Below are positions 1-64,000 of a stretch of 64,000 bases of DNA, piece by piece. Numbering within the stretch: position 1 is the stretch's first letter; each line of letters opens with the position of its first letter. Under the pieces are notes generated by a model, which searched no databases, was not told the DNA's origin, and saw only the letters and a list, made by a program, of their open reading frames with translations. The stretch is from assembly GCA_028532985.1 (NCBI GenBank), contig JANCIK010000013.1:1426001-1490000 (forward strand), read 5' to 3'. Position numbers and translations under genes: made by a program. Origin of the DNA: Stropharia rugosoannulata. Its lineage: Eukaryota > Basidiomycota > Agaricomycetes > Agaricales > Strophariaceae.

Positions 1-1361
1 CTGAAGTGCAGGGGTACAGCGGAGCAGTGATGAGCCTGGTGAGCTGTCTCAGCGCTCAGCATGTGTATCATAAATCTATCACGCATGTGCTCCGCGGACG
101 ATTGTGTGGGTTTCAGCAGACTGTATGGGCCATAAGTACACAGTTGGAGTACCCGGAATAGTTGTCAGCGGAGCACATAACGGTTACTGTCGTCCCAGCG
201 GAAGGCAGGAGTACAGCTGAGCGGAAAATATCAAAGGCGACAAGCAGGACTGTGTGTAGACGGCGTCTCAAGGGGCTCAGCGGAACACATCACGAAGGCG
301 AAATTTGCCTAAGTCCACTCGTCAGGTGACCGTGGCACGCGCGCTGGAGCATGTGATGCCCGAGGGAATGAACAATGCACACAGCATGGACTCCGCTGGG
401 GAACTTTGGCAGCGGTAGCCAGGCCTCAATGACCAAGAAGGAACTGCCCAGCAGAGCTTAATGGCGTCTCTCGGCGGAAGCTGGCAACACAACGGGATCA
501 GGTTGCGCTCCGCAGAGTAGTCATCAAAACGCCCAGCGGAGACGCATGCACTCAGCAGACCTTTGGTCCGGCATTGCTAGTATTTACTCTCCACCTAAAT
601 TAGTACACAGCGCGTGTATATATAAACTTGTAATTGTAACTACGGAAATCAAGCAATTGTCTACCCACTAGATCTGTGTGTTGGGCTCCGTCCCAGACCG
701 TCAGCGGGCTGTGTTTAGCTTTTGTTAGGGTCTTTACTGTGAAGTGTATTGTAAATTATAGAAGTTTTGGATAGCTTCTGGCCACTGGGTCATTTGGAGA
801 GCTCAGCAGGGAGTCAGTGCAACCGTGTATGAAAACTCACGCTGTAGTGTTTTGTGAATTGAGACTGCACCACCGGGTGAACAAGGTTCTGGATAGCCTC
901 AGCGGAATAGGACTTTGGACAGTCCCAGCGGAACGACTTTGGATAGTCAGCGGAGCTAGGCACAATTGGGAATACCAGCTTGTGTGAGCATCTGCATCGG
1001 TCACCGGGCCTCAAAACCACTCAGCAGAATAAGCCCCGCAGAGCCACCATCAAAACTATACATTACTATCGATACCCTGCGCCCAGCGGAGGTCACCCAG
1101 ACATTAATCTGAGACTTCTAGAATTAAACCCCTCCTTAAAAACAAACTTGCAGGCACTGTACAGCGGACATCTGGACAAAACTTATGAGACCCTTAAACA
1201 TCACAATCTGCTCAGCAGAGAGGTACCAGGGGAAGCATAGACATCTATAACCCGCTTAGCTGAAGAGCGTTGCTCGATCTAGGTGATAGGATCTCGCTCC
1301 GCTGGGGTTGTGTGTGTTGTGTTTCTTGTGATTCGAGTCTAGCCCCCCGGCAGACCTCTCA
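1..1361 (+). repeat. LTR of Gypsy copy E (diverged, left end outside window)
   Basis: This sequence aligns over long stretches with the LTR at 59,762-60,976 but is strongly diverged and carries local duplications. It keeps a TATA-like ATATATAAAC near 615 and ends in CTCTCA directly before a primer-binding site. The word CAGCGGA (or TCCGCTG) recurs throughout, often where the other copies have TGCGCGCA. Several sites read CAGCAGA, the expected product of CpG deamination. The start of the LTR is not visible. Confidence 0.8.
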
Positions 1362-1363
1362 TC

Positions 1364-1381
1364 TGGAGCCCACCGCAAGGG
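1364..1381 (+). other. tRNA primer-binding site of Gypsy copy E
   Basis: TGGAGCCCACCGCAAGG begins two bases after the LTR end. The same site, with CGCGAGG, follows the LTRs of copies A and D, which marks it as the minus-strand primer site. I do not know which tRNA it pairs with. Confidence 0.7.
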
Positions 1382-1462
1382 GTAGGTTCAGAAATCTCAT
1401 ATAGTGTTTCGGGGACCACGGCTTAGCGCCTATTACAAAACATTTCAAAAATTTCAAATACA

Positions 1463-2007
1463 ATGGGGACAAGTAACAAGCGAGGCAAATTTCCTGCACC
1501 GTCGTTGCTAGCGGAACCAGCGGAGGCTAGACCATCATTTGGTACACTGCCTCCGAGCGGGCGATCGACTAGGAGCAAGAAAGATGCTGAGCTTGTGGAA
1601 CCATTGGTGATTACACTGACTCAAGATAGAAAAGCGAAGAGGAAAGCAAGGGAAGAGGTGTGGCTACAGATAGAAACGCAGGATCTTGCTCAGCACGTAC
1701 CAGGAGTGCTTACAGAGAGTGACTCAGAGCGGGAGGACGGGCCCAGCGGATTCTGGGGACTGCCTTCTGAAATTGAAACAGACAACCACTCAGCAGACAG
1801 AGACATTACACTTGAAGCTGCACCATTTGGCTCATCAGATAGCCAAGCTACTCAAGACACACCTCCTCCGTTTTCAGAAGTATTTGAGACTGCTAAGAGA
1901 TCCGCTGAGTCAGCGGACGACAGATAATAGTGAGAGTGAGGCCGAGCGCGTGGCCAGAGATATATTTGGAGAATTATCAGACTTTTCCACAAGTGAACAC
2001 GAACCAC
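1463..2007 (+). pseudogene. gag: Gypsy copy E gag, N-terminal fragment
   Basis: The translation from the ATG at 1,463 matches the start of the gag proteins of copies A and D (RSKKDAELVEPLVIT, ATQDTPPPFSEVF). The reading frame is lost near 1,925 and homology stops near 2,007, where an LTR fragment follows abruptly. This copy has ATG where copies A and D have ACG, so it shows what a conventional gag start would look like. The capsid and zinc-knuckle regions are missing. The CAGCGGA word occurs inside the coding sequence, for example at 1,901-1,917 as an inverted pair. Confidence 0.8.
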
Positions 2008-2087
2008 CCCCTTATGACTATAAGCACCTGCGCACACCGTATTGCAAGAGAGATCAGTCAGCGAGCTGCACAGCCTAAAGTGCATAG
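2008..2087 (+). repeat. Fragment of a family-A LTR
   Basis: These 80 bases match the LTR interior around 59,893-59,965 (TATAAGC, CTGCACAGC, AAAGTGCATAG). The fragment follows the broken gag directly and is cut by the chromovirus LTR at 2,088. Confidence 0.7.
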
Positions 2088-2474
2088 TGTAAGGGCGACT
2101 CTGCGCACTGTCGTACTCAGACGAGATCTAGCAGAGGGAATCCGAAGTTTTATTAAAGTATATACAAAGCATACAAAGGGGCGCACCTAGCAGAGGGAAT
2201 CCGAAGACAAAAGCTTAAGGAAACCCACTGCGAGGTGCGCAGTACATAAAAGCCGTGATGATTCGCAGCGTGGGAATCAGCTGTATAGTTGATCAGCCAC
2301 ACGCGCGTCGCATCAACAAGTCACGTGGCCGTAGAGCGTGCACGCCCGTGCTGAAGCACACACACTCTCTAAAGAGCGTGGTGTGCTGTGCACAGGCCGT
2401 GTGTGGTCATAGAAAATAAACTAAAATTGAATAAAATAGACGAAATAAAGGGTGACACACAGTGTCCCCTTACA
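2088..2474 (-). repeat. 3' LTR of a chromovirus
   Basis: The unit starts TGTAAGGG and ends CCCCTTACA when read on plus, so it has TG...CA ends in the orientation of the chromodomain fragment beside it. On the minus strand it is preceded by a polypurine tract (AAAGGGGGGGTGAGA, about 2,475-2,490) and the chromodomain coding end. It contains a direct repeat of CTAGCAGAGGGAATCCGAAG-type sequence near 2,127 and 2,189. About 387 bp, a normal size for a fungal chromovirus LTR. Confidence 0.75.
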
Positions 2475-2490
2475 TCTCACCCCCCCTTTA

Positions 2491-2686
2491 AGACACGGCA
2501 TCCCGACGTGGCAAGGTAACCCACTCTCCACCATCCACCCTCCTGTACCTCCCTGGTTCGATTGCCAAAGATCCAATAACATGTGGTGCATCAGGATGTT
2601 TCCGGTAGAACTTGGCCACCAATCCGGGTGCAAATACATCCTCTGCATTCTCCCAGGAGTTCTCTTCATACCCATACCCCTGCCAT
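2491..2686 (-). pseudogene. Chromovirus integrase C-terminal chromodomain fragment
   Basis: The minus strand encodes WQGYGYEENSWENAED followed by KFYRKHPDAP and about 30 further residues before a stop that abuts the polypurine tract. This is the second half of a chromodomain as found at the integrase C-terminus of Ty3/Gypsy chromoviruses, where the module targets integration to heterochromatin. Everything upstream is missing: the frame is interrupted at 2,687 by an AT-rich repeat. Only this 3' stub remains. Confidence 0.75.
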
Positions 2687-3115
2687 TCATCAGCAAATCT
2701 GGTACCTGTTATACAGCTTTAGGTAGTAATATGTAGTACCATAGTAGTGCCATAGCAAGGGTTCTTGACTCTGTAGTGTTGTATAACATAGATCACTTCT
2801 ATGTAGTATACTTAGACTATTATGTAGCTTTATGTATTTCTAGGTAACAATTTCTGTTCTATACATAAAACCATCTAATATTCCATAGCAAACCCCTGTA
2901 GCTATTGAGTATTGTGTATTTTGTTATATAGTACTGGCTAGTAATGCATAGCATGGCAGAGTAAATTACATAGCAATATATAGGATAGACAGCCTTCTGT
3001 AGAGTGTTCTATTGCAAAGGCCATAGCTTGTATAGCATTCAATACTCATATATATTATCTAGTAGACAGCATTATTAAATTAGGAATGTCTATATTAAAG
3101 GATTATATTCAAAGA
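2687..3115 (+). repeat. AT-rich interspersed repeat
   Basis: The sequence begins TCATCAGCAAATCTGG and shares that terminus and a second block (CATAG..AAGGGTTCTT) with 54,653 onwards. It interrupts the chromodomain frame, so it looks like an inserted non-autonomous element. The interior is rich in TAG/CTA words and has no plausible gene. The right boundary is uncertain. Confidence 0.45.
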
Positions 3116-3321
3116 ACGACTAGGTGAAACCACAAGAGAATGTAAGTAAGAAAGAAGATCAGAGTATTAACTGGCTGTAAATAAATAAATCTAGTGCAGA
3201 AGACCAAATACTGACGAAAGCAGAAAGGAAACGCCAAAGAAGAGTAATAAGAATTAAACGAAAACGATATAAATAGCTAACCTTCATGTAATGGCACATC
3301 CGGGTGCGAAATATGCTGCAA

Positions 3322-6093
3322 TTAATCCAAAACCAAAGTGGGGTTGTAAGGATTTTCCTCGGCAATGCGTGACTTGTTGAGAAGTTTCCTGAGATAAATA
3401 AGTAAAACATCAGACACCAGATTAATGTAAGCTGAATACTTACATTCCATTTTTTGCCCAGGCTTCTCGACGCAGTTTGTACTGCGTCCAATGATAGTTG
3501 TTATTCTTCAAAGACTCTATGAGCTGGACGTATGAAATATATATCCCTTGGAAGTTATCCCTGCTAAATTTCAGTCTGGAGCTTGATCCGGGGTGTATTC
3601 CATTTATCTCCCATTCAGCAATACAATAATGCAACTAGTAGAGCATAACTTAGCAACAGAGATACAGCAAATCGGATAGATAACACTTACGCAGGTTATC
3701 ACATAGGCAACAGCATGATCAGGAACACTGGTTTTAAAGTCATCGGGATAAACAACGGCGAGACCGTCAGGAACATAGAACACTGCATGTATAAGCTCCT
3801 CGATAGCAGGATGAGCAATGTTCTGAGTCTTCCCCTAGTAGAGATAGCGAGCAATTAGAGTAGGAAGAATGTAAGCCAGAACACTTACATTGTCGTCCTT
3901 GTCAGGATGTAAAACAAATGTTGAATTTCTGAGGAGGTTGGCAACATTTTCTTTAACTACCTGCTGCCGGTGTAGTTGATTGGGGTAATCACCATCGGGT
4001 ATAAGGTGTTGACAGTACAAGACAACAACAATATCACGGCCCAATTGCCGCATCGCAGAGCGGAAGGTTGCGTGCTCGTTAAAGACCTAGATATATAGGC
4101 TTTAACACAGGATCAATGACTGAATTAAAACATGATCAAACCAAGACACTTTTATCCCGATCGAGAGCTGCAAGAGAATTATTAAACAGGTAAGCATATC
4201 AATACGTGTGGCAGCTTCCATAAGGTAAAATAGGACATTACCTCCTTTCAACTTTACTTGAGAAGTCGCAAGATACTTCCTCATCTCCCGCGCGATTATC
4301 TCATCTGCAATATGAAGATCAGAGCCTATTACCGGAAACATATTTTCCATAGTAACATATTTTCGCATTCTGTTCTTGGCGGCCTCGAGGATTATCTTCC
4401 ACTGAGTGGAATGGTACCTCATAGTAGTAGGCTTTGCTGGGGCATTTACTGGAGTTTTGGAATATCGCTTGGCCCTTGCTCGTGTTCTTTGTTCAGCTTC
4501 TGGTGATGCCTCATCCTCGTCCCCGTCATTCTCTTCATCGTCTTCCTTGTCATTTTCGGAGAGACTCTCGGATTCAGACCGTGCCTGGGATGTAGAACTA
4601 TTGGAGTTTTTGCTGTGATGTTCGCCACATCGAACCTGGTTCTGAGCTTGGGAGGCCGCAAAAAGCACGTTAGCAGCTGGTGGTTGAACTGGGCGGTTCC
4701 TTTCATAATGATCTTGAAGTAAGTCCGTACCATTCGTGCCATAGACGACCTATCATTTGTTGCTATCAGCAGGCGCAATCGAAGTCATAACATGGAAAAT
4801 AGCAGCTACTACCTCAGGAGGTTCAGCATCAGACATACCACTGCTGCCATGGCCTACCGAGAGTCCGCCCTCCGATTCACCACCACTGAGTGAATCCATC
4901 TCTTCGCTACTGGCCTCATTGGAGCCCACCTCGAGCTCAGATGATTGGCCATTTGCATTGCTGGGATAATCGACTGTAGCCGCGACAGCGACAGCTACAC
5001 TGGATTGTGACTGGTGATTGTTGCTATCTTCGGCATCACTCTCTATGACAACTTTGCAACTTTTCTTTACAGAAACAGGGCGCGCATATTCATTGATATC
5101 CATATATTCGTTGTTATTGGATGTGCCTGGATAGATAGGGAGGTAAAAATGCAATAATACATGAATAGAGTTCCGTACCTTGCTGAACATGTTTTCCTTT
5201 GCTGTCTTAAATAGCACATTTAGTAGCTCATTGGTAGCTCCTTATATTCCGATGGCAATGTATAACCACGTACCTTTGGGCACAAGGACCGCTCGCTGTT
5301 TCCCTTTATCCACAGTAGCTTCCATTGGTTTTGTAGGTTTGTCCTCCAACTGACCGTGTTCATTGTCGTTCATATCCATAAACGAATCATCTAAATTGTG
5401 TTAGTTAGTGTTGTACTAGATCATCACATCAGAAACATACCTGGTTTTACTGAGGACAAATTACGTGAAACGGGAGATGGGTTGAAGCCAAACCTAGAGC
5501 CCGATGTTGCTGGCTGAACTTGACTTGATGATGGGGCTATTGGATGCTTTGGCAGTTTTGTCTTGATCAAAACGGCCTTCGATTCTTGTATCACATCTAA
5601 AGAGGCAATCGGACTTGCCTAACAATTAGTGAGTTACAATAATGCCTTTTTATTGATGAGAGAATTCACTTACTTTGTCGGCTGCTGGTTTCCTACTCTT
5701 CTTTGCAGGTGCCATGCTATTTTCGGGGACATGTTCAGATATTTGAATGGTAGGCTTTGACTTTGGAGCTGGCTGTGGATTGACGGCATTTGCGACCTTT
5801 TCCAGCTGATAGATATGCCCACCCTTGCCTCGGGTGCTGCGGACTGGACGTCCTTCAGGTATTTGCGTGTTAGAAATAGATGCATCAGGAGACGGCCGAG
5901 TTTTCAGATTAGAGGCTAGCAGAAAGGCCAAGTTAGTTGATGGTAGACTCGTATTAACACAGCACTTACCGGGTGTAGTTGCTCTGGTAGACTTTCTTTT
6001 CTTCTTTGCAACTTGCGAGGGAGCGGTATGTTCAATGTCGTCGGATGACTGACTTGGAGGTTCTTTTCTCTTGTGAGGTTTGGGAGCAGGCAT
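3322..6093 (-). CDS. DUF6532-domain protein (multi-exon)
   Basis: I do not know its function; the family is abundant in Agaricomycetes. The chain starts at MPAPKPHKRKEPP (6,093), carries a basic low-complexity region and an RSTRGKGGH..QLEKV segment typical of these proteins, then acidic and serine-rich linkers. The C-terminal half reads as a DUF6532 domain: NRMRKYVTMENMFP, NVANLLRNSTFVLHPD, a HPAIEELIHAVFY block, HYCIAEWEINGIH and a final YNPTLVLD stop at 3,322. At least eight short GT-AG introns are needed (e.g. donors at about 5,975 and 3,440). Exon edges in the middle are approximate. The frame appears open across the exons I checked, so it may be functional. It lies between element remnants and could itself be a passenger. 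Confidence 0.6.
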
Positions 6094-6524
6094 ACCAAGC
6101 TGTGAATAAAGATAAAATGAAAGTAAATGAAGGAATGTCGGGGAAAGATTACTAGGAAATGGTAAGTATAGATGTAGTGGAGAGACGGTAATGACACGTC
6201 TAAGTTACATGCTGACCTTTAATTCTTTTGATCCTGATGTTCCGGTCAGGAGTGAGGGATATCAAACCACCGTAGACTGTCCGCAATGTGAGGTTGAGAG
6301 ATTGAGTCTTGAGTTCACACAGAGAAGCCAGGGCGCTTAACATACCCAGGTGAAATGCAAGTAATGCTGAAATATTTTATAACATTGCCATAGATTGACT
6401 ATGGCCTTACACCCATTACAAAAACACAGTACAGAGCACAAGATACTAACTAGTCCAGGATGAGGGAAAGTGATGGCCTGCCAGCAACAGAAATGGAGTG
6501 CTCAACTGTGTATTATTTTATTAG

Positions 6525-7062
6525 TCAATACTGCAATAATGAGAACACATAAACAAATTGCTTACATTGATTATTGCGCATAACTATGGGCATACTTGTG
6601 TTCAAATCTTCTACCGCAAAGCTGCTCTGTACAAGTTCATTGACAACAGAGCTGACATAGCTTTCAGCAGCTTTGCGCTGCACTTCAGCCTTCTTGAGAT
6701 CCATTTCTGCAGTTTGTAACTGAGCTTCTGCATGTTGAACTTCAAACTGCGAGCGGCAAAGTTGGATTAGCATGTAGTCTTGAAATGTTTTAGACCACTC
6801 TTCATGTTGAACCGCATCGTGAAGTAGCTTGGAAGCCTCTTCCAGACTTTTTGGGATGGGCGGTCTCTTTTTTTCCTGGTTAAACCATATGATTGTCATG
6901 AAGTGGACGGACTATAACTAGAAATATAGATTTACATACCTTACAAACATTATGCATTTCCTCCTGGCGTAGTATCTTCCGGGTGCACATTGAGATGGCT
7001 TCTGAGCAACTATAGAGCTCCTTGAAGGACGCAGTAGTGCAGGAATCTGAGTCATAGCTCAT
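6525..7062 (-). CDS. Small coiled-coil protein, unknown function
   Basis: Not recognised. Exon 1 begins MSYDSDSCTTASFKELY (7,062); a GTATGT donor near 6,940 and acceptor near 6,880 join it to KKRPPIPKSLEEASKLL. The rest is a predicted amphipathic helix (heptad-like FEVQHAEAQLQTAEMDLKKAEVQ) of about 60 residues, ending at 6,525. About 150 residues in all. It lies upstream of, and in the same direction as, the DUF6532 gene with about 430 bp between them (no gene seen there). It could be a partner or simply a neighbour. Confidence 0.4.
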
Positions 7063-7741
7063 GATGAAAAGGATAGTGGTAGTAGTTAGTCAACGAAGGC
7101 AGTTCGAACTCATCACAAAAGCAACCATTCAGCGCGTCAATGTGATTACAAATCACCTCTCAATATAGCTTCACTTATCATCCACTAGCTACTAACGTCT
7201 GGAACTCGCGCTCATCCAAACAGAATTGCCCAGGACCCAGAACTACAATGCATCATATTGGGAAGAGACTGGCCCCAGTGACGCGCCAGTGTATTTACAT
7301 TCAGATGCTAGGTCGCGACACAACCTGTGCGGTCTTGACGGAATCATCCCGGAGCCACAATGCTTCGACAAGAACATGCACTCCTCCTATTGGAACCTCA
7401 ACTGCCCCTTCTACATCTGCCGTGCCACTTGTCCCACAACCTCCCTAATTGTGATGGTGGAGGACTGCTCCGATGGCAGTGGAGCGGGAGACGTTGTTGG
7501 GGAGGACGAGGAAGGAATTGTGACCAGGGATGATGTGGAGACCGTAACGCTCACCGAGACTATGTACAGACTTTTAAGAGACTGAAATATCTTTACAAAA
7601 ACATAAAACTTACCTGTCGAAGATATGGCTCTGTGCTTCGGCGGCCTATCTTTGGGCCCACTGCCTATCCGGGCTATCCGTATTTTCTCCAGTCCAAAAG
7701 CGCCATACCATCGACACACTGCGTTCCTCGATGAAGGATCG
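7063..7741. other. No convincing gene
   Basis: Open frames occur on both strands (7,226-7,585 plus; 7,411-7,719 minus) but neither shows a recognisable domain. The minus-strand frame lies just after the recognisable end of the PRP31 remnant and may hold its decayed 3' end. Confidence 0.4.
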
Positions 7742-9795
7742 TCAAATAGCAGTCCCTACTTGGAGCACAGTCAAATGGGTAGATTCATCAGACTGGATGG
7801 ACTGGAGCTGTTGAATGACCACCATGCTGGATGTGAATCCGAGAGAAGTTGCTGTGCCTGCACCTTGCAACTGAGATTGTTGAGCTGCACAAGTTAGAGC
7901 AGCCGTCCGTAGCTTGTTCGCCTTCAACATTTTTTCTGCAAGGTGCGCATAGAATGAGTAATATTGGGAACACCATGTGGACACATTTCATACCTCGACT
8001 CTTGGCCTCCCCTAGTCCTGCACGGACCTTGCCCGAGCTTACACCAATCATTCCCATTCCCTTTGTCTGGTCAAATGCACCGACTTCCTCTTCTGCCTCG
8101 CCAAATACCATGCAGTTCTGCAGCTTACGGAGTTCGGTCTGTGTGTATGCTTCCTTCGCTTTACGGGCCCTGATAAGCAGCTCAATGGCGATCACATACT
8201 ACTAGTAACAAATTCCTACCGTTTACCACTGCATCATTTCTTGGGTCCGTCTCCAGGTATAGGCAGAGCTTTTACTACTTTTGAGGGCGGAGGGGCTGCT
8301 AACCTATCGATATGCTTTTCAATCTTGTCCTTGAGGCTCTCTCCATAAGTACCTAAGTTTCACTTGTCAATGAGATTTACAATAGGTTGGTAGATATGTA
8401 CCGACCATCTCGTCTTGAGCACTCCAGGTCCATTCGAGCAGCTAGGACAGATTTAGTGCCGATTGTACGTTAAATTTTTAGCTGATATTCAGGCGGGGTT
8501 GACTGAACAAGTTCAGATTGGAAGATAAAGCCTGTATGATGCTTTTGGGTAGCCGTTGAGAACCCTGCTGTGATCTTCTTCTGTGCGCCAAGCAGCTAAA
8601 AAATCTTTTTAAAGAAAATTACTTGTTCGAAGTTACGACCAAACGTACATGTGCATTGCAAGCAGGCATTTTTGCCAAACCGGCAAGACCGCCAGCTACT
8701 CCAAGCAATTTTGCGGCTGTAGTGGTACCAACAATAGCAGATAGGTTGGGAGCAAGGATGTTCATTCGAGAGCTGACATACATGAATATCTGAATGGAAT
8801 AAGCTCAGCAAGTTTTATCGGTGGCGAGCCATTGTTAGAAAGTACCTTTTTTCGGGCCTCCTCCAAACGATCAGCCAGGTCGCAGGCTCGCTGGACGGCC
8901 GTCCATTCCGCATCAGAGAGGAGCTTTCCTGAGGTTGTAGTTGAGGTTACAACAACACTCATGATGACTGCCGGAGGCAGAACGCCTTGCAGATTAACTT
9001 TGGCTAGTTCCTGTGGAGAAAGGGTTCAGGAGGAGGCATCAAGCTACAGAAATAAACACTCCTACCTCTGTGTTGGCCAGAGCTCCAACGGAACGGATGT
9101 ACATGGACGGGTCTGTTACAAGTTGTTCCAATTCCGGAAAACGGGGAGCATAATGGTCTCTAATGAACTACACGAAAGTTATAGTTATGATGGGTGTCCA
9201 TGGAGCATAGCTAGTCTTACCTTATGAACAACCAAAATTTTGTTGTCAACATCTACGGACAAATTGTTTGCCTGTACAATAACGTTATACTCAGGATTAA
9301 GGTGGGCAGGGAGCGCCATTTGCGTGTTGGGGGTTGGGTTTGCTTGATATTTTTCAATATCCTACCGTGCATTGGCGATTCAGAACACGTCAATACGTTT
9401 GGAGACGCGCCAACACGCACCTTGAGAATGTCATTCATCCGCTTGCTGCCCTCCAGTTTGGCGACCTTGCTGACATCCTCGATACCGAGGAGATCCATGC
9501 GCTGGACATCCTCTGCGTCGAGCTCATCTGCGGGCTTTACTCCACCCTCGAGTACAAGACTGCCGACTTCGATTGCTTTGCCATCTGCGCCAGTGGCAGT
9601 CTCGCTGTCGGCCATCTCGTCGTCCTCGTCGTCTTCGTCTTCAGATGCATAGGGTGCTGCATCGGGCGCCTTGCGCTTGAGGCCAGCCCGATTGGACGGG
9701 GAAGGGGGTGTGATCTGGGGTTCATTGTCCTGCTCCTCTTCGTCACCAGACAGCCCCTGGAGATCGGCAAGGAGCTTGTCTGCTAGGCCACTCAT
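7742..9795 (-). pseudogene. PRP31: PRP31 pre-mRNA splicing factor, decayed copy
   Basis: PRP31 is a U4/U6 snRNP protein needed for tri-snRNP assembly. The copy starts [20 protein letters not shown] (9,795) and, over about eight exons with intact GT-AG borders, reads [46 protein letters not shown], the Nop-domain block [34 protein letters not shown], and [18 protein letters not shown], all in family order. Two in-frame stops break it: TAA in place of the expected Gln codon in YQLKI-*-RTIG (about 8,470) and TGA in the basic GPKK-*-CSGKR block (about 8,225), where an Arg codon is expected. Further Cys codons stand where Arg is usual. The changes fit C-to-T/G-to-A transitions. The last ~50 residues are not recognisable. 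Confidence 0.8.
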
Positions 9796-9941
9796 GGTGG
9801 TAGTGGATAGAGAACACGTGTGTGCGTGGGAAGAAGCACAGTGAGGAGCGGAGACGTCATGAGGTTTGTCATATGAAGTCATCGGGGCACTGTGGATCGC
9901 TTAACTTGACCTGCAACTTGTGCACTGATTTTTTAAATACA

Positions 9942-10944
9942 ATGGCCCCCGCCCTTATGGATGTGTTCAAAAGTATGTCCTTTGCCCATCCTGCCTCTGC
10001 CGCTCCGCTACAATCCTTTGTAGATCTCATCTGCCACGGCTGCAACCACAACGCAAAGCCTGTCCATCATGACAATCACTCCGACCCCACACACGATGCA
10101 CATGCACGTGGCTTACGTCAACAGGACGCCCCAACGCCCCTGCCGCCCTTGAGTCCCCCAGAGACCAAGCAGGCTGCAGAGCTCATCGTCAAGGAGGAGC
10201 GCCGCCAGCAGTCCCAGATGCCATCCTACAAGGGTCTCGAGGCCTACGACCTGACGGACAAGATGGGCGAGTCAGTCTCACTTCTCCTCTTGTTTTCCCC
10301 ACGCGACTCACAATCGCGCTTGGTTTCCCCAGCGGCGCCTTTTCCAATGTCTATCAAGCCATCGAAAATAAGTCCGGCCAGCCCGTTGCAAGTCAGTTTT
10401 CTGTCTAAATGCTCTGGATCTGCGCTCATTCCTACATGTCTTGCAGTCAAGGTCGTCTGCAAGTTAGAGCTCAATGCAAGCCAGGTATGTACAAGCCCCA
10501 ATTATCTGTGCTGTTTTCTTCTTGCGTTAGAGTCAGTTTACTGACCTCTTCGTCTTCTTTTTTACTGCATTTACCTTGATGCACACGGTATTCTTCACCG
10601 GTATAGGGACCGAACTGCTGGACTCCCCACTTCTATCAGCTGCTCGTGGTGGCTGCGGCCAAGACAGTCGCAGCCCCGGAATTGCTGTACTAAAGGAGGC
10701 TTTCGATATTACCTATGCCGTCCACCGCATGGAGGAAGAAAGCGCCAGGCGTCGAAAGTACAATGGTTGCGGGGGAGCTGGTACACGTGGGTTCTTGACC
10801 GGATTAAATGAAGACGACGAGGACGAGGACGAGCATATCGGCGAATACGACAGTGATGCGGAGGATGAAGCAGCTCCTCAACATTGTCACGCTGGCCCGG
10901 CGCCAGCCCACAGGACTGCTGCTGGACAGCAACAGCAACGTTAA
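9942..10944 (+). pseudogene. RCK2-like Ser/Thr protein kinase, internally deleted
   Basis: The start MAPALMDVFKSMSFAHPASA, the segment KGLEAYDLTDKMG, the glycine-loop region GAFSNVYQAIE and AIKVVCKLELNASQ follow the N-terminus of fungal RCK1/RCK2-type stress kinases across two short introns. The sequence then jumps, after about 100 bp of non-homologous DNA, to the C-terminal tail (LLDSPLLSAARGG, SPGIAVLKEAFDITYAVHRMEEE, an acidic run, QQQQR). The catalytic loop, DFG region and C-lobe are absent, so no active kinase can be made. It is divergently arranged with the PRP31 remnant, 146 bp start to start. Both being broken suggests a duplicated host segment left to decay. Confidence 0.75.
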
Positions 10945-11414
10945 TCGAATGGATCGATCATGGAAGGTCGCACAGGACAGTGGGATCTAGGCCAAGGCCG
11001 GGTAGTCGGAGTGATGGAACTGGAGCCGGAGTCATTCCAGCCAGCTCACATGTGTGCAACTGTCAATACAAATCTTCAGAGTGAGGGAGGCAGCGCTCTG
11101 GCCTGATCTGAGCGCCAACTAAAGTTAGCAACGTGCCACATTTCATACCCGCAACTACAAGAGGCTGTCAATAGCACCGAGAACAAGCTACCACCCTTTG
11201 CAAGCCTTACAGACAGTACGAAGGCTGAACATCCCAACGTAACCTTGATATACAAGATAGTCCTAGTTGATACCTATTTTTTGCGAACCAGGCATGCACA
11301 GGAGGTCATTCTTAACAGCCTAATAGCGTCAGAAGCAGGGCCAGGGTGAGTAATTTGTATACACTCTCATTCAATGTGTTAATGAATTGGGCCCCTCAGG
11401 TACATTTGGGACGA
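10945..11414. other. Decayed 3' flank of the kinase copy
   Basis: No intact gene. A short frame after 10,950 (MEGRTGQWDLGQGR) may be the last piece of the kinase tail. The stretch ends in ACGA, the left target duplication of the solo LTR. Confidence 0.4.
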
Positions 11415-12628
11415 TGAGAGGTCTACTGCGTAGCTAGACTCGAAATCGCGAAACACAACACACACACACACCCAGCGGAGCGAGGTCCTATCCCTTAGAT
11501 TGAGCGAACGCCCTCAACTAAATGGTAGTATAATCTATGCTCTGCTCTGGTTCCCGTTCTGGGCGTGCGATGCGCGCACCTTGTGTCCTCTAGTCCTTGT
11601 AATAGCAAGTAGTGCCTGCAAGTTCGTTTGTAAGGAGGGGTTTAATTCTAGTAAATCCCGGATAGAGCCCGGTTGCTAGTGGCGTGTACTAGGCAAAAAA
11701 TGATGAATGAAATAAGTTGTTTTAGCGAACGGCTTCGCTGCGCGCACTTCCGGGTCCGGTGACCTCGTGCGATGCGCGGACTCTCCAAAGTCCAATCAAT
11801 CCAAGACTCTCCAAAGTCTTTCACCCGGCGGTGCAGTCTCACAGTCTAAACACTACAGTGCGAGTTTCCGTACACGGTTGTACTGACTCCTCACTGAGCT
11901 CTCCAAATGACCCGGTGGCCAGAAGCTATCCAAAACTCCTATAATTCACAAACACTTCACAGTTAAAACCCTAACAAAAGCTAAACACAGCCCGCTGACG
12001 GCCTGGGACAGAACCCAGCACACAGATCTAGTGGGTAGACAATTGCTTAAATTACTATAGACCAGGATACAGGTTTATATGCGATGCGCGCATGTGTACT
12101 AATCATAAGGTAAAGTAAATACTAGCAACGCGCGGCCAAAGGTCCGCGCATCGCATCCGGGCGTCCCTTCGAGTGTCCTGATCCCTTGGCATTCGCTGCA
12201 CGCATGTCGTTCGTTCCCTCGGGCTTTTGCGCATCTCTTTTGATGTGCGCCGCCACGGTCACATGATGTGTGGACTTAGGCAAGTTCTGCCTTTGCGATG
12301 CGCGCACATGAGATGCGCGTGCAGCCCTTCACATCGCCCTTGGTACTTGCTCAGCTGTACTCACACCGCACTTCGCTGGTGCTTAACCGTTCTACGCCTC
12401 TTCGATCGCTCGCACGGATGACCAGACTATGCACTTTAGGCTGTGCAGCTCGCTGACCGATCTCTCTCGCAATACGGTGCGCGCAGGCGCTTATAGTCAT
12501 AAAGCGCGCTGATAGCTATAGACTACGAGGCAGGCTCAACTCTAGTCTCTCTGTGTTTCCCGCGCGCAACTATCCCACTAAAGGACCTTCTGACTATTTA
12601 CACCCGTAGCCAAAAAGCAGCCCTATCA
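11415..12628 (-). mobile_element. Solo LTR, Gypsy family A
   Basis: The 1,214-bp unit runs TGAGAGG...CCCTATCA and is flanked by the 4-bp direct repeat ACGA (11,411-11,414 and 12,629-12,632). It is near-identical to the LTRs of copy A. The coding orientation of the family puts it on the minus strand. It carries several TGCGCGCA sites, including one next to the TATA-like element near 12,075. The single LTR with a clean duplication indicates LTR-LTR recombination of a former full element. Confidence 0.9.
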
Positions 12629-12632
12629 ACGA

Positions 12633-13299
12633 CTATACATGGAGCAGGGAGGGGGACTATGCTGTATTAAAAGACAAAACACTTCCGCCATGCATTCCGA
12701 TTTCAACTCTGATAGCTGGTATGGATCCCCCAATTTTTCAATCTCAAGTCAAATTTACCATAAGATATGTCCAGCAAATTTGCAGTGCACAAACGTCGCA
12801 TTATCAATAGGGACATGGTGCAGAGTTATCCAATGAAAACCAGTTTGCCGATGGTCCTGGTGCACGCTCCTGGAGAAGAAGTGCTGGATGCCTGGGTCAA
12901 GTATCTCAGACGCCCTGATCTCAGATGCTTGTTGCATATAAGTTATTGCATGGACTCTTTGGATCAACAATGGTATTTCTAAGAAGATGGTCACATCATC
13001 AGGAAAATCACTTTTTTGCCGAGAGCTATTTAAAGACATTTTAGTAACTTTTAGTCCATCGTTTCAAACTAGATTTAATTAAAGCCCCAATCATATCTTT
13101 AAATAGCTTGATAGGTCTTCGGCAGTCTTTTTAGCCTTGCCTTAAACCAAGTATAGCTTTGTAGGTCTCTGTAGGTCTCTTTAGGTCTCTACAAGTCTTT
13201 TTTATGTACATTTTCTTATAACCATATAAAACTTGTACATTCCACTGTAAAACCATAAATTCTATAGCTATAGGGTAAATTCTAATCTAATTACAAAAA
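12633..13299. other. No gene seen
   Basis: AT-rich sequence without a recognisable coding region. A few copies of GTAGGTCTCT-like units stand in tandem near 13,160-13,200. The minus-strand open frame at 12,755-13,039 has no recognisable similarity. Confidence 0.4.
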
Positions 13300-14360
13300 C
13301 TAACTAAAGAAAAGTCGCAACTGGTGGTCATTTCTATGCAGGTCTTGTCGGGCTCTACTATACAAGTTGATTGGTCGGCAAACCCACCCATTCCAACTCT
13401 GGGTATTCTGATCTAATACTTGTCGTTCTGCCAGAAACTGTATGCCATCACTGTAACTTTGATCGCCCTTTTCATGCTTATCCTGGATTGTCAGAAAGTA
13501 GACTCGTTCCAGTTGAGGCATTGTCGGCAACCAAACAACAGACACAAGTGAGGAAACAAAGTCCCTCATATAACCCATACTAGGATTGGTGTCATACATA
13601 TGGTAATGTAGCAACCGAGGGGTATAGATAATGACTGATTTCAGAAATGAAAGACGACCTAAAGCAGAGGCCCAGTCTCTAGAACACCATGGATATAGTC
13701 CAAGACGATTATCCTAATATAAAGAATATAAGTAAAGATAAGGCAACATAGAAGTATGCAACTAACCTGTATCGGTAGTATTGGCATACGACAGTCATAT
13801 ATAACCTGAAGGTTGACTAAATGGGGACCCAATGAATCGACCCATTTATCCAAAACCTCCGAAACCAACCAAGCAACATCACCACAGTGAATTTGTAAGG
13901 CTTTTACTTGCATATTGGAGAACATAATCGCATAGAGTTTCATAATTGTATTCTGTTGGTTGTTGACTCTGGGAATTCGGAACTGCAATGCCCAAATGTT
14001 AGCAAATGCATTGGTGCAGCTGGAAAGGCGATGCTGTCGGTAGAAACTAGTAAAGTCTTCACAGAATTGGAGCTGGGTTGCATATTGGTCCAGTGATGTC
14101 AGCGAAGGCATAGTGTTTCGGCTTGCTAACCAAGCCTTATATCCCAACTGCCGAAAGACACCTCCTGACTTGTAGCTAGGCAGCTCCCAAAACAAAGCTT
14201 CTAAAATAATATCCTGAAGCTCAAAGGGAACTATTACATTTCACTACATAAGAAAGTATATCAAAATCCAAAATAAATACAACATACTTTTCGTCCATCC
14301 AGGAGCAATAAGCTCCTGAATCTCTTGCAGTGTTGAGGATAATATGTATAGCCATGAAAA
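13300..14360 (-). CDS. F-box/LRR-like protein, 5' end cut by KDZ1
   Basis: The exon at about 14,230-13,766 begins with an F-box-like helix (PFELQDIILEALFWELP) and continues with leucine-rich segments (SSCTNAFANIWALQF, MKLYAIMFSNMQVKALQIHC). A short intron leads to a second exon (GRLSFLKSVIIYTPRLLHY ... LPTMPQLERVYFLTIQ) ending at 13,300. This is the layout of the many F-box-like LRR proteins of Agaricomycetes, which act as substrate receptors in ubiquitin ligases. The coding part upstream of 14,230 is ambiguous and the KDZ1 inverted repeat starts at 14,361, so the first exon is truncated or missing. The assignment rests on pattern, not on a diagnostic motif. Confidence 0.4.
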
Positions 14361-14824
14361 CACATAGGACAGTGCCTGGGTACCGTAATCTATAGTGCTA
14401 CAGTGAACTATTATTATACCGTAGATCACGGAGTTATTTTGAGCCATTGCAGAACTAGTATACTACCATGTCACACGGGACTAATAGCTTTCTAGTATAT
14501 TACCGTGTTTTACGGGGCCATTGTCGACAAATGGTGATGGTCGTCAGGGCAAGATCAACCGGCGGTTCTCTATGTCGAGCAGCGGTGTCAAATGGCAGAT
14601 GGGCTGTGCTAGACCGGCGATTTCGATCGTTGACCGGCGCTATTCAAATTCAATATACTACTATTTTTCAGGGGACCAGTGTGAGGCTAGTATATTACCG
14701 TGGTTCATGGCTGATTTTGAACAAATGATTGTATGAAAACCGGCGGTGCATGATGAGAATCGCCGGTCTGGAATAATAAATGGTATGGGACCATAAATTA
14801 ATATACTACTATACATCACGGGAC
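14361..14824 (+). repeat. KDZ1 left terminal inverted repeat
   Basis: The sequence is the reverse complement of 28,176-28,639 with only scattered differences (e.g. GTCGTCAGG versus GTCATCAGG). It contains several ACCGGCGG/ACCGGCGA sites and repeated TAGTATA-type words that may be transposase sites. The close match implies recent activity. Confidence 0.9.
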
Positions 14825-14938
14825 TATTGTAAATCATTCTAAATTTGTCTATCGAGACCGCCGGTATGCACAAGGCAAGATGTGGAAGACATGAATTTTC
14901 CTGTGGCCCGTTCGTTGACACCTTTCTTCTCAACCACC

Positions 14939-16190
14939 ATGCAACCCACTTCTGACAATAGTCCTATTGATCTGACAGCCTCTGTATCCTCATTCATACA
15001 GACATCTGTCCGTTGCCGCATTAATCAGACTAAAATTAATTCCCCCCCATCGTCATGGGCTGCACAATTAATATGGGAATGTAATGATATTGTTGATACA
15101 CTAGTTATGGCATATCAAAACCAATGTGAGCCTGGACTTACCTGTGTTTTAAAGGACATTACTGATATATGCTAGATTCAACTATATGGAATGTACATGA
15201 CTACATTCAGAGCTTGACAAATAAACAGACTGGCAAGAATGAGGCTGTTGAGAAAAAAATGTTGAAGAAGTTTCCGCCTATATTTATGGAGGAGAGATAC
15301 ATTAAGACACCGTGCATTGTAACAGATAGGGATGGGAATATTTTGGTATGGTATCTACCTAATGCCATGATGTCGTATATGCAGGTAGGTGATGACAATT
15401 GTTGCGCACAATGAGGTCTGACCGTCTGACCGCCGGCCAGTACGGTCTATGGGAGAATTTAGATCAACTGACCCCATTAATGAAGACCACAAGAAATAAT
15501 TCAGACTGGAGAGGTGGCCTGGCCAATTATCATCAGAAGGCAGCCTGGAGGAAGCCAGGAAATGTGAGTCTTGCCTTAGCATGGTTTGAAATGGGCTATG
15601 GGGTAGGTCTATCTATAATTGTAAATACAAGAGTTGATGAATGTGTCCAGATGTCGTTACCGCCAGTTGTCAGCAAAAATATCCGTAAGGCCGCCGGTGT
15701 TACATGGCTTCGACAACAACATATGTTCTTTGCCCTTGTGGGTGGTCTACTAAGTGTGGTTAATCCTAGCCAATATGCCGCCGGTCTCAGGATGCTGACA
15801 TGGCTAGGTGAACACCCGGACCAGGTTCGGCATGGACAAGAGCTGAAGAGTCTATTGGAACACGGGAATGTGCCTTTTGGCGTGCTCACAGTGATCAACA
15901 ACAGAGACTCACCACCGCATCGTGACACCGGCGGCAGTCACTCGATGTTCGACATTGTCATCAGTTTGGGGACTTATAAGAAGGGGACAATGTCACTGCC
16001 TGGATTGGGCTTGGATCTTCATTATCGGCCCGGAACAATAGTTGCCCTATCGAGCAGGGTAGTTGTTCACAGTGCATACTGTAAAGGGGATCGGACTTGT
16101 CTTGTCTTTCACTCAAAGTCTACAATGGCAGACTATACAAATACTCATAGCACTTGGCCTAATGTGAATATGTTTAAAAGCATAAAATGA
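14939..16190 (+). CDS. TET/JBP-family 2-oxoglutarate/Fe(II) dioxygenase
   Basis: Predicted to oxidise 5-methylcytosine (or a related base) in DNA. Exons 14,939-15,125, 15,176-15,384 and 15,441-16,190 give about 381 residues; a further in-frame 54-bp intron (about 15,602-15,655) is possible because the second TET gene in the window breaks there too. An upstream ATG at 14,891 is an alternative start. The catalytic double-stranded beta helix has the iron-binding H-x-D in PPHRDTGG (about residues 292-294), the conserved LPGLGLDLHY strand, the distal iron-binding His in VVVHSAY (about 342) and the 2-oxoglutarate-binding Arg in GDRTCLVFHSK (about 351). All key residues are present, so it should be active. 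The second intron ends inside a CCGCCGG word. The gene lies just inside the left inverted repeat and converges on the partner gene. Confidence 0.88.
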
Positions 16191-16366
16191 TTAAATTGTA
16201 TTTGTACATAACAAAAATTGGGCAAACAGGGAAATACAAAAAACTAATTAACAAGAAGACGAGATGATGATACAACATGAAGAAGGGGACCGGCGGTGCA
16301 ATGGATCGAAAATGGGATGTTGCCTGCCTAGACGTCTGAGTCTGGTTCCCCATCTGCATCTGCATC

Positions 16367-18406
16367 CTAATCATCATCATCAGAAGTAGAGGAGTCTGAG
16401 TTGGGGCTCCAGGTAGAAGGAAGTGATGTGCATACCGAGCTATTGTCCGAGTCATCGTCATCGGTGTGGACATCTAAATGCCGCCGGCCACACCGCCGGT
16501 TGTTAGTACAGCTCGAATCTGTCATAAATACTAAGACTTACACATCGGTGGTGAATCTTCATCCCCACTCTCATTTTGCAGGAGATGAAGTGTATCATCT
16601 CCTGGTGCGGGAACCTCCATGGGGGCCTCATCATCCTCATCAATCTGTTCGAGTGCTTTATGACCGGCGGCGACAATTGTTGAAATCGAGGGCTCATCTT
16701 CCCCATCACTGATTTCCATGGGCGTCCCCGCCTCTTCATTGTCATCGGCCGTCAAATCGATGGGTTGATGCGGGGTATTGCCGTCAGGCATCCCATCTCC
16801 AAGTTGTGGCCTTTGCCCAATGAGACCGGCGGCCTGCAAATCAAGCTCCCTCTGGATCGGGAGTGTTGTGTCGACCAATTGTGGAGTGGGTGTCCTCCGC
16901 ATTGGGGGTCGTCTCCCCTCCAGGCTAGCCCGGTAAGCCTCCATTTCTATGGCAGAGGCCCGTCCAGGTTTGGTGACATTGCATTTGGGGAGGGGTCTCG
17001 CAGGCAAGACCACCTTGTCCGCCGGTACGTCCATCGGGGGTTCATCTTCATCATCGGTCTCCTCACCATCTGTCGTGCACGCAGATTCATGTTCATCTGC
17101 TTCGTTGTCCCCTTCATCCTCTTCGGTTCCTTCACCTTCATCATCCACGTCCTCTGCGACTGGGACCTCCATTGGCAGCTCGTCTTCATCCAAGTCTGGC
17201 TGGATATTTGATGGACCGGCGATGTCACCACCGGCGGTCGTTGGCTCATTCATGATTGTCGCAATGGTGATTTCTCGCCCCTTCCCTTTGCCAATGTGGG
17301 TATCCGCGACAGGCCTTTGCTGCACTGGGTCATTGATTATTAATCTGCCATTGGCGAATGGCTTCCCGGCGATGTATGCAGCCAGCTCTTCGACAGAGGC
17401 CACGCCTGAACGAAGTTGGAATGTGCGTGGGGCTGTCGTAGGACCGGCGGGTGAATTCGAGAATTCATCCGACATCGTGGAGCTTCCCTGAGATGATGAC
17501 CCAACCGAGGGACTAGGACTGCTGTCTTCTGGCAGTGGGCTGATGAATCGCGGCAAGAGACAGTTGCGTCCTGCGATTCCGGGGAGAGGTTCCTGGGGGG
17601 GATAGGTGTAGGTGTTCTTGCCCGGCGGTCGAAGGTTCTCCCACATGCTCTCCCTGGGCTCTTGAGGCCCACCTCGCTGTCCCCGTTCGAACTCGCCCTT
17701 CAACATCTTGAAATAAAATTCAAGCCATTCTAACTTTTCATCCTTCTTCAAGCAGGATTCACAAACTTGATCGAGTGTTGGGTTGGACCCCGCCGGCCTT
17801 GCTGCGAGTCCTGGAATCTCGACCCATGGCACTGGACTGCCAGGGAGATCTGGCATTTGGTGCATGTTGTCGTGGAAATCTATCATGAAAGTTAGAAGTA
17901 TCTCGAAGTGGTGGCGGATGGAATCGGCGGTGACTTGGTAGTCCTCGATATCATCCACCGGTGCGAGCCACCAAATAGGTGTTGTCTCCGTCATTGACAT
18001 TAGCAGGACATCTTCTTTTCTCATGAACTCCAGGTTGTAGGCCGGCGGAATCAGAATGCCATTTGGCCGGCAGGCGATGCCGTAACCGTTGATGGCCAAC
18101 TGATCTAGTAGATACGGCTGCCTCATTCGGTATCCTTTCATTACACATGTTGAAATGTGAATCAATGTGAATTCCTGAATAGAACTGTTAACTGTGAAGC
18201 AATAATCAATAGATAAAACTCACTATTTCCTTCATAAGCAGGCGGGCATAGGGGTTATCATGGCGAAGCTCGCCACCAGTGATCGAGTATCTGAGGCCAC
18301 AGCGGATGCGAAACATGCAGAGGTAAAGAAGCAGGTTGCACTGCACATGATCGATGCGGGCGTCTTCATCAAGGATCGGCATGGGGTTGGTGTTTGAAGA
18401 AGACAT
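16367..18406 (-). CDS. TET-linked acidic protein with CxxC pair and P-M-E-V-P repeats
   Basis: Not a named family that I recognise, but a relative sits in the same convergent place beside the second TET gene (57,690-59,761), so the pair is conserved. Exon 1 (18,406-18,224) encodes MSSSNTNPMPILDEDARIDH; exon 2 starts at 18,174; a 68-bp last intron with a TACTAAC branch site leads to a final exon ending at 16,367. The N-terminal ~190 residues look globular and hold a Cys pair (VCESCLKKDEKLEWL) before a helical segment. The C-terminal half is acidic and repeats an (E/D)xPMEVP-like peptide about five times (DELPMEVP, DEPPMDVP, GTPMEISDGED, EAPMEVP, DSPPM). It may tether the dioxygenase or other partners; this is inference. 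The last intron contains two CCGGCGG words. Confidence 0.65.
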
Positions 18407-18505
18407 TGTGATGAGAAGGAGTTTGAGTAGCCGTGGAGGTAAAAATGAAAGACAAGATCAACAGTGCAGAGATGGTTGATTGATAAGGTCACATGTATTC
18501 ATTCC

Positions 18506-21500
18506 TCAGGCCACATGATACCAGTGGCTTATATAATGTACATGTGCCTTACTAAATCTAGCATCTGCTACCCTACCTAATTCATTCCATAAGTTGATCT
18601 GTGCCTGTGCATAAGCCTGGAAACCTAGTGGGTGAGCGTTGAATTGGCCGGGCGCGTCATTTGATGGGTTTTGAATGGCGGTTACTGCATCTGCCCAGAC
18701 ATTCCGCCGGTCTTTCCACATATTTGCCATATGCACATAGAACCGGACTGTCCAGTCCATTTCATGCTGACATAGAACAACCTCTTCCTCCCAGCGCATT
18801 TTCTGTGCTCTTGCTCATAGCCAATGAATTCGATAGACTACAATTGTATTTAGGCACAGCTTGATGAATATCAATAAAACTTACAATCATTGATTCTTTC
18901 GCGATTGAGATTTCCTGCGACCGGCGGATTATCATCCGGCGGATCCATATTATGTTCTATTCTCCATATCCAAGCCATTCGAGAACTGCTACCCCCCCTT
19001 GCATTCGGTTCAGTTATTGATGCACTAGTATTTGTATCAGCTTTTGACATGATGGGGAATTGTTGTTCAATGGCAGCCCTATCAGTGTCATCCTTTGCAA
19101 GGCGTAGCATTGACAATCTGTTTTCATTATATTTCCGCCGGTGTGTACTGGTTGCCTGTGCCAACACGACCACACGATCCTGAGCTCTGGTGTGATGTGC
19201 ACCATCTGTCCTCCTGACATCAAATGCATATAGCCAAGATTTCTGAATGATTTCTCCACGAATAGATTCCAATAAATCATCAGCATGAGCTTTTCTGATC
19301 TTTAGCTCTGTTTTCTGTAACCGGCAGAGCATAGATTTATCCTGGGCAGATGCACCGGCGGATGTCAAAATCTCTTCGGTGATTTCAGAAGGGAATGCCA
19401 TTAGCTGCCTTTCTGGGTCAGCATTACTGACTTCTTCATTGGCCACCTCTGCTTCTTCATCCGTTTGTGCACCATCCAGGATGGGAACATCATGTTCATC
19501 ATTGAAAGAATTCAAAATATCAATGCCCATGATGTCAACTGCATTGCGAGAAAATTTGTCCAGCTGCTTGCGGTGTGTGCCGGCGGCGTACAAGATCCTG
19601 ACGCTGAGCCACTGTTGGGTCTCCAGGCATACGGCGGACATGGGACCGCAATTCATTTCTAAATAATGAATAAATTGGCTGGTAATAATGATTGACACTA
19701 CGCACTGCATTTGCTCAGCTTGAATACCCTGTGAGAGCCATACAGCTCGACCGCCGGTCTCTCCGTTTCGAATTTCATTCTCTGAAAGCTGCACCTCAAT
19801 TTCTCGCATCGTTGCAGCCTTCTGAACAGCCGGTCGATAAATGTCCATTGCTTCTGGGTCCTCATCTCGGCGGCGTTCAGCAGCCTCGATCTGTTCCAAC
19901 CATTCTGGCAGTTTATCCGCCGGCATACTTGCGGTAATATCATTATAGTACACAATAGCATCAATTTCTTGATTCACTGCTCGAATATATTTCTTGATGA
20001 TTGTAGATGGCATATTGACCGTCTTCTTCCAATTAGAATCGCCCATGTGATCATCGAGTACTTCAGCTCTATGGCCGGCGGTTGCAGTCCGAACACTGCG
20101 AGATGTCTTGTTTAGCAGGCTCCACAGGGTTTCCAGGATTTCTCCGTCTACCATGCCAACACCAGGGATATAGGTAGATGCCCATCTATATAGACATTCT
20201 GTCTTGTGGCCATGTACATGCCAGAGACCCACTGCGCGTATGCATCGAAGTCTTTGTGGCCAAGTGAGACCCTTCATTAGTCGAAATCGCCTAGTCATAT
20301 TCTTGTAGAACTGACACATAATGTCATAAATGAACATGACAGTCTCGATGCCGCCGGTGTTGGTATGCTTGAGTGCTTCAGAAATACTGTAGTCCATGCA
20401 CATTTGACGTTCACCCAATTCGAAGTCAACAAGGCTGCCTGGACAGAAGCAGCCGTGTCTTGCACATGCCTGTACACCAATCCCTCTGACCCGGCGGCCA
20501 GAAACAACCTTTTCACTGTCAAGCTGGGCACGATGAGAATGGCAAGTCGGCGGCTCCTTGAATTTCCTGGAATATTTTTTGGCATCCTTCAAATGCTCCT
20601 GGTATGGACCGGCGGCTGTCATGAATGCCTGGCCGGCTGTCAGATCAATATCATCATGGGCATTCTTTTGATTTAAATGGTCAGCCTTGAAATTCCCATC
20701 AGCACAGTACTTGCGAATAAAAAGAAACTTCTTGTCATTCTCTTTCCAGTCTTCAGGGAGGTTAATTTCTGGTTGAGGACAAGCAGGGCAAAATAGAGCC
20801 AGTATATCGCCGTACATCGATGGTGTCGTTTTAATCCCTCCGCGGTGCCACCGGCGGCGTCTTCACTTGCCCCATCTTCACTGTCTGATTCAGACTGTTC
20901 TGCAACTGGTGGAGGCATAATATCCTCATTTGGTATTTCATTGTCAGCCAGGATCCGGACATCGGGGATAGCTGGTGGGTCAGGTTCTGATTGCCATAGC
21001 CCATGTGCTCTGCCATGCATGGTCCACATCTTCATGTTCCGAAATTGTCTACTGAGCCGGCGGAGCTCACGATATCGATCCAATACTGCCTGTGGGAAGG
21101 CAGGGCAGGTCAACCGGCGGAGCTTTGTGTAATACTGATATGCAGATGTCTTGCACTCCAGGTTAGACAGCCTGAAGTCCCGAAGAACAGCAAATGTGAA
21201 TACAGTCTTGATCACATCAAAGGAGGTTGGGAATAGTGCCAGCTGCATGTATTGGCTATCCTCCGGCGGCTGATTGTTGCAGTGACATTTGACAGCCGGC
21301 AGGTGATGAATGCCATTCACCTCGACAATTGTGACAAATGGATTACCATGGGTATCATTTTGGGCTGGCCTCGGTAAGACTTGAGGGTAAGTAACATCAA
21401 TATCAAAGACAATTGTGTCTTCATCAATGTATTCATCAGCGACTTCCTCAGCTTCGTTGCAGACCGGCATTGTAAGCCCGGCGGAGATCATTTTCATGTT

Positions 21501-22204
21501 CATCGCCATATTCTCCCTCTTGCATTTCCTGTACGTTGTTGTAGTCGACCATTGTATTAGGACATCTATTTCCTTGATGGCCAAGATGAAGCTTTACACC
21601 AACTTGCCATAGTGCCGCCGGTGTGAAAGCACTACCATCCCAACGAAGAATACGATGAAATGGCATGAAATCATGAATCTGCCAGCAACATGTCGTGCAT
21701 AAGAGTCGTCCTCCAAAGCATGCCTTACACTTCCATTTGGCAGCAGGTGCATTGCAAGCATTGCATGTATCGATCCCTCTGGCAGGTGCATGAGATGCCA
21801 TCACAATCTTCAAGTGGGTATCCCTTCTGACCAGCCATTCTCTAAGAAAATCGTTTTGCGACTGCACAATTTAATATATGCAGTGTGCAATTCATGTGGG
21901 TGATATAACATACCTTGCCTCTGTATACTGGTAAATCCAAGTTTTGTAGGTTTTCGATAACCTGATCCTCAGTTATATCTCCAGCATAGTCTAGACGGTC
22001 AGGTACTTCCTGTGGTTCAAAGCCTGGTGGAACATCTGGAATAGCAGGAATAGCAGGAATAGTCAGTGCTACATTCTCTGCAATGGGTTCCCCACCACGT
22101 TTGCGCTTCTTTGTAATGACCTTTCCTCTATGGTCCCGCTCTTCTATCTGGATGCCACCAGCTTGATTTGGAACATTGTGCTGGGTTATACGGACACGGC
22201 GCAT
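18506..22204 (-). CDS. KDZ transposase with CxC2 cysteine cluster
   Basis: This is the element's own transposase (DDE-type, RNase H fold, nuclear). From MRRVRITQHN (22,204), exon 1 ends at 21,914 and exon 2 starts at 21,861. The CxC2-type cluster is CNACNAPAAKWKCKAC..LLCTTCC, followed by HRILRW, KLHLGHQGNRCPN and VEVNGIHHLPAVKCHC. The transposase core begins MYGDILALFCPACPQPEINLP and has CMDYSISEALKH, IYDIMCQFYKN and LWHVHGHKTECLYRW..VDGEILETLW, hallmarks of KDZ. A last exon gives the DRW-like helical tail (MRWEEEVVLCQHEMDWTVRF) ending at 18,506. The reading frame changes near 21,480 and 20,850. Both places carry CCGGCGG words and could be short introns or real frameshifts, so I cannot say whether this copy is functional. 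It shares a 158-bp divergent promoter region with the AT-hook gene. Confidence 0.85.
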
Positions 22205-22362
22205 TGGGAGTAGACAGTTGCGTGTGCATTCAGTGTTCGACCTTATATTAAGAAACCAATGGCACATGTGTTCTGCCTCATGTCGTTATCAATAAATGTA
22301 TCTATTTTAATCTACTTATAAGCAGGAATGCATCGGTCTATTTTTTCATCCCTTTCCCCATA
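22205..22362. promoter_or_regulatory. Divergent promoter region of KDZ1
   Basis: The 158 bp between the transposase start (minus) and the AT-hook gene start (plus) must hold both promoters. It is AT-rich, and notably lacks the ACCGGCGG word found elsewhere in the element. Confidence 0.5.
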
Positions 22363-24712
22363 ATGCCTACACCAGAAGAAACCCCGGCCTCTACACAGAT
22401 ATGGACAGCGAAGGAGTTGGAGATTTTGAGGGATCATGTCGAGGGATATCGTGCACAGGTCAAAGAGCGGAAGGGCACTTTCCTCGCTGAAAAGGTCATC
22501 AAAATGATCAAAGCATTGTGGGGATCACGATACAAAAAAAGTAATCCCAATTTCGATGAAAAGATGCAAGAGGAATGGAAGAAGAAAAAAAGGGTATGCC
22601 CCAAGCAATGTATGCAATGTAACGCCTAATGCTGTAACAGTCAATATGCAATTGGTTCAAGAATAATGCTAAGATGTCGAGGCGCATGAAAATTAAAGGT
22701 TTTAACATGGATGTTACCTTTGACTCTGTTGTCATTGCACGTAAAGGCAAGGAGATTGAAGAGGAAGCAAAGCGCCGTGCACGAAAGGCACTGGGTGGGA
22801 GTGATCAGGAATCTGATGGTGACGATGACAGGGTCGCGGATGATGAGGCCGGCTGTGGGGCCGGCGGTTACAGTAGCCGTTCCTGGATCAAATATTATGC
22901 AGGGGCAAAGAAGTATATTAAGGAGATGCTGACAGATGAGGAACGAGATGCAATCAAAATGGAGGTGATGGAATGGAAAGCGAAGGGTGTGCCACCAGAG
23001 GTTCAAGCCAAGTCAGTTTTTGATTACACCGCCGGTCCATTACTAAGAGACTGTATAGACAAGCTGTGAAGCACTGTTCAGACATTTGTCGTGAAGTGGA
23101 TAGGAAAATGTTTGAGAGCATGGGTGTGAGATCACTCTGGATCACAACTTTTGATAAACCAGACGGACATGCTACATTCACAATGTGAGCATCTCTGCAG
23201 TTGACATGAATGTTCCTGACCGCCGGTCAGCTACGATACCCAGGTAGTGCAGCCTAATGCGCCAATGAATTTTCCCAGCTTTCAAGAATTTGATCCGAAT
23301 AGCTACACAGCAATTAGGACCAGTTACATAAAATACATTGAGCACATCACTGCTCTCAAGCGTGGCGAGGCCGCCGGTGCTGAATCTGTAGAACACCAGG
23401 CCAGCTCTCATCCATCAGGGATGCCCTGGATGCCTGCCTATAATCCAAAGGGACGCAAAGAAAGTCTCAGGGTCATGCAGGGGATGATCTGCAAGTACTA
23501 CGGATTGCACTTCGGTATGTGTATATGTTTTCAACGTAATTTGACAATTAATGTATGTACCTGATTGAGTAGCACTAGCAACGAAATCATCCAGGGGCCC
23601 ACCGTACACATCAATCAAAAACAAGCACAATTGGCAGGACTTCGTCGACCCTCTCTACATGCCTCATGGCATCTCGTTTCGGGACCCTTCATCATATAAC
23701 AGGTCAACAGCATTTGATATTCTCAATCTCATCCGCCGGTTGCGGCAAATGAAATTCCTTCAAATTTCATGCCATTCCTAATGGCGCTGTTGAACCGTGC
23801 CTCAGATGTACCCTGAAGAGTTATTCACATCATTCGCTATACCAGACCCAGACCTCGGGATGAATAGAGAGGATGATATCAGTTTGGCTGACCTTCAACA
23901 AATGGCAGAAGTCTACACTGATGACTCTATCACCACAAAGTCGCAGGATAGTGATGCACCGCCGGTCATGATTCTCGATCGGCGCCATCAGATGATGACA
24001 ATATGTCAGGAAGTCCAGCACCCCTGACGAGACTCAAGCACAAGGAGTCATCCATATCTGAAGACAATGTGGACCGCCGCCTAGACAAATAACTAATAGG
24101 ATTAGATCCAGGTCAAGATTCATTGCAAAAAAGTTTATTCTCAAGAATCGTAAGGGTAAGAAGAAAGAATCAGTTTCGGAACATGATTCAGATGTGGAGG
24201 ACCAGTCAGACAAGGTGGAAGAATTAAGAGACCGGCAGTTAACATCTGCATCAGGATCAGTTGACGACCGCTGGTCTGACAGCAAAGATGAAGGACCCAG
24301 CAGAAGAAATACATTCCGTGCCCAGAAAGGCAGACCCCCTGGACTGCGGGATATATCGAATACAAGGGATAGAAATCAGTCAAGGGTAAGAATTGTCGAA
24401 CCTGATGCAAAGGAAGGAGGAACAAAGCAGACAAAACACAAGACTGTTTCCAGAGGACGCTCACACAGCAAGAATGGAGATGGAGAAAGTGAACGCCGGT
24501 CTTCCAGACGAATTGCTTCAAGACCGGCGGTCTCGGATATCGAGAATGTGGTTGAAGTCAAGAGGCACCGAGGACGACCAAAGTTAAGGGAACATGTTGA
24601 CAATGCTCACGGCATGCGCCATTCAGCTCGCCTAGCCTCGCGCCGACCAGCCTCGACTGACCACAACAGTGGCCACAAAAAATCTTCAACAAATAGACGA
24701 TCGGGGAAATAA
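22363..24712 (+). CDS. KDZ-associated protein with C-terminal AT-hooks
   Basis: The N-terminus (WTAKELEILRDHVEGYR, then after a 48-bp intron NWFKNNAK) matches a large Agaricomycete family often found near such transposons, of unknown biochemical role. Further exons encode SRSWIKYYAGAKKYIKEML, REVDRKMFESMGVRSLWITT, YIKYIEHITALKRG and NWQDFVDPLYMPHGISF. The tail has basic tracts and AT-hook-like KRHRGRPKLRE and QKGRPPGLR, suggesting minor-groove DNA binding. The frame is not continuous: two stops near 23,780 and a shift near 24,080, at a GACCGCCGCC variant of the word, must be introns or lesions. Several introns carry the word (acceptor CCGCCGGTCAG near 23,230). Confidence 0.6.
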
Positions 24713-25064
24713 TGAAACCGCCGGTCTCACCGCCGGTCTCACATGTCACAATCAGTCGAAAATGTACATAAAGTTACCTAGGGATAGATATATTGTGATA
24801 CATTTAAATTAACTTCTAACCTGACATGACGCCGCCGGCCACAATTTGCAACTTCGCATATTAAGGACTTCACACATTTTGCATCAATGTATATTTTTAC
24901 CTGACTTCACTCAAACTGATGTTTACAAGCAAATGACAAAAAATTAATTTTACTTTGACTTCTGAAGTCAAAGTTTCAAGATATACTGATACATTAAATT
25001 GCCCTTGATCTAACTTCAAGGGGCGGTATATACAGACAAAAAAAATCGAGATGCAAGGAGGATG
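24713..25064. other. Convergent intergenic region in KDZ1
   Basis: No gene. The two flanking genes end here. The word is clustered directly after the first stop (ACCGCCGGTCTC twice, 12 bp apart, at about 24,718-24,741). The rest is AT-rich and contains AACTTCAAG and TGACTTCTGAAGTCA-like palindromic bits. Confidence 0.5.
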
Positions 25065-27306
25065 TCACCGGCGGCCTTTGGTGCGAGTGCGCTTCGCCGG
25101 TGGCTCCTCGTTCTCCTCACCCTCATTCCCTCGCTTGGCACCGGCGGTCGTCCCTGCTGTCTTGCTCTTTCCTCCACCCTTCCCCCTCTGACTCCTCGTC
25201 TTCTTCACAGGCGCCTCAACCTGCGACACCGAGTCCAGCTCATCCTCCTCGCTGGCGCCCTCGTCATTGTCTCCCCCCTCAGCCTTCCCATCCCCCTGCT
25301 CGGTGGGCGACTCTGCAGCCACGACCATAGGCGTGTCGCTGTCAGTGCCCACGTTCTCCTCGTCTTCTTCTTCGTGTTCTGGGGACTCAGGAGGCGGTGT
25401 GCGCACCTCGATGAGATCTTGGGCGGAGGGGGCAGGTGGGCGAGAAGGGACAGGCGAAGGGGAATGGGCAGGGGATGGAGACAGGGCAGGTGGACGGTGC
25501 GGGACCGGTGAAGGCGATAAAGGAGGGGGAGTGGGGGCCGGCGGTCCAGTCGACACCGGCGGTGGCGTCTTCCGAGGGACTTGGATGTCGAACGGCGTCA
25601 TTGACCTTGACTTCGGCCGTGACGTCTGTGCAATGACCTGCTCCAGCAGGCTCCTCAGAGCCCGCTGTCCCTCCATCAACTCCGTCAGGGCTCGCCCATG
25701 CCCCTCAACCACCACCTTCAACTCCTGGACCTTGTCTGTCAGGTCCTGCGCATCAGCCCGTATCGTCGTCAGTTCCTCGACCGCCTCCGTTGTCTTCTCG
25801 AGCGTCTTCGAGAGCTCCTGGTTCTGGCGCTGGAGCGCCCGAACGTCTGTTGTCGCGTCGTCGAATCCGCGCTCGACGTTGCAGGTGATCACTCGCGTTT
25901 GCTCCAACGTCATCATAATGACGTCCCCGACGTTCTCGGCGTCCGCGAAGACTTTCTTGCGGTCCTCGTCGACGTAGCGACTCAGGTGGTGGTCCCAGGG
26001 GGCGACTTTGTCGGCCAGTGTCATGGCGCCCGGCGTCTTGAGGCAGGGCTTCTTGTACATGTATTGACATGTACTACAAGCCCTGACGGGGTTCTCCCGC
26101 ATTTCCTTCTCATGCTCCGGGGACTCGACGTAGCAGGGTGTGCCGCGATTGATACAAGACCAACAAGGCGTCTTGGTCTTGTAGCAATCGGCGGGCATCC
26201 GCCCCTTAGACGTGGTAGATCGCGCGCGTGCCTTCCCCTTGCCCTTGGCCGCCGGTTTCCCATCGGACTCGCTGTCATCGTCCACTTGCCTCGATTTCCT
26301 CGACGCTGCTGTCCTCGCCTCTGGCTCGCTCTGGGTCGCCTTGCCCTTGCCCTTCTTCGTGGGACGCTGTACCTCTTCCTCGTCCTCGTCGTCCTCGTAT
26401 TCGCTTTCATCGTCCGTGTCCACGACGAATTCATGCGATTTTGTTGCCGCCGGTTGTCTAGACGGGCCAGCCACCGGCGGCCTGGTGGCTGGCCCCTTCG
26501 CATTCTTGGCCTTGGGCTTGACAGTGGCCTCCTTCTCGCTGGCCTTGACACCGGCGGTCGCCTTCGCCTTCTTCTGCTTCGGCACCTTCTGCAAAGGCAG
26601 CGCCACGACGACCTCAACAACGTCTTTGAACGCTGCTGGGTGTGCGCCTGTGGGGGACGGTGTCTTCTCCCGTGTCGCGATTTTCGATGACTTCGCCTTG
26701 GCGGCGACAGGGGCAGGTGGTGCGGGAGGGGGAGAGGCAGGCGCAGGGGGGGGTGGGGAGGCCTTCTTCGCCTCTGTTGCTTTGGCCGCCGGTGCAGCCT
26801 TGACCGGCGGTGCAGGCTTCACCCCGACAGTCGCCGGTCGATTGACTAAGAATGTGTCAGAAATGAACAAAAGGTTATAATATTTATTACTCACCAATGA
26901 TAGGCATGCTGCCTATATCCACTTCCACCTTCCCCTGCTCCTGCCTCCGTAGGACGTATAGCCCCGTCTCCACCATCTCCTTGAATGCGTCCCAGCGCAC
27001 GTTGTCTGCGTCTCGGCCATCGGAATTCGCGTCCTTGGACAACAGCTTGCGCACATAGTTGTAGAGCGTGAGCCCTACAGTGCACCCAGCAGCCGACTGC
27101 TTGCGGACTTGAAGTTCAACCTATTGTTAATGAATGGTCAGTAAACTAAACATAGAACATGTAACAAAAAAACTCACCAAGGACTTCCAAAGTCTGGACC
27201 TCTCCTTCAAAAACAGTTGGCTCCCTCCCTCCCAAATTCGCACACAGTCGTGATGGAATGCGACGATTGCGTCTCGGATTTCAAGGTTGCTGTGAGACGA
27301 AGCCAT
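25065..27306 (-). CDS. Cys-cluster/coiled-coil protein of KDZ1 (candidate DNA reader)
   Basis: Three exons (27,306-27,181; about 27,121-26,894; about 26,847-25,065) give a protein of about 710 residues. The N-terminal ~118 residues are globular (ASSHSNLEIRDAIVAFHHD ... NYVRKLLSKDANSDGRDADN). A long Pro/Ala/Lys-rich linker, an acidic patch (DESEYEDDEDEEEV) and basic tracts follow. The Cys cluster is TPCWSCINRGTPC then RACSTCQYMYKKPCLK; a coiled coil (LQRQNQELSKTLEKTTEAVE) and a Pro-rich tail with a basic end (KKTRSQRGKGGG) close the chain. Such layouts in mushroom genomes suggest zinc-dependent nucleic-acid binding; no function is proven. Gypsy A encodes a protein with a similar cluster and layout (34,100-36,112). 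The linker and introns contain many ACCGGCGG words. Confidence 0.7.
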
Positions 27307-27912
27307 GAAGAAAGGTAAAGGGAATTATTGAGAAGAAGAGGACGCGGGGTGTGGGAGAGAAGAGAAATGTTCCGTTGATGGCTGTGCGCTATTATAAAGT
27401 TCAACCATCTACAAATAATAGTCAACATTCCCACGCAAAGCAATCAACAGACTTCAGCTTTTCAAAACCAAAGGCAACATCTGGACATCGCCAGTCTTAG
27501 TAAAACCGCCGGTGCATATCAATAATGTGCATTTTTATAAAAAATTTGTCACTGGTGTGGGCTACCATAGCATAATAATTAGGTATATACCTTTAGCCAA
27601 AACACATCGCCGGTCTCAGTTAGACCGGCGGTGCATAATATTGTTGTACGATAATCTGGGCAGGTATGGCCTCAATTGTAATGGTCTATAATATTGTTAT
27701 TATGCTGGCTAATAGTCATATACTACACTTGCAACGGTCCCATTATGCATAGTAGTATATTCATTTCATGAGTATGAACATTGATCACCTGAGACCGGCG
27801 ATGTATACAACACCTCTGGTTTCCAATTTCCAACAATCATATGTGCAACATGAGCCCATATACCATTGTAATATACCAGACTCACAGATGTATAGGAGTA
27901 TCTTAATTTATG

Positions 27913-28356
27913 GTCCCAGACCATTCATTATCCCAGACCGGCGATTCTCAGCGTCCACCGCCGGTTTTCATACAATCATTAGTTCAAAATCAGCCATGAA
28001 CCACGGTAATATAATAGCCTCACACTGGTCCCGTGATGTATAGTAGTATATTAATTTATGGTCCCATACCATTTATTATTCCAGACCGGCGATTCTCATC
28101 ATGCACCGCCGGTTTTCATACAATCATTTGTTCAAAATCAGCCATGAACCACGGTAATATAATAGCCTCACACTGGTCCCGTGATGTATAGTAGTATATT
28201 AATTTATGGTCCCATACCATTTATTATTCCAGACCGGCGATTCTCATCATGCACCGCCGGTTTTCATACAATCATTTGTTCAAAATCAGCCATGAACCAC
28301 GGTAATATACTAGCCTCACACTGGTCCCCTGAAAAATAGTAGTATATTGAATTTGA
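27913..28356. repeat. Three 148-bp tandem repeats at the KDZ1 right end
   Basis: Units start at 27,913, 28,061 and 28,209 (GTCCCANACCATT...), so the period is 148 bp; the third merges into the right inverted repeat. Each unit holds one ACCGGCGA and one ACCGCCGG site plus TAGTATATTAA. The left end of the element has a single unit, so the repeats arose by local amplification. Confidence 0.85.
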
Positions 28357-28639
28357 ATAGCGCCGGTCAACAATCGAAATCGCCGGTCTAGCACAGCCCA
28401 TCTGCCATTTGACACCGCTGCTCGACATAGAGAACCGCCGGTTGATCTTGCCCTGATGACCATCACCATTTGTCGACAATGGCCCCGTAAAACACGGTAA
28501 TATACTAGAAAGCTATTAGTCCCGTGTGACACGGTAGTATACTAGTTCTGCAATGGCTCAAAATAACTCCGTGATCTACGGTATAATAATAGTTCACTGT
28601 AGCACTATAGATTACTGTACCCAGGCACTGTCCTATGTG
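28176..28639 (-). repeat. KDZ1 right terminal inverted repeat
   Basis: The sequence is the reverse complement of 14,361-14,824, ending GGCACTGTCCTATGTG. Gypsy copy B begins at once on its right side. Confidence 0.9.
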
Positions 28640-29018
28640 CTTAATTTTCTTTATGTATTTTCTTCTTGTACCCTCCCTTACTATTCTATCTAGCATATGT
28701 AGAGTAGCTTTTGTTTAGTATTATATGCTTTCAATTATTTTCTTGCCTCCCTTTTGTGTGATCCTGAGCCCTTTATTTCTTCTCAAGATAGTGTCATAAA
28801 CAGCCAGTTCTCCTTTGAGCGAGTCCAAGCACGATGCGCGCATATGACCGGCACACACTTGCAAGTATGTGCCCACCAACTTCCACTCCTGTCCCGAGCT
28901 CCTGATCTCTCTGCTCTATCTCCTTTAGCTCCTAGATTTATCCCTGCTTGGCTAGGCCATCTCTCCCCCCCACTATAAATTCAACTGTCCCCAGTTGAGA
29001 GTTTCTTTACTCTCTGTT

Positions 29019-29499
29019 ATGGCTCTCTGGTATCAGCACACCGCTGTGGCTCGCCAATTTACCTTGCTATTGAGACAACTCGCTACTCATGCAGAGCTCG
29101 CGGAAGACTGCCACAACAGCCCTTTTCACTTTCCTCTACAGTCTGCTCAGTCCCTTGTGCGTGCACTGGTAAAGTCCTTATGTTCATGCAATCGCTTCCT
29201 CTGCTGACATTTTCCTCCAGGATCGCATTACACTGCCTTTGCATTTTATTGATTTCAATCGCCAATTCCTGGCTTTAGTCATGACAATCGTGTTTTACGA
29301 AGGCCGCACTCAGCGCAGATTCAGCGATGATCATTTCGATGTGTGCATGCTCAGCAACGCCGCTCTTCACATTCTCGATCGGTACAGCCATCTTGGCATG
29401 CCTTTTCACAATCTCCCACCCTCGGAACCAACAGGGACCGCCCTTCTAGACATAGATCCCGACGCTGCCCTTGTAGTAGATGATATTAGCTACGATTGA
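29019..29499 (+). CDS. Copy-B version of Gypsy accessory gene 2
   Basis: Two exons encode MALWYQHTAVARQFTLLLRQ and, after a 50-odd-bp intron, DRITLPLHFIDFNRQF ... DAALVVDDISYD. The frame is open and follows the copy-A gene at 36,606-37,086 almost codon by codon. Function unknown. A TATAAATT element lies about 45 bp upstream, as in copy A. Confidence 0.6.
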
Positions 29500-29548
29500 G
29501 CCCGTGCACATTTCTGATGGATTGTTTAGTGATATATATGATCCCTCA

Positions 29549-30117
29549 ATGAACCTGTCTTTTATCATCATGCCCTCCTTCGATACCAAAAGTAATCTCC
29601 TTCAACGTGTAAGGTCTGATCCTTCCTTCCTACGCTTAGCTGCTCTACCCAAGCGGGCGCTAGCTGATATTCCACTCGATGATCATGTGTGCGTCTGCCG
29701 CATTTACATAGGCGCCCTTCATTTCATTCTTGAGGCTGTGACTGAACCGCTATTTCCCATGGCCATCTGCCTAGACATGATGCATTATGTTCAAGACCAT
29801 GCAGTGCACACATGTCTCCTTTTTCCGCCCTTTTCGTGTGCGGCTCTGATATCCTTGTAGCGGGCTCTGGTGCTGACCGAAGCTACATGTCACTCGCCTC
29901 GCATATTGCACTTGTGCGCTCAGCTTCACTATAGCGAGCTCGTCCTGCGCTTGTGTGGTACTACTGATGCTGAGCACTACAGCACCCTCCCTCACTCTGA
30001 ACACTTCCAACAACTTCACTATGCCGCCCAGGTCTTTTACCAGGAGGAATTCTTTCCTGTGGGTCTTTCTCCTCATGCACTGTGCTGACCCTGACAATCA
30101 CTTCTTAGGATGTTTAA
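29549..30117 (+). CDS. Copy-B version of Gypsy accessory gene 3
   Basis: The exons match copy A (SNLLQRVRSDPSFLRLAALP, HVCVCRIYIGALHFILEAV, then RALVLTEATCHSPRI) with the same introns and the same tiny last exon GAT GTT TAA. The frame appears open. Function unknown. Confidence 0.55.
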
Positions 30118-30619
30118 TTCCCGAACTGACATTTTGCCGTCTTTTCCATTGATAACTATCTATAGTCATAGCTAGCATCTATTCCTTGGTACATGTGTCA
30201 TGACCCTGTATTTGAAATAAGACTGTCGGGTAACATTGTTATGCATTTTCAGCATCAATCCCAAAACAGACATCATTTTGCCAAACGGGGAAAGACCTGC
30301 ATCTCCTCTGATGCGCGCACTCTTTTGCTGCAATGCGCGCACAGTCTTCCCCCCTTCTTCTCGTTGCTATATGGGCTCTTGTATTCAGGTCCCTTCCATC
30401 CCACTCAATCTCCGTGAATGTAACGTTGGACAGGTATAGCCCTGTGCTATGACCCATCTGGACCCTTTTGTAAAGTCCCTCTTTTAACTCCTTGGGCCTG
30501 CTGTTCGGTCAGTCACCAGCTGCGCACTGTGCTGATCAACCCGGTGAAGACTATATAAGCGCTTGCCGTTTTCTGTATGAGTGCATCGCACTTTATTCCA
30601 GCTGTTCTCAACTTCTACC

Positions 30620-31529
30620 ATGGCCACTACTCATGCTCCTCTTTTTAACTTCACCAATGTCAAGCATCAACTCTTGCTGATCCAGGACATTCATGGGTTG
30701 GCCTCTGCCACCCCTGCAAATTACACCGGCAGTCTGGAGCTACTTGCTGTCGATTTGGTGCGTGCATTGCACGGTTCCCTTGTTGTATGTTACTGACTTT
30801 GTCTGGCATGATTGCAGAACTGCTGGCGTGACGCGCACAGCGGTATCACTCGCGTTATAAACAACAATGAAGCTATCGAGATACTCAATGAGACTCGCGC
30901 CATATATACGTCACTCGAAGCTGACCACCATATTTGCTCCTTCTCCCCTGCCGCCAATGCATTTATCAATTTGCATGAACAAGTCCTCAAGGCTAAAGCT
31001 GCCGCTTCTCGTCAGCGCACCCATACCCCTACTGGACCTGTGCGTTCCTCTTCCTCTCCTAACCCTTTCTATACTTAATCCCCTTTTTGGTGCGCACAGT
31101 GCAACATTCGCATTCTTATGTGTTCCGCAACTGCGGACCTTGAGACCGCCTCCACACCTGGAGGTACTACATCTCCTGACTCTGACAATGACAAGGTGTG
31201 GCTAACCTTGGTTTCTTTACCAGACATCACTAACATGCAACTTTACATGCTCCTCAAAAAGATGGCCCTTAACGACAAAGTTGAAGCCGCAACTGAGGGA
31301 GGTCCTCCCAGCAGGCAGCATACACCCGAGCCAAGTCCTAACAAGAAGCGTGCCGCGCCTCCTGATACTCCTAAACAGGTGTGTGTTTGACCCGTCTCCG
31401 CTGCGCGCACTTAGATTCTTATAGAAATACCAGCACGAGCACGGAGACACGCCTGGTTACTGCTCGTCCCTTGGTCAAGGCATGACTTATCGTCAAACCG
31501 AAGCTTCGTCGCTCACTCCGTGATGCCGC
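30620..31529 (+). pseudogene. Copy-B version of Gypsy accessory gene 4, split by LTR C
   Basis: MATTHAPLFNFTNVKHQL and NNNEAIEILNETRAIYTSLE match copy A; the exon reading QTEASSLTP-like RRSLRDAA is cut at 31,529 by the LTR C insertion. The remainder (GEASPKKARLGSEG and the last exon with LVLDNDKVNACLDA) lies at 50,674-51,080, where an extra GC pair shifts the frame near the end. Confidence 0.75.
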
Positions 31530-32293
31530 TGATAGGGCACCTAAGTGCCTGGCCATGAAATTTTGCGATTTTACTACAAATCCTATCATTTCAGTAGTCT
31601 AGACTATTAAAGTCGTATTAAAGACTTCAGTATGACCCAATGAGAGACAGAGAATAATGAAGACAAGTGTAGACCTCCACTTAATCAATTAAGCGGGCTA
31701 TTTTAACTATAAGCGAAACCACACTAAAAGCTTAAGTAAAAGTGACAACGGTAACTGTCCACGTTAAAGAACTTAACTGGAGAGTAAACCAAGAGACTTT
31801 AAAACAAGCGGGTTAATAAGCCTTTACGGTTGGACTTAGTCGCATGACCAGTATGGCTTATAAGCGCATCTGACCGGCTTAAAGTTAGAATAATAATAAG
31901 CCCGGCATAAAGGAGAGCACAGGTACGCTTTGCATTTAACCCGGTATAATTATACCGGGCTAAATGTAAAGTTACTGCCCAAGAAAATACACTTAGTAAT
32001 GTCGTCAATTTCGAGGAAGTCAGATAAGCGGGTTAAACAGAGTGCAAAGGCAGAGGCATTATACCGGGTTAAATTATACCGGGTTAAATGACACCAACCA
32101 TAACGAAGAAACTCGACTAGAGACTTATAGCAGGTCAGTCTTCTAAAAAACCAGCCATCGAAAACGAGAGATTAGGAAAAGCAAATCATTATGCTGGGTT
32201 ATTTAACTCGAGTAATTATACCGGGCTATTTGACTTAGGCATTATACTGGGCTAAATGACTTAGTCGTTATACCGGGCTGTTTGATTGAACGT

Positions 32294-33508
32294 TGAGAGG
32301 TCTACTGCGTGGCTAGACTCGAAATCGCGAAACACAACACACACACACACCCAGCGGAGCGAGATCCTATCCTTTAGATCGAGCGAACGCCCTCAACTAA
32401 ACGGCTAGTTTAATCTATGCTCTGCTCTGGTTCACGTTCTGGGCGTGCGATGCGCGCACCTCGTGTCCTCTAGTCTTTGTAATAGCAAGTAGTGCCTGCA
32501 AGTTCGTTTGTAAGGAGGGGTTTAATTCTAGTAAATCTCGGATAGAGCCCGGTTGCTAGTGGCGTGCGCTAGGCAAAATGATAAATGAAATAAGTTGTTT
32601 TTAGCGAACGGCTTCGCTGCGCGCACTTCCGGGTCCGGTGACCTCGTGCGATGCGCGGACTCTCCAAAGTCCAACAATCCAAGACTCTCCAAAGTCTTTC
32701 ACCCGGCGGTGCAGTCTCGCAGTCTAAACACTACAGTGCGAGTTTCCGTACACGGTTGTACTGACTCCTCACTGAGCTCTCCAAATGACCCGGTGGCCAG
32801 AAGCTATCCAAAACTCCTATGATTCACAAATACTTCACAGTTAAAACCCTAACAAAAGCTAAACACAGCCCGCTGACGGCCTGGGACAGAACCCAGCACA
32901 CAGATCTAGTGGGTAGACAATTGCTTAAATTACTATAGACCAGGATACAGGTTTATATGCGATGCGCGCATGTGTACTAATCATAAGGTAAAGTAAATAC
33001 TAGCAACGCGCGGCCAAAGGTCCGCGCATCGCATCTGGGCTCCCCTTCTAATGTCCTGGTCCCTTGGCATTCGCTGCGCGCATATCGTTTACTCCCTTGG
33101 GCTTTTGCGCGTCTTTTGATGCGCGCCGCCACGGTCACATGATGTGTGGACTTAGACAAATTCCGCCTTTGCGATGCGCGCACATGAGATGCGCGCACAG
33201 CCCTTCACACCGCCTTTGGTAACCGCTCAGCTGTACTCACACCGCACTTCGCTGGTGCTTAACCGTTCTACGCACACTTGATCACTCGCACGGATGGCCA
33301 AACTATGCACTTTAGACTGTGCAGCTCGCTGACCAATCCCTCTCGCGATACGGTGCGCGCAGGCGCTTATAGACATGATGCTCGCGCGCTGATAGCTGCA
33401 GACTACGAGTCAGGCTCCACTCTAGTCCCGCTGTGTTTCCCGCGCGCAGTTATTCCGTTAATGGAACTTCGGACTGTTTACACCCGTAGCCAAAAAGCAG
33501 CCCTGTCA
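32294..33508 (-). repeat. 3' LTR of Gypsy A
   Basis: TGAGAGG...CCTGTCA on plus. A TATA-like GTTTATATGC (plus; ATATAAAC on the coding strand) at 32,951-32,960 lies next to GATGCGCGCA. The strand in use is minus. Confidence 0.93.
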
Positions 33509-33521
33509 TCTCCTCCCCACT
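33509..33521 (-). other. Polypurine tract of Gypsy A
   Basis: On the minus strand AGTGGGGAGGAGA directly precedes the LTR start TGACAGGG, the expected plus-strand primer. Confidence 0.85.
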
Positions 33522-33997
33522 AAAATCTTGACTGTCCTCAGTCAATTCCAGATGCGCGCATCGCTCGTGTAGTGACCGTCTACTAGTTTCCTTTCCTACT
33601 GTTTCTCGGCTTACTTGATACCCCTTTTTGGGACCCACCCGAAGCACCATTCTGAGTCATTTCTCTATTTAGTTTCTTGATTTCCTCTTTTGGCATCCCC
33701 ACGGAATCCTTCTCAGACTAAGCGTCTTTAACCGCCACTTGCGCACTGATGCGCGCACCGCCCCTTTTCCATTACTTGTTGACCTGTTGCCGATAATGGT
33801 CCCCTCATTTCCGTCGTCTAATCAGCCCTGCGTTATCGTCCTAGTTAGACCCTCCCTTTTCCTGTTTTGGGCCCTGCTGTGCCTTCCTTTTGCGGCGCGC
33901 TGTTCTAGTACATCGCCGGAAAGTTTATTCGACATACGCTCCTCGCCGTCTGGCTTCTCTCCTGCTCCAGAATTTTCCTTCGCTATTCCTCCAAACT

Positions 33998-34005
33998 TAT
34001 ATAAA
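33998..34005 (+). promoter_or_regulatory. TATA box of accessory gene 1
   Basis: TATATAAA stands 95 bp upstream of the ATG at 34,100, opposite in direction to the LTR promoter. Confidence 0.5.
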
Positions 34006-34099
34006 CCTCCTTGAATCCTTTTCAGCCCATCTCTCCTATCATCCCTCACTTCCTGCTGCTTTCCTCTCCTATCTCACTGTGGCATCTCATCGCGACTTC

Positions 34100-36112
34100 A
34101 TGGCTTTCCACAAACGCAGCATCAACCGCAAGCAGAAGACCGCCGACCGCGAGCGCGAGCTGTCGGACCACTTCAACCGCCTCCGACCCGCTCTCGCACA
34201 ATACGATACATTGGAGGACTTGAGCGCACGCGACAATCTATCGCCAGACGACACTGCTCAGTTCCACTCGGTGCGCGAACAGTTCGGGTTCGCCCTCGAA
34301 CACCACCTTCTTGCTTTCCCCACCGATGCATCTCATCATGCGGGTACTCGCGAACTCATCCTTCTTCTCTCCTTGCTCGCCTTTGAGAATGACGACCCCG
34401 TGTTCGGTTGGGCATCCTCCGACCCCATGCAGCGCACCGTGTGGTACACGGAATCAGACCTGGAACCGGTACGTAGTCATTATACTTGTGTTGCTGCGCT
34501 GCGCTCATTCTTTCCTAGCTGCCATCTTATAAGCGCGCGTTCCTCACCGCGTTTCCGCCCTCCTGGTCCCCTGGGTCTCTACCCGAGCCCCGACTTCAAT
34601 ACATCCCTCCCGAGACAAACGACCGCGACGTGGAGATGACGGGTCCCGAGGTGGAGGCAGTGGGCCCGGCCGAGACGATACGGGCGCCTCCTCCCGTGCC
34701 GTCGCGCGCTTCGTCCACACCCCCGCCTCCTTCTCCTTCGCCGGAGCCCCCTGCGCGCACCTCCCCGGTCCCACCTGTTCCTGCTCCCGCAGCGCCTGCC
34801 AAACGCAAGCGCGCATCGCTTGTGCCAATTTCCTCCTTGCCGGTTCCCCCAGTCCCTAAGGCGAAGCGTACGCGCACCGTAGACGCCACCCCTGGTAACG
34901 TCTCCCTTTTAATTGGTCTTCGCTTTTTGCTTAATACTTTTTTTTTATTATTATTATTATTATTTAGAAATCCAGGAGGCTGTGGCTGGCCCATCCCGCG
35001 TGCGCGCATCTGCGCCGGCGTCATCTTCTCGTACGCGCACCCAGGTCGCGCCTTTGTTGCCCTCCTCGAGTGGGGTGACAGAGCTCTCGCGCCTCGAGGG
35101 CGTGGACTCTTCTAAAGTGGCTTACGAGTCCACTTACCCCGTCTACAACCTTCTCCCCGGCGTATATTCTGCTTCGCTCGCGGTGGCCGGCAAGCCCCTC
35201 CCCACTGCTATTACTATGGCGCAACTCCCTTCTGAGGGGCAGTTAGATGCTGCCGTCGTGGTACGTTCTTTTCTTACTTTCCCTTTCCTTCTTTGACTTA
35301 TTCATTTTGCACACTCAGCCCGGTTTTGCTTGTTCCTTGTGCGACCACTCTTCTGGCACTTCCAAATCGGCCCCTCACCGTCTCTTTTGTCTCCTGCGCG
35401 GCCCAGGCAGGAAATGCGCCAGCTGTCGCTTGGGCAATCAAGGCCCTTGCCTGCAGGCTATGCCTGGGCCTGAGTTGGATCGCGCTCTTGAGGGGTCGTC
35501 TGGCTGGCATCGGACTTCTCCCCGCGGTGCGCGCATTCCTACTAGTTGTTTTCTTTTGACTTATCTTTTTCTTTTCTAGAACTTCGTGCTGCCTTCGATC
35601 GTCTCGAGGCTTTCGGTCAACAAGCGCGTGCTCTCGAGGAATCGCGTCGCGGCTTACAACGCCTCTACTTTGCGGAGCTGATCCAGCTGGTTCAGCTCGC
35701 CCAGGCCATGGCTGCCACCATGCCTACCAACGTCATTATCGGTTCTCGTTTCTCCGACTGCGAAACCTTCGACGCGCTTCGCGCTATGAACCTTGACACC
35801 CTCTGCGCCGCGTACGATGCGCTCTGCCAGCCTCTTGACTCCAACGAGCCCATCGCATTCACTCCTCTATCCTCTTTCTTTGACCCCGAACATCCTCGAC
35901 ACGATCCTGCTACCTTCGTGCCCGTTCCCCAACCGTCCACTGCTACCAAAGCCCGCGCACCGGCTCCTTCCAAGGCCAAGTCATCCAAGGGCAAAGGCAA
36001 AGGGAAAGGTAAAGCTCCCGCCCGTTCTTACAAGTCCTCTTCTGTGGTCGCCGAAGAGTCGAATCCCGAGGCTTCTGCTGAGGAAGAAGATGGCGATAAT
36101 ATGGAGGCGTAA
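34100..36112 (+). CDS. Gypsy accessory gene 1: Cys-cluster/helical protein (candidate DNA reader)
   Basis: Five exons (34,100-34,468; 34,519-34,894; 34,968-35,260; 35,319-35,526; 35,580-36,112) join in frame to 592 residues. The N-terminal exon is helical (MAFHKRSINRKQKTADRERE). A Pro-rich linker with basic KAKRTRT follows; then a Cys cluster, CSLC ... FCLLRGPGRKCASCRLGNQGPCLQ, at about residues 350-390; then a helical stretch (AAFDRLEAFGQQARALEESR) and a Lys/Gly/acidic tail. The cluster ends C-x2-C-x7-C-L exactly as in the KDZ1 protein at 25,065-27,306, and the order linker, cluster, helix, charged tail is shared. Function is unproven; zinc-dependent DNA binding is my inference. Transcribed antisense to gag-pol, so its introns are not removed from the retrotransposon RNA. 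The last intron starts GTGCGCGCA. Confidence 0.75.
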
Positions 36113-36559
36113 GTCTTGCTGCGGGGCGCGCATTTTGGCGCTTGTTTTCTCCTTTTTACTTCTTGTTTCCTTCCTACTGTTCTATCTAGCATATGTAGAA
36201 TAGTTGTGTTTTACTATTATATGCTTTCTAATGATTTTCTTGTCTCCTTCTTGTGTGATCATTAAGTTCTCTCTGTCTTTTTAAGATATCTAATAGCCTG
36301 GTTTCTTTTGAGCGGCTACAAGTGCCATGCGCGCATATGACCAATGTCCACTTTGCTTGTATGTGCCCACTAACTTCTGCTCCTGTCTTTCTACTGTGGG
36401 CGAGTATAAGTGCGATGCGCGCATATGAAAGATGTGCCTATGCGTATACGCTAGCCAACTGCTACTTCTGCCCTGCCCTTCTGACCTTTTGTATTATCTC
36501 CTTATCTCCTTAAGCTCCTAGATTTATCTCTGCTTGGCTAGGCCCTTTCTCCCCCCCAC

Positions 36560-36565
36560 TATAAA
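36560..36565 (+). promoter_or_regulatory. TATA box of accessory gene 2
   Basis: TATAAA lies 46 bp before the ATG. The inverted repeat CAACTGTCCCCAGTTG follows it; both are conserved in copy B near 28,975. Confidence 0.5.
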
Positions 36566-36605
36566 TTCAACTGTCCCCAGTTGACAGTTTCTTGTATTCT
36601 CCGTT

Positions 36606-37086
36606 ATGGCTCTCCGATATCAGCGCACCGCTGTTGCTCGCCAATTTACCATGCTATTGAGACAACTCGCCCTTCATGCGGAGCTCGCAGAGGACTGTAA
36701 CGACGGGCCTTTTCACTTTCCTCTACAGTCTGCTCAGTCCCTCGTGCGCGCACTGGTAAACTTCTTAGGTTCATGCAAGCGCTCCTTCTGCTAAATGTTC
36801 CCTCTAGGATCGTATCACACTGCCCTTGCGTTTTATCGACTTCAATCGCCAATTCCTGCCTTTAGTCATGACCATCGTGTTTTACGAAGGCCGCGCTCAG
36901 CGCAGATTCAGCGATGATCATTTCGATGCGCGCATGCTCAGTAACGCCGCCCTTCACCTTCTCGATCGGTACAGCCATCTTGGCATGCCTTTTCACAACC
37001 TCCCACCCTCGGAACCAACAGGCACCACCGTTCTAGACGTAGATCCTGACGCCGCCCTTGTAGTAGATGATATCAGCTACGATTGA
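36606..37086 (+). CDS. Gypsy accessory gene 2, unknown function
   Basis: Exons 36,606-36,755 and 36,808-37,086 give 142 residues with no domain I recognise. It begins MALRYQRTAVARQFTMLLRQ, continues with DFNRQFLPLVMTIVFYEGR, and ends in an acidic DAALVVDDISYD. Copy B has an open homologous frame at 29,019, so the gene has been kept under some selection or is young. It is in tandem with genes 1, 3 and 4. Confidence 0.6.
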
Positions 37087-37136
37087 GCCCGCGCACCATT
37101 TCTGATGGATGGTCTTATAATATATATGGTCCAGCA

Positions 37137-37707
37137 ATGACCCTGTCTCTCATCATCATGCCCTCTCTTAATACCGAAAGTAATCTCCTTCAGCGCGCGA
37201 GGTCTGATCCTGCCTTTCTGCGCTTAGCTGCTCTACCCAAGCGGGCGCTAGCTGATATTCCGCTCGATGACCATGAGCGCGTCTGCCGCATCTACATAGG
37301 CGCCCTTCACTTTGTTCTCGAGTCTGCGACTGAACCGCTGCTTCCCATGACCATCTGCCTAGACATGATGCGTCATGTTCAAGACCATGCGGTGCGCGCA
37401 TGTCCCCCTTTGCTACCGTTCTCATGCACCGTTCTGACATCCTTTGCAGCGGGCTTTGGCGCTGACCGAAGCTACCTGCCACTCGCCTCGCATCTCGCAC
37501 TTGTGCGCTCAGCTTCACTATAGCGAGCTCGTCCTGCGCTTGTGCGGTACTACTGATGCTGAGCGCTACGGCACCCTCCCTCACTCTGAACACTTCCAAC
37601 AACTTCACTATGCCGCCCAGGTCTTTTATCAGGAGGAATTCTTTCCTGTGGGCCTTTTCTCCCCATGCGTTGCGCTGACCCTGACAATCACTTCTTAGGA
37701 TGTTTAA
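37137..37707 (+). CDS. Gypsy accessory gene 3, unknown function
   Basis: Exons 37,137-37,391, 37,450-37,620 and 37,699-37,707 give 144 residues (MTLSLIIMPSLNTESNLL ... HFQQLHYAAQDV). The start is only 51 bp after the stop of gene 2. The first intron opens with GTGCGCGCA, so the family word forms the splice donor. No known domain; mostly helical. An alternative without the last intron adds about 25 residues. Confidence 0.55.
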
Positions 37708-38138
37708 TTCCCGAACTGACACTCTGCTGTCTTTTCATTGATAACTATCTATACTCATAGCTAGCATCTATTTCTTGGTACATGTGTCATGACCCTGTAT
37801 TTGAAATAAGACTGTCGGGTAACATTGTTATGCATTTTCGGCCTCAATCTCAAAGCGGACATCATTTTGCCAAACGGGGAAAGACCTGCATCTCCTTTGA
37901 TGCGCGCACCTTTTTGCTGCGATGCGCGCACAATCCTCCCACCTCTTGTTGCTATATGGGCTCTTGTATTCAGGTCCCCTCCATCCCACTCAATCTCCGT
38001 GAATGTAACGTCAGACAGGTGCAGCCCTGTGCTATGACCCATCTGGACCTTTTGTAAAGTCCCTCCTTCCTTAACTCCTTGGGCCTGCTGTTCGGTCGGT
38101 CACCAGCTGCGCGCAGCGCTGATCATCCCAGTGAATGC

Positions 38139-38146
38139 TATATAAG
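38139..38146 (+). promoter_or_regulatory. TATA box of accessory gene 4
   Basis: TATATAAG stands 66 bp before the ATG at 38,205 and is kept in copy B (near 30,553). Confidence 0.5.
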
Positions 38147-38204
38147 CGCTCACCGTCTCTGTACGAGCGCATCGCATCTTATTCCTACTTTCTCAACCAC
38201 CACT

Positions 38205-39521
38205 ATGGCTACTACTCATGCTCCTCTTTTTAACTTCACCAATGTCAAGCATCAGCTCTCGCTGATACAGGACATTCGTGGGTTGGCCTCTGCCACTCCT
38301 GCGAATTATACTGGCAGCTTGGAGCTGCTTGCTGCCGATCTGGTGCGCGCATCGCGCGGTTCCTTTGTTGTATGTTACTGACTTCGTCTGGCACGATTGC
38401 AGAACCGCTGGCGCGACGCGCACGGCGGTATCACTCGCGTTATAAACAACAATGAAGCTATCGAGATCCTCAATGAGACTCGCGCCATATATACGTCGCT
38501 AGAGGCTGACCACCACATTCGCTCCTTCTCCCCTGCCGCCAACGCATTTATCAACTTGCATGAACAAGTCCTCAAGGCCAAGGCTGCCGCTTCTCGTCAG
38601 CGCACCCATACCCCTACTGGACCGGTATGTTCCTCTTCCGTTCCTAACCCTTTTCTATACTTAATCCCTTTTGGTGCGCGCAGCGCAACGTTCGCGTTCT
38701 TACGCGTTCCGCAACTGCGGACCTTGAGACCGCCTCCGCGCCGGGAGGTACTACATCTCCTGACTCTGACGATGACAAGGTGTGGCTAACCTTAGTTTCT
38801 TTACCAGACATCACTAACATGCAACTTTACATGCTCCTCAAAAAGATGGCCCTCGACGACAAAGTTGAAGCCGCGACTGAGGGAGGTCCTCCCAGCAGGC
38901 AGCATACACCCGAGCCTAGTCCTAACAAGAAGCGCGCCGCGCCACCTGATACTCCCAAGCAGGTGTGTGTTTGACTTGTCTCTGCTGCGCGCACTTAGAT
39001 TCTTATAGAAATACCAGCGCGAGCGCGGAGACACTCCCGGTTACCGCTCTCGCCCCCTTGGTCGAGGCATGACTTATCGCCAGACCGAGCTTCGTCGCTC
39101 ATTCCGTGACGCCGCCGCAGGTGAGGCCTCTCCTAAGAAAGCCAGGTTGGGCTCAGAGGGCGTTCCTACGTTCCCCGACTCTCCTTTTATTATGCAAAGT
39201 GCGCGCACCGCACCATTTTCTTACTGATCTCTTTCTAATTATTCTCCCTCAGGCACTTCTCTCGTTTTGGACAACGACAAGGTTAATGCTTGTCTTGACG
39301 CCGCCGCCAACCTTCTAAAGGAACCCCTCAACACAGGTAATCCTTCCGAACTAGTGACCCGCCGCCTCATTGGCGATTTACAGGCTGAGATCATTTGTGA
39401 TCTCCACAAGGTCGACTTCATCCTCAAGCGCCGCGCGCTCCTTGTCGAGCAGCTTGTCGTCTTGCAGCGCAGCCTCGACGTTACTGGTGTTACTGCTACC
39501 GAGGACAAACCTGCCCAGTAG
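38205..39521 (+). CDS. Gypsy accessory gene 4, unknown function
   Basis: Exons 38,205-38,342, 38,403-38,624, 38,684-38,962, 39,009-39,198 and 39,253-39,521 splice in frame to 365 residues. It has a helical N-terminal half (NNNEAIEILNETRAIYTSLE), a Ser/Pro-rich linker with basic NKKRAAPPDTPK and RERGDTPGYRSRP, and a helical C-terminus (LIGDLQAEIICDLHKVDF). Introns 1 and 4 open with GTGCGCGCA; intron 2 ends GTGCGCGCAG; intron 3 contains TGCGCGCA. The gene ends 128 bp from the convergent pol stop. No recognised domain. Confidence 0.65.
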
Positions 39522-39648
39522 ATAGCCTGGCTCAATGTGCGCTGCGCGCCTTACAGGGACGTCTGTAGCGAGTTCTCTTTGTATTCCCCATCTTCTCTAC
39601 CCAATATATTATATTGTGGTCACTTTTCTTCCTACGGTGCTCACACAC

Positions 39649-42600
39649 CTAAGTGTCTTCTTCGCCCCAGTCATCATCGTCTTCTTCATCTTCTTCCGCT
39701 GTAAGCGCACCGCTACCCGAGGGTACACCGGGCTCATCAAAGATATAATCTTTGGGAATAGCTGGCTCATAGTCCGGTGCCTCTAACATTTTAGCGAGGT
39801 TCTCCTTGGTCTGATCAATTATATCATCCAAGCCGTCCGGTAAACGCAGCTGCCTTCGTGCAAAGTAGGGAATGAGGCGGAACGCCGCCACCTTATCCTT
39901 CAACACAGAGCCATCCATCTCTGCCACTAAGTATGCTCCACCGTCTTTTCGTGCAATAACAATGTAAGGCCCGTTCCATCGTGCGAGCATCTTACGGTTC
40001 AGACTGGATTCTATGCCCGAGTTCCTCATTAGCACCACATCTCCTGGCTTAAACACATAGTCACGGATTTTAGCCGAGTGCTTCTTTTCAAATGCCCTGA
40101 TTGCATCTCTTTTCGTCTTTGATACTCGTGCGCGCATCTCCTCTACTGTGTCGCGATGTTTGGCTAGTGCGCGCGCGCGATACCCTACTAACTCCTCTGT
40201 AGTCAGTACGCGATCTGGTAGTTTCACCAACCAAGTCGCTTCCGCTATGTCAAAGGGTAGTATGGGGTGCGCGCCCGTTACCATGAAGAATGGGGAACAC
40301 CCGAATCCTCGTCGCACAGTGATGCGATCCGCCCACAACACATGGTAGAAGAATCTACTCCAACGCTTATGCGCGCCTTCTGTCCCTCCACACGCTTTCC
40401 ACAACATCTGTCTAATGTCCCAATGGGGACGCTCTATTTTGCCATTCGCTTGCGAGTTGTACGCTGAGATGGTAATCCCTGTAATCCCATACTTCTTTTC
40501 TAAATACTTGAGCGCTGCGCAGAACGGTCCACCGTTATCTGTGATGATTTCTTGCAGACAGCCCCAACAGCAGATAATGTCCTCAAATATCCACTGCGCT
40601 ATCGCACGGGCATTCTCTTTCTTTAATGGCCGTCCTTCCGCCCATGAGCTCAGCGCACATCTTCCGTGCACTATATAATTATACCCATTGGAGGCCGGGG
40701 ACATGTGCATAGTGTCCGCGTGCAATTGCTGGAAGATAGACGGCGTGTGTGTCTCGGTGCGCGGGATCTGGATGATTGTCTTCTGCCTTAACTGACAGAC
40801 ATGACATGTTTTCACATACCAGTAGACATCCCTTTCCAACTCAGGCCACCAGAAGCGCTCAGCTAGCAGTTTGCGCGTAGCGTACGCTCCTCTGTGCCCC
40901 AAGCTGTCATGCGCTGAGCGCAGCATGCGTGTCCGCTGCGCCTGATCTATCACCAACTTATGCGCGTCATCTATGGATCTCCGGTACATCCGTCCGTCCT
41001 TGTCTAGGAAGAAGTTACGAGCGTTCCTCGTAAAATTCTGATATTCTCGCTCCGTCATGCCTTTAGGCCTAGTGGTTGGATTCTGCAACCAATAGCGTAT
41101 CATCGGTAATTTCTCATCCATATCTTTTCCTGCAGACGTCCTGTTGCGCTCATCGTACTCTTCATCCTCCAGATCCTCTATTCGGGAGTCGGGTATCGCA
41201 TGCGCGAGTATGAATTTCTCTAAGTACTCGCGCTGCGCGAGCGGCACACTCTCTGTCTGTATGAAGTCCCGCACGGCCCGCTTTTCCGCTTCCGTCTCTT
41301 TCCGTGCGCGCTCGAGCTCCTGCTGGAAACAGCCTATAGAGCGCGCTTCTGGTAACTTGCGCGCAGTGGGACCTTCAAACAACTCGTTGAGGAGTCCTGT
41401 ATATAGATACCCTCCGCGGTCATCGATCTGTTCCTTGAATTCCTCCAAGTCCAGGGGATCTGGGTCATCTTCATAGACTTTCTCATATTCGAGCGGTCCC
41501 ACCTCCTGATCATCATCTTCTTCGGAGTGCGCGTGCGCCTCATCTCCAGGTTGCCCTTCCCTACGCGATAAACCATCCGCACCAAAGGTTTTGCCCGCAA
41601 CATGTTTCAACTGGAAGTGATACATAAGTATTTTGTCTATCCAACGGTTAATAGTCGCATTAGGGCCCATGCCCGGATTATCCAACATGCCCTTCAAGTA
41701 TTTGGCATCCGTTTCCACCACCAGCTTGCGCGCACCGATGAGCCAGTAATAACAGGCTTGTAGCGCACGTAAGAGTCCATACAACTCCCGCTTCGGCTGT
41801 GAGAAGCGCTGCTCGCGTTCCGTTAACAGTATTGATCCGAAGCGCGCATATACCCTCTTCTTCGAATCTTGTGGGTCCTGCTGGTAAATATAGAATCCTA
41901 CTGCTCGCCATGATGTGTCTACAGCCAAAGTAATCGGCCCTGGCAATGTGTAGTCCAGTGGTTTCACGCAATGTGCGTTGCGCGCACCATCTTTCAGCGA
42001 GTCCATGCTAGCTTGCTGAGCGGGCCCCCACTCAAAGGGTTCTTTCCCACGCAATAGCCGCTGTATGTGCTCTGCGCGCTTCGCATAGTCTGAGATGTAA
42101 ATACGTAGCAGACCCATGGTACCCATGAACGCGCGCACATCACTGATATTCTTGCATGGTCCCCAATTGAGGATCGCATGCACTTTATCAGGTGCTGGCT
42201 TGCGCCCTTCGTATGTGCACAAGTGCCCCACCACTACTATCTCAGCCGCGCACAGTATGGACTTCTTTCCACTAAATGTTCCTCCTGAGTATTTCATGCG
42301 CTGCACGATTCTGTTGACATTCAACATGTGCTCCCATACGAATCTCCTTATTCCCTTATTCTCTGGTATCGTCTCGTATCCTCCTCCTTCTAACTCATAG
42401 CGCGTTTTAGGTCCCCTAATAGGTACATCGTCTATATAGGGCTCTGTAACTTCAGGTATTTCATCGCGTAATATATATGCGACATCCTCATGAAAGATGG
42501 GCACGGAGTTCGTCCATCCCATAGGTAGGGTTACTAAGCGCAGCGCACCGAACGGCGTCTGGAATGTAGTCAGGTCTCTAGAGGACTCAGCTAACAGCCG

Positions 42601-43584
42601 CTCATCGTACCCAACATACAAGTCCAGGATGCCGCCACATGCGCGCCCCGCAAAGTGTTCCGCTAGACTCTCCGCTGCTGGGGGTAGTCCTGAATGTGCA
42701 ATGGTTACCGCATTTAACGGCTCAAGACTGTGCACAATTCTGAACGAGACCCCGTCTTTCTTAGTCACTGTAAACCAGCGCGACCGGTACGATGAGCTCG
42801 AGGGCTCATACGTGCCTGCGCGAATCTTGGTGGCGATGAATTCACATACGCGCTCATACATCCCCGGTGGTATTGGAATGTTCTTCAATACCCAAGGCGT
42901 GTGCTCTACAGTGGGAATATCTACTGGAGGGAAGAAGTCCGTACGGAATCTGCCCTTCTCTGTGTCATCCCACGCGAACGCCTCATTCTGTTGCATGAAG
43001 ACTTGATGCACCAACTTGCGCTCCTCGGACCACAGGAAATCCCCTTCATGCGCCTTGTCAATCCCTTCCATGCGCTCAGCGGTGTACCGACCTGTAGGTA
43101 CGAAGTCTGGCGGATGTGGTGATAATTGCGGCATGTCCTTTAGTGGGTCCCCTTTTATCTCCCTCACTATTCTAAACTTCTCTGGTAAATCTTGATAAAC
43201 GGGCCTGACTTTCTCAGCCACTGGCTTATACTTCTTTCCTGCGAGCACCGTAACGGTTGTGGCATTCTTGCCAGTCAAGTGCTTACGCGTTACTCCTTGT
43301 CTCTTACTAGGGACCTGTCCCTCGTGCGATGCGCGGAACTGCCCTCTAGGCTCTCCCTTGACTACTTCTTCCTTGCGCCATTCGCGCTGCTGAAAATACT
43401 TGTATATTCTTTCTTTCTCATCATCCTCCATTTTAGCTTCATGTACTGCTTGGGCCATGTATACATCCCTGAGCTCAGCGCTCCCAAACCGCTTCTTATT
43501 CTTTGGTAGCGCGTACCCTGCTATCTCTATTTTCCCCGTGCGATCATCTCTGTCAAACATCAACGCGACCTCTCCTTGACGCAT
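39649..43584 (-). CDS. pol: Gypsy A pol: reverse transcriptase, RNase H, integrase
   Basis: About 1,311 residues from the ATG that overlaps the pro stop (TGATG). Reverse transcriptase spans about residues 240-430, with FRIVHSLEPLNAVT, TLPMGWTNSVPIF and the catalytic YIDDV. RNase H follows (LAVDTSWRAVGFYIYQ, QPKRELYGLLRALQ, VVETDAKYLKGML). Integrase has the zinc module HDSLGHRGAYATRK..CHVCQLRQ and the DDE residues in LHADTMHM, IITDNGGPF and SQANGKIERPHWD. The frame is intact, so the enzyme is likely active. No chromodomain is visible at the C-terminus (FDEPGVPSGSGALTAEEDEE), which ends acidic. Confidence 0.93.
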   Translation of the reverse strand: MRQGEVALMFDRDDRTGKIEIAGYALPKNKKRFGSAELRDVYMAQAVHEAKMEDDEKERIYKYFQQREWRKEEVVKGEPRGQFRASHEGQVPSKRQGVTRKHLTGKNATTVTVLAGKKYKPVAEKVRPVYQDLPEKFRIVREIKGDPLKDMPQLSPHPPDFVPTGRYTAERMEGIDKAHEGDFLWSEERKLVHQVFMQQNEAFAWDDTEKGRFRTDFFPPVDIPTVEHTPWVLKNIPIPPGMYERVCEFIATKIRAGTYEPSSSSYRSRWFTVTKKDGVSFRIVHSLEPLNAVTIAHSGLPPAAESLAEHFAGRACGGILDLYVGYDERLLAESSRDLTTFQTPFGALRLVTLPMGWTNSVPIFHEDVAYILRDEIPEVTEPYIDDVPIRGPKTRYELEGGGYETIPENKGIRRFVWEHMLNVNRIVQRMKYSGGTFSGKKSILCAAEIVVVGHLCTYEGRKPAPDKVHAILNWGPCKNISDVRAFMGTMGLLRIYISDYAKRAEHIQRLLRGKEPFEWGPAQQASMDSLKDGARNAHCVKPLDYTLPGPITLAVDTSWRAVGFYIYQQDPQDSKKRVYARFGSILLTEREQRFSQPKRELYGLLRALQACYYWLIGARKLVVETDAKYLKGMLDNPGMGPNATINRWIDKILMYHFQLKHVAGKTFGADGLSRREGQPGDEAHAHSEEDDDQEVGPLEYEKVYEDDPDPLDLEEFKEQIDDRGGYLYTGLLNELFEGPTARKLPEARSIGCFQQELERARKETEAEKRAVRDFIQTESVPLAQREYLEKFILAHAIPDSRIEDLEDEEYDERNRTSAGKDMDEKLPMIRYWLQNPTTRPKGMTEREYQNFTRNARNFFLDKDGRMYRRSIDDAHKLVIDQAQRTRMLRSAHDSLGHRGAYATRKLLAERFWWPELERDVYWYVKTCHVCQLRQKTIIQIPRTETHTPSIFQQLHADTMHMSPASNGYNYIVHGRCALSSWAEGRPLKKENARAIAQWIFEDIICCWGCLQEIITDNGGPFCAALKYLEKKYGITGITISAYNSQANGKIERPHWDIRQMLWKACGGTEGAHKRWSRFFYHVLWADRITVRRGFGCSPFFMVTGAHPILPFDIAEATWLVKLPDRVLTTEELVGYRARALAKHRDTVEEMRARVSKTKRDAIRAFEKKHSAKIRDYVFKPGDVVLMRNSGIESSLNRKMLARWNGPYIVIARKDGGAYLVAEMDGSVLKDKVAAFRLIPYFARRQLRLPDGLDDIIDQTKENLAKMLEAPDYEPAIPKDYIFDEPGVPSGSGALTAEEDEEDDDDWGEEDT

Positions 43585-44852
43585 CAAATCATCGAGGATT
43601 GAAAATCCTGATCTGCGTTAGGGTTTTCCGTTGTGCCAGGGTCCTGCAACTTAGGTTCGCGCTGCACTATCTTGGGACCGCACCCTCGGTTATAGGTGGG
43701 TACTACCAATTTGCGCTGTGTGTTGGGATCGGTGAGCGTAAGCTCAACCGTTCCATCGCCGCGCGTCTTCACATTGCTCTCCGTGAGGATCTCGAACGGC
43801 CGGCCCAAAAGCACCTCATAAGCCGCTGCGCTGATGACATGCACTTGTAAGTACACTGTCAACCCGTTAAACACAAACGGTACGTTGCGCGCTAAGCCCT
43901 TGGTGGATTCCACCTGCTTATTCGCGCTCTGCATCCGTATAGTGAAGTCTGGGTCCCAACTAAGTCCTAAGCGCTCAGCGGTGTCCTGTGCCATTGACAC
44001 AATCTGCGACCCACTGTCGAGCAACGTCTCCGCGTGTCCCTTGCCGTTGATGAGAGGAAACACCGCTTTCAGATGGTGCGATTCGCGCGCCACAATAAGT
44101 CCCTTAGGCTTTTCGCCCGGCTGCAGAGTCGAGACGTACTGCTCGTACGGGTCTTCCATGATGATGGTACCCGGTTGCAGTCCACTGCGCTCATCTGAGC
44201 AAGTAAGGAAAGTGGCCACTGGTAGCTCATCCATCTGCATAAACTCCTCTTCCTCTTCTTCTTCTGCTAACCGCGCGATAGCTTCATCTACTTCGCGCTC
44301 TTCTTCATCATAGTCTAATTGTAGTACGCGCATCGTATTCAAATCCAATGGTACCTTTCTTGGTACTATGCGCTCAACAAACTTTCTTCTGAAACCTGCA
44401 GTCGATATGCCTAACAACTGGCCCTGCGTGATCTCAATCTTCTGATTCTCTAAGTGTTTGAGGACTGCGTCAGCCTGCGCCTCGTCTTCGATAGGTGCGC
44501 GCAGCTTATAGGCCGGCTTCCTCTTCTCTACTACAGGTATGGGCTCTTCCCTAACCTTCGGTTTTACTTTCTCTGGTACGCGCAGCGGAGGTACCATTAC
44601 ATATGGCACTGCTGCTGGTCGTGCACTAGGCCCAGCCTTTGCAGGAACCTCGAACACTACTTTCTTCTTTACTGGTGCGCTGCGCGCACCTTGCTCCTCC
44701 CCTACCTCTCGCAACTCATCTTCTTCATCGTCACTCGCGTCCTCAACCGATGCTCTGGGTATATTCTTGATTGGTAACTTCTTGTTTGCGCCCTCCGGGT
44801 TCTTGGGTTTATCAGAGCCGCTACGCATAACTCTGCCCGCGTTTCCCTTCAT
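43584..44852 (-). CDS. pro: Gypsy A aspartic protease ORF
   Basis: About 422 residues. The retropepsin active site is LLDSGSQIVSMAQD, around residue 280, and a HPxx-like flap region follows. The N-terminal half is charged and basic (DDEEDELREVGEEQGAR, KKKVVFEVP) and may hold nucleic-acid-binding or linker functions. The ATG at 44,852 lies 6 bp after the gag stop; the pro stop TGA shares its A with the pol ATG. Expression therefore looks like termination and restart, not frameshifting. Confidence 0.85.
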   Translation of the reverse strand: MKGNAGRVMRSGSDKPKNPEGANKKLPIKNIPRASVEDASDDEEDELREVGEEQGARSAPVKKKVVFEVPAKAGPSARPAAVPYVMVPPLRVPEKVKPKVREEPIPVVEKRKPAYKLRAPIEDEAQADAVLKHLENQKIEITQGQLLGISTAGFRRKFVERIVPRKVPLDLNTMRVLQLDYDEEEREVDEAIARLAEEEEEEEFMQMDELPVATFLTCSDERSGLQPGTIIMEDPYEQYVSTLQPGEKPKGLIVARESHHLKAVFPLINGKGHAETLLDSGSQIVSMAQDTAERLGLSWDPDFTIRMQSANKQVESTKGLARNVPFVFNGLTVYLQVHVISAAAYEVLLGRPFEILTESNVKTRGDGTVELTLTDPNTQRKLVVPTYNRGCGPKIVQREPKLQDPGTTENPNADQDFQSSMI

Positions 44853-44857
44853 CAGAC

Positions 44858-46894
44858 TCAATCGAAACCCTGACTGAGCGCAGCGTCGCGTTCGGCTTTC
44901 ATAGTCGCTATTAACTGGCGCTGTTCCTCTATCACTTCCTCAGGCGTCTTCGCCGATGCGCGCTCCTTCAGGAACGCCTTCTTACTTTCCAACTCTTGTT
45001 GAAGTGCGCGTATCTGCTCCTCATAGGTCTCGTCCAAGGAACTGGCTGGTTGGTACATCTGCGAGTATACCATGCTAGGAGGCATACCCATGTACGAAGG
45101 ATGGACAGGTGCCATATACGCTTGCTGCGCGGGCTGCCCGTTCTTCTTATGCCATTCGTCAACGCGCTCTTTGATCGCGCGCGAAGGGTCCCAAGGTATC
45201 GATGACCCGTCAGGTAGCTGTAAGCGCCCCGCTTCGGTGATGACAATCCTCCCCGCTGACAAGTCTTGCTGCCTTACGATGCACTCAGCAACCACATGTC
45301 CCGTCTGCTTGCAATAGAAGCAGCGAGGCTCCGGGCGTTGTTGGTATTGGAAGGGCCTAGGCGGCGCTCCACCAAAACTCGGTGCGCTCATGGGCATCAT
45401 GGGAGCTACTGGTTGCACAGGCACCGACATCGGTGCGGCGCGCGCAGCCATGACATTGCGGATAATGTCCTCCAACTCTTTCTTACTCGACTCCTTTGAC
45501 TTCGCCACTGTCTTCTCCACTAACGACAAGGTATCCTTGAAGGAGGCGACGAACCCTTTCAGGTCCTCAATCTCTCCGCGCAGCGAACCGACATCCGCGG
45601 CCTCAGTCTTGATGGCGGGCACCGGCATAAGTCCATCAGTGCTCTCGCGCCCTAGGCTCAGCGTAGTGCTTGGGTTCTTGGTACGGGCCATTTGTTCCGC
45701 CATCTCGGCTACTTGTTTGAGCGGGTACATGTCCTCGGTGCGCGCTTCTACCGTCACCCCAGTAGGTGCGGTGAACTGTATATTGCGCTCTGTTAAGAAC
45801 TTGTCGAACGATGCGCGCGTCGTGTAATCAATGTCCAGTTTATTAAACAAACGATCCCTGAACCCCGCAGTGAGACTATTGGTGAAGTAAGTTACCAAGG
45901 TATGATTCGCGAGCAGGGTAGGCGCCTTCGTGAGCTTAGCGGCCTCAGCCAAGAACGCGCGCTTGAAGTCCAGCAACACCTGGAGGTCTTCCTCCGAGAT
46001 GCGCTGATTCTCCTTGCAGAGCTTCTTGAGCCGCGCGATGGACCCTGTCTGAATGCTGATCACCTCCGGGTACTCGTTGAGAATCATTTTCTTGAGCTCC
46101 GCATACCCCTTGGTATCATAACCTGGTAGATTCTTCCACTCCTCCGCCGTCTGCATGGGTACATATTTTATTACATATCCCCTCTTCTCATCGTCCTCCG
46201 TCACCTCCGCGCGCTTAAACCAATCCTCAAGGTCCTCGAAGTACCGTGGCAGCTCATCGCGCTCCGCAGCAGGATCGAAGCTCGGCGCGCCGCGCGCACC
46301 GCGTACTGGCATGGACATATCTTTAGGCATAGTTTCTGGTTCTCGTGGGGGTGAATTTCGTTCGCTTTCTGAGAGATCTGACAAGTCTCCTCCAAATATA
46401 TCTCTCGCTACGCGCTCTGCCTCACTTTCGCTATTTTCCGCCGTGCGCTGCGCGGATGTCTTAGCAGTTCCAAATACTTCCGAGAATGGAGGAGGGGTGT
46501 CTTGGGTAGCTTGGCTATCAGAAGTACCGAATGGTGCGGTTTCGAGTGTAATATCACCGTCCACTAATTGGTCTTCTGTTTCGATGCCAGATGGTGGTCC
46601 CCAAAATCCACTAGTCCCTACTCTTAACTCCGAGTCGCTTTCGGTGAGCGCACCTGGGATGCGCTGCGCTAATCCCTGAGTCTCGATATACAACTGCGCT
46701 TCCTCCCTCGCTCTTTTCTTTGCTTTTCTGTCTCGCGTCGGTGTAATTACCAACGGCTCTACCAGCTCAGCGTCTTTCTTGCTCCTCGTGGTTCTCTCGC
46801 GTGAAGGCACCGTTCCAAAGGATGGTCTGGCTTCTTCTGGCTCGGCGAGTGATGAAGGCGCAGGAAATTTGCCTCGCTTGTTACTCGTCCCCGT
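44858..46894 (-). CDS. gag: Gypsy A gag, likely ACG start
   Basis: Nucleocapsid/capsid polyprotein of about 679 residues if read from the ACG at 46,892-46,894, which replaces the ATG of copy E. The next in-frame ATG is about 160 codons later, yet the protein sequence upstream of it is conserved with copies D and E, so it is surely translated. The capsid-like region includes YFEDLEDWFKRAEVTEDDEK and FLTERNIQFTAPTGV. A CCHC zinc knuckle (CFYCKQTGHVVAEC) lies near residue 520. A C-terminal coiled coil (YEEQIRALQQELESKKAF) ends at 44,858. Confidence 0.9.
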   Translation of the reverse strand, partial: TGTSNKRGKFPAPSSLAEPEEARPSFGTVPSRERTTRSKKDAELVEPLVITPTRDRKAKKRAREEAQLYIETQGLAQRIPGALTESDSELRVGTSGFWGPPSGIETEDQLVDGDITLETAPFGTSDSQATQDTPPPFSEVFGTAKTSAQRTAENSESEAERVARDIFGGDLSDLSESERNSPPREPETMPKDMSMPVRGARGAPSFDPAAERDELPRYFEDLEDWFKRAEVTEDDEKRGYVIKYVPMQTAEEWKNLPGYDTKGYAELKKMILNEYPEVISIQTGSIARLKKLCKENQRISEEDLQVLLDFKRAFLAEAAKLTKAPTLLANHTLVTYFTNSLTAGFRDRLFNKLDIDYTTRASFDKFLTERNIQFTAPTGVTVEARTEDMYPLKQVAEMAEQMARTKNPSTTLSLGRESTDGLMPVPAIKTEAADVGSLRGEIEDLKGFVASFKDTLSLVEKTVAKSKESSKKELEDIIRNVMAARAAPMSVPVQPVAPMMPMSAPSFGGAPPRPFQYQQRPEPRCFYCKQTGHVVAECIVRQQDLSAGRIVITEAGRLQLPDGSSIPWDPSRAIKERVDEWHKKNGQPAQQAYMAPVHPSYMGMPPSMVYSQMYQPASSLDETYEEQIRALQQELESKKAFLKERASAKTPEEVIEEQRQLIATMKAERDAALSQGFD

Positions 46895-46974
46895 TTTATT
46901 TGAAATTTTTGTAATTTATTGTAATAGGCGCAAGCCGTAGTTCCCGAAACACTAAATGAGATTTCTGAACCTTC

Positions 46975-46992
46975 CCCTCGCGGTGGGCTCCA
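46975..46992 (-). other. Primer-binding site of Gypsy A
   Basis: On the minus strand TGGAGCCCACCGCGAGG starts two bases after the LTR end CTCTCA. Confidence 0.75.
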
Positions 46993-46994
46993 GA

Positions 46995-48203
46995 TGAGAG
47001 GTCTACTGCGTGGCTAGACTCGAAATCGCGAAACACAACACACACACACACCCAGCGGAGCGAGATCCTATCCTTTAGATCGAGCGAACGCCCTCAACTA
47101 AACGGCTAGTTTAATCTATGCTCTGCTCTGGTTCACGTTCTGGGCGTGCGATGCGCGCACCTCGTGTCCTCTAGTCTTTGTAATAGCAAGTAGTGCCTGC
47201 AAGTTCGTTTGTAAGGAGGGGTTTAATTCTAGTAAATCTCGGATAGAGCCCGGTTGCTAGTGGCGTGCGCTAGGCAAAATGATAAATGAAATAAGTTGTT
47301 TTTAGCGAACGGCTTCGCTGCGCGCACTTCCGGGTCCGGTGACCTCGTGCGATGCGCGGACTCTCCAAAGTCCAACAATCCAAGACTCTCCAAAGTCTTT
47401 CACCCGGCGGTGCAGTCTCGCAGTCTAAACACTACAGTGCGAGTTTCCGTACACGGTTGTACTGACTCCTCACTGAGCTCTCCAAATGACCCGGTGGCCA
47501 GAAGCTATCCAAAACTCCTATGATTCACAAATACTTCACAGTTAAAACCCTAACAAAAGCTAAACACAGCCCGCTGACGGCCTGGGACAGAACCCAGCAC
47601 ACAGATCTAGTGGGTAGACAATTGCTTAGCTTACTATAGACAAGAATACAGGTTTATATGCGACGCGCGCATGTGTACTAATAATCAGGTAAAGTAAATA
47701 CTAGCAACGCGACCAAGGTCCGCGCGCATCTGGGCTCCCCTTCTAATGTCCTGGTCCCTTGGCATTCGCTGCGCGCATATCGTTTACTCCCTTGGGCTTT
47801 TGCGCGTCTTTTGATGCGCGCCGCCACGGTCACATGATGTGTGGACTTAGACAAATTCCGCCTTTGCGATGCGCGCACATGAGATGCGCGCACAGCCCTT
47901 CACACCGCCTTTGGTAACCGCTCAGCTGTACTCACACCGCACTTCGCTGGTGCTTAACCGTTCTACGCACACTTGATCACTCGCACGGATGGCCAAACTA
48001 TGCACTTTAGACTGTGCAGCTCGCTGACCAATCCCTCTCGCGATACGGTGCGCGCAGGCGCTTATAGACATGATGCTCGCGCGCTGATAGCTGCAGACTA
48101 CGAGTCAGGCTCCACTCTAGTCCCGCTGTGTTTCCCGCGCGCAGTTATTCCGTTAATGGAACTTCGGACTGTTTACACCTGTAGCCAAAAAGCAGCCCTG
48201 TCA
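46995..48203 (-). repeat. 5' LTR of Gypsy A
   Basis: It matches 32,294-33,508 almost perfectly, except between about 47,627 and 47,735, where substitutions and small gaps cluster. It drives gag-pol leftward. Confidence 0.93.
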
Positions 48204-48685
48204 ACGTTATACCGGGTTAATTAGCAAAGGTCAATAAACCGGGCTAATAAACTTAGACAGTTCTACCGGGCTAATTAGCGGGGCCTCGTACGGGCCATAC
48301 AGAGGGAATATAGCGGGCTATTTGGCAGGAGCCTGATAGACCCTGAAAAGCGGGTACAGTCGGAGGCAAGGTGACTCACCAGTGGGGTAACTCTGTCCCG
48401 GCTTACATTCCAAAAAGCCAAGGCGTAGTAAAACTGACTGTACTCAGGAGGCAGACAGATGCCCAGGCACCGAAAGACGGTTTAACCGTTCTAAAAATAG
48501 GCTCGTTCCTGACAAGCCTTCAGAATCTATCCTTTTTCAGTTATTTCAAATTCTTACTCCACTCATCTAGAACGACTAAAATGTAATTAAACGGGCAGAA
48601 CCGTATGGACCTACAAACCAATCGGGTGCGAGGTTTTAGTAGAGAACGCCTCCGGGCGCCTACGAAAACCTGTCTCCCAGAAACG

Positions 48686-48693
48686 TATAAATA
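48686..48693 (+). promoter_or_regulatory. TATA box of LTR C
   Basis: TATAAATA in ACGTATAAATACCCC, within the solo LTR and pointing right, the only strong core promoter in it. Confidence 0.45.
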
Positions 48694-48837
48694 CCCCAGC
48701 ATGTAACGTAGAATAACAGGTTCCCCCGAGTAGATTTACCTAGAGTGAATATATACGGTTAAAGTCCTCACTGCGAGTTTTAGAGAGAGTTCAAAGCTTT
48801 TGACGGATTACTTGACTAAGTCTTGAGTCTGGAAGCA

Positions 48838-49000
48838 GTTTTGCAGGCAACGTTTAAACATATACCTGGAGCGGTTTAATTTTGCAGGCAGTGTCGTCGC
48901 GCACATACCTGGAGCAGTCATTTTGCAGGCAACACTACGTGTATACCTGGAGCGGTTATTTTGCAGGCAGTGTCGTCGCGCACATACCTGGAGCGGTTAA
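48838..49000 (+). repeat. Tandem TTGCAGGCA...TACCTGGAGC repeats in LTR C
   Basis: Four units of about 40 bp begin TTTTGCAGGCA and end ATACCTGGAGC(G/A)G. Two of them share TGTCGTCGCGCACA in the middle. They lie downstream of the TATA box, so in the transcribed part of the LTR. Confidence 0.75.
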
Positions 49001-49182
49001 ACAGTTATTCAGTTCTCTTTCTGATCGTCGTGTCAGACTAAGTCTCATTCGAGCACCTCGCGTTATACGCACACAAACTACACTTATCACACTACACTAC
49101 CACGCCCTTGGGCTGAGTCTTTGTGTTAAGAAAACGTTTACCCGGCTTATATTATAAAAGACAACTGTGTCTTTCTTTTGTA

Positions 49183-50512
49183 CTCGTGCCCGCGAAAAGT
49201 ATGGAAACAGCAGGTCACGTGTTCCATGTGGTGGTTCATCTTCGTTGAAGCGAGTTACCTACTGCTTAATTTACACTACAATATGCCCCGTAAACCTGCT
49301 GTAGAATTTACTCCATCTAAACGTGGACGCATTCTTGCCCTTAGGGATGAAAACTACTCATTCCGTGAAATTGCACGCAAAGTAGGGGACTGCACAGCCT
49401 CTGCAGCGTGGAAAACAGTTCAAAGAGAACTAAACCACCATACTCGTCAATCTCTACCTCGATCTGGCCGTCCTCGGGCTCTGGACAAGAGAGCAGAACG
49501 AAGAATTATTCGTACAATCCGATCCCACCGCCATTTGCCATTTAAAGACATTTCAGCCATGTTAAACAGTGTTACAGAAAGACAAGTGCGAGAAGTTGCA
49601 CATGCGGCCGGCTATCACCGCCGCATTGCACGGCGCAAACCTTTTCTCAGCCATCAAGCAGTTGCCAAACGTCTTCAATGGGCTCGTATCAATGATAAAC
49701 GAGACTGGGATCACAATATTTGTTGGACAGACGAGGCCTCAATTGAATTGGGAGAGCGACCAAGCCACATCTTGTGTACACGGCTACCAGGAGAAGAATT
49801 CCTCCGAGAAAACATAGCTCCCACTTTCAGAAGCGGTCGTAAATCAATCATGATATGGGCCTGCATTACCCACAACCATAAGGGCCCAATAATTCGTCTT
49901 GATCTCTCGCCGAGAGCTCAAACATCAAATGGTCAGAAAAGAGGAGGAGGGCTCAATGGGTTTACATACGCAGAACAAGTTCTGAAGGGTCCTCTCAAGC
50001 AATTTTTGGCTGATGTACAGAAGAAAGAAGGCCAAGAAATCCTTGTGGTTGAAGATGGAGCTCCCTGCCACAGAAGTGCAGCTGCAAAGGCAGTCCGTCA
50101 AGATTTAGGCATTTGTAACCTTGACCATCCACCCTCTTCTCCGGATTTAAACCCAATTGAACCACTTTGGCTGGTTCTAAAAAATCGGGTAGCTAATATT
50201 CCATCATCTCGTCGATCTCTTGATGCACTTTGGGAAGCAGTTCAGCAAGTATGGGACGAGATAACCTTAGATGATATCAGAAAGCATACAAGTAGAATGC
50301 AAGATAGAGTGGACGATGTTTTGAAGGCAAAGGGATGGCATACAGGCTTCTAATTTTGTAAATAGATACTTAACAGTACTAACTACCATACACAATTTAT
50401 TTTACCAGAATTAATTGAACGGAGCATAAGTTATGAAGTCAAAATGTATAGACGCGCACCCAACAGAAGGAAACACGCAGTCACGTGTTTCCATACTTTT
50501 CGCGGGCACGAG
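49183..50512 (+). mobile_element. Tc1/mariner element
   Basis: Inverted repeats start CTCGTGCCCGCGAAAAGTAT and the element is flanked by TA on both sides (49,181-49,182 and 50,513-50,514), the standard target duplication. It is 1,330 bp long, encodes one intact transposase and sits inside LTR C. Confidence 0.93.
49283..50353 (+). CDS. Tc1/mariner transposase (DD34E)
   Basis: 356 residues from MPRKPAVEFTPSKRGRI. The N-terminus has two helix-turn-helix modules (FREIARKVGD; FKDISAMLNSVTERQVRE) that bind the inverted repeats, with a GRPR-like RSGRPRALD between them. Catalytic Asp residues lie in CWTDEAS and VVEDGAPCHRS, and the Glu in SSPDLNPIEPLW, a DD34E-type arrangement. The frame is uninterrupted, so the copy may be mobile. 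An ATG at 49,178 would start outside the element and is rejected. Confidence 0.93.
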   Translation: MPRKPAVEFTPSKRGRILALRDENYSFREIARKVGDCTASAAWKTVQRELNHHTRQSLPRSGRPRALDKRAERRIIRTIRSHRHLPFKDISAMLNSVTERQVREVAHAAGYHRRIARRKPFLSHQAVAKRLQWARINDKRDWDHNICWTDEASIELGERPSHILCTRLPGEEFLRENIAPTFRSGRKSIMIWACITHNHKGPIIRLDLSPRAQTSNGQKRGGGLNGFTYAEQVLKGPLKQFLADVQKKEGQEILVVEDGAPCHRSAAAKAVRQDLGICNLDHPPSSPDLNPIEPLWLVLKNRVANIPSSRRSLDALWEAVQQVWDEITLDDIRKHTSRMQDRVDDVLKAKGWHTGF

Positions 50513-50673
50513 TACATAGACCCCCAACTTCGCATTAAAGAAGCATTTGTTTGAGATTGGTTGTGTGTTTTTGTTGTGGTTGTTGGTTGTGTTGTGTTAG
50601 AGCATTTCTAGCAGGACATACAAACGGGCCATCACTGAGCACTTGACCAGACCCAAACAAGGTCCTTCACCGC

Positions 50674-53600
50674 CGCAGGTGAGGCCTCTCCTAAGAAAGC
50701 CAGGCTGGGCTCAGAGGGCGTTCCTACGTTTCCCGACTCTCCTTTTATTATGCAAGGTGCGTGCATCGCACCGTTCTCTTACTAATCTTTTCTAACCCTT
50801 CTCCCTCAGGCACTTCTCTTGTTTTGGACAATGACAAGGTCAATGCTTGTCTCGATGCCACTGCTAACCTCCTTAAGGAGCCCCTTAACACGGGTAACCC
50901 TTCCGAGTTGGTGATGCACTGCCTCATCGGCAATTTACAGGCTGAGATCATTTGTGATCTCCACAAGGTTGACTTCATCCTCAAGTGCCGCACGCTCCTC
51001 GTCGAGCAGCTTGTCATCTTGCAGTGCAGCCTCGACGCGTTACTGGTGTTGCCGCCACCGAGGACAAACCGCCCAGTAGATAGCCTGGCTCAATGTGCGC
51101 TGCGCGCATAAAGAGGCATCTGTAGCTAGCTCTCTTTGTATTCCCCATCTTCTTTACCCAATATATTATATTGTGGTCACTTTTCTTCCTACAGTGCTCG
51201 CACATCTAAGTGTCTTCTTTGCCCCAGTCATCCTCGTCTTCTTCATCTTCTTCCACTGTAAGCACACTGCCCTACCCGAGGGTACACCAGGCTCGTCAAA
51301 GATATAATCTTTGGGAATAGCTGGTTCATAATCCGGCGCCTCTAACATTTTAGCGAGGTTCTCCTTGGTCTGATCAATTATATCATCCAAGCCGTCCGGT
51401 AAGCGCAGCTGCCTTCGTGCAAAGTAGGGAATGAGGCAGAACGCTGCCACCTTATCCTTCAACACAGAGCCATCCATCTCTGCCACTAAGTATGCTCCAC
51501 CATCTTTTCGTGCAATAACAATGTAAGGCCTGTTCCACCGTGCGAGCATCTTACGATTCAGACTGGACTCTATGCCCGAGTTCCTCATTAACACCACATC
51601 TCCTGGCTTAAACACATAGTCACGGATTTTAGCCGAATGCTTCTTTTCAAATGCCCTGATTGCATCTCTTTTCGTCTTCGATACTCGTGCATGCATCTCC
51701 TCTACTGTGTCGCGATGTTTGGCTAGTGCGCGTGCACGATACCCCACTAACTCCTCTGTAGTCAGTATGCGATCTGGCAGCTTTACCAGCCACGTGGCTT
51801 CTGCTATGTCAAACAGTAGTATGGGGTGCATGCCCGTCACCATGAAGAATGGGGAACACCTGAATCCTCGTCGCACAGTGATACGATCCGCCCACAACAC
51901 ATGGTAGAAGAATCTACTCCAACGCTTATGTGCGCCTTCTGTCCCTCCACACGCTTTCCACAACATCTGTCTTATGTCCCAATGGGGACACTCTATCTTG
52001 CCATTCGCTTGCGAATTGTACACTGAGATGGTAATCCCTGTAATCCCATACTTCTTTTCTAAATACTTGAGCGCTGCGCTGCGCAGAACGGTCCACCGTT
52101 ATCTGTGATGATTTCTTGCAGACAGCCCCAACAGCAGATAATGTCCTCAAATATCCACTGCGCTATCGCACGGGCATTCTCTTTCTTTAACGGCCGTCCT
52201 TCTGCCCATGAGCTCAGCACACATCTTCCGTGCACTATGTAATTGTACCCATTGGAGGCTGGGGACATGTGCATAGTGTCTGCATGTAGTTGCTGGAAGA
52301 TAGACGGTGTGTGTGTCTCGGTGTGCGGGATCTGGATGATCGTCTTCTGCCTTAACTGACAGACATGACATGTTTTCACATACCAGTAGACATCCCTTTC
52401 CAACTCAGGCCACCAGAAGCGCTCAGCTAGCAGTTTATGCATAGTGTATGCTCCTCTGTGCCCCAAGCTGTCATGCGCTGAGCGCAGCATGCGTGTCTGC
52501 TGCGCCTGATCTATCACCAACTTATGCGCGTCATCTATGGATCTCCGGTACATCCGTCCGTCCTTGTCTAGGAAGAAGTTACGAGCATTCCTCGTAAAGT
52601 TCTGATATTCTCGCTCCATCATGCCTTTAGGCCTAGTGGTTGGATTCTGCAACCAGTAGCGTATCATCGGCAATTTCTCATCCATATCTTTTCCTGCAGA
52701 TGTCCTGTTGCGCTCATCGTACTCCTCATCCTCCAGATCCTCTATTCTGGAGTCGGGTATCGCGTGTGCTAGTATGAATTTCTCTAAGTACTCGCGCTGC
52801 GCGAGCGGCACACTCTCTTTCTGTATGAAGTCCTGCACGGTCCGCTTTTCCGCTTCCGTCTCTTTCCGTGCATGCTCGAGCTCCTGCTGAAACAGCCTAG
52901 AGAGCGCGCTTCTGGTAACTTGTGCGCTGTGGGACCTTCAAACAACTCGTTGAGGAGTCCTGTGTATAGATACCCGCTGTGATCATTGATCTGTTCTTTG
53001 AACTCCTCAAAGTCCAGGGGATCCGGGTCCCCTTCATAGACTTTCTCGTATTCGAGTGGTCCCACCTCCTGATCATCATCTTCTTCAGAGTGTGCGTACA
53101 TCTCGTCTCCTGGTTGCCCTTCTCTGCACGATAAACCACCTGCACCGAAAGTCTTTTCCCGCAACATGTTTCAACTGGAAGTGATACATAAGTATTTTAT
53201 CTATCCAGTGATTAATAGTTGCATTAGGGCCATGCCCGGATTATCCAACATGCCCTTCAAGTATTTGGCATCCGTTTCCACCACCAGCTTGCGCGCACCG
53301 ATGAGCCAGTAATAACAGGCTTGTAGTGCCCGTAAGAGTCCATACAACTCCCGTTTGGGCTGTGAGAAGCGCTGCTCGTGTTCCGTTAACAGTATTGATC
53401 TGAAGCGTGCATATACCCTCTTCTTCGAATCTTGTGGGTCCTGCTGGTAAATATAGAATCCTACTGCTTGCCATGATGTGTCTACAGCTACAGCCAAAGT
53501 AATCGGCCCTGGCAATGTGTAGTCCAGTGGTTTCACGCAATGTGCGTTGCGTGCACCGTCTTTCAGCGAGTCCATACTAGCTTGCTGAGCGGGCCCCCAC

Positions 53601-54361
53601 TCAAAGGGCTCTTTCCCACGCAATAGCCATTGTATGTGCTCTGCACGCTTTGCATAATCCGAGATGTAAATCCGTAGCAGACCCATTGTACCCATGAATG
53701 CGCGCACATCACTGATGTTCTTGCATGGCCCCCAATTGAGGATTGCATGCACTTTATCAGGTGCTGGCTTTCGCCTTCATATGTGCACAGGTGCCCCACC
53801 ACTACTATCTCCGCCGCACACAGTATGGACTTCTTTCCACTAAATGTTCCTCCTGAGTATTTCATGCGCTGCACGATTCTGTTGACATTCAACATGTGCT
53901 CCCATACGAATCTCCTTATTCCCTTATTCTCTGGTATTGTCTCGTATCCTCCTCCTTCTAACTCATAGCGCGTTTTAGGTCCCCTAATAGGTACATCATC
54001 TATATAGGGCTCTGTAACTTCAGGTATTTCATCATGTAATATGTAGGCAACATCCTCATGAAAGATGGGAACAGAGTTCGTCCATCCCATAGGTAGGGTT
54101 ACTAAGTGCAGCGCACCGAACGGCGTCTGGAATGTAGTCAGGTCTCTAGAGGACTCAGCTAACAGGCGCTCATCATACCCAACATACAAGTCTAGAATGC
54201 CGCCTCATGCGCGCCCCGCAAAGTGTTCCGCTAGGCTCTCCGCTGCTGGAGGTAGCCCTGAATGTGCAATGGTTACTGCGTTTAATGGTTCGAGACTGTG
54301 CACAATTCTGAACGAGACCCCGTCTTTCTTAGTCACTGTAAACCAGCACAACCGGTACAAT
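50674..54361 (-). mobile_element. Gypsy copy B, right part (end of accessory gene 4 and broken pol)
   Basis: 50,674-51,080 continues plus-strand accessory gene 4. From 51,2xx to 54,361 the minus strand holds a pol copy broken by frameshifts near 52,060-52,085 (a GCGCTGCGCTGCGCAG duplication), 52,900 and 53,770 and by missense changes. YIDDV, IITDNGGPF and the RNase H blocks are still readable. Homology to copy A stops at ACCGGTACAAT, where the TET2 inverted repeat starts, so the pol N-terminus, pro and gag are gone. Confidence 0.88.
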
Positions 54362-54419
54362 CACATAGAACAGTCCCCTGGTACCGTACACTATAGTGTA
54401 ACCGGGGACTATATATATA

Positions 54420-56338
54420 CCATATGACATAACATCATTCCTGCTGATTCTTTTTATAGATATCTACTATACCTGCCGGACCATTCCGGCAACTAGATTA
54501 CTACCGTAGGCTATAGGCCCATTCCGCCGGAATGGGAGGTCACAGCCACAACTTGGGCCTCGGGCAGTCACCAATACGGACCTTGTAAGTTGTCGGACCG
54601 TCGGTCGGTGCCTGCAGCCGGCTGGCGATTGTTCTCGTGGAATATGCTGTCCTCATCAGCAAATCTGGGACTTACTATATAGTACCTACTAGCATTATAT
54701 AATACCATAGCACCATAGTAAGGGTTCTTATCTATTTAGCACGGCATAGCATAGGCTCATATCTACATAGTAACTCGGCTACATTATGTAGTATTATATA
54801 ACACTCTGTAGAATTACATAGTACAGTACCAGTACTTAAATTCGAGCGGCATTTAGGTAGATCAAGGGCTATAATATTGTTTATTACTTATTCACACTTT
54901 ACGTCTATTACAAACAACATAATATTACACTTATATATATATATGTAAGTACATTAAGAGCATGGGCTAGACAGGGGCTGTTTCGTGACGCAGTGGGGTC
55001 GTATATGGCATGGCATGGGTCTCGTGGTAGTCGTTTTTCAATGTGGCAGGGTCATGGGGTGGTTGGGACATACGAGGCAGTGGGACCTGCATGGAGAGAT
55101 TGGGGGATTCAGTTACTCACCTATGCTTCACCCCTTTTCGTGCCTGTTCCCTGCTCCCTGCAGCTTCATTGTCATCTTGTCATTGGCGTCATTGGTGTCG
55201 TCAACGTTGTTAGGGTGGTTGCACTATGGGGGAGAGGGAAGGGGAATTCGGCATGGTGGTGGTAGTGGATGAAGAGGGAACGGCTGCGACATGGCAAGAA
55301 ATATCCATAACACAGCCTTGACACAGCCTTCGGAAATAGCCGAGAAAAAGCGGTATATGTATTCTTTAGTTCAATCAAAATAAATTGTGGTATGGCCTAG
55401 GTGGTTTATTACGGCCTTCTACTATATAAGTCCCTTGAGGCTTGGGGTTCAATTCTTGCTGGTCGCATTTTTTAATAAGTTAGCATACATGAAATTTGGC
55501 TTACTGCTGGTTGAAACTTGTACGATATGTCGATATCATTATATCTACACACAGTATACTTTATTTAACTTAGTATATAGCGGTTCGAAAGCCTGGAAAG
55601 ATATAAAGATGAGCCAAAGACATAACAAGATCTACGAACTTTGAAAACTGCTGAAGCTATAACTATAGTCGTTATTAGATTAGTATTTATGGCATGACTT
55701 GCAGAGCCTATTATAGAGTACTACAACATGCTATATAACGATAATAATTATACTATATAGTGCTACGTGACTATGGGCCATTATAAGCCTAGTCTAATTA
55801 CTATAACATGCTATGAGATTGTACGGTATTACTATGCCGTTCTATGAGATCATGTGGTATTATTATGACATGCTATGAGAAAATGGTTGGATTTGCTGAT
55901 GCTGTCTGGCATATGTATAGTGTATTCACGTGTTTACTGTGATATCCAGGAAGATATTCAAATTCCTATCCATTGGGCAGGCCCCGTTACTGACTATCAA
56001 TGCTTGCCAGTACCTTGACCGAGCAGAGTATTATTATCTCTGTTTTACCAATGCAAATAACTATTATGTGGATATACTACTACTACTCACCACTGACACA
56101 CCCAACGCGCAGACTCAGCAATCTCCTTGATATCCACTATCTAGTTTCTGTCAAAATCAGTGCTTAAACTGCGAGTCATTATTACCAATATTCGGACATG
56201 CCCGATACAGTATCGGAGGCCGGGTGGTCTAAGCTGTGCCGGCCCGGTGGCATGTGACCGATTATCATGATTGAAATTTTCACTACTTGGCCCTAAGTTA
56301 ACTTCTCCTTATCATACTTCCGTAGTATACCAAACACT
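54420..56338. other. AT-rich non-coding region of TET2
   Basis: No convincing gene. An AT-rich repeat with terminus TCATCAGCAAATCTGG starts at 54,653 (also at 2,687). The rest is full of TATAG and CTATG words. Plus-strand frames at 54,985-55,272 have no recognisable similarity. Confidence 0.4.
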
Positions 56339-57606
56339 ATGTCACTTGGACTTAACATGACAGAAAATGTCTCGGCATATATGAGGGCGTGTCTGCACAC
56401 GATCATCACTGGCGAGGCAATCAATACACATTGGCCTTACAATGCTTGTCTTCAATGTGATTGCAACGACATGGTTGACAAGGTGGCAATGGCATTTCTC
56501 AATCAAAGTAGGATGTAATAATTTTTAAAGAGGATAAATCTTACAATTTGAACTAGAACATTTGTCTTGGAACGTTCAGGATTATGTCTCAAGTTTGACC
56601 CCCAAACAGAATGGCCAAAATGAAGAAGTAGAAACCAATATTGCCTCTAAATTTGGAAAACTGAATAATTGCAAGAACATAATCACCAAGGCATGTGTTA
56701 TCACGGATTTATCAGGCAATATATTGCTATGGTATCTCCCTAATAGTTTAACAAAATCCAGAGCTGTTGAGTGTATGCCTCCAGTCTCATAAAATAGTAC
56801 TGACAAATGTTAAAGAGTATGATATGGGATATAGTGTCAACTCTTGGGTCATCCATCAAAATAGCACAGAAATCAGAAAATTGGAGGAGTGGACCAAGAT
56901 ACTACAACATATCGGATCTGACCTCGGGTCCCGTGCTGGTAACCGATCCTATCGATGAAAATGACTGCGCTAGCATTCTGCCAGGAACTTTGACGTTTGC
57001 CCCTGCCTGGTATCAGGTTGGCCATGAGGTTATTATCTTTTGTCATGAGCACCATTGCTAGACTTATAAATTATTAAATAGAAGACAAACAAACTTAACA
57101 TGTCATCCAGTTTGCAAAATCCAAAAAATCACCTTTGGCTTGAGAGCCAAACTGAAGTCTCTGCATTAATTGGAGGCCTACTATCCATCATTCATCCTCA
57201 ACAGTATAGTCAAGGAATCAGTTGCTTAAAGTATCTTGAAGCTCATCCCGAACTGCTTTTTAATCCATCCAGATTGGATGACGTCCTGCAATTTTGGAGT
57301 GTGCCTTTCACAGCAATTACTATTATCAGCAATCGGACTACCCTGATCCACCGAGATATCGGCGCCGAGCCGAGCACCTTTGATGTAATGCTCAATGTTG
57401 GTGATATTCCACCAAACTTTTACCTTGAATTACCTGGGCTTGGCGTCAAACTGGGTTACAAGAATGGAACTGTTGTTGGACTGGCCTCAAAGATTCTCCT
57501 TCATGGGGTACATAACGATGCTAAACAGGTTTGCATTATCTATCATTCCAAACAAACTGTCACCAAGGTTCTGCATGGGCAAGACCTGCCATGGATGCAA
57601 ATTTGA
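56339..57606 (+). CDS. TET/JBP-family dioxygenase of the second element
   Basis: The exons parallel the KDZ1 gene: NVSAYMRACLHTIITG, then WNVQDYVSSLTPKQNGQNEE, then NWRSGPRYYNISDL..FAPAWYQVGHE, then a last exon to 57,606. The core has the iron-binding H-x-D in LIHRDIGAEPSTFDVM, LPGLGVKLGY and the distal His in KILLHGVH. At the position of the KDZ1 2-oxoglutarate-binding Arg (GDRTC) it has Gln (AKQVC), so activity is doubtful unless the alignment shifts. Introns fall in the same places as in KDZ1. The two proteins are clearly diverged, so this is a distinct lineage. Confidence 0.75.
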
Positions 57607-57689
57607 AGTCTGTAATTATGTACCCATTTTCTTGCCAATATTTATTTCTTTATCTACACACTTTTGAAGAAAAAATATGTCGGGAAATT

Positions 57690-59761
57690 CTAATCAATTG
57701 TAACAACACCCTGTTGAAAGCCAAAGGAAGGTTCTTCATCTTCACTGTCCTCATTAGAAGAATCAGAGTCATCGGTGTCCGAGTCAGAATGCTCGCTTGG
57801 CATGGAAGAAGACGAAGACAGAGGTCGCAGGAGTCCGACAGTCTCAGGGTCGGTCTCTCCGTCGGCATCATCGTCAGGTGAAGTAGTTCTGGGGGGGACA
57901 TCCTCGCCATATTGCTCACCATCCCCTTTCACATCAAGGGTGTTCGAGCGCCCTGGTGATCCCACGGACCCCGACTCGGATACTGCCCGATCTGACTCTT
58001 CCGTATCTGACTGTTCAACAACTGGAGGAAAGTCTTCCTCTTCTGAATCGAAAGATTTTTCTCGGCGACTGTGTTCTTCAGCCTCCGGCTCATCTGCTAC
58101 ATCTGAGTATCCAAATGTTGGTGGAATATCTTCCTCCACACCGTCCTCCTCGCCGGATGTGTTTAATTCACCAAATTTGGGTGGGACCTCTTCCACGTCA
58201 TGTTCACCGGAGACCTCCGACTCACTGAAGGTCGGTGGAACATCTTCATCTATGTGAAGCTGATCCCCTTGATCTTTGACGTAAATATCTTCATCTTCTT
58301 CAGATACGTCATCTTCACGGATTGTGGGAGGAACTTCTTCATCGGGGGCCGGTCGGCCTTCATTCTCGGTGCCCGGGTACAGAATGTCCTCTTCGGTGGA
58401 GCTGTCTGTTGTTGGAGAGGAAGGGCTTTTTGCAACGGTTGCCGGATCGACGTTGACATTATTGCCAGGCGTGTGTGGCAACTTCGAAGTCGGGGACTGA
58501 AACTGCACCGATTTGACAAAACCCGGTTCCCGATTCGTCTGTGTGTCTGAATGATCCAATTTAATTCATTTGTTCAAGAAAGCCAGACTGACAACCCCAA
58601 TACCTTTATCGCCGTCGGCAGGGAAATCCTTTTTGAAAACTTCAGGCGGGTTTGGACCGTACTTGTACGGGATTACTCCGGTTTTTGCGAAGTGTTTGGA
58701 GATTGTGTCATACTGATTTATGATGTAGTTCGAACGTTGCATTGCCAATCCAACAGTACGACTTGTAGCTGCAAATTGCATCCGCAGGTGTTGCATCTCT
58801 TTGATTGCAGCGTTGGCTAATTCCTTCCATTGACCGCAACTTCCACATCGGTCTCCTGGCGCCTGGTAATCGGGGCCCGACTTCTGTTGCGGCGCAGGTG
58901 CTTTCTTGTACTCGGATGTGTTTCGTGACAAAGATGTGGGAATGGCCGAAATTCCCCCTTTTGGTTGTTCTCTTGCACCGGATCGACCCTCTGGTGCTTG
59001 TTGAGCTGATGCTGGTGGTGAATCGGTTTCCGACCCCAAACAATGTGACATTGAGCGAGGTGGCTTGAAAGGTTTCGGTGTCGGTATGGGTGGAATGACA
59101 ATTTTCATTTTGTCGAACGCCGCTTGCCACTTCGGCAACGCAAGACAATCTTCGGGAATAGGTCTCGGTCGGGCCTGCCACGGAGACCGAGTCGGGGGCG
59201 GAGTATTCGGATTGGTATCAAGATTTTCATTTTCGTTGTCTTCTGCCCAGCCCCTGAAGATGGTGCTTCCAAGCACTACCTTCTCATATTCTGCCATGTG
59301 TTCAATGATGTGGACATATGCTGGTATTGCTTGAATAATTTCCTGTCCTTTACAATTCCACCAATGATGGTTTTCTGATGTCAGCGCTAAAATTTTGTTG
59401 TCGTCTTCCTCGGTAAACTCCCTATCCACCAATCCAGGTATATTTGATGCGTCCGTTTCGTTGGATGGTTCGTACAATGCACGAACCATGAAATCGAAAA
59501 AATATGGGGTCTCAATGACAAACCCTTGCAAATGACAAAATCCAATATAGGAAAGCGCAGCCTCCTGCAGTAACTCTTTTTTAGTGTAAGTGCAGTAGAA
59601 GAAGTTATGGTTACTCACCACTTCTGCTGAGACGTTATACCAATAAGGAAGTCCATCCCATATATCTTTGAAAACGGCCCTGGATGCCATCTGCACCCGA
59701 GCCATCAGGAGATGTACCTTGATATTGGCACGTCGTTGGCGATCACGGAAGTTGGACGTGT
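57690..59761 (-). pseudogene. TET-linked acidic protein of the second element, 5' truncated
   Basis: The frame runs from the Gypsy D LTR edge (TSNFRDRQRRANIKVHLLM) through an N-terminal region like that of the KDZ1 partner, a Cys pair (RCGSCGQWKELANAAIKEM) and, after an intron at about 58,607-58,540, an acidic C-terminus. That tail repeats an E(D/E)(V/I)PPxF(S/G)ES-like peptide six times (EEVPPTI, EDVPPTF, EEVPPKF, EDIPPTF, EDFPPVV, EDVPPRT). The upstream exon and promoter are cut off by the LTR insertion at 59,762, so the gene cannot be expressed as normal. The stop is at 57,690, 84 bp from the TET stop. Confidence 0.65.
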
Positions 59762-60976
59762 TGACAGGGCTGCTTTTTGGCTACGGGTGTAAACAGTCAG
59801 AAGTTCCATTAGTGGGATAGCTGCGCGCGGGAGACACAGAGGGACTAGAGTGGAGCCTGCCTCGTAGTCTATAGCTATCAGCGTGCTGTATAACTATAAG
59901 CGCCTGCGCGCACTGTATCGCGAGAGGGAGCGGTCAGCGAACTGCACAGCTCAAAGTGCATAGTCTGGCCATCTGTGCGAGCGATTGAAGAGGCGCAGAA
60001 CGGTTAAGCACCAGTGAAGTGCGGTGTGAGTACAGCTGAGCAGGTACCAAGGGCAGTGTGAAGGGCTGTGCGCGCATCTCATGTGCGTGCATTGCAAAGG
60101 CAGAATTTGCCTAAGTCCACACATCATGTGACCGTGGCAGTGCGCATCAAAAGGGACGCACAAAAGCCCGAGGGAATGAACGACATGCGTGCAGCGAATG
60201 CTAAGAGATCAGGACACTCGAAGGGAAGCCCGGATGCGATGCACGGACCTTTGGCCGCACGTTGCTAGTATTTACTTTACCTTATTATTAGTACACATGT
60301 GTGCATCACATATAAACCTGTATCCTTGTCTATAGTAATCCAAGCAATTGTCTACCCACTAGATCTGTGTGCTGGGTTCTGTCCCAGGCCGTCAGCAGGC
60401 TGTGTTTAGCTTTTGTTAGGGTTTTAACTGTGAAGTATTTGTGAATCATAGGAGTTTTGGATAGCTTCTGGCCACCGGGTCATTTGGAGAGCTCAGTGAG
60501 GAGTCAGTACAACTGTGTACAGAAACTCGCACTGTAGTGTTTAGACTGTGAGACTGCACCGCTGGGTGAAAGACTTTGGAGAGTCTTGGATTGTTGGACT
60601 TTGGAGAGTCTGTGCATCGCACGAGGTCACCGGACCCGGAAGTGTGTGCAGCGAAGCTGTTTGCTAAAAACAACTTATTTCATTTATCATTTTGCCTAGC
60701 ACATGCCACTAGCAACCAGGCTCTATCCGAGATTTACTAGAATTAAACCCCTCCTTACAAACAAACTTGCAGGCACTACTTGCTGTTACAAAGACTAGAG
60801 GACACGAGGTGCGCACATCGCATGCCCAGAATGGGAACCAGAACAGAGCATAGATTATACTAGCTGTTTAGTTGAGGGCGTTCGCTTGATCTAAGGGATA
60901 GGATCTCGCTCCGCTGGGTGTGTGTGTGTGTGTTGTGTTTCACGATTTCGAGTCTAGCTACGCAGTAGACCTCTCA
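59762..60976 (+). repeat. 5' LTR of Gypsy D
   Basis: TGACAGGG...CTCTCA, 1,215 bp. The TATA-like CATATAAACC lies at about 60,308. The adjacent family word reads TGTGTGCA here. Confidence 0.92.
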
Positions 60977-60978
60977 TC

Positions 60979-60996
60979 TGGAGCCCACCGCGAGGG
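60979..60996 (+). other. Primer-binding site of Gypsy D
   Basis: TGGAGCCCACCGCGAGG, two bases after the LTR. Confidence 0.75.
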
Positions 60997-61076
60997 GAAG
61001 GTTCAGAAATCTCATTTAGTGTTTCGGGAACTACGGCTTGCGCCTATTACAATAAATTACAAAAATTTCAAATAAA

Positions 61077-63113
61077 ACGGGGACGAGTAACAAGCGAGGC
61101 AAATTTCCTGCGCCTTCATCACTCGCCGAGCCAGAAGAAGCCAGACCATCCTTTGGAACGGTGCCTTCACACGAGAGAACCACGAGGAGCAAGAAAGATG
61201 CTGAGCTGGTAGAGCCGTTGGTAATTACACCGACGCGAGATAGAAAAGCAAAGAAAAGAGCGAGGGAGGAAGCACAGTTGCAGATCGAGACTCAGGGATT
61301 AGCGCAGCACATCCCAGGTGCGCTCACCGAAAGCGACTCGGAATTAAGAGTAGGGGCTAGTGGATTTTGGGGACCACCATCTGGCATTGAATCAGAAGAC
61401 CAATTAGTGGACAGTGATATTACACTTGAAACCGCACCATTCGGTACTTCTGATAGCCAAGCTACCCAAGACACCCCTCCTCCATTCTCGGAAGTATTTG
61501 GGACTGCTAAGACATCCGTGCAGCGCACGGCGGAAAATAGCGAAAGTGAAGCAGAGCGTGTAGCAAGAGATATATTTGAAGGAGACTTGTCAGATCTTTC
61601 AGAAAGCGAACGAAATTCACCCCCACGAGAACCAGAAACTATGCCTAAGGATATGTCCATGCCAGTACGCGGTGCACGCGGCGTGCCGAGCTTCGATCCT
61701 GCTGCAGAGCGTGATGAGCTGCCGCAGTACTTCGAGGACCTGGAGGATTGGTTTAAGCGCGCAGAGGTGACGGAGGACGATGAGAAGAGGGGATATGTAA
61801 TAAAATATGTACCCATGCAGACAGCGGAGGAGTGGAAGAATCTACCAGGTTATGATACCAAAGGGTATGCTGAGCTCAAGAAAATGATTCTCAACAAGTA
61901 CCCGGAGGTGATCAGCATTCAGACAGGGTCCATCATGCGGCTCAAGAAGCTCTGCAAGGAGAATCAGCACATCTCGGAGGAAGACCTCCAGGTGTTGCTA
62001 GACTTCAATCACGTGTTCTTGGCCGAGGCGGCTAAGCTCACGAAGGCGCCTACCCTGCTCACGAATCATACCCTGGTGACTTACTTCACCAATAGTCTCA
62101 CTGCGGGGTTCAGGGATCGTTTGTTTAATAAACTGGACATTGATTACACGACGCACGCATCGTTCGACAAGTTCTTGACTGAGCGCAATATACAGTTCAC
62201 CGCACCTACTGGGGTGATGGTAGAAGCGCGCACCGAGGACATGTACCCTCTCAAACAAGTGGCTGAGATGGCGGAACAAATGGCCCGCACCAAGAACCCA
62301 AGCACTATGCTGAGCCTAGGGCACGATAGCACTGATGGACTTATGCCGGTGCCCGCCATCAAGACCGAGGCCGCGGATGTTGGTTTGCTGCGCAGAGAGA
62401 TTGAGGACCTGAAAGGGTTCGTCGCCTCTTTTAAAGATACCTTATCGTTAGTAGAGAAGACAGTGGCAAAGTCGAAGGAGTCGAGTAAGAAGGAATTAGA
62501 GGACATTATTCGCAATGTCATGGCTGCATGCACCGCACCGATGTCGGTGCCTGTGCAACCAGTAGCCCCCATGATGCCCATGAGCGCACCGGGTTTCGGT
62601 GGACCGCTGCCTAGGCCTTTCCAATACCAACAACGCCCGGAGCCCCGTTGCTTCTACTGCAAGCAGACGGGACATGTGGTTGCTGAGTGCATCGTATGGC
62701 AGCAAGACTTGTCAGCTGGAAGGATTGTCATCACAGAGGCGGGGCGCTTACAGTTGCCTGATGGGTCGTCGATACCCTGGGACCCTTCGTGCACGATCAA
62801 AGAGCACGTCAACAAATGGCACAAGAAGAACAGGCAGCCCGTGCAGCAAGCGTATATGGCACCCGTCCATCCCTCGTACATGAGTATGCCTCCTAGCATG
62901 GTATACTCACAAATGTACCAACCGGCCAGTTCCTTGGACGAGACCTATGAGGAGCAGATACGCGCACTTCAGCAAGAGCTGGAGAGTAAGAAGGCGTTCC
63001 TGAAGGAGCGCGCATCGGCGAAGACGCCTGAGGAGGTGATAGAGGAACAGCGTCAGCTAATAGCGACTATGAAAGCCGAATGCGACGCTGCACTCAGTCA
63101 GGGTTTCGATTGA
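61077..63113 (+). CDS. gag: Gypsy D gag, likely ACG start
   Basis: Same protein as copy A gag with scattered substitutions. The frame starts at ACG (61,077-61,079), where copy E has ATG; the first in-frame ATG is near 61,639. The zinc knuckle CFYCKQTGHVVAEC is intact and the ORF is uninterrupted to TGA at 63,111. Several substitutions relative to copy A remove CpGs (Arg to His, Cys or Trp), as expected of methylation-driven decay. Confidence 0.88.
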   Translation, partial: TGTSNKRGKFPAPSSLAEPEEARPSFGTVPSHERTTRSKKDAELVEPLVITPTRDRKAKKRAREEAQLQIETQGLAQHIPGALTESDSELRVGASGFWGPPSGIESEDQLVDSDITLETAPFGTSDSQATQDTPPPFSEVFGTAKTSVQRTAENSESEAERVARDIFEGDLSDLSESERNSPPREPETMPKDMSMPVRGARGVPSFDPAAERDELPQYFEDLEDWFKRAEVTEDDEKRGYVIKYVPMQTAEEWKNLPGYDTKGYAELKKMILNKYPEVISIQTGSIMRLKKLCKENQHISEEDLQVLLDFNHVFLAEAAKLTKAPTLLTNHTLVTYFTNSLTAGFRDRLFNKLDIDYTTHASFDKFLTERNIQFTAPTGVMVEARTEDMYPLKQVAEMAEQMARTKNPSTMLSLGHDSTDGLMPVPAIKTEAADVGLLRREIEDLKGFVASFKDTLSLVEKTVAKSKESSKKELEDIIRNVMAACTAPMSVPVQPVAPMMPMSAPGFGGPLPRPFQYQQRPEPRCFYCKQTGHVVAECIVWQQDLSAGRIVITEAGRLQLPDGSSIPWDPSCTIKEHVNKWHKKNRQPVQQAYMAPVHPSYMSMPPSMVYSQMYQPASSLDETYEEQIRALQQELESKKAFLKERASAKTPEEVIEEQRQLIATMKAECDAALSQGFD

Positions 63114-63118
63114 GTCTG

Positions 63119-64000
63119 ATGAAGGGAAACGCGGGCAGAGTTATGCGTAGCGGCTCTGATAAACCCAAGAACCTGGAGGGCGCAAATAGAAAGTTACCAA
63201 TCAGAAATATACCCAGAGCATCAGTTGAGGACGCGAGTGATGATGAGGAAGATGAGTTGCGAGAAGTAGTGGAGGAGCAAGGTGCGCGCAGCACACCAGT
63301 AAAGAAAAAAGTAGTGTTTGAGGTTCCTGCAAAGGCTGGGCCTAGTGCACGACCAGCAGCAGTGCCATATGTAATGGTACTGCCGCTGCACGTACCAGAG
63401 AAAGTGAAGAAGCCGGCCTATAAGCTGCGCGCACCTATCGAAGATGAGGCACAGGCTGATGCAGTCCTCAAACACTTAGAAAATCAGAAGATCGAGATCA
63501 CGCAGGGCCAGTTGTTAGGCATATCGACTGCAGGTTTTAGAAGAAAGTTCGTTGAGCGCATAGTACCAAGAAAGGTACCATTGGATTTGAACACGATGCG
63601 TGTACTACAATTAGACTATGATGAAGAAGAGCGTGAAGTAGATGAGGCTATCGCGCGGTTAGCAGAGGAAGAAGAGGAAGAGGAGTTTATGCAGATGGAC
63701 GAGCTACCAGTGGCCACTTTCCTTACTTGCTCAGATGAGCGCAGCGGACTACAACCGGGGACCATCATCATGGAAGACCCGTACAAGCAGTACGTCTCGA
63801 CTCTGCAGCCGGGCGAAAAGCCTAAGGGGCTTATTGTGGCGCACGAATCGCACCATCTAAAGGCGGTATTTCCGCTCATCAACGGCAAGGGACATGTGGA
63901 GACTTTGCTTGACAGTGGGTCGCAGATTGTGTCCATGGCACACGATACCGCGGAGCACTTAGGACTTAGTTGGGACCCAGACTTCACTATACGGATGCAG
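63119..64000 (+). CDS. pro: Gypsy D protease ORF, cut by window end
   Basis: ATG at 63,119, 5 bp after the gag stop, as in copy A. The frame stays open to the window edge and includes the active site LLDSGSQIVSMAHD. A short in-frame deletion relative to copy A removes part of the basic linker (after VPEKVK). Confidence 0.85.
   Translation, partial: MKGNAGRVMRSGSDKPKNLEGANRKLPIRNIPRASVEDASDDEEDELREVVEEQGARSTPVKKKVVFEVPAKAGPSARPAAVPYVMVLPLHVPEKVKKPAYKLRAPIEDEAQADAVLKHLENQKIEITQGQLLGISTAGFRRKFVERIVPRKVPLDLNTMRVLQLDYDEEEREVDEAIARLAEEEEEEEFMQMDELPVATFLTCSDERSGLQPGTIIMEDPYKQYVSTLQPGEKPKGLIVAHESHHLKAVFPLINGKGHVETLLDSGSQIVSMAHDTAEHLGLSWDPDFTIRMQ

Follow-up and report, generated by a model that had tools for sequence, protein, structure and literature searches.

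KDZ transposons of Stropharia rugosoannulata carry short words built on CGG. One family has 62 copies of a single 7-mer, CCGGCGG/CCGCCGG, in an element of 14.3 kb, and related families of the same genome have words of their own. Along with the zinc-cluster genes predicted in these elements, this suggests that each family may mark and recognise its own DNA. We give a probability of roughly 0.55 to the reading that each KDZ family encodes a zinc-cluster protein that would coat its own element, probably against silencing. KDZ elements were reportedly described by Iyer et al. in 2014.

The family A element and its word

The window is the whole 64-kb stretch of DNA that was analysed. Its features are as follows (positions in the window; "word" is CCGGCGG/CCGCCGG unless another is named).

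14361-28639: KDZ element of family A, 14.3 kb
14361..14830, + strand: left terminal inverted repeat, begins CACATAGG; words at 14559 and 14740 and three CCGGCG near-words
15396..16187, + strand: open frame of a TET/JBP dioxygenase (PF12851, E 4.2e-15); 4 words
16534..18219, - strand: acidic protein, no Pfam family; 8 words
18874..20862, - strand: open frame of the KDZ transposase (PF18758, E 2.2e-44), with 12 words that between them use all three frames
20676..21593, - strand: open frame with a CxC2 cysteine cluster (PF18803, E 1.8e-19); 5 words
22252..24709, + strand: open frames with KGRPP/RGRPK stretches, which we take to be AT-hook-like; probably a single gene, no family match
25068..26912, - strand: 615-aa open frame, the candidate reader of the word, with a Cys cluster at 26043-26165; 10 words
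27887-28353: 148-bp tandem units, one word per unit
28170..28639, - strand: right terminal inverted repeat, ends CCTATGTG; overlaps the 148-bp tandem units
56213..59780: second KDZ piece, carries the family-B word TCGGNNNCCG and zero CCGGCGG
57082-57603, + strand: TET/JBP open frame of the second KDZ piece
57693-59780, - strand: relative of the acidic protein, in the second KDZ piece

The CxC2 frame is probably the upstream part of the transposase gene. Family A has the features by which a KDZ element of the Kyakuja type is recognised, namely the transposase domain with a CxC2 cluster upstream and a TET/JBP gene, and its ends, CACATAGG...CCTATGTG, fit the CA...TG ends of Kyakuja. The arms of the terminal inverted repeat are about 470 bp long with a complementarity of 97%. 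No target-site duplication of 7 or 8 bp was seen by eye at the window copy.

An earlier note on this DNA had counted more than 60 sites of the word in the element, on both strands, and had described the regions on either side as lacking it. The enrichment is confirmed: the 62 exact sites are split 32/30 between the strands, and the remaining 49.7 kb of the window contain 4. The sequence ACCGGCGG was found 46 times inside the element and 0 times elsewhere in the window. The three close pairs named in that note are present (24718/24730, 25538/25556 and 16481/16493). The first word lies at 14559 and the last at 28435 (ending at 28441), in agreement with the claim that the word ends with the element. 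The site is symmetric, RCCG-S-CGGY, i.e., two outward-pointing CGG triplets around one S base. Its density along the element is even (1-7 words per bin in 14 bins of about 1 kb), and the median gap is 193 bp when pairs 12-27 bp apart are merged.

A k-mer enrichment check, proposed earlier, placed the word at the top of both the 7-mers and the 8-mers of the element. Markov models of the element predict 0.8, 2.6, 8.9 and 32 words at orders 1, 2, 3 and 4, the order-4 model nearly containing the word itself, and host models predict 0.5-1.1 words per 14.3 kb. Base composition and short k-mer bias were thus ruled out as the cause. Shuffling of synonymous codons in six open frames predicted 5.6 +/- 2.1 words vs 37 observed, a total that leaves out the CxC2 frame, which overlaps the transposase frame. 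As the words also lie in several reading frames, amino-acid or codon use is ruled out as well, as the earlier note had argued, and the excess is not lost after correction for codons and composition. Repeat-unit duplication was ruled out, save for the terminal 148-bp units. Except in these units, the sequence adjoining the sites is nearly random, and we therefore conclude that the sites arose one by one.

In the genome (48 Mb) ACCGGCGG occurs 1406 times vs 1393 times for a reversed control word; the word is therefore not common in the genome. Among 100 ACCGGCGG matches listed (contig C1 up to 2.86 Mb), 25, 13 and 5 were counted by hand in three family A copies. The other 57 correspond to about 20 per Mb vs about 3200 per Mb in the window element, which does not show the equal density elsewhere that would speak against the earlier note. 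The C1 background loci (L004-L033) each contain ACCGGCGG by construction, and the host density of the A word is therefore inflated. The words stop near the element ends in two other family A copies on C1 as well: from 2185758 to 2198653 for ACCGGCGG in the copy at 2185540-2198878, which has terminal repeats and the nearest outside match more than 13 kb off, and from 2400472 to 2412229 in the copy at 2399915-2413052. Spaced pairs of the A word number 159 genome-wide vs 29 for the reversed control, and 79 of 100 such pairs listed are at most 17 kb from a family A transposase match, a zone of about 2% of the genome.

Words of related families and the candidate reader

Family B (transposase 68-70% identical) carries the abundant word TCGG-N3-CCG, and family C carries TCGGCC. 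The A word reaches 4.34 per kb in its own family, 0.06-0.14 in the three others (B, B2, C) and 0.08 in the rest of the window. The corresponding values for the B word are 3.34 per kb in its own family, 0.07-0.24 in the other three (A, B2, C) and 0.30 in the rest of the window, mostly inside one KDZ piece. The A and B words are thus hardly present in each other's family; the C hexamer is less sharply specific, with 1.19 per kb in B. The null models for this comparison used 4 simulations per stretch. Words in A, B, C and, weakly, B2, their specificity and their excess over codons and composition are directly supported.

Spacing of CGG pairs differs likewise. Family A has 62 everted pairs at n=1 (P 1e-59 times 93 comparisons), and B has inverted pairs at n=3 (45; P 8e-25) and n=7 (21; P 1e-5). 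Inverted pairs at n=7 and n=2 are found in B2 (P 2e-4 and 7e-4), where the strongest pair is the direct repeat CGGN3CGG (30; P 2e-6), which the preferred reading does not explain; the B2 words are weak. The B2 element contains a retroelement-like insert. Family C showed no pair and instead has 50 TCGGCC in 14.2 kb; its two copies are 98% identical and therefore not independent. Fitting a motif by EM succeeded for A; for the other three (B, B2, C) the fit was diffuse, spreading over weak signal. The second KDZ piece of the window played no part in finding the B word. It holds (56.2-59.2 kb) 13 of the 15 listed B-word positions outside element A and 11 of 17 CGGN3CCG sites. Its words stand at other positions than those of B: the two have 1 word column in common among 29 that were aligned.

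In family A the candidate reader has the Cys cluster CX2CX6C-X18-CX2CX7C (26043-26165), and a long helix is predicted after it (about 25623-26003). Searching the element stretches for two CX2CX6-7C half-clusters gave one protein each in A, B and C, that of C being an open frame of 94 residues, and none in the B2 stretch, 10 kb of the second C copy or 49.6 kb outside elements. The half-clusters, which appear swapped in order relative to Gal4, are joined by linkers of 18 (A), 23 (B) and 14 (C) residues; canonical Zn2Cys6 linkers have 5-12. Zn_clus was the sole Pfam family matched by the cluster peptides (B 4.9e-5, C 0.014, A 5.5); at 23.8 bits B is over the cut-off of 21, and C (15.9) and A (7.6) are below it. 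Of the single halves, the second of B matches profile positions 2-17 (E 0.004), four gave no match in Pfam and one matched an unrelated family.

A predicted zinc-cluster-like gene is thus present in A, B and C and, by a genome search, near B2 copies. In this search a relative of the reader was at most 35 kb from the transposase at 23 of 29 places in family A and at all 13 in B/B2, places that were listed by hand with one per copy; in B2 its distance to the transposase match is 34 kb. The relatives are open frames in most of the better-preserved copies. The zinc protein diverges faster than the transposase. A point against the preferred reading is that a zinc protein only 43-45% identical accompanies copies that keep the same word in the 4 of 6 that were read.

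In a single-sequence model of a piece of the A protein, residues 80-206 form one helix (pLDDT 93-97 for residues 111-200), and Foldseek found nothing in the PDB below E 9.7 for this model; the model of B (pLDDT 44) was unusable. None of 777 candidates from a protein database search with the A zinc protein reached E 1e-3, a PDB sequence search with that of B gave nothing meaningful, and no KDZ relatives were seen in viral contigs.

According to the part of PMC5559640 used here, zinc-cluster proteins typically read CGG pairs. Because the families carry CGG-type words and one zinc-cluster-like protein each in A, B and C, we favour the Cys-cluster protein over the AT-hook or CxC2 proteins as the candidate reader. 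These findings strengthen the self-recognition proposed in the earlier note; its anti-silencing role is still one that we infer.

In the explanation that we prefer, a predicted coiled-coil zinc-cluster protein of each KDZ family would bind, probably as a dimer, the CGG-based word peculiar to that family, mostly two triplets of set spacing and orientation. With the word seeded along the whole element, exons included, the protein would coat its own family and little else, and the same may apply to other KDZ groups of the genome. The most likely purpose of the coat would be to protect the element from being closed by silencing based on CpG methylation. In A and B the coat could recruit the TET/JBP enzyme that the element encodes, or the two could act side by side; one TET/JBP match lies inside B. 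Such recruitment cannot be general, because no match was listed near the three C copies. We see even chances for a wider proposal, a CGG address code. Each KDZ family would have evolved its own CGG-triplet arrangement along the entire element, coding sequence included, and a fast-diverging element-encoded zinc-cluster reader with half-clusters swapped vs Gal4; word and reader would change together as families split, leaving the families mutually blind.

Upkeep of the words and rival explanations

Words and CpG were compared in 21 aligned loci (L035-L055), leaving out L056-L063, which are second pieces of the same copies. CpG-depleted copies (o/e 0.21-0.41) hold 1-3 words per locus vs 13-22 in CpG-rich copies, and we therefore take the scarcity of words in CpG-poor copies as a sign of CpG methylation acting on family A. 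Copies at 84% identity kept 12-13 of 16 words, where 8.5 are expected from neighbouring 7-mers (P 0.01-0.06) and 6.2 from CpG-bearing ones (P 0.0001-0.0014). Region-wide, only 0.23-0.30 of CpG-matched 7-mers were kept; as this comparison looked stronger than the local one, the locally matched figures are preferred. Locus L040 kept 17 of 18 words, L039 was above the CpG-bearing control only (P 0.01), and L044 (13/18) and L045 (10/18) were above neither local control. Conservation of four-fold sites in words was not significantly higher, and purifying selection is not supported there. The tests of word conservation are thus mixed.

It is possible, though unlikely, that the zinc-cluster protein reads the word as a chromatin organiser or transcription activator, with about one site per nucleosome to hold the phase or raise transcription and no anti-methylation role. 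With pairs less than 30 bp apart merged, 64% of family A gaps fall within 130-260 bp vs 28% in random placement (reached in 0/5000), a range close to the nucleosome repeat, and zinc-cluster proteins are mostly activators. The second family A copy with the same spacing is about 99% identical and therefore not independent of the window copy. However, B, B2 and C lack such spacing, which is thus ruled out as a general rule, and activating a promoter would not require words inside exons.

We regard it as improbable that the words serve to bind the transposase or another protein that assists transposition, on the model of the subterminal repeats of Ac/Ds and En/Spm. Both the terminal repeats and the 148-bp units do contain words, and the CxC2 cluster lies upstream of the transposase, but the even density shows no concentration at the ends, and the A and B transposases are homologous, yet their word layouts differ. 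Zinc-cluster factors are abundant in fungi, and a host factor could read the words, e.g., a zinc-cluster regulator of the host or silencing machinery from which the elements have yet to escape; this is quite improbable, since the words differ among families of one genome, are rare outside elements and are retained in CpG-rich copies.

Very improbable is a mutation or composition bias by which CpG-rich words survive as bound or unmethylated, without selection for them: it fits the CpG o/e values (element 0.79, 0.71 without words, host 0.86) and the modest or absent retention excess of some copies, but the element has none of the equally CpG-rich CCGACGG/CCGTCGG, other families bear other words, and protection alone cannot create sites, CCGCCGG in one lineage and GCACTGA in another being several changes apart (an unpolarised comparison).

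Comparison with known systems

Family A shares the KDZ transposase and the TET/JBP gene with Kyakuja (Kojima, 2025; PMC12730594), and its ends fit CA...TG. The sections of that paper cited here define Kyakuja by CA...TG ends, a 7-bp target-site duplication and no terminal inverted repeat, with TET/JBP in some families, and report two Laccaria families without such repeats. In contrast, family A has terminal inverted repeats of about 470 bp and a family-specific word; the paper's main text contains no word beginning "zinc", and the sections cited here describe no dispersed word. The paper speculates that transposon TET acts without target preference (section 4.2), and the coat proposed here would, if true, be a possible answer to how transposon-borne TET/JBP enzymes favour their own family. 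CxC2 precedes intact KDZ copies in Pleurotus (PMC7641404), and the part of that article used here has nothing on dispersed words. No report of these was seen in the KDZ literature searched; the family-specificity of the KDZ word is new here.

The candidate readers resemble fungal Zn2Cys6 (Gal4-type) regulators, as described in part of PMC5559640, in their two CX2CX6C-type halves, the helix predicted after the cluster in A and candidate CGG-triplet sites differing in spacing and orientation. They differ in linkers of 14-23 residues and apparently swapped halves, and the KDZ sites are spread along the transposon, not in promoters. Several families live side by side in the same genome and the recognition of CGG is well understood, which makes it directly testable whether reader and word co-evolve.

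The parallel that the earlier note drew with Arabidopsis VANDAL (Mutator-like) elements and VANC stands for function and fails for layout. In the sections of PMC5735166 and PMC10398659 used here, a family is likewise enriched for its own short motif, with relatives carrying another, and a changeable element-encoded protein reads it, which is demonstrated for VANC and would apply to KDZ by our reading. VANC motifs lie outside coding DNA, in tandem arrays whose units all point the same way (PMC5735166, same sections), whereas KDZ words are mostly single sites on both strands, 37 of them in six open frames, with a tandem array only at 27887-28353. Unlike VANDAL, KDZ has CGG-based words, another transposon superfamily, a fungal host and a zinc-cluster candidate. 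If true, this would be a second, independent case of transposons labelling themselves for sequence-specific recognition, in another kingdom and superfamily, with the label pushed even into exons.

The window element and its word

Judged by its transposase, the element at the coordinates below is a KDZ element. Its TET-bearing Kyakuja type makes a mushroom-forming basidiomycete the probable host (PMC12730594).

14361-28639: KDZ DNA transposon of family A, with a KDZ transposase carrying a CxC2 cluster, a TET/JBP dioxygenase gene and long terminal inverted repeats, which start with CACATAGG and end with CCTATGTG

We counted 62 copies of CCGGCGG or its complement in the element, as the earlier note had reported (more than 60), against 4 in the remaining window. 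The same note had the word absent from the flanking DNA; ACCGGCGG is present 46 times inside the element and 0 times outside. The site is symmetric, RCCG-S-CGGY, and its centre is G or C, with A or T in none of the exact sites. A swap between G and C at the centre reverses the strand orientation of the word, and such flips between copies number one or two per comparison. The sequence flanking these positions is close to random, and thus every site arose separately. Three 148-bp tandem units, each with one word, adjoin and extend into the right terminal repeat (27887-28353); the tandem-repeat listing of the element holds no counterpart of this array at the left end.

Base composition does not account for the enrichment, as Markov models of orders 1-3 yielded 0.8, 2.6 and 8.9 sites on average and never exceeded 20 (40 runs each). 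Order 4, a model that nearly contains the word itself, gave a mean of 32 and a maximum of 45. Selection on the proteins is likewise insufficient, as had been proposed: synonymous-codon shuffling of six open frames left 5.6 ± 2.1 words (maximum 13 in 1000 shuffles) compared with the 37 observed. Across the genome (48 Mb, 20 contigs) the 8-mer is about as frequent as its reversed control (1406 vs. 1393). The spaced pair CCGGCGG-N155-185-CCGSCGG was found 159 times vs. 29 for the control, and 79 of the 100 pairs listed (of 159) have a family-A transposase match within 17 kb.

The upkeep of the word was compared in loci of about 4.3 kb per family-A copy. Twelve copies, the window element among them, are CpG-healthy (observed/expected 0.64-0.78) and have 13-22 words per locus; intermediate copies (0.45-0.62) hold 9, 13, 14 and 5 (L046, L052, L053 and L055, respectively), and six CpG-depleted copies (0.21-0.41) hold 1-3. 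This loss of CpG from old copies suggests that family A is methylated. Copies of 84% identity keep 12-13 of 16 words, where 8.5 would be expected from neighboring 7-mers and 6.2 from CpG-bearing ones, and one copy (L040) retains 17 of 18. Retention in L039 exceeds the CpG-bearing control only, and that in L044 and L045 exceeds neither local control; four-fold sites within words show no significant excess conservation. With results this mixed, upkeep of the words is likely, short of proof.

Words of the other KDZ families

The KDZ profile has 123 matches in the genome, and the transposase search gave at least 78. We read one stretch each of families B (C13:2427001-2446000), B2 (C2:1031001-1048000) and C (C9:456501-477000), as well as 10 kb each from a second copy of C and a second copy of A. 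CCGGCGG does not occur in the first 10 kb of B. Spaced k-mer enumeration with no word as seed returned a distinct CGG word for each family: everted CCG-N1-CGG in A, inverted TCGG-N3-CCGA with a weaker N7 in B, inverted N7 and N2, both weak, in B2, and TCGGCC(A) in both C copies. The P values of the pairs (Poisson against a trimmed mean, multiplied by 93) are 1e-59 for A, 8e-25 (N3) and 1e-5 (N7) for B, and 2e-4 (N7) and 7e-4 (N2) for B2. The B2 stretch is also enriched for the direct repeat CGGN3CGG (30 sites, corrected P 2e-6), for which we offer no explanation.

Each word is concentrated in its own family: 4.34 per kb for the A word vs. 0.06-0.14 in other families, 3.34 vs. 0.07-0.24 for the B word, 3.52 vs. 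0.35-1.19 for the C hexamer, and 1.20 vs. 0-0.12 for the longer C word TTCGGCCA. The N7 and N2 pairs are alike in B and B2 (1.91 and 1.41 per kb, and 0.89 and 0.94 per kb, respectively), so it is the N3 word that distinguishes these relatives. B words start with the left inverted repeat (position 2233 of the concatenate), whose partner lies at 18973-18988, close to the end of the stretch read. C words occupy about 14 kb, with none in the 5.5 kb to the left or the 1 kb to the right. Family C (L066, L071, L072) has a single-triplet word and no TET/JBP match nearby.

The window itself holds a second KDZ piece.

56213-59780: KDZ piece with the family-B word; it contains a TET/JBP open frame (57082-57603) and an acidic-protein relative

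It shares 68-75% identity with a B element at another genomic location and is about equally distant from B2. With the B word fixed before the search, 13 of its 15 positions in the window outside element A fell within 56213-59181, some being one palindrome read twice; counted as CGGN3CCG, 11 of 17 sites did. When this piece is aligned with B, loosely (58% overall), the two have just 1 word column out of 29 in common. Selection for the word, not for its place, would give B-type words at such non-shared columns. Next to the piece, 2.2 kb (59762-61978) are 94.6% identical to a retroelement-like insert inside B2, whose gag-like frame was judged by eye, and about 597 bp of this stretch recur immediately to the left of the B element.

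The candidate reader

We searched the KDZ stretches and 49.6 kb of outside DNA with a regular expression for two cysteine half-clusters. One match each was found in A (25068-26912, minus strand), B and C, the last in an open frame of 94 residues, and none in B2, the second C copy (10 kb) or the 49.6 kb outside. B2 carries the retroelement-like insert in the corresponding region. The C frame runs opposite to its transposase, which is not so in A and B. Zn_clus is the single Pfam family matched by all three cluster peptides, over the cut-off in B only; as the A protein falls below it, we call the candidate reader zinc-cluster-like. The order of the half-clusters looks swapped relative to the profile: the second half from B alone aligns with the first part of Zn_clus and the best A stretch with the later part, but at E 5.5. 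A long helix is predicted after the cluster in the structural model of the A protein.

In genome searches, 21 of 29 family-A transposase places had a relative of the A protein no more than 10 kb away, and 23 had one within 35 kb. Of the six places that lacked one, three were read, and all three are CpG-depleted (0.21-0.32). For B and B2 a zinc-protein relative was found within 10 kb at 9 of 13 places and within 35 kb at all 13. Of 29 A-protein matches, 3 are distant from all KDZ and TET places listed, and one of these 3 is 29 residues long (E 4.5e-4).

By sequence comparison, the zinc-cluster-like protein diverges faster than the transposase. In six family-A copies it shares only 43-45% identity with its counterpart in the window element.

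Family-A copies with a 43-45% identical zinc protein (genome G000)
C11:1991275
C1:2211605
C7:2364254
C10:926993
C13:2083981
C11:412924

Five of these six have a transposase of 95-97% identity in the first part of the query and 89-96% in the remainder, which points to either fast divergence of the zinc-protein gene or its exchange between elements. Three other family-A copies have zinc proteins of 70-71% identity (transposase 95% and 83-85%). The figures are 83-85% vs. 93-94% for zinc protein and transposase in B, and 34-48% vs. 71-75% in B2-like copies. At C8:118933-150020 two family-A elements lie in opposite orientation 4 kb apart, as located by terminal repeats and transposase matches.

A possible mechanism and its nearest parallel

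A pair of CGG triplets in inverted, direct or everted arrangement is the typical target of zinc-cluster proteins, which bind it as dimers via a coiled coil; Pho7 is described as a single-triplet reader (PMC5559640). Family differences in spacing and orientation, together with a zinc-cluster-like protein aboard, fit well with reading of CGG pairs, and the C word would fit a reader of the Pho7 kind. We propose that the reader probably binds the CGG word of its own family and coats the element. The simplest purpose of such a coat would be to keep the element unmethylated or to make it so, since old copies have lost CpGs and A and B carry TET/JBP. As C has no TET/JBP match nearby, word and reader would form the core of the system, with TET/JBP an optional partner.

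The VANC/VANDAL anti-silencing systems of Arabidopsis, which had been named as the closest parallel, resemble the proposed KDZ system in the outline of their working. The likeness does not extend to layout: VANC motifs are tandem and non-coding whereas the KDZ words are not so arranged, and we therefore place the KDZ word system outside the VANC/VANDAL class.
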